From Methyloglobulus morosus KoM1 (GTDB taxonomy: Bacteria; Pseudomonadota; Gammaproteobacteria; Methylococcales; Methylomonadaceae), in the NCBI RefSeq assembly GCF_000496735.2, contig NZ_AYLO01000049.1, forward strand, positions 1-44,521: a stretch of 44,521 nt of DNA. Reading direction: 5' to 3'. Shown here in pieces: positions 1-44,521 of the stretch. Position 1 is the stretch's first letter. Each line of letters opens with the position of its first letter. Below the pieces are notes generated by a model. That model had not been told where the DNA came from. It made no database searches and saw nothing but the letters and a program-made list of their open reading frames with translations. Both the position numbers and the translations under genes were made by a program.

Positions 1-3000
1 TGCTTGCTAATGAAGGTATATCTGTTCCATTATTCGGAAGAATTGATGGATTAACGTCCCTCATTACAAGCTTGCTTGTGCTGGCGACAAACTCAATAAC
101 ACCATTTCCATCCGTATAGTTGGCAATAACAGTAATCTCTTTACCTGCATCGCTTCCAGCCAGGGTGTAAGTCTTACCAACTCCAACCGCTATACCATCA
201 GCAAGCCATATATAAGTCGTATTATTAATACCATCGGGATCTTGGAGCGTATCATTAACGGTAAGAGTTTGGCCTAAAGACACAACACCCGAAATAGTAA
301 TTTGCCCAGTAGATACTTCGTCCAGGTTGTTGACGGCCAGGGTGACGGCCTGCGCGGCGGAGGCGTTGCCGGCCGCGTCGGTGGCGGTGACGGTGACGCT
401 GTAGCTGGCCTTGGCCTCAAAGTTGGGGTTGCCGGTCAGGGTGACCGCGCCGGTGTTGGCGTCGATGCCGAACAGCGCGGCGTCGGCGCCGCCCAGGCTG
501 TAGCTGGTGCTGCCGGTGGCGATGTCGCCGGTGTCCGTGGAGCTGGCGGTGTAGACCACCTGGCCGGCGCCGCTGTTCTCGTTGACGGCGGCGGCGAACG
601 CGCCGGAGGTGACGGTCGGGGCGACTTCGTCCAGGTTGTTGATGGTTACTGAAATATCTTGGGTATCTGTCAATGATCCGTCACTGACTTGTACAGTCAC
701 GTCATAGACGTTATTACTGCCTGTGTCAGTGGGGAGTTCAAAATTTGGAGCAGTAAGGAACGACAATGCACCGGTAGCGCTGTTGATAGCAAATTTTGAT
801 GCGTCGACACCACCGGAGATTGAGTAAGTGAATGTTGTCGCACCATCAATATCTGTAGCGGTTACTGTAGTCACCGCAGTAGAGTTCTCTGCAATACTTG
901 CAGTTGCTGTGGATCCGCCGCCATTGCTGGTGATTGTCGGGGCATCATTGACGGCGATGCCGGTCATGCTTTTCGTACCGGTGACCGCAGCGGCGACACC
1001 ATCGCTGACACTGGTGGCGATGGTAAAGTTGCCGTTGAAATTTGCTGTCGGCGTGAAGGTCAGGCCGACCAATAAGGTATTGACATCCGCAATTGCACCA
1101 CTGGCAGTCCATACGCCGGTACCTGCGTTGTAAGTCGAGGTCACAGTACCGGAGGTGGCGGTGTTCAAACTTCCGGCGGCGACATTCGACAAGGTCAAAG
1201 TGACGGTGACGTTGGCGCTGTCGACATCGCTGATGACCATGTCGGTCAGGTTGAGTGCGGTATCTTCGGTATAGGTTCCTGGGGCGCTGAGGTTAGTTGC
1301 GGTCGGGGCATCGTTTACGGCAGCCACGGTAAACGTCGCAGTTGCCTGTGGTGCATTTGCAGCAAGGCTTGCAACTTCCCCAGAACTAAGCGCCCGATTG
1401 TAGAGCGCCATAGTATCTATTTTACCATTGGCATTGAGAAAGCGGGTTGGGTCTAAATCAGACCGTGCGCCAAGATACGCACTACCCGTTGGGTCAATAG
1501 TCCCCCCCCCAGTGGCTACCGACCCTTTCAACACACCGTCAACATAAACTTGAGTGCCGAGACCAGCGGTCACGGTCAACGCATATTGATGCCATTGTCC
1601 GTCACCAATCAAGCTGCTGACATCAATGTAAGATTGCCCACTCGTGTCATTCGAATCCCATACCGTTGTAACCAATTGATTGGGTGAAGCGCCCCCTCCT
1701 GAGTAACTCGCCTCTGATAAGGCAACTTGGACGGTATTGGATAAACCCAAAGAAGGAGCGGCACCGTGACTGTAAAAGTATTGCAGTCCTGTACCGCTAT
1801 TGTCATCGACCTTGAAGTTAAATGACAAAGAAAATTCGTTAGTGTACGTCACATCCGGTAAGGCTACGTAGTCATTGACACCATCAAACTGTAAAGCATC
1901 ACCATAAAGTCCAGCGACTGTTGTCGGACCATTGACCAACGCTCCATTGCTGGCCCCCACACTATCTGTGGCATTGCCTTCCAAGCCCCAGTAGTGTGTC
2001 CGTCCAATAGAGCCGTCATCAACAAGATACTGGAAACTGTCGATTCCAGACCAATTGGCACTTGGGGTATAGCTAAAAGATCCGTCTGAGTTCAGCGTGA
2101 ACGATGAGGAATTTGATGGGCTAGAAACTAACATCGCCGTCAGTGTGTTATTCTCTGCATCAGTGTCATTGCTCAGAACATTGCCAGTAATGGTTGTATC
2201 TTCGTTACCCGTTACATTGTCTGCATAGGCAAATGGCGCCGTGTTGGCTACGACGGCTGCGGCCTTGATCGACACTGCACCAATTGACCATTGCGCACCT
2301 AGAACTGATAAAATTGAGGCAGAGCCACTCATGGTTACGGAAGCCGCGCCTGCTTCAGTTGATGAGCTACCCAATGCCGATGTTAGCAAAGAACTGCTAG
2401 ACCACTGGGAGGTTTGCCCCGAACCCGTTGTGTCCGCTAAGGTATCTGTCCAAAACTGCGCATCGATGACCACGTCGCCTGTTGCACTGGCTACGGTAAC
2501 TGAACCTGTTGTATTAATGAGAGGGATCGTCGTGCCGCTATTACCGGCATAAGTACCGTAGGGCGTGGATTGATTAACACCATTGAAGGTTGATGCGCCC
2601 GCTGCTACTGCAGTATTACCTGATAATGAAACAACAACATTCGCTGTACCAACCGTAGGGTTAACTAACGCCCAGATTTCAACAGCATGATTCCCTTCGG
2701 TACGTCCGACTTGGGTCAAGGCCACGCCGCCATAGGTTACCCCATTAACGTTAGAGCCTAAATTGTCTATGGCTATCTCTACAAATAAGGCGCGGTCACT
2801 GCCGACATTTACGGTGTGTGACCAGGTTAAGCTTGTTGTATTACTGTTTGCAGCGGAAGTCACGGTGCCGTTGGATGTTACGGCGAGCACTTCCGTCCAC
2901 AGGTTTTGGGTATTTACGCTAATAGCATTTTGTGTTTCGACGATGCCTGATTGGTATTCTAATTGCCAATCAGCGCCTAATGATGCAGAACCGGTCGCAT

Positions 3001-3817
3001 CGGTAGACGCGGCCACATCGGCCCCTGTTAAACCTGACAGGTAATCGACGAAACTTTGTCCGAATTGGGTTTCGGCTACATTACAACCATAAATCAGGAA
3101 GTCGCCATTTGCGGCAAAGGCATCTCCCCAAGATTTTATCTGCGCTTGATTTTGGACTAGCGTTTGAAAATTTAATTGGTCAGTACCTAAGTCAATGTTG
3201 CCGTCGCTGCCATGCGATATTAAATGGACGGCATCTAGGTTTTGGTAGTGGGATAAGGTCTCTGTAATTTGAGCGATCCCGTCTTTGTTGCCATCCAGCA
3301 ATACCACTTGAAAATTTCGACCGTCCCCTGCTTGGGAGACTATATCGTCAATAAGCTGTTGGTAATCATTAACCCTGCTATCAACAATAATTAACTCATT
3401 TCTGGTTTCGGTCAGTGACGAGTCCACCGAAGGGCAAACTTCGATTTCTGGCGAAGTTGTTTCGTTGGGTATTGTTAATGATTGCGGTAAATTAGCATCC
3501 GATTGTGCTACAGAAATTTCATTAGACTCATTTATTGCAGCACCAGAAATCACAGCAGTAACTGGAGAAGGGTTTTCATCAGGATTGGTCTGATCCGATG
3601 CGTTATTAGCATTAGCGACAGCTGGGGCATCGGATGTATTTTGGCTTTCAACTACCGGCTCAATGTTGGCATCAACATTAATGACGGTGGCTGCTGCATC
3701 GTTAGCCGGAGGGGGAGGCGCTACCGCAGCAGCACCATCAGAAAATAATTGCCGGGTTTCCAATTCCTCCAGAATCAGTTTTGATCTGTACCGGCTATTT
3801 CTCAACATTTTATTCAT
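1..3817 (-). CDS. Giant DUF4347/LamG/cadherin-like repeat protein, 3' end beyond window
   Basis: This reading frame stays open from an ATG at 3817 to base 1, giving at least 1272 residues, and continues outside the window. The N-terminus carries [15 protein letters not shown] (about residues 17-31), which resembles the LEPR-XLL motif of very large surface proteins; no hydrophobic signal peptide is visible. Residues about 141-296 are a DUF4347 domain with HLISHG and IYGCN motifs. An Ig-like 'tandem' segment follows (DNA about 2040-2240). Next comes a LamG/concanavalin-like domain (DNA about 1380-2005) and then several cadherin/VCBS-like modules with NDAPT and NNLDEV linkers. The likely role is a secreted or surface adhesin; this is inferred from family architecture. 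It lies downstream of an adaptor/SecA-like operon on the same strand that could export it. One cadherin module is strikingly GC-rich, and a run of nine G lies in the LamG part. The weak RBS GTGAGGG precedes the start. Confidence 0.85.
315..642. repeat. GC-rich cadherin-module cassette bounded by 19-bp direct repeats
   Basis: Identical 19-bp copies of acttcgtccaggttgttga lie at 315-333 and 624-642. They are exactly 309 bp (103 codons) apart and both encode the linker NNLDEV. The DNA between them is about 70% GC in the 60 bases I counted (361-420), against about 45% in the flank (661-720). Codon use is also shifted to G/C-ending codons. In-frame spacing plus composition suggests that one cadherin repeat was gained by recombination. 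Confidence 0.8.
1502..1510. repeat. Nine-base C/G homopolymer inside the giant protein gene
   Basis: Nine consecutive C on the plus strand read as G9 on the coding strand, encoding the glycines of VATGGGTID in the LamG-like domain. Gain or loss of one base would truncate the protein, so the tract could act as a slippage (phase-variation) site. The biological use is inference. Confidence 0.75.
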
Positions 3818-3901
3818 ACAACCCTCACCTGACAACTGCCCCATAGTTTCTATAGGCACAGGTAAGTGTAATATTAATAATGACTTGATTTTGTGATTGA
3901 C

Positions 3902-3918
3902 TGCACAATACTTGTGCA
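3902..3918. promoter_or_regulatory. Palindrome upstream of the giant protein gene
   Basis: TGCACAA-TAC-TTGTGCA is a perfect dyad with 7-bp arms, 85-101 bp upstream of the ATG at 3817 in the 279-bp gap after the adaptor gene. This is a typical size and place for a dimeric regulator site. A related sequence (TTGCACAATTAT and its complement) occurs at 33278-33327. No regulator is identified. Confidence 0.4.
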
Positions 3919-4096
3919 AATATTAAGGCTTGGGCAAAAATATTTAATTATTGGCCGATAGATGAAATGTTAATTTGCTTTCGCCATGTGGACGGCTTAA
4001 TGTAATTCCTATCTCTGCGGACGAACGGTTCACACATAAAATAGCAACTAAAGCTGAGCATAATACTTTTGCCGCTGCTAATGTGAGTTTGGGAGG

Positions 4097-4993
4097 CTAT
4101 TTGTCCGGTTGCTTAAGGGGCTGTTTCACAACAACAGTTGTGGAAGGAGAAGGCGTGCTGGACAAAGGGGGCGTTTCAAAATCAAATACAGCAAGACAAT
4201 TGACACCGGCAATAAGTTTATCATCAGGATTCGGCAACGACATACGCACACTAAAGCTCCCGCTAGCTGGGTCGATAAGTTGGTCTACCTTGGTGACCGT
4301 TGCTGTAACGACTCTGTTGGCAGGGCGTTCTGTGCGGACTTCCACTTGCATACCTTCTTGAATTAGACCGAAATACTCTGTTGGGGCAACGAGTTCTACC
4401 CGAAGCGGGTTAACTTGCGCCAATTTCATTATCGCCCTATCGGAAACCGACTCACCCACCATGGCATAACGGTCGATGACAATCCCGTCAATTGGGCTTT
4501 TAATGGTTTTAAGCTCAAGCTGGGCTTTTGCCAACTCCAAAGCCAACGCCGCCGCTTTTTTATTCTCTTCTGCTTTTCCCAACTCTGTTTGAGCTAGAGT
4601 CACATCGGTTTCAGCCTTATCTTTTTCTGTTTTGGAAAGTGACCCTTTTTGATAAAGATCCTGAAAACGGACGCGATTGCGTAAGTTAAATGCTAACTGG
4701 GCCTTTCGATTGTCGATATCGCTGTTATTGGCCGCTTCGAATTTTGCCTGATTAAACTTAGCCATTTCGACAGATGATTCAAGTTGGGCTAAAGCCTGCC
4801 CTTTTGTTATGTGATCGCCTTTGTCGATTAATAATTTTTCTAAAACACCGGCTGTTGGACTGCTCAGTTCTACATACATTTCCGGCTTAACCAAGCAGTC
4901 CAACTGGGCAGCTAAAGATAGCTTTAACGGCATAAGAAAAAGCGCCAAAAATAAACCTACTCGTTTTAGAAAAAAAATTTTTTTATTTAGCAT
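4097..4993 (-). CDS. HlyD/RND-type periplasmic adaptor protein
   Basis: The product is a membrane-fusion (adaptor) protein that would bridge an inner-membrane transporter to an outer-membrane channel. The frame is open up to a GTG at 5140. I prefer the ATG at 4993 (298 residues) because it puts a clear signal peptide first: MLNKKIFFLKRVGLFLALFL, followed by LSLAAQ. After it come a lipoyl-like half (SPTAGVLEKLLIDKGDHITKG), a long alpha-helical hairpin with KAETDVTLAQTELGKAEENK, the second lipoyl half (IKSPIDGIVIDRYAMVGE) and a beta-barrel part. The C-terminus is Ser/Thr/Pro-rich. It lies 228 bp after the SecA-like gene and 279 bp before the giant repeat protein, on the same strand. A role in exporting that protein is inferred from position. 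An A8T7 run lies in the signal-peptide codons. Confidence 0.8.
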   Translation of the reverse strand: MLNKKIFFLKRVGLFLALFLMPLKLSLAAQLDCLVKPEMYVELSSPTAGVLEKLLIDKGDHITKGQALAQLESSVEMAKFNQAKFEAANNSDIDNRKAQLAFNLRNRVRFQDLYQKGSLSKTEKDKAETDVTLAQTELGKAEENKKAAALALELAKAQLELKTIKSPIDGIVIDRYAMVGESVSDRAIMKLAQVNPLRVELVAPTEYFGLIQEGMQVEVRTERPANRVVTATVTKVDQLIDPASGSFSVRMSLPNPDDKLIAGVNCLAVFDFETPPLSSTPSPSTTVVVKQPLKQPDK

Positions 4994-5221
4994 CTGGCTA
5001 CTTTTGATCGGTAAAATGTGTTTTAGCTCGCACTGAGAAATAGGAAACCCTCTAAAAGACCCTAACTGACTGGACCTCGCCCTATCTATTATTTTAATTC
5101 TTGGGCTGGCATGTCTATAGTAAGCTTTTAATTTCTTCACATTAATAAATCAGGTCAATATTTACAATAATGTTCAATAAGTTAATAACGAACAGGGGAA
5201 GCCCATGCTTTGGCACAACGA

Positions 5222-7219
5222 TTATTCAGATTTACCTGAAAATGCCAAAATACGCGACAACTGACGATCAAGTTTCATAACCTGTTTCCTAATCCTGCGT
5301 TGTCGCCCCTCTTTCGTTTGCTGTGGCAACCGTAAAATCACGCTTGCTAAAAAAGCCGGAATAGGGTCTGACCCACGACAAAGAAGGCTAAATACCTTAA
5401 GCATAGCGGAAGAATAAAAATGCTGAAGTGCCGGATCTTGTAGCGACAGAATAGCTTCTGCGCTACCGGGGTCGCTTTGCCTCGCACAACGGCCATAAAG
5501 TTGGCGGTCAATACGTCTGGATTCATTGCTATTTAAGGCGATGACATGCAACCCACCCAACTTGGCAACCCCTAGCCCCAACTCTATATCGGTACCTCGT
5601 CCAGCCATATTGGTTGCAACAGTGATGGCACTTTGCTGGCCTGCTTTAGCAATAATTTCCGCTTCGTACCTGTCCTGAGTTGCATTTAAAACCCGATGCG
5701 GGAATCCTGCTTGTTTAAGCCAAGCACCCACTTCTTTCGATTCTTCAACGGTAGTCGTGCCAATAAGTATAGGCCGGTTCTGTTGGTAAAGCCCTGAAAT
5801 TCGCGCAAGTAATGCCGCCTTTTTATTTTCCAACGTATTGTAAATGCGTTCCTGCATCATTATCCGTTTTGAAGGCGTGTGCGATTGGACTTTGATTGTT
5901 TGCAACCCATAAACACTGTGCATTTCTGATGAAACTTCCTTGAGCGTACCGGACGTACCCGCGAGGCGTAGGTAGCGAATGAAGAAATTTTGGTAACTAA
6001 TCCGTGCTATCGTTTCCCGTTGTTCCGTAATACGGCATCCTTCCTTTGCTTCGATCATTTGATGCAAGCCTTGCTCCCAAGAACGGTCGGACATTATACG
6101 TCCCGTAAACTCATCTACAATCTGTATCTTATCCCCTTGAACTACATAATGTTTGTCTTTTTTGTAGGAGTAATTGGCGGTTAACGCTTGAATAACCAGC
6201 ATTTCCCGCTTATGTTTGTGTTGCCAATGTTTGGGCAATCCTGAAATCTTGTTGGCCAGTTTGTCCTCGCCTTGCTGAGTCAATTCGATTTTTCGAGTTT
6301 TGCTGTCTACGGTATAGTCATCGTTGATTGTTAATGTGGTTGCCAAATACAAAGCATCACTGTACGTTTCTGGGCCGTATTCGTTAGGTTTTGATTGCGT
6401 GATAATCAGCGGTGTTTTAGCTTCATCAATAAGTACGCTATCGGCTTCATCAATTAATGCGAAACATAGGCCTTTCAATAGGAGTGGGTCGCCACTATCC
6501 TTTTCCAATTCATGCTGAATTTGTCGGAATTGGAGCTTGAGAAAGCCAATGTCTTTGCCCATTTCTATCCTATCCCGAAGATAATCGAAGGCGATTTGCT
6601 TGTTGGTGGTATGTACAATGTGGCATTGGTAGTTAACCCTGCGTTGTTTCTTCTCCATGCCATCAATGACAGGAGCCGCTGTCAAACCGAGACGTTGATA
6701 CAATGGCTGCATAATTTCCGCATCCCTAGCGGCCAGATAATCATTGGCGGTTATCACATGGACGGGAATGCCCGCCATCGCCGCAGTACAGGCAGGCAAG
6801 GCCGTTGTCAGGGTTTTCCCCTCCCCTGTTGCCATTTCTGCCAGCATCCCATTAATCATGATCCAGCCGCCGTATAGCTGGACGTCATAATGCCGTTTTC
6901 CTAAAGTCCTGGCTGCAGTTTCCCGAATGGTCGCAAAAGCCTGTGCCATCAGTTCGGTTGTCAATCCAAAGCGTACCAGCTTTTCTTTGAGTCCGAATAT
7001 ATGTACCGTCAAATCTGCTTCGGAATATTCGGTTAATGGTTTTTCATATTTTGCGATTCTGCTAACTATTTGATTTTGATTAAACCGATGCCGGGTGAAT
7101 GGCTGATAAAGCTTTTCAAAAAGGATAGAGACGGCCTGCTCAAATTCGGATAAATCGGTTTCTTTTTTTTGTGGATAACACCCTAACCGGAACCCTGGCT
7201 TAAGTAGATTTTCAGACAT
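5222..7219 (-). CDS. Short SecA-like translocase ATPase
   Basis: This 665-residue SecA-family motor would push unfolded protein across the inner membrane using ATP. Visible SecA landmarks are GGWIMINGMLAEMATGEGKT with Walker A at 129-136, the DEAD box at 257-260 in ALIDEADSVLIDEA, DEFTGR at 369-374 in the region after the preprotein cross-linking domain, TNMAGRGTDIELG at about 537-548, and motif VI as QLYGRCARQSDPG at 574-586. Housekeeping SecA has QLRGRSGRQGDPG there and runs to about 900 residues. Here most of the C-terminal helical scaffold/wing region and the zinc-binding tail are missing. The gene overlaps the upstream M50 gene by 8 bp (ATGTCTGA), so the two are probably translationally coupled. 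It is best read as an accessory, substrate-dedicated SecA; that role is inferred. Confidence 0.85.
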   Translation of the reverse strand: MSENLLKPGFRLGCYPQKKETDLSEFEQAVSILFEKLYQPFTRHRFNQNQIVSRIAKYEKPLTEYSEADLTVHIFGLKEKLVRFGLTTELMAQAFATIRETAARTLGKRHYDVQLYGGWIMINGMLAEMATGEGKTLTTALPACTAAMAGIPVHVITANDYLAARDAEIMQPLYQRLGLTAAPVIDGMEKKQRRVNYQCHIVHTTNKQIAFDYLRDRIEMGKDIGFLKLQFRQIQHELEKDSGDPLLLKGLCFALIDEADSVLIDEAKTPLIITQSKPNEYGPETYSDALYLATTLTINDDYTVDSKTRKIELTQQGEDKLANKISGLPKHWQHKHKREMLVIQALTANYSYKKDKHYVVQGDKIQIVDEFTGRIMSDRSWEQGLHQMIEAKEGCRITEQRETIARISYQNFFIRYLRLAGTSGTLKEVSSEMHSVYGLQTIKVQSHTPSKRIMMQERIYNTLENKKAALLARISGLYQQNRPILIGTTTVEESKEVGAWLKQAGFPHRVLNATQDRYEAEIIAKAGQQSAITVATNMAGRGTDIELGLGVAKLGGLHVIALNSNESRRIDRQLYGRCARQSDPGSAEAILSLQDPALQHFYSSAMLKVFSLLCRGSDPIPAFLASVILRLPQQTKEGRQRRIRKQVMKLDRQLSRILAFSGKSE

Positions 7220-9359
7220 TAAAATGCCTCAGGAACGCCTGCCTGATGCGACGATACCATTGCGTTGATAAGGTTTCTCCACCATGATTGATCCTTACAT
7301 AGGCACGCGTCCCAATCGGGACGTTATTATCTTTTGGATTAAATTTCAGGTCGATCCAGAATATTTTCTGTAAGGTTGCTAATTCTTTGTTATTGTTTGG
7401 GTCTATTTGGATTTTTCCACCTCCAATCGTAGCCAGTGCAGGGTTTGGCAGCCTGTTTGTCGCTTCCGGAGTCTGCCTGATTACAATGGCGTCGTATTGA
7501 TGGTTAGGATCGTTGCTAAGCCTAACCTTAATATCGACGATACCTTCCCTCACTAAACCTATATCATCTTGTGTGACTACGGCACGTATAGTCGGTGGAT
7601 TGTCGTCCAAAATATAGCCAATCAGTTCGCCATGATGGATGTAGCGCCCAGGTAAATCATTCTCTTCAGGTATCAGAATACGTCCGCTTTGGGACGCTTT
7701 AATCGTCATCGACTTGATTTTCGTATTGATATGGTCGAGTTGAGATTCGGCAATGTGCAGCTCTTCTTTGAGAATATTGGCTTTGACAAGGTCGGTCTCT
7801 CTTTCCGCTCGGAATTGACTCCGTAATTCCGCCAATTTAGCCCGTGCAATCCGTGCTTTTGATTCCAGCATGTCATCATTCATCAACAGGACTACGTCAC
7901 CTTTGTTGACTGGTTGAGTTGAATGCGTTTGTAACGATCCTATAAATCCGTCATGTTCAGCCTTGATCAGTGCTTCATCTGGCAACCAGACGACGCCCTC
8001 AGTCACTATGTAGGAAGTCATCGGCATGAAACCCACTAAACCTACGGCCATTAAACCCAGCACGGCTGTTGTCAAAGCGGCTTTAGTCCTTTTTTTGTCC
8101 AAAACGGGGTTTGTGACAACAAATAATAAGGCTTTATAAAGCGGCAAAAGGAGTTGGATAGCGACTAACCAAACGGCCAACAATACCCCCACTGTGAAAT
8201 ATTTTTCTGTCACATAAACACAGACGAACCAGAGCATACTCATACGGTAAAGCATCGAGGAAATGCTGTAGGTTATGAACCAGAAAGTTTCACCGGACGC
8301 GGTAGCAGGGGAGATGGCATTGGCCAAACCCAATAAGTAACGCTGGAAAAAATAACGCCAATATTGCGCAGACCGTTGGAACAGGTTGGGTATCCCTAAA
8401 GCATCAGCCAAGATGTAATACCCGTCGTATTTTAAAAGTGGGTTAGCATTAAAAAAAAATGATGAAACGCCCCCTATGAGCAGCGCATTGAAGCCGATGT
8501 CTTGAATAAAACCCGGTTCTGCACTTATAAATAGCAATAAGCCCAGCGCAGCCAAAAACGTCTCGACCAATATTCCAGCGGCGCTGACCAGCATACGGTC
8601 ATATTTATTGCGAAAATTACTCGAACTGGATACATTGACATAGGGAACAGGCATAAACATCATGAAGTTAATGCCCATTTCGTGGACTTCTCCGCCATTA
8701 AGCTTTGTAGCAAAAGCATGACCTAACTCATGAACCATTTTTATCAGCGGGTACAGTAAAAACAAGGTCAAAAAATTATAGGGCGATCCTGTGTTGACAT
8801 CTAAATGGTTGGTTATTTTTCCCCAATTCGTCACAGCCTGAAGCGATGCAAAAATAACGACAAGTAACCAGATTATTCCCATAGGGTAGCTAAACAGGTA
8901 CCTCACTTTGTTCAAATGTTTAGCCAGGAACTCTTCTGGATCCCATAGCGGGAGCTTCTGGGAAATCGGATTAATAAGCTGTTGCTTGAGCTTTATATTT
9001 TTTGTAACGGCTTGGCGTTCAAAAAGTTCTTCAATGTTAGCTAGGACATCCGTTTGCATTAAGTCTGCATTGTACAACTGCCCCATTAACTGAATAATCT
9101 CCTCTTGCCCAGGCGCAAAATCGCCGAGTTGCTTACTTAGATAGTCAGAAATTTCCTGCACAGTTTGTTTGCCATCAAGAAGGCCGATGAACTGATACGC
9201 AGCAGGATTGAATCGGTGATTACGGCCCGTGCCTTTATCCTCGATGATATACCAGATGAGTCCCCGATAGTCATGGCGGTGAATTTCAATATGGCTGTGG
9301 AGCTTAGGTTTTAAATTGGCGACGCGATACCAGTGGGTGCTGTATAAATCTTCACTCAT
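7212..9359 (-). CDS. PqqD-like / M50 metalloprotease / HlyD hybrid membrane protein
   Basis: This 715-residue protein joins three parts. Residues about 30-105 resemble a PqqD-type peptide-binding wing (RFNPAAYQFIGLLDG, TVQEISDYL). Residues about 155-430 are multi-pass membrane with the M50 site-2-protease zinc motif HELGH at 210-214 and the second motif NANPLLKYDGYY at 304-315. After a transmembrane segment near 430-450, residues about 460-700 are an HlyD-like adaptor with two lipoyl halves (EALIKAEHDGFIGSLQTH, and ASQSGRILIPEENDLPGRYI) around a helical hairpin. The protein could bind, process or gate a secreted substrate. The domain assignments are from motifs, the function is inferred. The gene starts 15 bp after the GAF-HlyD gene and overlaps the SecA-like gene by 8 bp. 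Confidence 0.82.
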   Translation of the reverse strand: MSEDLYSTHWYRVANLKPKLHSHIEIHRHDYRGLIWYIIEDKGTGRNHRFNPAAYQFIGLLDGKQTVQEISDYLSKQLGDFAPGQEEIIQLMGQLYNADLMQTDVLANIEELFERQAVTKNIKLKQQLINPISQKLPLWDPEEFLAKHLNKVRYLFSYPMGIIWLLVVIFASLQAVTNWGKITNHLDVNTGSPYNFLTLFLLYPLIKMVHELGHAFATKLNGGEVHEMGINFMMFMPVPYVNVSSSSNFRNKYDRMLVSAAGILVETFLAALGLLLFISAEPGFIQDIGFNALLIGGVSSFFFNANPLLKYDGYYILADALGIPNLFQRSAQYWRYFFQRYLLGLANAISPATASGETFWFITYSISSMLYRMSMLWFVCVYVTEKYFTVGVLLAVWLVAIQLLLPLYKALLFVVTNPVLDKKRTKAALTTAVLGLMAVGLVGFMPMTSYIVTEGVVWLPDEALIKAEHDGFIGSLQTHSTQPVNKGDVVLLMNDDMLESKARIARAKLAELRSQFRAERETDLVKANILKEELHIAESQLDHINTKIKSMTIKASQSGRILIPEENDLPGRYIHHGELIGYILDDNPPTIRAVVTQDDIGLVREGIVDIKVRLSNDPNHQYDAIVIRQTPEATNRLPNPALATIGGGKIQIDPNNNKELATLQKIFWIDLKFNPKDNNVPIGTRAYVRINHGGETLSTQWYRRIRQAFLRHFNV

Positions 9360-9374
9360 GACGCTAGCAGCCCG

Positions 9375-11132
9375 TCAAAATGACCAAGACCAGAACCAAA
9401 GACGCAGCCAATCCATCAGCTCGTGCGTCCAAATCCATAGTAAATTCTGGCGTCCAACATTGATTTTACCGATACCTTCCATACCGGGCCTGAGCAAATC
9501 AGGGGCGTTGTCGAGGCTGGCTTCGACCCTGAAAATATTTTCTTTATTGTCGACTTTAGCTACCGCCGTGATTTTTTGTACCGTTAACATGAATTTACGT
9601 TCTGGCATGCTCGATAATGCCAACAAACCTTTTTGACCGACTTGCACGAAGGAAATCAAGCGTTCGTCAACCTTTAGGATGATGCGATAACCTTCTAGCG
9701 GTGCGATTTTGAACAGCGTATCACCACGTTCAACCGGAGAGCCCAGCATTTGGCTTAGGTCGCCCTCAATAACGACACTGTCAAAGGGTGCTGTCAGCGA
9801 TATTTTCTGTAATTGTTGTTGAGTCAACTCCATTTCAGCGGCCGCTTGGTCAATTTCTGCGCTGATGACTCGAACCTTGACAAGGTCGCTTGTCGAAAGG
9901 GCTTCACGGTATTCACGACGGAACTTTTGAAGTTGCCCATTAAGCTTACCCAGTTCCAACTGCAATTCGGCATCATCAAGGCTTGCCATTAAATCGCCTT
10001 TACGGACGGTGTCGCCTGCCCTCACCGAGGCGGATATCAGGAAGCCATCTATCGGTGCTGGGATTACACGTTGCATTCTACCTTCCAAAACAGCGTCGGC
10101 AGTCACCTGGAAATTACCTTTTAACAGCCCCATTGCCAACAATAAAGTTGTCAGGCACAGGGCCGCCAATTTTGTTTTTAGGTGCTTAAAGCCCAATAAT
10201 CCTATCAGTCGTCTATGGAGCGTTTTAAAGATTTTTGTTGTGAGCGCCAGTTCATCCTGTTTTTTTAGGTATAAAAAAGGGGTGATCAATAATATTGTTT
10301 GTTTAAGTAAGTTTATTTCTCCTAAATCAAATGGTTGATCTTCATTGCGCGATAACATCAGTGCACCAAAGATGTCACTTTTATTTATCATGGGTATCGT
10401 TAGTAGGGAGCCAGAACCAAACTTGCGGGCAAGTTCCTGATGGGCTCTTGTAATGGCAACAGTCTGCGTATTGGGGAATACAATAAGATTATCTTGTTCA
10501 ATGGCCTCATCCATCACGTCGGCTGTTTTCTGCATGAAATTAGAGCGCACATCGAACTGTGCACTGTTCGATATAGCGACAACCTTACAATGCCTGTTTT
10601 CATATTCACCCAGTGCCACCCGTTCACAATGCAGTGACTGTGTCATTTCCGATACCAGTGCTATCAGCATTTCACGGTAACTTTTTTGCTCAAAGCAGGT
10701 TGTCAGTAAATTAATGACTGACGCATAAAAGCCTTTCTGTTGATACTGACTGGGATTTGCCAGGGCTAGCCATTGCGTACCTTGCTGTAAGGTTTTGAAA
10801 ATAGCTTCTTCTTGCAGTCCTGTCGGGGAATGTTTGATTTTAAGTATGATAATTCCCGAGAATACTGCTTCGATAAGCACAGGCAATGCGAAATAATCGT
10901 ATTGGTTTTTATCAACCTGTTGTACGTTAAGGACGCTAACTGGTTCATTTTTAACCAGCGCATATTTAATGATTTGGGCAAAGTCATCAAACTCAGTCAG
11001 ATTTTCAGGCCATTTTGCAATAGGCTGGATGGTTTGATTGTTACTATTCTGCGTCACAAAAATCGCAGAATGTGTTTCAGGCAAGGTTTTTTGAAGAATA
11101 TTCAGCCACAATTGGGCAAAATTGCATTCCAT
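9375..11132 (-). CDS. GAF-domain / HlyD-type adaptor hybrid
   Basis: This is a 585-residue membrane protein. The N-terminal half (about 145-290) looks like a GAF sensor, with FEQKSYREMLIALVSEMTQ, RVALGEYEN and LLTIPMINKSDIFGALMLSR. A single transmembrane helix lies near 315-337 (ALCLTTLLLAMGLLKG). The C-terminal half is an HlyD-like adaptor: PAPIDGFLISASVRAGDTVRKG, a helical hairpin, then SLTAPFDSVVIEGDLSQMLG and a barrel ending in GMEGIGKINVG. This puts a likely cytoplasmic sensor on a periplasmic adaptor. The gene lies 3 bp after the HDOD gene and 15 bp before the M50 hybrid, so it sits in the middle of one operon. It may recognise a signal or partner for the export machine, but this is inference; the GAF ligand is unknown. 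Confidence 0.78.
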   Translation of the reverse strand: MECNFAQLWLNILQKTLPETHSAIFVTQNSNNQTIQPIAKWPENLTEFDDFAQIIKYALVKNEPVSVLNVQQVDKNQYDYFALPVLIEAVFSGIIILKIKHSPTGLQEEAIFKTLQQGTQWLALANPSQYQQKGFYASVINLLTTCFEQKSYREMLIALVSEMTQSLHCERVALGEYENRHCKVVAISNSAQFDVRSNFMQKTADVMDEAIEQDNLIVFPNTQTVAITRAHQELARKFGSGSLLTIPMINKSDIFGALMLSRNEDQPFDLGEINLLKQTILLITPFLYLKKQDELALTTKIFKTLHRRLIGLLGFKHLKTKLAALCLTTLLLAMGLLKGNFQVTADAVLEGRMQRVIPAPIDGFLISASVRAGDTVRKGDLMASLDDAELQLELGKLNGQLQKFRREYREALSTSDLVKVRVISAEIDQAAAEMELTQQQLQKISLTAPFDSVVIEGDLSQMLGSPVERGDTLFKIAPLEGYRIILKVDERLISFVQVGQKGLLALSSMPERKFMLTVQKITAVAKVDNKENIFRVEASLDNAPDLLRPGMEGIGKINVGRQNLLWIWTHELMDWLRLWFWSWSF

Positions 11133-11135
11133 GGC

Positions 11136-12014
11136 CTATGCTTCCATGCTATCCATAGGCGACATGCTATAAAAGTTGGGTGGACACAGCATTTCAAAAA
11201 CGTGGTCAACGTTATTGGCGACTTCCGCAACAATCACTTTTTCAAAGTTGTCAGGGATAGCCGCGCGTTGTTGATGGCTAACCAGCATATGACTCGCATG
11301 CCTATTGAAATAATCAGGGTCTTCACAAAATTGATGAACTAGATTTAAAATAATTGTACCGCCTTGAAAAAGCTTTTTGGCTTGTTCAGGATACAAATGG
11401 TGTTCTATTGAATGCGTATAAACTTCAGGTAAATGCCATTGATGCAACAATGCTGAGCCTAGTTGACAGTAATCAAAGCCAAAATATTCACGCTCCACTT
11501 TGTCAATCGGGCGCTTCTGCTCCTGACTCTCCAACAAGGCTGTTAGTGCTAATTCAGGTGTTTTAACAAACATGGCTGCATGACCGATTTCCAGCAAAAG
11601 CCCCAATGCGAAATATCGATTGCACGCAGGTAGTCGACAAATTGTGGCAATGCTGCGTGAGACAATGCCACACTTAACGCCATGAAGCCAAAAACTTTTA
11701 TAATTCAACACTTGTTCGGGGATATTGTAAAAAGTTCGCATGCACAAGCTGCACAGTATCAGGTCATGAAGCTGAATTACTCCGATTAAACTTATCGCAT
11801 CATACAAATCGTCGGCTTTTCTATTAAAACCGAAAAATTTACTGTTCGCGATCCGTATTATACGGATCGCCAAGATGGAGTCTGCCTGCACAAGATCGAC
11901 ATAATCACCAATTTTAGCGCCTGGATTTTCCATCAAACTCCTAATTTCCAGATAAACGTCCGGCATTGAGATTTTCTCAGCAAGATCGCAGATAAATTCA
12001 TGTTCGACTTTCAT
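11136..12014 (-). CDS. HDOD-domain protein
   Basis: The 292-residue product has the HDOD signature in its first 100 residues: ISMPDVYLEIRSLMENPGAK, then LVQADSILAIRIIRIANSKFFGF and AISLIGVIQLHDLILCS. HDOD proteins are HD-related output or scaffold proteins that often lack the metal-binding HD pair and act in signalling or regulation. No receiver, GGDEF or other fused domain is seen. It is the first gene of the tight HDOD / GAF-HlyD / M50-HlyD / SecA-like run, 3 bp before its neighbour, so it may regulate or assemble that system. The start ATG at 12014 begins MKVEHEFICDLAEK. The family call is strong; the role here is unknown. Confidence 0.82.
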   Translation of the reverse strand: MKVEHEFICDLAEKISMPDVYLEIRSLMENPGAKIGDYVDLVQADSILAIRIIRIANSKFFGFNRKADDLYDAISLIGVIQLHDLILCSLCMRTFYNIPEQVLNYKSFWLHGVKCGIVSRSIATICRLPACNRYFALGLLLEIGHAAMFVKTPELALTALLESQEQKRPIDKVEREYFGFDYCQLGSALLHQWHLPEVYTHSIEHHLYPEQAKKLFQGGTIILNLVHQFCEDPDYFNRHASHMLVSHQQRAAIPDNFEKVIVAEVANNVDHVFEMLCPPNFYSMSPMDSMEA

Positions 12015-12237
12015 GGCATTTTATTGAGGATTAAGGCAAATAAAAAATTCAGGCAATCACTAAACTTAATTTTGAGGAGCTGTTGGAAAAGTCGACATCA
12101 ACACCCGAATTGGATAATACTCAGGGCACTGGTTCCATGCAACCAAAGAAAACAATCCCAACTATTTTAATTTGTGAACTTCATTACTAACAGGCTTCTC
12201 GATGCCTGCAATTTATTATATTTTTGTCACGCCGAGC

Positions 12238-13590
12238 TTACTTGCCATTGACTAGCTCTGCATATATTGCCAGCGAGGCCCGCAGTTTTGCCCCTTGGCT
12301 CTCTCGGGTGTCTTGCATCCAATGGGCAACGTGCATCGCTTTGGCCTCCCGTTCCCATTTTGAGGCGGCCTCTTCGTCGCCCGCCCCGATAGCCGCTTCC
12401 CACAGGGTGGCAATTAACCAGTAGCGTTTTTTTTCCATGTCTTTTTTCTTTTTTTCATCGGGCGGCATTGTTTCCTCTTCGGCTTCCATGCCATCGAGTA
12501 ACGGCGCGGTATAACGAATGACGTCCTGGTACACTCTTTTTGCGATAATGGCATCTGCAGTCGCCTCGTCTTTATTGCCGTTTTTTAGTTTTTCCACGGC
12601 GCGTACATTCAGCAGATAAGACAAATTAATGCCATTATAGTGATCCTGTTTTATGTAAAACCCCCGCTCGTAAGCTTTGATACTTTCGTCCAGATATTCC
12701 GGTTTGCCCGTTTCTTCCCACAAGCGTTTATGCACCGCCCCCCACAGTCCTAATGTTTCTGGGTTATTGGAAGTTTTCGGCGCCAGTTCTTGCAGTATCT
12801 CATGGGCGCTTTTCAAAGCTTCAAGCACTGAAGGTTGCTCGCTTTTGTAAGTTGCCAATGCCAATTTCTGTAAGACAAAAGAATCATTTGGGTGAAGTTT
12901 CCTGACCTCTTCAAGGAGCGGCCGTGCCGTCAAAAAATCACCGGCATTGATTTTATCAATGGCAACATCCAGCAAGACCTTTGCGCTTGGATTATTTTCA
13001 CCGGTAGTTTTTGTCACTTCGGCTGAAGTAGGGGCGACGGATATTGTTGGCTGCTGAGAAGAGTTTGATACCACATGATTGACCTGAGGCGGTCGTAATT
13101 GAGGTAAATAGATATACACAGGGCTGTCATTATCCTTGTCTTTAGCATTCAATATAGCCTGAATTGCCGTTTTCAACACTTCTGTAAAGCGTTCCGCTTC
13201 GCTGCTGCCGATATCTTCGCCTAAGTGCTTATATTGGCGGATAACTACATGATTTACATCAAAAGGGGACTTGAACTTATCATCTGCTATGACGATAGTT
13301 GTGTAAGGCTTTAAGGCATAGCGTACACCCAATTCGAAAGCGGCATTCACGTTGTATGTCGATAAGTCGGCAATGACCAAGTCAGCATTCAACAAACGCT
13401 CATACATAGGCACATCGATGATTCCGGAATGGATAATTTCATCGGCCCGCACACATTCAACACCCGCCGCTTCAACAGCCCGTTTTATAACTTTATAAGA
13501 AGCATTCAGGTCGAGCTCTCGACCTTCGATATAATCCCTTTTCGTGCCAAAGCCTTGCACGACAAAACAACTTGGTTTCTTGTTTTCCAT
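12238..13590 (-). CDS. TPR-S (TRAFs-binding-like) protein with N-terminal deoxyribosyltransferase/TIR-like domain
   Basis: This is a 450-residue protein. Residues 1-150 look like a Rossmann-type nucleoside-deoxyribosyltransferase/TIR-like domain: SCFVVQGFGTKRDY at 7-20, ADLVIADLS at 69-77 and NAAFELGVRYAL with Glu86 in the place of the catalytic Glu of such enzymes. After a Pro/Gln-rich linker (about 155-200), residues 200-450 are helical repeats with LHPNDSFVLQKLALATYKSE, WGAVHKRLWEETGK and YNGINLSYLLNVRA. These match the TPR-S domain of bacterial conflict systems, annotated in databases as TRAFs-binding. The same repeat features recur in the lipase fusion at 18419-21025. The gene follows the patatin gene by 18 bp with RBS GGAG, so both are probably co-transcribed. 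An NAD- or nucleotide-directed effector role is inferred. Confidence 0.75.
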   Translation of the reverse strand: MENKKPSCFVVQGFGTKRDYIEGRELDLNASYKVIKRAVEAAGVECVRADEIIHSGIIDVPMYERLLNADLVIADLSTYNVNAAFELGVRYALKPYTTIVIADDKFKSPFDVNHVVIRQYKHLGEDIGSSEAERFTEVLKTAIQAILNAKDKDNDSPVYIYLPQLRPPQVNHVVSNSSQQPTISVAPTSAEVTKTTGENNPSAKVLLDVAIDKINAGDFLTARPLLEEVRKLHPNDSFVLQKLALATYKSEQPSVLEALKSAHEILQELAPKTSNNPETLGLWGAVHKRLWEETGKPEYLDESIKAYERGFYIKQDHYNGINLSYLLNVRAVEKLKNGNKDEATADAIIAKRVYQDVIRYTAPLLDGMEAEEETMPPDEKKKKDMEKKRYWLIATLWEAAIGAGDEEAASKWEREAKAMHVAHWMQDTRESQGAKLRASLAIYAELVNGK

Positions 13591-13608
13591 AGTATTTTCT
13601 CCGTTTGA

Positions 13609-14772
13609 TTAGATAAACCCTTGAAAATGAGTTGTATTGATATGGTGTTTGGCGTATTCGATACCTACCCGTTGAATTTGTGAGATATTCTCAACGGAAT
13701 CCATTTGCTGCATTTTGGCCGGGTCGATATCTGATATGCCGATAGCCTTTAAGCCTTCAAGAGTAACATCGGGATCGTAACGCATATAAGTAAAGAGTTT
13801 AGGTCCGGTAAAATTATGATCGCTTTGGGATGGCATGACCATATCGCCAAACTCATGGTCTATAACGCCGCCATGGCGGCATTCGCCTAATACTCGGCAA
13901 GTCATGTCCCAACCGGCGGTGGCGGCGTTCATGAGGGCGGAAGGAATGTTCTGGGCAAAGTGGATTAAATTCATATCATCCAATCCGAGGTTAGGACTCG
14001 CTTTGGAGGCATTTCCAGTACCTATCGAAACAATCAACAAGTTATCGCTACCCGTTGGCCAATTAACGGCATACGGTTTAGTCGTTGCCATCTGGAAAGC
14101 GAGATAGGCGGGATTGTTATAGGTAGTCACGCCGCCGTCGACGAAAATGAAGTTGTACTCTTCGGGTGTACCTTCGGCGAAAGTGATGATTTCCGGTGGG
14201 AAATAGGTCGGTGCGGCAGTGCTGGCACGCACTAATCGCCATAACGGCAAGTTGAGATTGCAATCTTTACGTTGACGGTCATTGTATTTGGCATAAGGGT
14301 TGTTGGAAACCGGCCAAGGCGAATCGGTGTTGTGGTTACGCATCACCATCATCAACAAGGTTTTTAAGTGCTCACTACCTAACTTAGCATCGGTTTCGTT
14401 AAGTTGCTCATTAAAAGCTGCACGCAGTTGCTTGGCCAAGGGTTCGTCGTTATAGTTGAATTTCAACCGATTCAATAACGAAGCCTTGTCAAACATCTGT
14501 TTGCCACTGTTGACATAGAATTGCCGGACCTTAGCCATCGACATGCCGCTGGCAATACAAGTGGCAATAATTGCACCGGTGCTGGTGCCACAAACGAAAT
14601 CGAAATAATCGGCGAGTACGAAGTTCTGGTCTTTGCCCAATTTAGCGCGCAAATCGGTTTCGATTTTCGCCAGGATTTCCACGCTCATCAAACCCAGGAT
14701 ACCACCGCCGTCGCAAGCGAGGATTTTCTTGGGGCCGGGGGCTTTCATACGGTTTTCAAGGTATTGGTTCAT
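13609..14772 (-). CDS. Patatin-like phospholipase
   Basis: The 387-residue enzyme would hydrolyse membrane lipid acyl esters with a Ser-Asp dyad. The oxyanion loop CDGGGILGLMS lies at 20-30, the nucleophile elbow CGTSTG has Ser64, and the partner Asp212 sits in FVDGGVTTYNNP. There is no signal peptide or membrane segment, so it is cytosolic, like patatin effectors of bacterial antiphage systems (for example CapV of CBASS). No CD-NTase gene is present here. A good RBS (AGGAG) lies 6 bp before the ATG. It leads a two-gene unit with the TPR-S protein 18 bp downstream, suggesting a sensor/effector pair; that pairing is inference. Confidence 0.88.
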   Translation of the reverse strand: MNQYLENRMKAPGPKKILACDGGGILGLMSVEILAKIETDLRAKLGKDQNFVLADYFDFVCGTSTGAIIATCIASGMSMAKVRQFYVNSGKQMFDKASLLNRLKFNYNDEPLAKQLRAAFNEQLNETDAKLGSEHLKTLLMMVMRNHNTDSPWPVSNNPYAKYNDRQRKDCNLNLPLWRLVRASTAAPTYFPPEIITFAEGTPEEYNFIFVDGGVTTYNNPAYLAFQMATTKPYAVNWPTGSDNLLIVSIGTGNASKASPNLGLDDMNLIHFAQNIPSALMNAATAGWDMTCRVLGECRHGGVIDHEFGDMVMPSQSDHNFTGPKLFTYMRYDPDVTLEGLKAIGISDIDPAKMQQMDSVENISQIQRVGIEYAKHHINTTHFQGFI

Positions 14773-15182
14773 GCGATGCTCCTGTTATGGGGGATTGAAA
14801 ACATATACTGAGATGGTAACAACAAGTAATTGATTTTAAAAAATGGTTAAGCCATAAACTACGTCATTCCGGCAGGGATTGGCGGCTAGGATCCCTTGCC
14901 CTCTACCTCACCTCACTGCCCGTGGAGGTCGCCGTAACCCGAAAGCCAAGGATAGCAAAATATGTACCCTAACCTCGACCTGAAGCCCATTCTTCTTCGC
15001 TAAAGAAAATCTCGAAATCCTGTCCAGACAAGCGCGAGCCAAATCTGAAACGTAGCCCTGTGCCCCTTTGGGAAGTGATCCGGCCTTGAACGAAATAAAA
15101 AAAATCGTAGCCGAAAATGTATGGACAATTGAGGTTATGTGTTTTATCGGTAGATGGTGACTTGATTTAGCTATATCGGCAC
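14773..15182. other. Gene-free 410-bp gap
   Basis: No convincing gene is visible. A possible 100-codon minus-strand frame (14908-15210) has only a TTG start, overlaps the SLOG gene and matches nothing I know. The one structured element is the hairpin at 14871-14900. Confidence 0.5.
14871..14900. repeat. Hairpin, possibly REP-like
   Basis: The arms ggcagggat (14871-14879) and atcccttgcc (14891-14900) pair with one bulged base around an 11-base loop. No T-run follows in either direction, so an intrinsic terminator is less likely than a dispersed intergenic palindrome. The copy number in the genome is unknown. Confidence 0.45.
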
Positions 15183-15797
15183 TTACCATAACCTTCTCGT
15201 ATCCAGCCAAATGACTTGTCCGGTGCTTTTCTTAACTTCAGCCGCCAAGTGTGCGGTACCGCCTGGGCCGTCGCTGCCGCCACCATTCCATAGGCAGATA
15301 AAACGCAATTTTTCCGATCCATAGGCCAGCGCGGTCTGGAGTAGCCAAAGGTTACAGCGTTCGAATGGATCGGTAATGACAGTATTCAGTTCATTTGGCA
15401 TACATAAGACGGGTTGGGTCAATTTGGCTTTGACCGCAAGGTAGCGGCTGTACCAGTCGCCTTCAGCAGACGCTATGGAACGTTCGATAAATTCCGGTTC
15501 AGGAAAAGGTTGCAACAGCTGCAGTTTGACACCACGCATCTGGCAAGCTTCGGCAAAAATGAGGTCGCCGCCGCTAGCGCCTTGGGTCAGCGCTAAGTCT
15601 TCATGGCCGGTACTGAGTTGATCCAAAACCTTGGCGATTTCAACTTCCGCAATGGGAACTTTTTCCAAGGGGAATCGTGGTATGGGGCGATCGGGCGCAT
15701 CCACCATGTGACCGGAGAACAGCAAGACCTGCCGAGGCTGCGAGGGCTCCAAGGCATCCTCCCTTTGTGTCTTTAATTGTTGGGCCCCTTTTACCAT
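15183..15797 (-). CDS. SLOG (LOG/DprA-like Rossmann) domain protein, possibly N-terminally truncated
   Basis: The 204-residue product has the pattern of a SLOG-type nucleotide-sensing Rossmann domain: QVLLFSGHMVDAPDRP near residue 25, then LALTQGASGGDLIFAEAC near 70-85 and VKLQLLQPFPEPEFIERS. SLOG domains are thought to bind NAD- or nucleotide-derived signals and are often paired with SLATT membrane proteins in antiviral systems. A SLATT gene lies 313 bp upstream on the same strand. No good RBS precedes the ATG. The same frame continues upstream as AWQKAKGDFFD until a TAA, which could mean an originally longer protein cut by stop codons. Fold class is likely; truncation is a guess. Confidence 0.6.
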   Translation of the reverse strand: MVKGAQQLKTQREDALEPSQPRQVLLFSGHMVDAPDRPIPRFPLEKVPIAEVEIAKVLDQLSTGHEDLALTQGASGGDLIFAEACQMRGVKLQLLQPFPEPEFIERSIASAEGDWYSRYLAVKAKLTQPVLCMPNELNTVITDPFERCNLWLLQTALAYGSEKLRFICLWNGGGSDGPGGTAHLAAEVKKSTGQVIWLDTRRLW

Positions 15798-16110
15798 ATC
15801 AAAAAAATCGCCTTTCGCTTTTTGCCAAGCTTAATAATTACTGTTCCGTTGGAGCTACGTATCCATGCCACCGTAAGTCCGTATGTGATATCGATGGAAA
15901 AATAGAAAGGGCGTGGTTCTGCTTCCGCCTCTTCTTTGGATTTGCCTATTGAGTGGACTGCGAATATCTTCCGGTTCATTCATTAAACAGGCAGCAGGGG
16001 CAGCTCTGTATGCCTGGGCAGGGCAAAACGCCGTCAGATAGGACAACGGGGCTTCTGAATCTAAAAAATCGCTCAACTGGGTGTTTGTGAAATCCGGACA
16101 AGATCAATTT
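15798..16110. other. Gap of 313 bp between SLATT and SLOG genes
   Basis: Short minus-strand frames (15791-15979 and 15855-16076) cover it but resemble nothing I recognise. The second is in the same frame as the SLOG gene, separated by TAG and TAA stops. Decayed coding sequence is possible. Confidence 0.4.
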
Positions 16111-16677
16111 TTAGCTACGATTGCTTGGCAATTCAGCAACGTCATCGCTTTCCACTGGGCTGTTTTGGGCTAATGATTGCGGTTCTTGGGTTTTGGTTTG
16201 AAACTGCCAAAATAATTGCTGCTCTTCGGCAAGGATGGTTTCCACTCGTTCCACCAACTGACGGTAGGCAACATCTTCATCGGGTGCGTTTGCGTAGATA
16301 TCAGCATTATTGATAAACAGCCGATACTCGCGCTGCATGTTTTCGGAGGCTTTTCGATAGCCTTGCCAAGTTTCACCGGGCTGTAACAACGTATCAAGCG
16401 CGCGCAACACCGAAACAGAAGCGCCTAAAGCAGCGGTAATATACCTGACCCAAGCAGCTGCCTCGACCACTTGCAAGCATGAAATGGTAGCACCAAGAAC
16501 AATGATGGAAATAGCAAGGAACAAATGCCATTTCTTTTGCTTACCCGCCTTTGTCGAATACCACTCATTCTGGTTCTTCAGGACAGTCTGGAAGAAGTAG
16601 TCAGCCCTCCCCATACGGCTCTCGATAGGCACAATCCAATCGGGTTTATCGTACGTTAAAATGGATTCATTTGACAT
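16111..16677 (-). CDS. SLATT-like (DUF4231-type) two-transmembrane protein
   Basis: The 188-residue protein has a soluble N-terminus (about 1-48), two adjacent transmembrane helices (about 50-70, HLFLAISIIVLGATISCL, and 76-96, WVRYITAALGASVSVLRAL), then a charged helical tail with TWQGYRKASENMQREYRLF. That order, including the W..YR..E.L..E motif after the second helix, fits the SLATT family (SMODS- and SLOG-associating 2TM effector). SLATT proteins are proposed membrane-disrupting effectors triggered by partner sensors. The SLOG gene downstream on the same strand would be the expected partner. A good RBS (GAGGGA) precedes the ATG at 16677. The effector role is taken from the family and has not been shown here. 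Confidence 0.75.
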   Translation of the reverse strand: MSNESILTYDKPDWIVPIESRMGRADYFFQTVLKNQNEWYSTKAGKQKKWHLFLAISIIVLGATISCLQVVEAAAWVRYITAALGASVSVLRALDTLLQPGETWQGYRKASENMQREYRLFINNADIYANAPDEDVAYRQLVERVETILAEEQQLFWQFQTKTQEPQSLAQNSPVESDDVAELPSNRS

Positions 16678-16880
16678 TTTTAGTCCCTCTTTTCAAATGA
16701 TTATGAATTGCGGCATTTTTATTGAAGTATAGCATCGGGCATGTTAGAGCTTGTCAATTAATAAATTTGTCTCGTAACATCGGGCAACGAACGGCACAAT
16801 AAAATGATTGGTTGCTAAGCGAATTACTCTGAAACTTTTATTCTGTAAGAGATTTTAATGTTTGCACGTGCAACCCTTCC

Positions 16881-17483
16881 CTAAGAAATACTTGCTTTCA
16901 AAATGCTTTCAAATTTTTCGGCATAACCTTTAATAAGGTCACATTGGTCAAGTCCGTTAATGATCCTGCGCGCGTTTTTATAATCACACGTAGTGCCTGA
17001 AATATAATCATGTAGTTTTTTACCCGTAAACGTTCCGTTGCGCATTCCGTAAGACATGATGCCGTAGGCAACAGCAGGAATCAATGCGTTATCGGGATAG
17101 TCAACCAAATTTTGGTCTGCTGGCAATTGCAGGGCCTTGCTCAACTTGTCATAATTGGCGCGGCCAGTAATTTGCACGTAACCGCGGCCTCGGTATTTCC
17201 ATCCATCACCCATTACCGTATTCCCTAACCGTTTACCAATTGCCGTTCCAGCCTCATATTTACTGCAATAAGCTTTATTCCCGCGTTCGGTAATCGGCTG
17301 CCAGGTATTGGCGCATTCATGCTTTACAGTTGCTAACATATACGCTGCCCAACGCAAATCGGTTATTTCCGGGTCTGCTTCCATTTGTCTACCGAGCAAC
17401 TCAATCCCGGTGACCATATCTTGTTTTATATTCCCGAAGGCGCTGCGATATCCGTTAAAAAATGCCGTATGGTTTATGATCAT
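16881..17483 (-). CDS. GH19 chitinase/endolysin-like enzyme
   Basis: The 200-residue enzyme is a compact glycoside hydrolase family 19 domain, the lysozyme-like fold that cuts chitin or peptidoglycan. It shows TVKHECANTWQPITERG with likely catalytic Glu56 and second acid Glu66, and the family signature YRGRGYVQITGRANY at 97-111. There is no signal peptide, as in phage endolysins and some secreted antibacterial effectors. No phage structural, holin or spanin genes are nearby. RBS AGGAG lies just before the ATG. A DUF1176-like exported protein is encoded 114 bp upstream on the same strand, and an apparent Hcp remnant lies 7 kb away, so a type VI effector history is possible but unproven. Confidence 0.85.
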   Translation of the reverse strand: MIINHTAFFNGYRSAFGNIKQDMVTGIELLGRQMEADPEITDLRWAAYMLATVKHECANTWQPITERGNKAYCSKYEAGTAIGKRLGNTVMGDGWKYRGRGYVQITGRANYDKLSKALQLPADQNLVDYPDNALIPAVAYGIMSYGMRNGTFTGKKLHDYISGTTCDYKNARRIINGLDQCDLIKGYAEKFESILKASIS

Positions 17484-17597
17484 GGAATTCTCCTTGTTGC
17501 TGAATATATGTTTCTATATTTAATTGCCTTATCCCTTCGCTAGACATATTGCTCGGAAACAATAACTTTCTATAAAACTTAGAGTTTAGATTAGTAT

Positions 17598-18263
17598 TCA
17601 GTTTTTGAAAAGTCGCAGCCGCTTCCAACCTTTAGGGGGGGTGCTACTGGAATCTGGGACATCTTTTTCTGACACTTTTTTGGGACATGGCAACTTAAAA
17701 AATAACTCTTGTAATTTAACTGAATCGGTTTTAAAGCCATATTTAGCCCAAGTGCCGCAATCTTTTGTTTGACGTGCAACATTCAAAATCACCAACTCAC
17801 TGGTTTTCTCAAGGAAAACAGGCTCGCCCCAAAGCTCAACCTCTTGCGTCCGATGCAGAGTTTTGCCGTTTGATGTTCCATAAGCGACTAAAGCGATTGC
17901 CCTAGGAATTTGCCCTTTCTGGCGAAATAGCAAAAAAGACGGTTGATAGCCGCCTACAGCACACATCACAATCACCAACTCGTCAGCATTGCCGATCGGA
18001 TAGGTCTCAATACCCGAATAAGCGCCAGCTTGGGTACTTTGGAAAGATTGCTCACAATCGTCATTCCAACCGAGTAATTTTTTCCACTCGTCTCGAGTGC
18101 TAGGTTTCAGTTGTTGCTTAAAAACTGGGTTATTTGTTGTCACAATATCCGGTGCATCAGCCCGGCATACGGTATTCGATACCGCCATAAAGAAGTACAG
18201 GCTCAACTTCCCCCAATCTGCCAATCGATATTTAATTAATGATATAACGAATTGTTTGGGCAT
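17598..18263 (-). CDS. DUF1176-like exported protein
   Basis: The start is taken as the ATG at 18263 (221 residues, beginning MPKQFVISLIKYRL), because TTAGAGAA lies in front and the upstream alternative is a TTG at 18311. A hydrophobic stretch, WGKLSLYFFMAVSNTVCRA, looks like a signal peptide with cleavage near CRADA. The rest resembles DUF1176: DELVIVMCAVGGYQPSFLLF, then VILNVARQTKDCGTWAKYGF and LQELFFKLPC, with four cysteines likely to form disulphides. The family has no firm function. Being next to a GH19 hydrolase it could be a periplasmic protector, which is speculation. The C-terminus is rich in Lys, Ser and Pro. Confidence 0.6.
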   Translation of the reverse strand: MPKQFVISLIKYRLADWGKLSLYFFMAVSNTVCRADAPDIVTTNNPVFKQQLKPSTRDEWKKLLGWNDDCEQSFQSTQAGAYSGIETYPIGNADELVIVMCAVGGYQPSFLLFRQKGQIPRAIALVAYGTSNGKTLHRTQEVELWGEPVFLEKTSELVILNVARQTKDCGTWAKYGFKTDSVKLQELFFKLPCPKKVSEKDVPDSSSTPPKGWKRLRLFKN

Positions 18264-18418
18264 TTCTCTAATCCAAATTAGCGCCTGAATTTTATACAAG
18301 CCAACCAACAAACCTCATTCAGCCAACCATTCATTAAAAACTTCCTAAATAACCCAAGACACAGTCCCTACCCATAACCTCATAATCCATTGCATTAAAG
18401 AATGCCAACAGAAGTGTC

Positions 18419-21025
18419 CTATTGGCTTCCCAAATTAAGCAAACGAGCCAATTTGCCCCGTGCCAAGAACAACGGATCGAAAACATAGAGATGCAGTTTG
18501 GCCAAGCAGAAACCAGTCAAGGCAATCGAAAATTTAATCGCCAAACTGCGCGTTTCCTTTTTCGGATTTAGCCATTTCAAAGCCGGTAAAAAAAGCCCCG
18601 CAATTACGCCCAGCAATACAAACACCGCACCGCCTACCGAGATTGAGATAAAAGTATTTTGCCATTGCAACATAATTAGTTTGGACAGCACCAACAATAT
18701 CAATCCAGCTACCGCATACCCCGTATATTTGAGCCATGGAGCCAAATACCAGGCCTTGAAGAATAAGTTGCTGCCGACCTGCAATTGTAGAGCTAAGTCT
18801 TTGCGCTTGTCTGACGCTTGATCGCCTGGCTTTTCGGCCAACAAATCCTTCAATTTTAGAAACTCCCAGCTTCGCTGTTGTAGGGCATTGATTTCAAAGC
18901 CGCCCCAGTTGTCGGATTTACCGTCTTTTTTATGTTGCCTATCCAAAACTTTCAATTGCTGCTCGGTCATCATATAACCGCTTGCCATCAGAGCGTAAGC
19001 CTCCACCTCTGTAAAAGAATCGAGATCAGTGCGAAGTGAGGCAATTTTTGCTTGTAAATCCTTTGCAATGCCGTAGGACGTCAGCTCAGTGTCGGCAATG
19101 GCTGGTTTTAGGTCTTGGCAATCGATCCAATCCAACGACCTGCCGACCAAATCTTTTTGCATATGAATAAAAAAAACACCTTCCAGCGCGAAGCTATCGA
19201 GGCGATTACGCAAATCCAAATATTCCGCTTCGCGGACCCTATCTTGCAACACTGAAACTGTCCGCAGCAACACGCCGCCCGGATCATCCGCCGGGTTTTT
19301 CTCATCACCCATTTGACCGCTGGCATCGCTGCATAATACCAGGGTACAAGCTTCATTCAATAGGCCTTGCACCCCCTGATTATCGTGAACACCACCGTCG
19401 ACCAATTTGACGGAACGGCTTTCATAAAGCTGGTCTATAACAAGAGGTTCAAACAAACCGGGTACACAAGAAGAAGCCGCCGCCGCATAACCCACTCGAT
19501 ATTTTTTAAGATGGTCGGGTGCCTGGGCATAATAAAGGCGTCGATAACGTTGATTGCTATCAATATCAATCAGGCCAGGAGGCTCGCCCATCCAACTGGC
19601 TGTAAAGCACCAGTTATGGCCGGAATTCAGCGAGCTGGTATTCAATAACAGCACTGGAACTTTGCTACGACGACGCCAATTGTGGAAACTAGGCTTAAAG
19701 TCTGTCCCCTGAAATTTGCCATGCGCCGGCCTCACTAACAACTCAGGCATGTGACGAGGTTGGTGGCCTTTGTTGTCGGCAACCCTTGAGTATAATTCCT
19801 CTTCGTACAACTCACCCAACTTATGGCTGCGTGTATAGCTACTGGAAAATAACATCCTGATGTTGTCAAAAAAATTGTTGAACGCACGCATCCGAATATT
19901 AGCTTGCACACCTTGCAAAAAATCGTTTTGCAGCTTTTGAATTAAGTCCAGGTAATCGTCTTTACTTAAATTTTTGGTTGAATCCTGGAGCAAATTTTGG
20001 GCTTCCAAATAATACTGGGCACCCAAAATGCTGCCGCCCGAAACTGTCGATATTACCTCTACACTACGCAAAGCGTCCACTTCTGCGAGTCGTGCCATTA
20101 CGCCCAAGTGGAAAAAAGATGCCCGGAAACCACCGCCAGATAAAGCGAGCCCCACTTTACCGCGATAGCAACCTAACGCTTCGGCAGTGTTATCCCCCAA
20201 TAAATGTTGCAACGCTTTCCATGCCTCATGCCACTGGTCCGGATTTTGACTTTCCGTGGGCGCTTCAATACCTTGCTGTCGTGCTATCCCGACCCATTGT
20301 CGGAAAGTAGTTTGAAGCTCCCATTCTTTAGCTTCAACTTGTCGTGCCTTGTCGAGCCATGTTGCGGCTTCGGAGTACTTTCCCAACCCATAGCAAGCCT
20401 CGCCAATAGTGACCAAAAACCAGTACTGCTTCGCAAGATCAGGATTATTCTGCTGACTTAATAAAAAATCGTGGATATTTAGACGTATTTCTTTAGCTTC
20501 CTTTCGTAATTCGGGCGCCTCTTTGGGCTTTAAGCCACTTTTCCTATCTAACCTTTCAGCACGCGCCGCCAATAAGTCCATTAAGTAGGCTGCACTTAAG
20601 CCTCCATAACCCATATCCTGCTGTTGATTTCGTTCCCAAGCTGCCCGGTAAAAGGCCAGGCTTTCAAAAAGATTGCTCAATTGTCCATTAAATTCCCACA
20701 GCCTTTTATAAATCGCGCCTCCTAACGCCAGCGTTTCGGCATCCTTGTTGTCCGCCTTTCGCAAATTGATCGATTCAAGCAACGCGAGTGCCGTTTCATA
20801 ACGATGTTTCGGATAAAGCGCTTCATCTTTATAAGTACACAACGCCAATTGTTGGACTATCCAAATATCTTGAGAATAATCATCACGCACTTTTTCCAGC
20901 AATTTACGGGCTTTTCCAAAATTCAATTCGCCTTTAAGCTCATTAACCTCGGCTTTTATTTTTTGTAATTTCGGTATTTTTCTACCTGACAAAATCGTGT
21001 CTGTCGTTTCGGCCTCATTGGTCAT
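18419..21025 (-). CDS. TPR-S / patatin / transmembrane fusion
   Basis: This 868-residue protein has a helical-repeat sensor region (about 20-250) with IWIVQQLALCTYKDE and LGGAIYKRLWEFNG. These match the TPR-S features of the protein at 12238-13590 (FVLQKLALATYKSE, WGAVHKRLWEETG). A patatin lipase follows: oxyanion loop LALSGGGFRASFFHLG near 293-308, nucleophile in STVSGGS with Ser329, and partner Asp in LVDGGVHDNQG. The last ~120 residues hold three or four transmembrane helices (YTGYAVAGLILLVLSKLIML, ISISVGGAVFVLLGVIAGLF). So sensor, lipase and membrane anchor are in one chain, consistent with a self-contained membrane-attacking effector; that is inference. It has no close co-directional partner: 774 bp with an insertion-sequence scrap separate it from the next gene. 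Confidence 0.82.
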   Translation of the reverse strand: MTNEAETTDTILSGRKIPKLQKIKAEVNELKGELNFGKARKLLEKVRDDYSQDIWIVQQLALCTYKDEALYPKHRYETALALLESINLRKADNKDAETLALGGAIYKRLWEFNGQLSNLFESLAFYRAAWERNQQQDMGYGGLSAAYLMDLLAARAERLDRKSGLKPKEAPELRKEAKEIRLNIHDFLLSQQNNPDLAKQYWFLVTIGEACYGLGKYSEAATWLDKARQVEAKEWELQTTFRQWVGIARQQGIEAPTESQNPDQWHEAWKALQHLLGDNTAEALGCYRGKVGLALSGGGFRASFFHLGVMARLAEVDALRSVEVISTVSGGSILGAQYYLEAQNLLQDSTKNLSKDDYLDLIQKLQNDFLQGVQANIRMRAFNNFFDNIRMLFSSSYTRSHKLGELYEEELYSRVADNKGHQPRHMPELLVRPAHGKFQGTDFKPSFHNWRRRSKVPVLLLNTSSLNSGHNWCFTASWMGEPPGLIDIDSNQRYRRLYYAQAPDHLKKYRVGYAAAASSCVPGLFEPLVIDQLYESRSVKLVDGGVHDNQGVQGLLNEACTLVLCSDASGQMGDEKNPADDPGGVLLRTVSVLQDRVREAEYLDLRNRLDSFALEGVFFIHMQKDLVGRSLDWIDCQDLKPAIADTELTSYGIAKDLQAKIASLRTDLDSFTEVEAYALMASGYMMTEQQLKVLDRQHKKDGKSDNWGGFEINALQQRSWEFLKLKDLLAEKPGDQASDKRKDLALQLQVGSNLFFKAWYLAPWLKYTGYAVAGLILLVLSKLIMLQWQNTFISISVGGAVFVLLGVIAGLFLPALKWLNPKKETRSLAIKFSIALTGFCLAKLHLYVFDPLFLARGKLARLLNLGSQ

Positions 21026-21799
21026 AATGTTCTCATTTCTCCGTATTTGATAAAATTAAATCAATTTTTCTAGTGTGGATTATGAATTTCAGTTTTTTCA
21101 AGCTTCTTAAAATTGTCAGTAAAAATACCTTTTGAGGTGTATTAAAAGCGCTAACTATCAAAGTAATGTATGTTTACTTCAATTTCATTTCAGCTACGCA
21201 GTGTATATTGAATCATAGAAAAAATCCTGGAAAAAAGAGGAGTTAAAGGAACGTTTATTACTCAGTCATGGAATTACCATATCTTTTTCCTTTTCGTCAG
21301 CATTTAACAATCGCAAAAGAGCCGTGCGACCTTGGAGTATGGATGAGTTTTATTAAAATAATGGGATCAATCAAGACAGGCACATTCAATTAGGACGCTT
21401 TATTAACTTTTACAATACTGTTAAACCCCATAAGGCTTTGAATAACTCAACCCCATATGAAATGCTCTATCAATATTTTAACCAACCTCTTTGCAAACAA
21501 CCCTAGGATTTCTTACAAAGATGATTTAGTAAAGTGGGTTTCGGTGCGAAAATAATTGTTAAAGACGCGCTGTTATCGTGATTTAAACATAGGTACGGTT
21601 TTCCAATCATCGCCATCAGCAATGTTTTAAAAGGTTTCGTTGGGATTTTTTAGAATTTTACGTGGCAAAACAAGCGAGAAAACCTGGACTCATTAAAGCA
21701 AGCCTAACCAGTCTGACATCAAGCAATGAAATGGCCGATGTATTGACCATTTCATTGCTGACTTACGACCACCTATTTCTCTTTTCGATTTGGCTACGC
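21026..21799. other. Gap of 774 bp containing an insertion-sequence remnant
   Basis: The only recognisable content is the transposase tail at 21390-21506. The rest is AT-rich and shows no gene I can support. This marks a recombination scar between the TPR-S-patatin gene and the 842-residue gene. Confidence 0.55.
21390..21506 (+). pseudogene. Transposase C-terminal remnant (DDE integrase type)
   Basis: Thirty-eight codons plus TAG read LGRFINFYNTVKPHKALN followed by NSTPYEMLYQYF. This is the typical C-terminus of IS3/IS481-type DDE transposases (FI..YN..RPH.AL...TP.E). A stop codon lies a few codons upstream in frame and no catalytic core is present, so the element is dead. Its ends are not visible. 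Confidence 0.7.
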
Positions 21800-24328
21800 C
21801 TATACTTTTGGAGTGTCAGAAGCTTCCGGTGGCTTGACAGAGAGCGCCGGCTCAACAATATTAGGTTTTGGCAAAGTTTCGGGTTTCGACATTGCATGAA
21901 CTGCCTTATCGTATGATTGCAAGATCTTGGCGGCCTCACCCTCGCCTTTGAGATCGAACAACGCTTCATACGGTTTGGAGCGATCCTTCTCGACAAGCTC
22001 AAGAAACCAACCCAAGATTTGCGGCCCTGGAATGCGCATGTAAAGATGGTTCGATGTCGCCCCGTAAAAGGAAGTTTCTGCCAGATTGCTGCTTGCGCTG
22101 GCATTTGAAACCGAAAAGCCGAGAAAACCGCCGCCCGATGTAGATGCTTTTTCGAGAGAATCTTTCTGAAATTCTTTCTTAGTCTCATCGACTTCAATCT
22201 TTATTGTGATGTCCTTGGCGATCACCATAGCAACAGGAAAGGCAGGAAGTTGATAAGGCACCATATCGCTATTGTCATTGGGGTACTTCAATAATTTTTC
22301 CATTTCCTGGGCAGGATTAGCACTATTAAGGGCTTTCGTTAACAAGTCTTTGGTCGCGCCTGCACCGGCCCTGATATCTGCAAGCCGGAAAAATGCCTGG
22401 GACATCTTAAAGATTTGGGGGTTAAACCAGCCCCCTCGGTCAAAGGTTACCTTAGCCACGCGAAAGCCGAGCTCAACCTTACCCTTAAATGTGTTCGATT
22501 CGTTTTCAAAACTCGCTGAAGCGGTGCTCGACTGCGAACCTGCGGAGAAAAACCAGCCGCTGACTTTCACGCTGCTGTTCTGGGATGCACTCTCTTCAAT
22601 TTTTCTCGCCGTATCTTCTGCTTGTTCGCTTGTGATCACGACATCCATGAACATGTTTTCACCTTCGACATCGTCAATGTTGGGAGAAAAAAGAGAAGGC
22701 GCACCTGGCCCTGAATCCTTGACGGTCTTGCCGTCCCCCTCGAACAAGTTTGGTAGCGTTGCGACATAGTCATCCAGAGCTTTTTGTGCGTTGTTTAGGG
22801 CGGTTTGTTTAGCTTTGGCGTTCCCATCCTTTTGGGTTTGAACGGTTTTGAGGTTGGTGTCGTCAGGAGCTTTTTTTAAATCACTATTAGCTTTCACCAA
22901 TTCCTTATTTGCCGTATCAAGGTCGGCTTGGGCATCTTTTACTGCCTTTTCTTTTGAATCCTTCTCTGTTTTCTGTGCATCCGTCATTTTGCTTTGGGCG
23001 GTCATCACCATATTCTCGACACCGCCTAACAGGGGCTGCAAGAACTGTAAATCGGCATTGAGCTGATTGATGCGGTCCTGGATCCGTAGCTTCTCGGCCC
23101 GGAAGTCCCTGACCTTGGCCTCTTCGACGCGCGTCCTCAGCCTGGCGAGCTGTTCTGCGGCATCAAGATGTTGGCTATTGGCCTTGTAAGTCGACAACAT
23201 TTGGGCGGCGACTTCTTTCGGCAGGCCTAGCAAATCAAGCTGCTTGGCGTCAAAATCTTTCTCGGTCATCGTGTTGATCTTGGACATTATACCTCCGGTG
23301 TAAGCATCCAAGGCAACCTTAAAGGCCATCAGGGCGCCATTTCCATGTTCCTCAATTAACTTGTTTTCAGCCTCCTGCAGTTGTTTTTTGCCGGCATCGA
23401 GTTGTTTTTCCCGTTGTGCTAGCTCTTCCGGGGATATATTGGCGATATCGACTTGAGCCAAATCACCTTGAAGTTTACGCAACTGATCTTGCTTGGTTTT
23501 GAAGGTTCCCATCAGGACTTCCCTGGACATCAACAGATCCTTGGGCGACAAGTTCGGCTTCAATGCCTTGTACCAGTTGCTCGGCTGGAAATTTACCGGA
23601 TAAATCAACATAGAAGCATCGACCGATTGGCGTTGGGAAGCCCGCATCCGCTGCTTGGTCCGTTCGAGCTCTTCGGCTGTGGTCGACACGTTGAGATAAC
23701 CCAGAGTGGTCAGGACTTCGTGCAACATGCCACGCACGACCGCATCATTGAACAGGTTGTTAAGCATTTCGTCACGCACCAACCCTTCTCGGCTCACCCA
23801 TTTTGCGAAATCGTCGAGTTTCTTTGGGTCGTCAATTTCTTTGTATTTTTTGTCCTTATCCTCCAGCCATAGGTTTTTTGCAGTCAGGTATGTGTTATAT
23901 AGCTCCTTGCAGACTTGTATGCGTGTTTTCGGTTTTCCTTTTTCATCCACTTCAGTGCTTTCGGCAAGCAAGAACCCCATCAACGCTGCCCGATCCCGAA
24001 TGTAAGGTCCCAAATGCCTAAGATCAGGGACAAAGTTATTGATCAGTGTATTGTAGACAATGGACAACTTTTGGCCATTGGGGCCACCGGTAATCGGGGC
24101 AACATTGAAAAGCTCGTCGCTAAGCCGGAACTCGCTCTCCTCAATGACCATTGGCCGGGTCAACATGCTGGTATTTTCTTCGGTGTTATAGGTATATTGA
24201 CGTTGATTCAAAGGCCTCGCAGGCCATTCCATGCAAAATAATTGATCTCCCCCAAAGAGATCACTTATTTTTTTATAGATGGTGTCGATAAAGTTTTGTG
24301 ATATTTTTTTTCCATCTGCTTCGGCCAT
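21800..24328 (-). CDS. Unrecognised 842-residue coiled-coil / beta-rich protein
   Basis: I do not recognise this gene. The N-terminal third (about 1-260) is mixed alpha/beta with MLTRPMVIEESEFRLSDELF. Residues about 275-345 and 395-520 are strongly charged heptad-rich coiled coils (EELAQREKQLDAGKKQLQEA, DAQADLDTANKELVKANSDL). The C-terminal third (about 545-800) is rich in Ser, Gly and beta strands (VKVSGWFFSAGSQSSTASAS, then KVELGFRVAKVTFDRGGWF and FYGATSNHLYMRIPGPQILG). The tail is Pro-rich. No signal peptide or transmembrane helix is seen. Long coiled coils with an amphipathic Ser/Ala/Gly region could suit an assembling or pore-forming protein, but that is only a guess. RBS AGGAGAAG before the ATG is strong, so it is a real gene. 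Confidence 0.8.
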   Translation of the reverse strand: MAEADGKKISQNFIDTIYKKISDLFGGDQLFCMEWPARPLNQRQYTYNTEENTSMLTRPMVIEESEFRLSDELFNVAPITGGPNGQKLSIVYNTLINNFVPDLRHLGPYIRDRAALMGFLLAESTEVDEKGKPKTRIQVCKELYNTYLTAKNLWLEDKDKKYKEIDDPKKLDDFAKWVSREGLVRDEMLNNLFNDAVVRGMLHEVLTTLGYLNVSTTAEELERTKQRMRASQRQSVDASMLIYPVNFQPSNWYKALKPNLSPKDLLMSREVLMGTFKTKQDQLRKLQGDLAQVDIANISPEELAQREKQLDAGKKQLQEAENKLIEEHGNGALMAFKVALDAYTGGIMSKINTMTEKDFDAKQLDLLGLPKEVAAQMLSTYKANSQHLDAAEQLARLRTRVEEAKVRDFRAEKLRIQDRINQLNADLQFLQPLLGGVENMVMTAQSKMTDAQKTEKDSKEKAVKDAQADLDTANKELVKANSDLKKAPDDTNLKTVQTQKDGNAKAKQTALNNAQKALDDYVATLPNLFEGDGKTVKDSGPGAPSLFSPNIDDVEGENMFMDVVITSEQAEDTARKIEESASQNSSVKVSGWFFSAGSQSSTASASFENESNTFKGKVELGFRVAKVTFDRGGWFNPQIFKMSQAFFRLADIRAGAGATKDLLTKALNSANPAQEMEKLLKYPNDNSDMVPYQLPAFPVAMVIAKDITIKIEVDETKKEFQKDSLEKASTSGGGFLGFSVSNASASSNLAETSFYGATSNHLYMRIPGPQILGWFLELVEKDRSKPYEALFDLKGEGEAAKILQSYDKAVHAMSKPETLPKPNIVEPALSVKPPEASDTPKV

Positions 24329-25455
24329 TTTGCTTCTCCTAATTGGTATTGATGATACAGGTTGTTTTTATTGCTACAAAAAACTACCGACCAAGCTTAG
24401 TTAACCCGGTGGCATCTAACGCTTTTAAAAAGGTGCAGTTATAAAATAGTACTCTAACAGGCGTTGTTTAGCGCAACGCAAAATTTCTGATTGGATGATT
24501 GCTTACCCCCAACTTTTAACGAGTCACATGATTGTATGCATAAGGAAGAAACTGATTTAGTTATTAATCAATGTTTCATAGAAAACTTCGAAATCGATTA
24601 TAGCCATCAAAGCCTAGAAGTCCATTATTTTTTTTACGTTTTTGTAAATAAGCTATTAGAGTAATTTAGGGTTCGCCATACCCTGAAAAAAACAGCCCCT
24701 GTGAAGGACAATAGCCGTGTAAAGACTAGCGACAGAGCTCGGCATTGGGTATTTAGAACCCAAAGGTGCGACGTGTTACCCCTCTGCTAATCAGGTTCCC
24801 ATGGCCGTAAATCCACCGTCATTCCATGTCCGCTCGATTTTCTCGTAGGTGAAAAATATGACTTCGTATTCGGAATTTTTCATTAGGCCTGGATGCCTGT
24901 TGTCCATTCGGAACTCGATGGACGAAATTGTGGCGTTTGTCCGGCTGAAAGCGGCAAAGTTTGCGTAATAACCTGTTCCGACGACTTGATTTTTGCCCAA
25001 GCAGCCAAGCTCATGGTGCAAACTTAAGATTATCGACGCTCTTTAGGGGACCTATCATTTAGCGAAAGTTCGGTTGCTCCGGATATGGGCAACTAGGGAA
25101 TCCGTTATTTCTAACGCAACGAACGAATGCCCCAAAACATCTTCTTTGCCTGATGATCTCGACCCTGCGGATTACGCTCCTTTCGCATTGCAATCTCTGG
25201 CTGCTCTATACTACACTTGGTAACGGGCTGGAGATTCAGCTTGTTTCTTTGGAATGGCGATAGAGATTACGGCGCTAGCGGCATACAGCATATTGTCGAT
25301 GAGGTTAAAAAACATAGCGGGCACATGCTTTCGCTGGATTCGACGAAACAAGGGTGATGTTAAATTCTTAGGCTCAGTTTTCGTGTAAATACGCTTACTG
25401 GACAAATGTCACATAAATTAACTTGATCAAGGCGATAGGGTTATATGGCTAACGT
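24329..25455. other. Gap of 1127 bp with a decayed Hcp-like fragment
   Basis: The gap separates the minus-strand island from the plus-strand SIR2-TIR operon, so both promoters probably lie in it. The only coding trace is the Hcp-like piece at 24791-25021. A 64-codon minus frame at 25211-25405 starts with TTG and has no recognisable product. Confidence 0.5.
24791..25021 (-). pseudogene. Hcp-like (type VI secretion) C-terminal remnant
   Basis: The frame encodes NATISSIEFRMDNRHPGLMK followed by SEYEVIFFTYEKIERTWNDG. This resembles the end of Hcp-family type VI tube proteins (pattern: N A x I x S I, then Y E x V x F T Y x K I x W T W x D G G I). The usual final DDW is lost, the frame ends early in AMGT, and there is no ATG or upstream Hcp half; an in-frame TAA lies just upstream. 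It is therefore a fragment. Other type VI genes are absent from the window. The match is from memory of the family. Confidence 0.45.
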
Positions 25456-26865
25456 GTGGAGATTTCAGAATTGAACGGTTTGAGTGACGCAAATTGGTTT
25501 TCCTTAGAACAATCGATTGAAGCAGGAAATGTTATTCCAGTCGTTGGCCCAGATGCATTAATGGTCGAAATAAAAGACAAAAATGGGGACATTAGCACGG
25601 AATCATTTTATCGACTGGTTACATTGGATCTGCTTAAGGCTTTTCAACTCGACCACCAACCTGAACTTCTCGACCATACTTGGTCACTTCATAAGGCCGT
25701 TACCGCCATATTAACGAACAAAAGCGGCCCAGGCATCGAGCAACGTGTCCGGCGTGAAGTTTCCCGCCTCATCACCTACTACAGCGAAGCGTCCAGGCCA
25801 GCTGAAAGCCTGCGATTGCTGGCTGGAATCCCTACGTTTAGCTTATTCGTCAGCCTGACTCCTGACAATTTACTGCAGCGGGCGATGACAACATCGGAAG
25901 GCGCTACGGAAGTTTGCATCAGTGCCTTTTCACCCCGCGATGCGTCTGAGTCAGTTGCTGATTTATCAATCCTACGCCAAGGCGAACGCGGAATATTTCA
26001 GATATTAGGGGCCTGTACCAATGTCGGTAGTGGATTCGCCATGCATGAAGAAGATGCGGTAGAATATCTTTATCGACTTCATTCAGATTCGGCACGCCGC
26101 TTTGGGAACATTTTGTCCGAACTACGCCGTCGCGACCTTTTATTTATCGGTTGTAATTTTCCGGACTGGTTGGGTCGCACCATGCTAAGGCTGGTTAACG
26201 ATAACCGCTTTTATGCAAAAGATACCCAGGAGTTTCTTTGCCCTTCCGTGAGCGATGCCGGATTGAGCTCCTTCCTGACCCAATATAGCCCAAATACCCT
26301 TGGCTTCGAAGGGCAGCCTGAAGCGCTAATTTTGAAATTGGCAAACCGATTTAATCGTGCCCCGTTGCCCCAACCGCAAAAACTGCAGTCCAACAATCAA
26401 CTCGCCCCTACTGCATTCGTCAGCTATGCAAGTGAAAATGCGGAACCGGCTCGCCAAATTGCGGACATTTTGCTTAATCTCGGTTTTAGGGATGTATGGC
26501 TGGATAAAAAGAAGTTGATTGGGGGCGATGATTGGTCTGACCGTATCGATGAAGCCATCATCAAGAGCGATTTTTTCATACCCATCCTGTCTCAACAAGC
26601 CGACTCCCGTCGTGAGGGCGTGTTTTGGGATGAATGGAAAACGGCGTTAGAGCGCGCAAGACGCATTAAGGATGCCTATTTGCTGCCCGTGTGCATCGAC
26701 AAGGAGCCTCCCTCAAAAAGCCGCTATCGTCGTATTTCCGATGGGGATACCGCCGTATTTTTCGACAAGCACCTTATTCATGCCCCTAACGGAGAACTGC
26801 GACCGGAAGATCGCGATGCATTGAGCGAACGCTGCCGCCGTTTCTTGGAGGATTCACATGGCTGA
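25456..26865 (+). CDS. SIR2-like / TIR two-domain protein
   Basis: This is a 469-residue protein. Residues about 12-300 fit the SIR2-like domain of bacterial immune proteins: IEAGNVIPVVGPDAL near 20-35, FSLFVSLTPDNLLQRA and LLFIGCNFPDWLGRTMLRL. Residues 316-469 are a TIR domain (TAFVSYASENAEPARQIADI, VWLDKKKLIGGDDW, then GVFWDEW with Glu393 as the likely catalytic Glu). Both families can consume NAD. The SIR2 part looks degenerate: the TTxxD motif reads SLTPD, and the usual active-site His (VYHLFGK-like) is Gln in IFQILGA. So TIR is probably the working enzyme. The start is a GTG at 25456 with a poor RBS. The stop overlaps the STAND-WD40 gene by 8 bp, indicating one operon and probably one complex. 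Confidence 0.82.
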   Translation: MEISELNGLSDANWFSLEQSIEAGNVIPVVGPDALMVEIKDKNGDISTESFYRLVTLDLLKAFQLDHQPELLDHTWSLHKAVTAILTNKSGPGIEQRVRREVSRLITYYSEASRPAESLRLLAGIPTFSLFVSLTPDNLLQRAMTTSEGATEVCISAFSPRDASESVADLSILRQGERGIFQILGACTNVGSGFAMHEEDAVEYLYRLHSDSARRFGNILSELRRRDLLFIGCNFPDWLGRTMLRLVNDNRFYAKDTQEFLCPSVSDAGLSSFLTQYSPNTLGFEGQPEALILKLANRFNRAPLPQPQKLQSNNQLAPTAFVSYASENAEPARQIADILLNLGFRDVWLDKKKLIGGDDWSDRIDEAIIKSDFFIPILSQQADSRREGVFWDEWKTALERARRIKDAYLLPVCIDKEPPSKSRYRRISDGDTAVFFDKHLIHAPNGELRPEDRDALSERCRRFLEDSHG

Positions 26866-29800
26866 CTTGCTGGTTATCGACCAGGAGCACCCTTGGCCCT
26901 GGTTAGAAGCTTTTCCTGAACAAGCCTCGGATTTTTTCAATGGTCGAGACGATGATACGGAAGCTTTGCTGCGTTGCGTCCTGGCCGCCCCGGTTTCGGT
27001 ATTGTTCAGCAAATCGGGGATAGGTAAATCCTCACTTCTTCAAGCAGGCCTGTTTCCTCGTCTTCGATCAGAAAGATTCTTGCCCGTTTATGTGCGCCTC
27101 TCGCACGAAAAAAACTCCGCTAGCGCTTCAGAACAAATTGCCAAGCGTTTACAGGAAGAAATACAGGGTCGATTGCAGCTTACGAACAATAAATCCCAAG
27201 CAGTTTTAGACAATGAAGAAAACTTGAAATTTCAACTTGAGGGCTCCCTTTGGCTGCAACTGCATCTAAAGGATATTGAACTGCGGGATTTGGAGGGAAA
27301 CCGTTGGTATCCCATATTCGTGCTCGATCAATTTGAGGAAATTTTCACGCTCGGCGCTTTAGATTCATCCCTGCAAAAGCAAGTATTTTATGAACTCGGC
27401 GACCTTATGGAAAACCGGATACCTAAAACCTTGGCTGAGTCGTTATACAACGATGACGACCTGTTTGACCGACTAAACTTGGATCTCCAGCCTTATCGTT
27501 TCCTGGTATCGCTTCGTGAGGATTACTTACCCGATCTTGAGGAATGGGCTGACCTGATTCCCCGACTTGGGCCGAACCGCTTTCGTCTATTACCTATGTC
27601 AGAGCCGCAAGCCATAGCAGCCATTGAAAAAACCGGCGGATCATTGGTTACCTCTGCAGATGCAAAAAATATCGTTACTTATCTGTCCCAAACCCAAACC
27701 TCGATGGCTATTGACGTCCAACGAAGGCGTTCAGCATATACTGTAGAACCGGCCCTGCTAAGCCTTATTTGTTCAGGCCTTAATGATGAACGAATTAAGA
27801 AAAAGCAAAATACATTGGAAACCGGAAATCTAGCCATGGAAGGCGGCCTAATTGTCGAACGTTTTTATGATTCCGCTTTTGCCGGGTTACCAGGATCGGT
27901 ACGAGATTTTGTCGAAAAGCATTTAATCACCACGGATGGCGTGCGGTTATCTTATCCGGTGCGCTCTATCGAGTCCAGAAAGCTGGCCACAGAGGAGCAG
28001 ATTAAAACCTTGGTCGACAGAAGGTTGATTCGCAGAGAAAATCTTGAAGATGGCGATCAAATCGAGTTAGTCCATGACCGCCTTGCCCTGGTGGCCTTGC
28101 AACACCAATTGCATAGCCAACAACGCCTGAAAGCTTCAAGGCAACAGCGTCTACGATTGTGGACTGGAATTGGGATATTCATGCTTCTGCTTTTATTTTT
28201 TTCTGCTTATATGTTCAATGTCAAGAGAACGAATGAACAAAAAGAGTTAAGCATACGGCTCGCGCTAGACGGTAGCGCCATTGCAACAGGCTTGAGGACG
28301 GGAGGAAAGATACAAGGCCCGCTCAAGGTGCTTGCAGGGCATCGAATTGAGCACTCGAGCATTACGGACGAAGCCTTACAAACTGTATACCTGATCTATA
28401 AATCAATAATTTTTGTACGTGAAACCCATTCCATTATTTCCAGTATCGCTTACAGTCCGGACGGCACCCGAATTGTCACGGGAAATATGGACAATACATT
28501 ACGCTTATGGGACTCAAAAACTGGCCGTTCCTTAGCCCCTCCCTTTTACGGTCATAGCAGTTCGGCCCTAAGTGTTGCTTTCAGCCCAGATGGCACACGC
28601 ATTGTCTCCGGAAGTCGTGATAACACGTTAAGGATCTGGGATTCGAAAACTGGCCAGCCCATTGGCCAACCACTCCGGGGGCATAACGACTCGGTTACCA
28701 GTGTCGCTTTTAGTCCGGATGGGACTCGTATCGTCTCTGGCAGTCGGGACGACACTTTGATGTTGTGGAACGCCAAGAATAGGCAGCCTCTAGGCCCTCC
28801 TCTCATTGGCCATGTTTCCTATGTTCGAAGTGTCGCCTTTAGTCCAGACAGCACCCGTATCGTATCAGGAAGTGACGACAAGACCCTGCGCCTGTGGGAC
28901 GTTAACACCCGCCAGCCTATCGGCCAGCCCCTCAGAGGTCATGACGGGGCAATTATAAGTGTAGCGTTCAGCCCAGATGGTGCCCGAATCATCTCCGGGA
29001 GTAGAGATAATACTCTCAGGATGTGGGATACCAGTTCCGGCAAAACACTGGGCCAGCCGCTCAGTGGGCATACGGATTCAGTAACCAGCGTGGCTTTCAG
29101 TCACGATGGCAAATTAATTGTCTCGGGAAGCGAGGATAACACGTTGCGGTTGTGGAACGCTAATACCAGGCAAGCGATAGGGCAGCCCTTATTGGGTAAT
29201 GAGGATGCAGTTACCGGCGTTGCCTTCAGCCTTGATAACACACATATCATTTCGGGCAGTTCCGACACCACCTTACGGATGTGGGACCCCGACGTTGACC
29301 ACTCGACTGGTCAACCGATCCTAAGCCACGAGGACAGGGTTACTACAGTTGCTTTCAGCCCCAATGGCACCCAGATAGTTTCTGGAAGTGACGATAATAC
29401 ATTACGGCTTTGGAGCATTAAAACTCGCCAACCCATCGGTGAACCTCTCAAGGGACATGAGAAATCGGTTACAAGTGCTGCCTTTAACCCGAATGGTACC
29501 CTTATCGTATCGGGTAGCGACGATAAAACACTACGGCTTTGGAACACTAGCACTGGCCAACCCGTCGGTGAACCACTGACGGGTCATGAAGACGCGGTTT
29601 CGAGTGTTGCGTTTAGTCCGGATGACACTTTAATTGTTTCTGGCGGTGCCGACAAGACATTGCGGCTCTGGGATGCAACTACAAGAAAACCTGTTGGCCA
29701 ACCGATAAAAGGCCATGAAGGTTCTATTACGCATGTTGCCTTCAGCCCTGATGGAAAACGGATTGTTTCCAGTAGCGGGGATAATACCCTGCGTCAGTGG

Positions 29801-30385
29801 GACTCAAGTACTGGGGAATCCATTGGCCAACCCATTATCGGTCACGGCGGCACCGTATTGAGCGCTGCTTTTAGTCCGGATGGCACTCGAATTGTCTCTG
29901 CCTTTGAAGACGGAACTTTGCGACTGTGGGATACTAAAACCAACCAGCCAATCGGGCAGCCATTAAAAGGCCATAGAGGATCGGTTTTTAGTGTTGCCTT
30001 TAGTCCTGATGGCTCTTCTATCATTTCTGGGGGCGGTGATAAAAACTTGCGGCTTTGGGATGTCAATACTGGATTGCCTGTTGGTCTGCCGCTAAGGGGA
30101 CATAAAGATGCGGTAATGAGTGTTGCTTACAGCCCTGATGGTACGCTTATTGTCTCGGGTAGCGGCGATGACACCCTTCGGTTGTGGAAAGGGTCTAACG
30201 GCATGGCTGCAGAAATTTGCAAAAAACTCGGACGTAACATGAGCCGCCAGGAATGGCGTGAACTGGTATCTAAGGATACCAATTACATTAAGCAATGTCC
30301 GGGCTTGGCAATTCCACCGGATGAACAGGATACAAGCGTTGCAGTTGATTCAATATTAAAATCACCTGAAATGATTGCTGACTAA
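26858..30385 (+). CDS. STAND NTPase (nSTAND1-type) with 14 WD40 repeats
   Basis: This 1175-residue protein is a signal-sensing switch ATPase. FFNGRDDDTEALLR leads to Walker A KSGIGKSS at 52-59 and Walker B FVLDQFEE near 154-161. SLREDYLPDLEEWADLIPRL is a typical nSTAND1 segment. A transmembrane helix lies near 432-452 (GIGIFMLLLLFFSAYMF). Residues 524-1115 are fourteen WD40 repeats of 43 residues each, enough for two seven-blade propellers. The C-terminus (EICKKLGRNMSRQEW, CPGLAIPP) matches the usual ending of such proteins. RBS GGAGG lies in the end of the SIR2-TIR gene, which it overlaps by 8 bp. The likely model is that the propellers recognise a trigger, the NTPase oligomerises and the TIR partner is activated. 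That model follows from related systems and has not been shown here. Confidence 0.9.
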   Translation: MADLLVIDQEHPWPWLEAFPEQASDFFNGRDDDTEALLRCVLAAPVSVLFSKSGIGKSSLLQAGLFPRLRSERFLPVYVRLSHEKNSASASEQIAKRLQEEIQGRLQLTNNKSQAVLDNEENLKFQLEGSLWLQLHLKDIELRDLEGNRWYPIFVLDQFEEIFTLGALDSSLQKQVFYELGDLMENRIPKTLAESLYNDDDLFDRLNLDLQPYRFLVSLREDYLPDLEEWADLIPRLGPNRFRLLPMSEPQAIAAIEKTGGSLVTSADAKNIVTYLSQTQTSMAIDVQRRRSAYTVEPALLSLICSGLNDERIKKKQNTLETGNLAMEGGLIVERFYDSAFAGLPGSVRDFVEKHLITTDGVRLSYPVRSIESRKLATEEQIKTLVDRRLIRRENLEDGDQIELVHDRLALVALQHQLHSQQRLKASRQQRLRLWTGIGIFMLLLLFFSAYMFNVKRTNEQKELSIRLALDGSAIATGLRTGGKIQGPLKVLAGHRIEHSSITDEALQTVYLIYKSIIFVRETHSIISSIAYSPDGTRIVTGNMDNTLRLWDSKTGRSLAPPFYGHSSSALSVAFSPDGTRIVSGSRDNTLRIWDSKTGQPIGQPLRGHNDSVTSVAFSPDGTRIVSGSRDDTLMLWNAKNRQPLGPPLIGHVSYVRSVAFSPDSTRIVSGSDDKTLRLWDVNTRQPIGQPLRGHDGAIISVAFSPDGARIISGSRDNTLRMWDTSSGKTLGQPLSGHTDSVTSVAFSHDGKLIVSGSEDNTLRLWNANTRQAIGQPLLGNEDAVTGVAFSLDNTHIISGSSDTTLRMWDPDVDHSTGQPILSHEDRVTTVAFSPNGTQIVSGSDDNTLRLWSIKTRQPIGEPLKGHEKSVTSAAFNPNGTLIVSGSDDKTLRLWNTSTGQPVGEPLTGHEDAVSSVAFSPDDTLIVSGGADKTLRLWDATTRKPVGQPIKGHEGSITHVAFSPDGKRIVSSSGDNTLRQWDSSTGESIGQPIIGHGGTVLSAAFSPDGTRIVSAFEDGTLRLWDTKTNQPIGQPLKGHRGSVFSVAFSPDGSSIISGGGDKNLRLWDVNTGLPVGLPLRGHKDAVMSVAYSPDGTLIVSGSGDDTLRLWKGSNGMAAEICKKLGRNMSRQEWRELVSKDTNYIKQCPGLAIPPDEQDTSVAVDSILKSPEMIAD
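28427..30202 (+). repeat. Tandem array of 14 WD40 units of 129 bp
   Basis: The units are exactly 43 codons long with a core close to SVAFSPDGTRIVSGS, then DNTLRLWD and GQPLRGH. Thirteen are full and the last lacks its final 10 codons. The amino-acid similarity between units is high, which points to amplification and exchange among repeats. Confidence 0.9.
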
Positions 30386-30777
30386 TTATTTTACAACCCG
30401 TAAGGCGCGCTTAAATAACCATAACAATATTAGATGAACCGCGATAACTATCTAGAAAATAAAAAACTCACACAGAACGCCATTGGAATACCTTAACTCC
30501 ATTAAGGTCATTATGCTGTTATGTTAAATGTAGTTATTATGTTGCAACAAGTTAGTTTATTTCAGCAATCATTATTGATTGGTTTCTTAAAGCTTGAAGC
30601 ATTAATGACAGGACAACAAGTAGGGAGAAGCTTAAACTTTGGGTTAAAGAGCGGAAACTTAATCATGCCGAAGCTATAATTCATCAAGAAACGAAACGAG
30701 CAAAAACAGGTAAGCGAGCGAGGAAAAACATCTCTAATCCGTGCTTATGAAAGAAAGTCAAATTTAAAGGGGTAATT
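30386..30777. other. Gap of 392 bp between the STAND and PhoD-like genes
   Basis: No recognisable gene. A 46-codon plus-strand frame at 30539-30679 (starting MLQQVSLFQQS) lacks an RBS or known match. A clear RBS (AAAGGGG) for the next gene sits at its end. Confidence 0.5.
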
Positions 30778-32823
30778 ATGACATCCGATCTTCTAGCTGG
30801 CCCTATATTACGAAGCACCACCCAGAAATGTATTTGCGTGTGGCTGGCAACAGACAAAAAACGGGATTTGACCTTAGAAATTATAGATAGGGGGACAGGC
30901 AATGTGATTGGTTGCAGCAAACCCATAGAGTTAGAATCCAGCAGGGTCCAGCTTGGGGCTGGCTTGTTTGTTTACTTACTAAAAGCCTACCCTATTGAAG
31001 ACAAGGATATAAAAAACTTTTCTACGGGCAAATTGTATTGTTATTCGTTGTTGGACGAACAGCAAGGAAAACCATTGGACCTGAATGCAGAAGGGGTAAC
31101 TTATGATAATCAACCCTACCCGATTTTTCACATTCCTGGCTCGTTAAAATCCTTATTGCATGGTAGTTGCCGTAAACCGCATGGCGCTAAAGGTCAAGAT
31201 TGTTTGGTAGTTGGCGATAGCCTACTTAAAGATACCTATAGCAATATCGCTGGTCGTCCAGACTTGCTACTATTAACTGGCGACCAAATCTATGCGGACG
31301 ACGTCGATGCCTCCCTATTAAAGATGATAACGGATCAAGCTGGAAAAATATTAGGCCATCAAGAATCTTTACCACAGTCCGAATACGGGAAAGATGACAA
31401 GCCCCCTGTCATCCCTAGTACCATTGAATTAGGTGGGCGAATGGATGTCCTAAAAGAATGCCAATCTGGATTCAGTTCCCAAGAAGCTGGCAACCATCTC
31501 ATGGGGTTCGGGGAATTTGCTGCCATGTACATTTATGTATTTGGTAATGCCCAGGGATGGAAAATACCAACTCGGTCGGAAAACGAGGCTGACCGTGTGA
31601 AGGTCAATAATAAACAGCAAGCAAGTATAAATGTTTCTTCGGATCCTGTTTCTGATTTTGCTCAGGACTTAGGCAAAGTTCGTCGATTGCTGGCCAATAT
31701 CCCGACGTATATGATCTTTGACGATCATGATGTAACCGATGACTGGAACATTACAGGGAACTGGTACGACACGGTTCGTACATCCCCGTTTGGCAGACGT
31801 ATTGTTTCGAATGCTTTAGCGGCTTACTGGGCGTTCCAAGACTGGGGCAATAATTCGGATAATATTGATACTGACATGATCGATGCTATCAAAAAATATG
31901 TAAATAAGACTGAACCCGATTTTGCTAATGACGAATTGTATGATTTTCTCACTTGGAAGCATAGGGGGTGGGGATTTTCTATTAATACATATCCGCCCAT
32001 TATCGCGATAGATTCGCGAACGCAGAGACAATCAGATAACCCATATTATCCACCACGTTTATTGGATAAGTATGGATTGGACGGATTACGTTTGGAATGG
32101 CTAAAATTAAAGTCGAATAAAGATGAAAATCCTCTTATTGACGAAACGACCTGTCCCATCTTTATTGCTACCACACCAGTTTTTGGCTTTGCCCCGTTGG
32201 AACACATACTGCGGCTACTATTATGGTTTGTGAGTCACATTGAAAATTTATTATTGATTAAAATTAATGAAAATTATTTTGGAAAAAAAGGGTTCTTAAC
32301 AAAAAAGTTTGTTTATGAAAAAGATGCTGAGACATGGACGGCAAATTTAGATGGCTATACTGATTTTTTAGATACCTTGCTACACAAAATGAATATTAAT
32401 CATTGTGTCTTTTTATCCGGCGACATCCACTATTCATTTACTGCGATAGGTACGTATACAAGCACCAATATGTCTTCGAACGCCAAAAAGACCTTGGACT
32501 CTTATCAGTTGACCAGTTCCTCACTAAGGAACGAACCCGGCACTTTACAGAAAAAAGCGCTGAGTACGATAGAGAGAACAGATGAGGGATTTATTAATTG
32601 GAGCAAAATTCGAAAATGGTTTACCACGAATCTTTTCTTTTATCGGACTTGGAAATCCGACTACGAATTGCTAAAACTTGAAAATCAAGGCCAAAAGATA
32701 TACTCTCAATGCAATCTAGGAGAGGTTGTTTTCAAAGATGGCTTGCCGATCAACCACAAATTGTGGCACTCGAAAGACAGTTTCGTTGAGTATAAAATTT
32801 CCCCAAACAAGAACAGCATATAA
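30778..32823 (+). CDS. PhoD-like metallophosphatase, no signal peptide
   Basis: The 681-residue enzyme belongs to the PhoD-like phosphatase/phosphodiesterase group, two-metal enzymes that cleave phosphoesters. Motifs are LLHGSCRKP at about 126-134, LLTGDQIYADD at 165-175, FDDHDVTDDW at 314-323 and LSGDIHYS at 546-553. These together supply the metal-ligand Asp and His residues. The N-terminal ~120 residues form a beta-rich domain typical of the family. There is no Tat or Sec signal peptide, unlike secreted alkaline phosphatase D, so it is probably cytoplasmic. RBS AAAGGGG lies 7 bp before the ATG. It is transcribed in the same direction as the STAND operon but 392 bp away. Whether it belongs to the defence genes is unknown. 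Confidence 0.85.
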   Translation: MTSDLLAGPILRSTTQKCICVWLATDKKRDLTLEIIDRGTGNVIGCSKPIELESSRVQLGAGLFVYLLKAYPIEDKDIKNFSTGKLYCYSLLDEQQGKPLDLNAEGVTYDNQPYPIFHIPGSLKSLLHGSCRKPHGAKGQDCLVVGDSLLKDTYSNIAGRPDLLLLTGDQIYADDVDASLLKMITDQAGKILGHQESLPQSEYGKDDKPPVIPSTIELGGRMDVLKECQSGFSSQEAGNHLMGFGEFAAMYIYVFGNAQGWKIPTRSENEADRVKVNNKQQASINVSSDPVSDFAQDLGKVRRLLANIPTYMIFDDHDVTDDWNITGNWYDTVRTSPFGRRIVSNALAAYWAFQDWGNNSDNIDTDMIDAIKKYVNKTEPDFANDELYDFLTWKHRGWGFSINTYPPIIAIDSRTQRQSDNPYYPPRLLDKYGLDGLRLEWLKLKSNKDENPLIDETTCPIFIATTPVFGFAPLEHILRLLLWFVSHIENLLLIKINENYFGKKGFLTKKFVYEKDAETWTANLDGYTDFLDTLLHKMNINHCVFLSGDIHYSFTAIGTYTSTNMSSNAKKTLDSYQLTSSSLRNEPGTLQKKALSTIERTDEGFINWSKIRKWFTTNLFFYRTWKSDYELLKLENQGQKIYSQCNLGEVVFKDGLPINHKLWHSKDSFVEYKISPNKNSI

Positions 32824-33355
32824 TGGACAAAACAAGGGCAAAGCGGATATAGTTGCCTCTTGAAACCATAGCCTTCGTTCTGCTTACAGTTTTAATCCCA
32901 GCTAAAGCCACACACAATCTAAAGACATTTGAGTTGGCTGACAAATATCCCTCTTTTACTCCTCATCCGTAGAATCCGCCGATGGGTAGTTATCTGATGT
33001 GCATAGCGATTGCCGATTGGGGTCACTGAACTGTGAGCAAGGATTTGATGAAACCAGTTCAATTTCAAGTGACATAAACATAAGAATTATCAGGGTTAAA
33101 AAGCCAAATGCCTGCATGATTGCATCCTCTTAGTTAACGGTTGATCCAATACTTAAATTCCATGAGTGCAACCCAATAAACCGAAGGCGGCGTTCCCATA
33201 TTTAATAACAAGCATTTTTTATACCAATTATTAAAGCCTGATTTCTTGGGCTCTTAACATTGGATTCAGCACGCCACTTGCACAATTATGTCGATTTTGT
33301 GTCAATTATTTGTCGATAATTGTGCAAATGGACACCCATACGGTATCGAGGCCGT
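32824..33355. other. Convergent 532-bp gap
   Basis: It lies between the ends of the PhoD-like gene and the minus-strand adaptor gene. No gene was seen. The inverted repeat at 33278-33327 is its only clear structure and sits just past the 3' end of the RiPP export genes. Confidence 0.5.
33278..33327. repeat. 12-bp perfect inverted repeat with 26-bp spacer
   Basis: TTGCACAATTAT (33278-33289) and its exact complement ATAATTGTGCAA (33316-33327) flank a 26-bp AT-rich spacer that contains GTCGAT twice. It could be a terminator-like hairpin for the RiPP operon, a binding site, or a mobile-element end. The arm core TTGTGCAAAT is shared with the palindrome at 3902-3918. Confidence 0.5.
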
Positions 33356-34696
33356 CTATTCCGTTTTCTTTATCACCTTTCTTATTTGATAAAACAACCG
33401 TTCCAACAACCTCATATCTTCGGTGACAATTTCCGCTTGCCCCTGCATTTCTTGATGGAAGCCGAGGGTCTTTTTATAACTAGTCACCAGCGGACTGGGC
33501 AGAATGGCTTCGACTGTATAAAGATTTTCCCTGGGGATCAAAGAAATCGAATTGATTTGACTGACAATTTGCCCATATTCCTGGTAGGGGTAAGCCGCCA
33601 GTTTGATCAGGATTTTTTGGCCTTTTTTGACCTTGCCGGAATTTTCCAAAGGCATTTTCATTTTCGCCAGTATGGTTTGTTTTTCAAATGGGACAATACT
33701 GACGACTTCCTCGCCCGAATTGACAAATTGGTGTTCACCCCAATATTTTGAAAAGACCAACCTTCCGTCAATCGGGGAAACCAATAGAAAATTCTTTTCC
33801 CATTGGCTTAAGCTGGTTTGCAAGGCTTGGTAGGCCTCTTCAAGGTTAAGCTTGAAAGCTTCCCGTTTATTGGTATCCGCTACCCGCAGGTCATTGAGTT
33901 CGGCACTCAGGTTGGTCAACTCTACCCGTATTCGGGTGGCTTCCAGGCTCATTTGTTCTTGTTGGCGACGGTTATTCAAGGAAGTCAACTGTTTCTCATC
34001 AACACTATTGGCTGAGACCAGATTTTTTTGCAACAAGGCCTGAAACCTAAGCAGGTTTTTGTCAAGCAACGTATTTTCATTCTGTAGGATGACTCCTTGC
34101 CGCTGAAATTTTTCCAGCATGGCCTCAAGCTGAAGCTGTTTTTGTTGGTTGATCGCAATCTTTTTGGGCAGTGGATTCAATTCCAAAAAAAACAGGAGTT
34201 CATTGACTTGTTTTTGGAACAGCGCGAATTGATTTTGGCTATCGCCCAGCCTTAAATTCTGGGGTAAACTCGATAAAAACCGTAAATCGTCACGGTGGCT
34301 ATTGTAGTGTCTAAGCCAGTCTTTTAACGCACTGACATCCGTGTAAGATGTTGGGCTATCGAGCACGGCAATCAACTCGTTTTTTGTTACTTGCCGGTCT
34401 TCCGAATTTTTAAGCCAATGCAGTTTCCCGCTTTGGCGAGCCACCAAACTGGCTGGCGGAATGGGCGTGGTGATTGTCACCTTGGCGGAAACTATATCGG
34501 GGTATTTCACCATCCAAGACAGCGCGATGATGGCGACCATAATAGACAGCATGACAACACCGCCCCATCGTAATATCCATGCGGGCGGTTTACCCAGCAA
34601 TTCCTGGGTATAGATACTGTATTCGCAGGATTCAAGCGAGCGTTCTTTAGACCGTTCAACTAGGCCATGATTTGAATATGTCGTTAGCCCAGGCAT
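33356..34696 (-). CDS. HlyD-family adaptor of a peptide ABC exporter
   Basis: This 446-residue membrane-fusion protein has an N-terminal cytoplasmic arm (about 1-40), one transmembrane helix (about 44-64, GGVVMLSIMVAIIALSWM), a long coiled-coil hairpin (about 130-290) and a beta-barrel half with SPIDGRLVFSKYWGEHQFVN. It is the usual partner of peptidase-containing ABC exporters, linking them to an outer-membrane channel such as TolC. It starts 2 bp after the C39 ABC gene, so the two are co-translated. No outer-membrane channel gene is in the window. It closes the RiPP operon. Confidence 0.88.
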   Translation of the reverse strand: MPGLTTYSNHGLVERSKERSLESCEYSIYTQELLGKPPAWILRWGGVVMLSIMVAIIALSWMVKYPDIVSAKVTITTPIPPASLVARQSGKLHWLKNSEDRQVTKNELIAVLDSPTSYTDVSALKDWLRHYNSHRDDLRFLSSLPQNLRLGDSQNQFALFQKQVNELLFFLELNPLPKKIAINQQKQLQLEAMLEKFQRQGVILQNENTLLDKNLLRFQALLQKNLVSANSVDEKQLTSLNNRRQQEQMSLEATRIRVELTNLSAELNDLRVADTNKREAFKLNLEEAYQALQTSLSQWEKNFLLVSPIDGRLVFSKYWGEHQFVNSGEEVVSIVPFEKQTILAKMKMPLENSGKVKKGQKILIKLAAYPYQEYGQIVSQINSISLIPRENLYTVEAILPSPLVTSYKKTLGFHQEMQGQAEIVTEDMRLLERLFYQIRKVIKKTE

Positions 34697-34698
34697 CG

Positions 34699-36900
34699 CT
34701 ATTGCCCCAATTCCAGTTGATTTTTGACCAAATGATAATAAGCGCCTTTCAATGCAGTCAGTTCTTCATGATTGCCGTTTTCAACCACCCTACCTTTATC
34801 CAGCACAATAATTTGGTCGGCATTTTTTACGGTACTCAAACGATGGGCTATGACAACAACCGTTCGGCCCTGATAAAACGATTGTAAATTTTCCATAATG
34901 ACGCGCTCGTTCCTGGCATCCAACGCGCTGGTCGCTTCATCAAAGAACAGGTAATCAGGATTCTTGTATACCGCCCTTGCGATCAGGATCCGTTGATTTT
35001 GACCGCCGCTTAACGATATGCCATTAGCCCCGATTTCGGTATTGATGCCATTCGGCAAGACATCGATCAGTTCCCCCAGATTGGCAATTTCAATGGCCTG
35101 GTTCAGCCTCATCCTGTCAATCAACCCTTCCGATTCAGATTCGGTTATATTCCGCAGCACCGTATCATGAAAAATAAAACCATTTTGCATGACCACGCCG
35201 CATTTTTGCCGCCACAAGGCCATGTCTATATCTTCAAGATGGATATTGCCAACACGAATTTTGCCTTGGGTCGGCGGATAAAACCGGAGCAACAGCTTCA
35301 ATAACGTGGTCTTGCCGCTGCCGCTGGCACCCACAATAGCGGTCACCTTGCCCTGCGGAATCGTCATGTTAAGGTTCTCAAGGACCATCGGTGATTTTTT
35401 CCTGCCGTATTGAAAAGACAAGTCATTTTCCATAACAATGGTTTGGTCATGGCTCAGCAAATAGGTCATGGGCTGATTATCAGACTCGTTATTTTGGTCA
35501 TGAATTTCAGCCAATCTTCCCAAGCTCATTCGGGCATCCTGCATGGATTGCAAAAAGCTGACAAAATTTGAAATCGGTGCGTTCAGTTGGCCGATAATGT
35601 ATTGGACAGACAGCATCATCCCCAATGTCATCCCGCCATCTATCACCGACTTGGCACAATAAAAGGTAATCAGGATATTTTTCAGCTCATTGATAAAGTT
35701 TGCACCCGTCATTTGATATTGATAAAGCGCCAGGCTTTTCACCGACACCTTAAACAACCGGACTTGGATACGCTCCCATTCCCATCTTCTCCTTCGTTCA
35801 GAATTGTTCAGCTTGATTTCTTGCATCCCGTTAATCAACTGGACCATGTTGCTTTGGGTCTTTGATGCTTGGTCGAAGCGTTGATAATCCAAGGCCGCCC
35901 GTTTTTTCATAAACAATAAAACCCAGGTAGCATATAGGCTGATGCTAGTGACAAAAATCATCAATATAGTCAAGTTGTACCATGCCAGGGCCATACCAAA
36001 AACCAGCAGGTTGACCAGGGAAAACAAGGTCGTCAGCGTAGATGACGAAAGAAATTCTTCAACGCGATGATGATCCTGGATACGCTGCAGCAGGTCACCA
36101 ATCATTTTGGTATCGAAGAACGAGACGGGCAGTTTTATCAGCTTGATTAAAAAATCGGATATGATGGCAATATTGATCCTTGCCCCGATATGCAGCAAAA
36201 TCCAACTGCGCAACAGTTCGACCGAGGTTTGTGACAAAAACAAGGTGAGCTGTGCAGCCAACAGCACATAAACGAAGTTGAGATTTTGGTAATTGATACC
36301 ATAATCCACCAACGACTGCGTGAGAAAGGGGAATGCCAGCAGAATCAGGCTACCCACCAACAAACCTAAAAATAGCTGGACGAACAGTGAGCCGTATGGA
36401 CGAAAATACGGCCATAAAAAACCAAGCCCTTTTGACCTTTCTTTCTTAAAATCCTGGTCGACATAGAATTCCGGGGTGGTATCCAATAACAGCAAGATGC
36501 CTTCGTCGGTTGTATCAGGATTGACCCTATTCAACCAACCCGCCATGAATTCCTGTCTCGTATATTTGATCAGGCCAAAGGCCGGATCGGCAACGTACAC
36601 CGTATTTTTTTTGATGGCATACACAACGACAAAATGCTTCTGTTGCCAGTGCGCGATGCAGGGCAACAAGACTTCTTCTTGCAGTGTTTGCATCGATGCC
36701 CTGATGGCAACCGTTTTCAGGTTGAAATTTTCGGCGGCATCAGAAATCCCACCCAGTGTCACGCCCAATCGGGTAATACTGCATTTTTCCCGAAGTTCAT
36801 CCATGGGCAGAATACGCCCATAATGGCGCGCCACCATGTGCAGGCAGGTTGGGCCGCAATCCATAGCATCCATTTGTTTCTGAAAGGCGAATTTAGGCAT
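34699..36900 (-). CDS. C39-peptidase ABC transporter (PCAT) for a double-glycine peptide
   Basis: This 733-residue protein removes leader peptides after a double glycine and exports the core. The N-terminal C39 protease (about 1-130) has Cys15 in MDCGPTCL, His89 in QKHFVVVY and Asp105 in VADPA, the full catalytic set. Residues about 150-440 are the six-helix membrane domain. Residues about 470-733 are the ATPase with Walker A GASGSGKTT, signature LSGGQ and Walker B YLFFDEATSALD. It lies 82 bp after the radical SAM gene and 2 bp before the HlyD gene. The matching substrate is the small precursor at 38053-38277 with an ELLEASGG leader end. Confidence 0.92.
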   Translation of the reverse strand: MPKFAFQKQMDAMDCGPTCLHMVARHYGRILPMDELREKCSITRLGVTLGGISDAAENFNLKTVAIRASMQTLQEEVLLPCIAHWQQKHFVVVYAIKKNTVYVADPAFGLIKYTRQEFMAGWLNRVNPDTTDEGILLLLDTTPEFYVDQDFKKERSKGLGFLWPYFRPYGSLFVQLFLGLLVGSLILLAFPFLTQSLVDYGINYQNLNFVYVLLAAQLTLFLSQTSVELLRSWILLHIGARINIAIISDFLIKLIKLPVSFFDTKMIGDLLQRIQDHHRVEEFLSSSTLTTLFSLVNLLVFGMALAWYNLTILMIFVTSISLYATWVLLFMKKRAALDYQRFDQASKTQSNMVQLINGMQEIKLNNSERRRRWEWERIQVRLFKVSVKSLALYQYQMTGANFINELKNILITFYCAKSVIDGGMTLGMMLSVQYIIGQLNAPISNFVSFLQSMQDARMSLGRLAEIHDQNNESDNQPMTYLLSHDQTIVMENDLSFQYGRKKSPMVLENLNMTIPQGKVTAIVGASGSGKTTLLKLLLRFYPPTQGKIRVGNIHLEDIDMALWRQKCGVVMQNGFIFHDTVLRNITESESEGLIDRMRLNQAIEIANLGELIDVLPNGINTEIGANGISLSGGQNQRILIARAVYKNPDYLFFDEATSALDARNERVIMENLQSFYQGRTVVVIAHRLSTVKNADQIIVLDKGRVVENGNHEELTALKGAYYHLVKNQLELGQ

Positions 36901-36982
36901 CGTTTGCTATGCTTGATATAGATGAAGGGATGTGTTTTAAATTGTTGTGGCTAACCTGCGACGAGCAGCCCTGCTTTTCCGC

Positions 36983-38041
36983 CTATTGCCAACCCACGGC
37001 AACCGCTTGCTTTTGCGTCGGCTTATGATGGGAAGCTACCCTCAGCTTTTCGTCCCAATTGAAAATAACGGGATTGCCGGAGTCGATTGCTTCCATATAA
37101 GCCTTATTGCACAAACCATAAAACTCCGCCATCCGCCCCCGCCGCCAATCATAGGCCAAGTGCTTGAAGGAAGCCGAATGTAGGTTTCCGAATCCGTAAT
37201 ACCGTGAAAAGCCGTATTGCAATGGCGATACAAAGCCATCGGGTTCGATGACAAGCCCGCCAACGCAATCCGCCAATAAAGCATCATTGTCCGGCATCGA
37301 ATTGCTGGCATAAACCAAATCTGGATTAGCTTCCAAACTATGCCGGTTGGCAAAATCGACTTGAATGGTCAACTCATCTTTGAGTTGCTCCTGCAACGTC
37401 CCGGCTATCAAATAAGCATAAGCGGATTCAACACGGTCGGGCATATCTTCGGCTAAATTGCCGTTGGCAAAACCGCCTTCTTCCAAGGGATGGATTTGTA
37501 ATAATTTGGCACCTTGCTCCAGCGCAAAATTGACCACCCAATCCAGTTCATTCAGGTTGTATTGCGTGAGGGTAAAGATAAAGCCGAAATTAATCCCGGA
37601 TTGCCTGAGCAAATCCAGGTTGGCCGCCATTTTTGCAAAGGCCTTGTCGGAATTACGCATCCTGTCGTGCGCTTCGGGTACGCCGTCAAGGCTAATCGCA
37701 ATCGTGTCCACCACGTCTTTTAGCTGGCTTAGCCACTGTTCATTCAGCAACATCCCATTGCTGGCTATGGCCGTCCTAAGCCCAAGCCCTTTTGCATGTG
37801 CCAACAGCGTTGGCAACGGTTTGTACAATAAGGGTTCTCCACCGGAAACACTGACATAATCATAGCCTTCTGCCGCCATTTCAGTCAGAGTCCCGCAAAG
37901 CAGCGCAACGCTTAACGCGCTGCGCTCCCTGGGTGATGACGAAGAATAACAATGAAGGCAACTCAAGTTACACAAGCGGCTTGGATGTATCTGTATGACC
38001 CTGGTGTTCCCAGTCGACCTTAACTGTTGCTTCTTCTTCAT
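36983..38041 (-). CDS. Radical SAM peptide-modifying enzyme
   Basis: I place the start at the ATG at 38041 (352 residues) with RBS AAGGGG 8 bp upstream. The frame extends to a GTG at 38143 inside the precursor gene, which is unlikely. The [4Fe-4S]/SAM motif is CNLSCLHC (Cys24, 28, 31) and SGGEPL follows at 66-71. IASNGMLL and ISLDGVPEAHDRMR are typical of SPASM-type peptide maturases. The C-terminal part (DCVGGLVIEPDGFVSPL, GFGNLH) has the SPASM layout but only Cys259 and Cys311, so extra clusters are doubtful. The enzyme probably installs a C-C or ether cross-link in the precursor encoded 11 bp upstream. The chemistry is inferred. Confidence 0.88.
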   Translation of the reverse strand: MKKKQQLRSTGNTRVIQIHPSRLCNLSCLHCYSSSSPRERSALSVALLCGTLTEMAAEGYDYVSVSGGEPLLYKPLPTLLAHAKGLGLRTAIASNGMLLNEQWLSQLKDVVDTIAISLDGVPEAHDRMRNSDKAFAKMAANLDLLRQSGINFGFIFTLTQYNLNELDWVVNFALEQGAKLLQIHPLEEGGFANGNLAEDMPDRVESAYAYLIAGTLQEQLKDELTIQVDFANRHSLEANPDLVYASNSMPDNDALLADCVGGLVIEPDGFVSPLQYGFSRYYGFGNLHSASFKHLAYDWRRGRMAEFYGLCNKAYMEAIDSGNPVIFNWDEKLRVASHHKPTQKQAVAVGWQ

Positions 38042-38052
38042 GGCGTTACCCC

Positions 38053-38277
38053 TTAAAACGTTTTGACGTTTATGCTTGGTATGGTTGTGGCAGGATTTAT
38101 TGCACCGTAATTTAAGACTGCCGGTATCCCGCGTATCCACCACGATTGAAGGACTCCACCAGCACCGCCACTGGCTTCCAGCAGCTCTTCCACCTGTTGG
38201 AAGTCTTCTATTGAACGAACACCCGTTTTGCCACAGGTGAATTGCAGTTTTTCAGATCCTCTTTGTTTTTGGTTCAT
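38053..38277 (-). CDS. RiPP precursor peptide with double-glycine leader
   Basis: This is a 74-residue peptide beginning MNQKQRGSEKLQF. The ATG at 38277 has GGAG 8 bp upstream; an in-frame ATG at 38283 is too close to the same RBS. The leader includes SIEDFQQVEELLEASGG at residues 22-38, with Glu at -8 and Leu at -7 relative to the GG, as in C39-cleaved leaders. Cleavage there would release a 36-residue core starting AGGVLQSWWIRG, with a Trp pair and a hydrophobic Asn/Thr/Pro-rich tail. A second possible GG at 40-41 is less like the consensus. The radical SAM enzyme starts 11 bp downstream and its RBS overlaps this stop codon. WWIR is a plausible cross-link site because three-residue cyclophane enzymes attack Trp; that is speculation. 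Confidence 0.78.
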   Translation of the reverse strand: MNQKQRGSEKLQFTCGKTGVRSIEDFQQVEELLEASGGAGGVLQSWWIRGIPAVLNYGAINPATTIPSINVKTF

Positions 38278-38331
38278 GGTCATTTCTCCATAAAGATTGA
38301 ATACACAACGGCATGCGTGATTGCCTACCGT

Positions 38332-38368
38332 CCACGAATGAAAGAAATCAAATCCTTTGCACTCGTGG
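38332..38368 (-). promoter_or_regulatory. Leader hairpin upstream of the RiPP precursor
   Basis: On the transcribed strand the 9-bp arms CCACGAGTG and CATTCGTGG pair with one G-U. AAAG and CTTT extend the stem to 13 bp across one bulged base, leaving a 10-base loop. It lies 55 nt before the precursor ATG. No T-run follows, so it is more like an mRNA-stabilising or regulatory leader than a terminator. A TATTAT hexamer just upstream could be a -10 box. Confidence 0.5.
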
Positions 38369-38717
38369 AAAATAATACCGCCTGAATTGAATGATCTCTG
38401 TGAAAAAATATCTAGCCGACTAGTGCAAAAATACCGTCTACACCAGGTTTTGTTGAGGTATTGCCATGATGCCATGAATTTTGGCGTTTCTGGTCAAAAC
38501 GCCAAAGCCGGATGGATGCTAAGGTCGTCATGTAGATCAGTATCCCAATTAGAGACTATGGATACATATTCGGGGAAAGGCCTCTTTGGAGGCGGACGCT
38601 ATTGTTGCCCGATTTTTGGCTTATCGCTTAACAACATATAAGCAAAGTGGCGTATAAAAATCGCTGGAGGCCGGGATAAATCCGCTACCGATTTATTGGC
38701 TAACGACTGCCTACTAA
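38369..38717. other. Gene-free 349-bp gap
   Basis: It contains the likely RiPP operon promoter and the 3' flank of pyk. A weak dyad, ATAAATC/GATTTAT, lies at about 38676-38696. A 94-codon plus-strand frame from a TTG at 38357 is unsupported. Confidence 0.5.
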
Positions 38718-40172
38718 TTAGACCGTTAGAATAGTGATAGTGGGTGTATTCAACTTAATGTCCTGGTCAAATCCCCGCACCAAAATAATATTATCCCCTT
38801 CGACAGCCAATCCAGTCTTCAGGGCATGGTGGCGTGCCAATTTATTCGGATGGGTCAGGCCTGCATCTTCACAATAGACAGGTATAACTCCCCAGTAAAG
38901 ATTCATTCGTTGGCAAACCCTTTTATCGGCACTGATCGCTATCAGCGGGGCTTCCGGCCTTGCCGAACACAAGGTAATAACGGTCATTCCGGCTTTGGTA
39001 ATGCTGACGATAGCTTTTGCCTTCAGGTCAAAGCAAAGCTGGGCTGTTGCATCGGCGACGGCATGGCCGAACGGCAACATCTTTAACTCACTTTCACGCG
39101 ACACTGTTTTGCCAAAAATCGCTTGCCCCCGCATAAACGCTTCCGTTTGATTGATGATCCTTACCATCATCGCCACAGTTTCAACGGGAAATTTCCCTGC
39201 TGCCGTTTCGGCGGACAGCATCACCGCATCTGCCGCCCAATAAACCGCATTGGAAACATCCGTCGCTTCGGCACGCGTAGGCCTTGAACTTTCAATCATG
39301 GACTCTAGCATCTGCGTAGCGACGATGACCGGTTTATTCAATGCCCTTGCCCTTTTGATTAGCTGATGTTGGACAATCGGCACATCCTCCGGGTTTAGTT
39401 CGACCCCTAAATCACCGCGAGCAATCATAATGGCATCTGCGGCATTGATGATTTCCTCTCCGTTGGTTAATGCTTCAGGTTTTTCAAGTTTGGCGATGAT
39501 GTGGGTTTCGTAGCCATTTGAAGCAATTAATTGGCGAAGATCGGCAATGTCTTCGGCCTTTCTTACGAAGGAAAGCGCCAGATAATCCACCCCTAATGCC
39601 AAGGCAAACAAGGCATCCGCCCTGTCCTTTTCGGTCAATGACGGACAAGATACATGGACACCGGGAAGATTGATGCCCTTATTGTTTTTAAGCTCGCCGC
39701 CGTAGATGACTTCGCAAGTAACATCGGTGGTATTTTTGTCGATAACCTTGAGTTCCAATTTGCCATCGTCCAGCAGTATCCGGTCACCGGATTTTACGTC
39801 ATTGGCGAGATCGGCATACTGGCAGGGAATCAGGTTGTCCTCGCCCAGGACATCGCGCGTGGTTACCACCACTCGGTTGCCGGGTTTAAGTGTAATACTG
39901 CCGTTATTAAATCTTCCGGTTCTGATTTTGGGCCCGCAAAGGTCAGCCAATATAGTGATATGCTGGTTTAATGCGTTTGCTGACTCTCTAATCAGGTGAT
40001 AAATTTTGCGGTGACCCTCATGCTCGCCGTGCGACATATTCAACCTGAAGACATTGACACCGGCATCAATAAGGTCATGGATGACTTCAGCCGTATTTGA
40101 TGACGGCCCTAACGTAGCGATTATTTTAGTTTTACGACTCGATAGCGGAGGCAGATTGACGGTAATTGACAT
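38718..40172 (-). CDS. pyk: Pyruvate kinase
   Basis: This 484-residue enzyme makes pyruvate and ATP from phosphoenolpyruvate and ADP, the last step of glycolysis. Family motifs are clear: KTKIIATLGPSS near the N-terminus, VFRLNMSHGEHEGHR, LADLCGPKIRTGRF, IIAKLEKPEAL, the active-site MIARGDLGVELNPEDVPI, and SAETAAGKFPVETVAMM. Length fits bacterial enzymes. RBS AAGGAAG lies upstream of the ATG at 40172. It is flanked by unrelated genes and appears monocistronic. Whether it is the fructose-1,6-bisphosphate-activated or AMP-activated type cannot be told by eye. Confidence 0.97.
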   Translation of the reverse strand: MSITVNLPPLSSRKTKIIATLGPSSNTAEVIHDLIDAGVNVFRLNMSHGEHEGHRKIYHLIRESANALNQHITILADLCGPKIRTGRFNNGSITLKPGNRVVVTTRDVLGEDNLIPCQYADLANDVKSGDRILLDDGKLELKVIDKNTTDVTCEVIYGGELKNNKGINLPGVHVSCPSLTEKDRADALFALALGVDYLALSFVRKAEDIADLRQLIASNGYETHIIAKLEKPEALTNGEEIINAADAIMIARGDLGVELNPEDVPIVQHQLIKRARALNKPVIVATQMLESMIESSRPTRAEATDVSNAVYWAADAVMLSAETAAGKFPVETVAMMVRIINQTEAFMRGQAIFGKTVSRESELKMLPFGHAVADATAQLCFDLKAKAIVSITKAGMTVITLCSARPEAPLIAISADKRVCQRMNLYWGVIPVYCEDAGLTHPNKLARHHALKTGLAVEGDNIILVRGFDQDIKLNTPTITILTV

Positions 40173-40350
40173 GTGCGCTTCCTTCTTCTTGACCCGAATT
40201 ATTCCGGTTTAAACGACCGTTCCAATGACACATTGGGCGACAACCCGTACCGAAACGACAACCCTGAGCAACCCCGAAAAGGCTATGCGAAAAAAGTAGC
40301 CACTGCCATCAACGACTAGGTTTTTTAATCGAATGGCATACAGTTGACAT

Positions 40351-40387
40351 AAAAAAACCGCCATCATCCAAGACTCAGGCAGTTTTT
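40351..40387 (-). terminator. Rho-independent terminator after the cytochrome gene
   Basis: In transcript direction AAAAACTGCC pairs with GGCGGTTTTT (one T-G pair) around a 15-base loop, followed by a T-run. It lies 19-55 bp past the stop codon at 40406. Confidence 0.75.
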
Positions 40388-40405
40388 CGAGTTAAAAAGT
40401 TCTTC

Positions 40406-40744
40406 TTATTTGGTTTCGATGTACTTGTACAGCGCATCAATTGCCATTTCTTCGGTGTAACCGGCTTTAGTCACAGCCGCATTTTTCATGATTTCATCAA
40501 CTGCCTTAGGCATGGCGTTTCTGCCATTTTTAATGACTTCGCCGAATTTGGCCCTGTCCAAAGAACCCGCTTTAATGTTAGCCGTTAGCTGTGGATTTGA
40601 AGATATATCATGGCAAGTCCCGCAGCCACGACCAAATGCACGGTCATAAATCTTTTTGCCAATATCAGTCTGTTCGTCAGCGAATACCGCACCGCTCAGT
40701 GAAATTAACGCTGCACCTGCCAATGTTACTATAGTTGTTTTCAT
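40406..40744 (-). CDS. Small periplasmic c-type cytochrome
   Basis: This is a 112-residue protein with signal peptide MKTTIVTLAGAALISLSGAV and probable cleavage after VFA. The haem-binding motif is CGTCH with Cys41, Cys44 and His45. A likely distal Met lies in GRNAMPK. It is a single-haem class I cytochrome carrying electrons in the periplasm; the donor and acceptor are not evident. It stands alone, with a strong terminator downstream and a 398-bp gap upstream. Confidence 0.88.
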   Translation of the reverse strand: MKTTIVTLAGAALISLSGAVFADEQTDIGKKIYDRAFGRGCGTCHDISSNPQLTANIKAGSLDRAKFGEVIKNGRNAMPKAVDEIMKNAAVTKAGYTEEMAIDALYKYIETK

Positions 40745-41142
40745 GTTGACCTCTCTAGGTGGTTAAAAAAGAATCTGGACGTAAAATCCAATGACTCGAT
40801 TATTTGTTATTATCTAAGCGACTAAGGATAAGAAATAAAAGCCCATAATTCAAATATTTTATTACAAATTCCGCTTTTTATTTACTTTAGGCGCATTATG
40901 CACAACGTAGCGTGAACCCAAACTGAACACCGTTAACTTAGCCAAGTTACGTTGTTTTCTTGCTCAGGTAGTTTATGAATCTCGTATTAAGTCTTTCAAC
41001 AAGCTAAGCACCAATTGTAATATGTTGATTTTTTACTTTATTACCCCGTATAGCCGACATCAGCTTCATGGGGGATTCCCTAAATGCATAGCCATAGAGC
41101 CAAAAAATGACCAAGTATTTCTTACCGAAAAATTGCCAACAA
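40745..41142. other. Gap of 398 bp between ketosamine-kinase and cytochrome genes
   Basis: AT-rich and without an open gene. It must hold the cytochrome promoter; I cannot single out boxes with confidence. Confidence 0.5.
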
Positions 41143-42024
41143 CTACCTGACCTCAGCCAACAAACTGTCCATCATCATCTCAGCTTGTCGTAAATAACCG
41201 CTGCCAAACAAATTGAGATGGTTAAGGATGTGATATAGGTTATAAAGTTTTTTTCGTGTCGTATAACCTGGGTCAAGGGAATAAGTGTCGCGATAGGCCG
41301 TATAAAAATCTGGACTAAAACCACCAAATAATTCAGTCATGGCAAGATCGGCTTCTCGGTCACCGTAGTAACAGGCCGGATCAAAAATAACAGGATTGCC
41401 CTGACCATCTGTCGAAACATTTCCGCCCCATAAATCACCATGCAATAAAGCGGGGTGTGGACGGTATCCCTCAAAAAAATGCCCCAGCATTTCACAAAGC
41501 TTCGGGCCTAAGGTTTCCAATCGCCCTCGATACCCTTTTGCTGCCGCAAGACGCAATTGATGTTGGACTCGTTGGGTACGCCAAAATGTTATCCAATCAT
41601 CATTCTTATCGTTAGGCTGGGGCGTGCTGCCAATGGTATTGTTCCGATGCCATCCGAAAAAAGACTGAGGTTGTCGATGAAGTAAGGCCAATTGCTGGCC
41701 GAACAAGCGATCTGAATTTTTGTTGGCTGTTCCAAATTCGATGTATTCCAGTACCAAAAAAGCGTGTTCCGCTGACTGACCGTAAGCGACAAGTGCAGGT
41801 ATGCGTACCGTGCGCGTAGCCGCCAGTTCAGTCAACCCCGCCGCTTCGGCGGCAAACATAGCGATTGTCTCCGCTCGGTTTATTTTCACGAAATACGATT
41901 TGCCTGCACCTTGTAAGCAATACGCTGAATTGATGTCGCCGCCCGCCAGTGGGCGTACATTCAACAGTTTAAATGCTGAACCTGTCGCATTTTCGATTTG
42001 TTCTACTATAGGTTGCCAATTCAT
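41143..42024 (-). CDS. Fructosamine/ketosamine-3-kinase family protein
   Basis: The 293-residue protein has the fructosamine-kinase fold, related to aminoglycoside phosphotransferases. It shows LLNVRPLAGGDINSAYCLQG near the N-terminus, KSYFVKINRAE with the ATP-binding Lys, LLHGDLWGGNV as the catalytic loop, and VIFDPACYYGDREADLAMTE for the metal site. Family members phosphorylate sugar adducts on protein lysines so that these break down, repairing glycation. The bacterial substrate is uncertain. It is transcribed divergently from nagZ with about 110 bp between the starts. Confidence 0.9.
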   Translation of the reverse strand: MNWQPIVEQIENATGSAFKLLNVRPLAGGDINSAYCLQGAGKSYFVKINRAETIAMFAAEAAGLTELAATRTVRIPALVAYGQSAEHAFLVLEYIEFGTANKNSDRLFGQQLALLHRQPQSFFGWHRNNTIGSTPQPNDKNDDWITFWRTQRVQHQLRLAAAKGYRGRLETLGPKLCEMLGHFFEGYRPHPALLHGDLWGGNVSTDGQGNPVIFDPACYYGDREADLAMTELFGGFSPDFYTAYRDTYSLDPGYTTRKKLYNLYHILNHLNLFGSGYLRQAEMMMDSLLAEVR

Positions 42025-42133
42025 CCGTCAAAACCATGCCAACAATTATCTTTTAGCTGCAATCAAACAACAGATACATTAGTATAAGCGCACTGCATTT
42101 GGCAATTAATATCAGGATTAAAGCGCGGCAACT

Positions 42134-43153
42134 ATGATAACTGAGTATCCCATTGGCCCCGTCATGTTAGATGTGGCTGGTTTGGCACTGACCGCACATG
42201 AACAGGAAGTGATAAACCATCCTAACACGGGAGCAGTCATCCTCTTTGCCCGTAATTATCGCGATCCCGACCAAGTCACCCGACTCATCAAGGAAATCCG
42301 GAAAGCACGCAATGGGCAGATTTTGATTGCCGTAGACCAGGAAGGGGGACGGGTACAGCGCTTTCAAAATGGCTTTACCCGCTTGCCGCCTGCCTGCTGC
42401 TATGCTGATGCACCCGAATTGGCCGAAATATCCGGTTGGTTAATGGCAGCGGAGCTGTTGGCTGTCGATGTTGATTTTAGTTTTGCGCCTGTGTTGGATT
42501 TGGATTGCGATAACAGTCCAGCTATCGGAAGCCGTTCGTTTTCAATCGACCACAGGGTTGCAACGGCGTTAGCCAGTGCCTTCAGAAAAGGCATGAACAA
42601 AGCCGGCATGGCGGCAACGGGTAAGCACTACCCTGGACACGGCGCCGTATCGGTGGATTCGCATCACGAAACACCTTTCGACGCACGGGATTTGGAAACC
42701 CTACGCGCGAATGATTTGTTACCTTTTAAGGCATTAATCGACGAAGGCTTGGAAGCCGTGATGCCTGCCCATGTCGTATACAACAATATCGACCCCAATC
42801 CTGCCGGATTTTCCCCCTTTTGGATTCAGCACATTTTGCGGCAGGAATTGGGCTTTAAAGGCGTGGTATTTAGTGATGACTTGAATATGGAAGGCGCCGG
42901 ATTTGCCGGGGATTATCCTGAACGGGCAAGGCAAGCGCAAGACGCAGGCTGCGATATGCTGTTAATCTGCAATAATCCGAGTGCGGCTGAAAAAATCCTG
43001 GACGAATTACCCCTATTGAGAAACCCAAAAAGAGAAGAACGGCTTATAAAAATGAAAGGAAAACCGGCGATGAATTGGGGACAATTGCAAGACAGCCCAA
43101 AATGGCAAGAATCGGCACGACTAATCAATGAATTTATGGCGACGTATGCTTAA
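42134..43153 (+). CDS. nagZ: Beta-N-acetylhexosaminidase of cell-wall recycling
   Basis: This 339-residue cytosolic GH3 enzyme removes N-acetylglucosamine from anhydromuropeptides during peptidoglycan recycling. Motifs are LIAVDQEGGRVQRF, the catalytic-loop KHYPGHGAVSVDSHHETPF with the acid/base His-Asp pair, and GVVFSDDLNMEGAG with the nucleophile Asp. The length matches gammaproteobacterial NagZ. The next gene starts inside its 3' end (8-bp overlap from the preferred start), so nagZ, hpt and mtnP form one operon. Confidence 0.96.
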   Translation: MITEYPIGPVMLDVAGLALTAHEQEVINHPNTGAVILFARNYRDPDQVTRLIKEIRKARNGQILIAVDQEGGRVQRFQNGFTRLPPACCYADAPELAEISGWLMAAELLAVDVDFSFAPVLDLDCDNSPAIGSRSFSIDHRVATALASAFRKGMNKAGMAATGKHYPGHGAVSVDSHHETPFDARDLETLRANDLLPFKALIDEGLEAVMPAHVVYNNIDPNPAGFSPFWIQHILRQELGFKGVVFSDDLNMEGAGFAGDYPERARQAQDAGCDMLLICNNPSAAEKILDELPLLRNPKREERLIKMKGKPAMNWGQLQDSPKWQESARLINEFMATYA

Positions 43154-43691
43154 AGAAATTCAAACAGTCCAGGCAACAGCCGACTTAATCTACAGCGAAG
43201 CGCAAGTGGAAGCCGCACTTGACAGAATGGCATTGGCAATTAATAACGAATTGGCAGGAAGCAATCCATTGGTGCTCTGTGTCCTTAATGGCGGCATTGT
43301 AGTGGCAGGCAAGTTGCTGACTCGCCTAAAAATACCGCTCAACATCGATTCCATCAACGCTTCCCGCTATCAAAACCAGACCTCCGGCGGCACAATTGAA
43401 TGGGTACTAAAACCAGGAATGCCGCTTAGGGACCGGACATTACTCATCATCGATGACGTTTTAGACGAAGGCATTACCTTGGCAGCAATCAAGGCGTATT
43501 GCCTGGAACAAGGTGCAACTGCGGTCTATTGCGCTGTCCTGGTCGATAAATTGCTCGACCACGACAAGCCCATTCGCGCTGATTTTGTAGGCTTGCAGGT
43601 AGAAAACCGCTATTTGTTCGGTTATGGCATGGACTACAAAGGCTATTTGCGTAATGCGGCAGGCATTTACGCCTGTAAGGGGGATGCGTAA
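43146..43691 (+). CDS. hpt: Hypoxanthine-guanine phosphoribosyltransferase
   Basis: This purine-salvage enzyme joins hypoxanthine or guanine to PRPP. The PRPP-binding loop is LLIIDDVLDEGITLAAIKAY, and the N-terminal LCVLNGGIVVAGKLL supplies the PPi loop. I prefer the ATG at 43146 (181 residues, MLKEIQTVQATAD), overlapping nagZ by 8 bp; an ATG at 43128 would add six residues. It ends in TAATG, which gives a 1-nt overlap with mtnP. The hypoxanthine formed by the next enzyme is a substrate for this one, which explains the pairing. Confidence 0.92.
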   Translation: MLKEIQTVQATADLIYSEAQVEAALDRMALAINNELAGSNPLVLCVLNGGIVVAGKLLTRLKIPLNIDSINASRYQNQTSGGTIEWVLKPGMPLRDRTLLIIDDVLDEGITLAAIKAYCLEQGATAVYCAVLVDKLLDHDKPIRADFVGLQVENRYLFGYGMDYKGYLRNAAGIYACKGDA

Positions 43692-44434
43692 TGAGCCGTT
43701 TGGCAATCATTGGCGGCACGGGGTTGTCGCAGCTTGCGGATTTAAAAATCATCAAAAGCGATTCGCTTTCCACGCCTTATGGCGCACCGTCGGCAGACTT
43801 TATCACCGGAGAACTGAGCGGCAAAGAAGTCATTTTTCTTGCCCGACACGGCAATCCGCATTCTATTGCCCCGCATAAAATCAATTACTGCGCCAATATC
43901 TGGGGGCTAAAACAACTGGGTGTGGATAACATCATTGCCGTTGCCGCAGTCGGCGGTATTACGCCTGAAATGATACCCGCCCACATCGTCATCCCCGATC
44001 AAATTATCGACTACAGCTATGGGCGGAAACACACTTTTTTTGAGGGTCAAGGTGATCCTGTAACGCATATCGATTTTAGTTATCCCTATAGCCAGACTTT
44101 GCGCGCTCGCTTGATCCATGCAGCTAAGCAAGCGGGTGTTTCGATTAGCCCCATCGGCACTTACGGTTGCACCCAAGGCCCCAGACTGGAAACAGCGGCG
44201 GAAATCAAGCGGATGGAACAGGACGGCTGCGACTTGGTCGGGATGACCGGAATGCCTGAAGCGGCGTTGGCGAAAGAGTTGGCTATCAATTACGCAACAG
44301 TCAGCGTAGTCGCCAACTGGGCAGCCGGCAAAACCGAAGGTGAAATTACCCTGTCGGAAATCGAACAAAACCTGCATAAAGGCATGGCGAATGCCGCTGA
44401 ATTGTTAAAGGCTTTTGTTGGACGAAGCCGCTAA
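43691..44434 (+). CDS. mtnP: S-methyl-5'-thioinosine phosphorylase
   Basis: This 247-residue enzyme is of the MTA/purine-nucleoside phosphorylase family. Motifs are IIGGTGLSQLADL at the N-terminus, FLARHGNPHSIAPHKINYCA at the phosphate/ribose site, TQGPRLETAAEIKRM, and VGMTGMPEAALAKEL at the base site. In gammaproteobacteria this group, often next to nagZ, splits methylthioinosine to hypoxanthine and methylthioribose-1-phosphate. Placement directly after an HGPRT gene fits that specificity, but MTA phosphorylase activity cannot be excluded by eye. Its start overlaps the stop codon of hpt. The remaining 87 bp to the window end show nothing. Confidence 0.92.
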   Translation: MSRLAIIGGTGLSQLADLKIIKSDSLSTPYGAPSADFITGELSGKEVIFLARHGNPHSIAPHKINYCANIWGLKQLGVDNIIAVAAVGGITPEMIPAHIVIPDQIIDYSYGRKHTFFEGQGDPVTHIDFSYPYSQTLRARLIHAAKQAGVSISPIGTYGCTQGPRLETAAEIKRMEQDGCDLVGMTGMPEAALAKELAINYATVSVVANWAAGKTEGEITLSEIEQNLHKGMANAAELLKAFVGRSR

Positions 44435-44521
44435 CGCGGAGAAAAGCGCCGCCGCCTGATTAATCGATAAAATGTAACCTAAAGCCCTAAATCACAATGG
44501 GGCCCTCAACAACGAATCATG

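Follow-up and report, generated by a model that had tools for sequence, protein, structure and literature searches.

Triceptides, or three-residue cyclophanes, carry an Aromatic-X-X motif in which a SPASM radical SAM enzyme installs the crosslink. Two other RiPP maturases, SkfB, the sactisynthase of the sporulation killing factor (PDB 6efn), and the streptide enzyme SuiB, are the closest structural counterparts of the enzyme described here. SkfB combines an N-terminal RRE with a twitch domain, in which Cys351, Cys385 and Cys387 hold an auxiliary cluster (PMC6231123), and SuiB is described with an RRE and two auxiliary clusters (PMC8326336 and PMC6231123). For the radical SAM RiPP enzymes known so far, PMC8326336, which reviews such cyclases, reports auxiliary Fe-S clusters to be essential for modification and calls their function controversial.

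In the window, by which we mean the whole 44,521-nucleotide stretch of Methyloglobulus morosus KoM1 DNA analyzed here, a radical SAM gene lies in a four-gene cassette that is a radical SAM RiPP system by its logic; the unusual part is the loss of the auxiliary cysteines and the RRE together with a G-x-P motif. As with SuiB (fold Z 24.3) and streptide, the enzyme is encoded beside a Trp-containing core, and as in streptide, the triceptides and darobactin, an aromatic residue stands two positions before a bulky one in most motifs (W-I-R, W-K-Y, F-P-Y). The window motif is compatible with that of the triceptides, whereas the window enzyme lacks the SPASM cysteines and, relative to the published description of SuiB, both the RRE and the auxiliary-cluster cysteines.

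The four-gene cassette and its precursor peptide

The cassette runs on the minus strand, with all genes in the same direction. A precursor gene (38053..38277; 74 residues and a stop codon at 38055-38053), whose homologues occupy the same place in six further genomes of the family, is followed after 11 bp by the radical SAM maturase gene (36983..38041, minus strand; 352 residues, ATG at 38041), after a further 82 bp by a C39 peptidase–ABC exporter (34699..36900, minus strand; 733 residues), and after 2 bp by an HlyD-type periplasmic adaptor (33356..34696, minus strand; 446 residues). Open reading frames revealed no further gene within these gaps. Pfam confirms the maturase (PF04055, Radical_SAM, E 2.9e-22), the exporter (PF03412, Peptidase_C39, E 7.9e-35, with PF00664, ABC_membrane, and PF00005, ABC_tran) and the adaptor (PF13437, HlyD_3, E 7.2e-12). 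A sequence-only reading had described a 74-residue peptide, with a leader ending in ELLEASGG and a 36-residue WW core, with a gap of 11 bp between its gene and that of a radical SAM enzyme, and a C39 exporter and HlyD after the latter; each of these features was recovered. Its span of 36983-38283 holds for the peptide and the radical SAM gene and falls short of the full extent of the cassette, which reaches 33356.

The cassette is flanked upstream by a pyruvate kinase gene (38718-40172, minus strand), which was recognized by eye, and on its downstream side by a PhoD-like gene in convergent orientation (30778-32823). No regulator and no immunity gene is visible in the four-gene cassette, and the lack of the latter weakens an antibiotic reading of the peptide. 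A scan of the whole window against Rfam gave no match, and promoter and terminator scans returned counts close to shuffled means and are uninformative.

The precursor has two candidate ATGs, at 38283 and 38277. We chose 38277, which gives the 74-residue product, on the basis of the spacing of a GGAG sequence (38286..38289, minus strand), which from this spacing is a putative ribosome-binding site, and of the N termini of homologues. The 38-residue leader (38164..38277, minus strand) ends in LLEASGG. Near its N terminus, the RGSEKL element (38245..38262, minus strand) contains four residues that are invariant in the seven aligned short precursors (G7, S8, K10 and L11; G-S-x-K-L), and it is a candidate enzyme-recognition element. 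Textbook GG leaders have hydrophobic residues at -12 and -4; the leader in the window has them at neither position. The 36-residue core (38056..38163, minus strand) begins AGGVLQSWWIRG and contains no Cys, and its WWIRGIP motif (38122..38142, minus strand) is the likely modification site, as suggested by motif conservation.

Leader and core differ sharply in their rate of change. Relative to L005, the nearest relative, 35 of the 38 leader residues are identical (dN 0.05, dS 0.69), compared with 14 of the 36 aligned core residues (dN 0.44, dS 0.70); these values are uncorrected Nei-Gojobori proportions from this one pair, and pairs among L007, L008 and L009 are too alike to show the contrast. 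Such a difference within one short gene is expected where a conserved sequence that serves in handling is joined to a product that diversifies, the pattern of a RiPP. The precursor has no Pfam match at E<=1 and a single NCBIfam match at that threshold (RTPR, E 0.19, chance level), in keeping with the earlier claim that the core is unlike known RiPPs. When the window is translated in all six frames, only two places match the pattern [WF]x1-2[RKYH]G[IQTMV]P, namely this core and one 9-residue frame. This rarity, together with the homologues found at the same place in relatives, argues that the precursor is not a chance reading frame.

The exporter appears equipped for processing at the double glycine. 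Its Cys15, His89 and Asp105 align with the double-glycine protease domain 6mpz, and we take them to be the catalytic residues; a leader ending in GG thus stands beside an ABC exporter with aligned C39 residues. In these residues and in a full-length match to 4ry2 the protein resembles PCAT1-type C39 exporters, and it differs from them in being joined to an HlyD adaptor, a partner typical of Gram-negative exporters.

The radical SAM enzyme

The enzyme has a CxxxCxxC motif for [4Fe-4S] and SAM binding (CNLSCLHC, with C24, C28 and C31; 37949..37972, minus strand) and a GGE motif, set in a radical SAM barrel. The AlphaFold model (pLDDT 89.8) begins at the barrel, and its best fold matches include SkfB (Z 26.2), SuiB (24.3), BlsE (23.1), anSME (22.3), viperin (21.8), PqqE (21.6) and EpeE (19.9); Foldseek also places SkfB and SuiB first. 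The alignment with SkfB (272 residues, rmsd 3.1, 21% identity) covers enzyme residues 14-339, which indicates that a twitch-like C-terminal part is present. Both proteins combine a RiPP maturase role, proposed for the window enzyme, with a radical SAM barrel and a twitch-like C-terminal part. Unlike SkfB as described in PMC6231123, the window enzyme has neither the N-terminal RRE nor the twitch Cys set. SkfB makes thioethers, whereas the window core has no Cys, so that a thioether of the sactipeptide or ranthipeptide kind in the core was rejected.

Although the fold is kept, no Cys ligands for SPASM or twitch auxiliary clusters are common to the 20 aligned members of the family. The three residues of CxxxCxxC are the only Cys shared by all 20, and the Granulosicoccus enzyme (L068) has no others at all. 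C311 is present in 14 of the 20; in the clade to which the window belongs, all seven members have it. In their C-terminal part, the 20 members have between zero and three Cys, compared with four to six in 23 of 23 NirJ-like controls from the same taxonomic family. No RRE (PqqD-like) domain was matched by Pfam at E<=1 in the enzyme, and none was found in the adjacent cassette genes. With the auxiliary ligands missing, the enzyme is probably a single-cluster RiPP maturase, as judged from the alignment, and cluster ligands other than Cys are conceivable. BlsE and viperin, close in fold to the window enzyme, each carry a single [4Fe-4S] cluster; they differ in acting on nucleotide or nucleoside-sugar substrates rather than on peptides.

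Comparison with NCBIfam gave 79 families at E<=1 for the enzyme, of which 25 were listed, all below their cut-offs. The highest score among these 25 belongs to the NirJ/heme-d1 radical SAM proteins, at 96.7 bits against a curated cut-off of 515.45 for TIGR04051. A NirJ identity was rejected on this score; the NirJ controls reach 614-626 bits (three of three scanned) and, as above, retain more C-terminal Cys.

Distribution, precursor forms and partner genes

Among 201 genomes from the window's taxonomic family, a radical SAM match at E<=1e-20 was obtained in 78, and seven of them, the window's own included, carry an orthologue-like enzyme (E<=5.2e-128, 55-100% identity). The remaining matches are 27-34% identical, and the three that were scanned were all NirJ above the cut-off. 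With the peptide as query in a search of its own, 38 family genomes were matched at E<=1, among which the same seven stand apart at E<=1.5e-8, the next match lying at 0.026. In all seven, the peptide precedes the enzyme, the genes follow the order precursor, radical SAM, C39-ABC and HlyD, and the leader ends in GG. The genes flanking the cassette vary between genera, although three genomes of one genus (g6) share some of them. By these sequence features the cassette is a conserved RiPP-type cassette, and the earlier RiPP reading gains support from the conserved leader, the divergent core and the constant pairing of precursor and enzyme.

The family of enzyme and precursor is patchy and rare. 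Among the genomes of the window's own genus in the sample, the cassette is present in one of eight, the window's own. At E<=1e-60, an order-wide search matched 9 of 311 genomes, which brought in G1001 and, with a fragment of the enzyme, G1049. At E<=1e-40, a search across the phylum (398 genomes) returned the window's own genome, G588 and G590 (1e-53) and G257 (5e-41), the last of which was rejected as NirJ at 526 bits. The search of 369 genomes of the class gave one further match, G891, and within six genomes covered near G891 only G891 itself was found. A search of viral_contigs with one Nitrosomonas homologue as query, which detects close relatives only, found no viral carrier. A plasmid carrier was likewise rejected: sixty plasmid records matched, all below 60% identity, the top-ranked at 26.5%.

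A scan of genome_contigs with the enzyme alignment yielded at least 545 relatives, of which the best 80 were kept. Among these 80, L060-L077 share 37-75% identity, and L078-L139 (26-36%) were set aside and taken as other putative radical SAM proteins. L060, L061 and L067 were treated as duplicates of L005, L010 and L008, each counted once, and loci from G891 (L145), G590 (L146), G1289 (L153) and G1001 (L150) were added. The labels of the relatives include Nitrosomonas (L062, L064, L065, L077), Granulosicoccus (L068), Rhodanobacter (L069, L070), Bacteroidetes (L073) and Flavobacterium amniphilum (L074); those of L075 ('Nitrososphaerales') and L076 ('cyanobacterium') come from metagenome bins and may be wrong. 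A small upstream ORF was read as precursor at 24 of the 25 loci examined, many of which are near-copies (L062-L065; L069 and L070; L007-L009); L071 and G1049, where the sequence ends at a contig edge, are excluded from this count. The search for precursor homologues beside the enzyme that the sequence-only reading had proposed as a check finds them in the seven family genomes, and peptides with the motif stand beside the enzyme in most distant relatives; the refuting condition named in that reading, related loci that lack a conserved precursor, did not apply. The exception is G1001 (43% identity), in which no precursor is recognizable and a hairpin resembling a terminator closely precedes the enzyme.

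Two forms of precursor occur. Short precursors with GG or GA leaders are found in the window's family, in Nitrosomonas and in L063, L066, L068 and L145. Long precursors of 98-130 residues, without a GG leader of the short-form kind, are found in L069, L070 and L072-L076 and mostly contain two or three copies of the motif, as in WWKYGQPAID...FPYGIPVPEW. The pattern [W/F]-x2-3-G-[IQTMV]-[PIVL] occurs in 16 of 16 non-redundant cores, compared with 1.2 on average, and at most 5, in 2000 shuffles; it is post hoc, defined on the same cores in which it was counted, and for long precursors that have no GG a C-terminal part, cut by eye, was taken as the 'core'. The stricter [WF]-x2-3-G-x-P is present in 13 of the 16 and absent from L068, L073 and L074. 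Every core tested has an aromatic residue three to four positions before the motif G. In 15 of the 16, the residue ahead of at least one aromatic-linked G is R, K, Y, H or F (shuffled mean 2.5). Fourteen of the 16 are Cys-free, and L069 and L076 have one Cys each. Two distant peptides depart from the pattern: that of L153 (FPWGIKDPDM) fits an FPxGI form and fails the strict version, and that of L146 (MIDGITDPE) is without an aromatic residue. A related motif pattern also matched four non-precursor small frames in family loci, one in L055 and three in L075.

Thirteen precursors were scanned against Pfam and NCBIfam (those of the window, L062, L066, L068, L069, L072-L077, L145 and L146), and no model in either collection, NCBIfam precursor models included, reached its cut-off. 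Weak NCBIfam matches were BLP_Lacticasei (L062, E 0.013), lant_leader_L1a (L066, E 0.049) and TIGR04149 (L072, E 0.024), and weak Pfam matches ranged from E 0.034 to 0.22. TIGR04149 (GG_sam_targ_CFB) describes a Bacteroidetes-type radical SAM-modified RiPP in which a GG-type leader is likewise paired with a radical SAM enzyme. The likeness is confined to the leader of the long L072 precursor, at 14.6 bits against a cut-off of 25, and the window peptide gives no match at E<=1. A model of the long L069 precursor (pLDDT 69.5) forms a hairpin-helix-hairpin with the motifs in turns. Foldseek returned no match to this model at E<=0.001, and the best hit, a PilO core at 7.6e-3, was rejected as homology.

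The protease and exporter partners change across the family. In type A, at seven loci, the radical SAM gene is followed by C39-ABC and then HlyD. In type B (L062-L065, L068, L077 and L145), HlyD comes first and is followed by a different C39-ABC, which is only 27-29% identical to the window's exporter and whose C39 domain is Pfam-confirmed in L062. The L075 cassette stands beside a subtilase ORF and an ORF with a PatG-type C terminus (PatG_C E 8.3e-31, PatG_D, Peptidase_S8); PatG-type subtilases serve cyanobactin proteolysis. In the sequence stretches around L066, L069, L070 and L072-L076, no homologue of the window's exporter pair was flagged, and the export reading is therefore not extended to the whole family; gene calls are poor in GC-rich L069 and L070, where the L070 enzyme itself went unflagged. 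Peptide and enzyme stay constant while protease and exporter change, which points to the peptide as the enzyme's substrate. In an enzyme tree of 24 rows, in which 11 of 21 inner branches are open and long branches are present, the family-A members fall on one side of a branch (support 65/96), and B and C need two changes each.

Proposed maturation and alternative readings

We consider it likely that the locus encodes a RiPP whose core is modified by the radical SAM enzyme and then trimmed and exported by the C39 transporter. The enzyme would recognize the leader, perhaps through RGSEKL, which we suggest for this role since the enzyme has no RRE domain. A [4Fe-4S] cluster, probably a single one, would act with SAM to produce a 5'-deoxyadenosyl radical, which would abstract hydrogen within an aromatic-x-x-G-x-P motif (WWIRGIP here). 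The C39 domain would cut after Gly38 (ASGG|AGG), and the ABC/HlyD pair, with a TolC presumed to be encoded elsewhere, would export the 36-residue peptide, whose probable site of action is outside the cell, either against competitors or in signaling.

As to the chemistry, we tentatively favor an aromatic crosslink that joins the ring to a near neighbor such as the residue before Gly, because of the aromatic residue that precedes the motif G in all cores and the R, K, Y, H or F next to it. A crosslink formed without auxiliary clusters would be unusual, given that such clusters are reported as essential in PMC8326336.

We see an even chance that the family constitutes an undescribed RiPP class. 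It would be marked by a single-cluster, RRE-free maturase with a cluster-stripped SPASM/twitch fold, an aromatic-x-x-G-x-P turn motif, occurrence in several phyla, two precursor forms (a short one with a GG leader for export and a multi-motif one of 98-130 residues) and several protease and export solutions. Within the titles and abstract openings among the matches listed from the open-licence PMC literature, we found no description of the cassette or the motif. For methanotroph genomes, PMC11964084 reports clusters of the type 'RiPP-like (bacteriocin)', and the cassette could be counted unnamed among them. If the reading is true, radical chemistry on peptides, perhaps including crosslinking, is possible without auxiliary clusters. 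A natural family that keeps this fold but conserves none of the ligands offers a direct test of the auxiliary-cluster role, on a substrate motif that is compact and easily mutated. For Methylococcaceae-type bacteria and Nitrosomonas it also provides a minimal, testable exported-peptide system.

It is possible, if somewhat unlikely, that the enzyme performs another radical modification, namely decarboxylation, hydroxylation or other oxidation, or cleavage of the backbone, in the vicinity of the conserved Gly or of the acidic residue located after it in many relatives. The close fold match to BlsE, a cytosylglucuronate decarboxylase, points in this direction, as does the D or E found a few residues after G-x-P in many relatives (GIPVDIY, FPYGIPVPEW). 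That acidic residue is missing at this place in the cores of the window, L005, L006 and L007, and it was rejected as a common target for this reason.

An unlikely reading is that the enzyme is a peptide epimerase, removing a C-alpha hydrogen in the motif, with a hydrogen then returned to the other face, which would leave D-residues and no mass change. Such a reaction is redox-neutral, so the auxiliary clusters whose ligands are missing would not be needed, and EpeE, which like PoyD is a radical SAM peptide epimerase, appears in the list of fold matches. In the epimerases known, a strictly conserved Cys serves as the H donor (PMC8326336). C311 could serve where it is present and remains a candidate donor for the window's clade, but as a family-wide donor it was rejected, since six of the 20 members lack it. 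Because the 20 members share no Cys beyond CxxxCxxC, and L068 has those three only, one epimerization reaction throughout the family would need another donor.

We regard as improbable an unmodified bacteriocin or pheromone that is exported while the radical SAM enzyme acts elsewhere. In its favor, GG peptides without modification are common; against it, enzyme and peptide remain neighbors at loci with no flagged exporter (L069, L073, L074 and L146). Least probable of all is a cofactor-type RiPP, in which the peptide would be raw material for a small molecule as in PQQ or mycofactocin: PqqE is among the fold matches and no exporter was flagged near L069, L072, L073, L074 and L076, but no further tailoring gene stands in the cassette, and a C39 exporter belongs to it in the window and in six family relatives.

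Long precursors at two loci

The long precursor encoded beside a relative of the radical SAM enzyme at locus L069 (7573-7905) is predicted, with moderate confidence, to adopt a hairpin-helix-hairpin fold in which each aromatic-x-x-G-x-P (G-x-P) core motif falls in a hairpin turn. This modelled arrangement suggests that the long precursor may have arisen by internal duplication. At a second such locus, L072, the leader region of the long precursor (7664-7960) is matched weakly by TIGR04149, the NCBIfam model of the Bacteroidetes-type leader of radical SAM-modified RiPPs (E 0.024, under the cut-off), and possibly links the two precursor kinds.

Surroundings of two enzyme relatives

Locus L075 (1-6173), labelled Nitrososphaerales in a bin whose label is doubtful, is possibly a composite RiPP cluster. 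Open reading frames of the PatG and subtilase types adjoin the enzyme and precursor there, and the same stretch encodes a tyrosinase-like protein and peptides of 74 and 71 residues, both with Cys-rich tails. The enzyme relative at L150 (genome G1001, contig 49, 298-1332; 43% identity) is immediately preceded by a terminator-like hairpin, and no recognisable precursor was found at this locus, which is perhaps decayed or rearranged.

Other gene sets in the window

On the minus strand at 2-11132, a giant repeat-rich protein, truncated by the window end, is encoded near a SecA-like ATPase (665 residues), a 715-residue protein with matches to M50-peptidase and HlyD, and two more membrane-fusion-like proteins, judged by eye. 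This gene set resembles a dedicated secretion locus serving a surface protein. A run of conflict-type genes (12238-21025, minus strand) encodes two TPR-S sensor domains, a DUF4231 protein and two patatin-like phospholipases, one of which is matched by the PADLOC 'Effector, Phospholipase' models (E 1.7e-45). At 25456-30385 on the plus strand, two overlapping genes form a possible sensor-effector defence pair. One encodes a 469-residue TIR-domain protein (C-terminal TIR_2, Pfam E 4.8e-18); the 1175-residue product of the other contains an extended array of WD40 repeats and, close to its N terminus, a P-loop-like GxxxxGKS spotted by eye.
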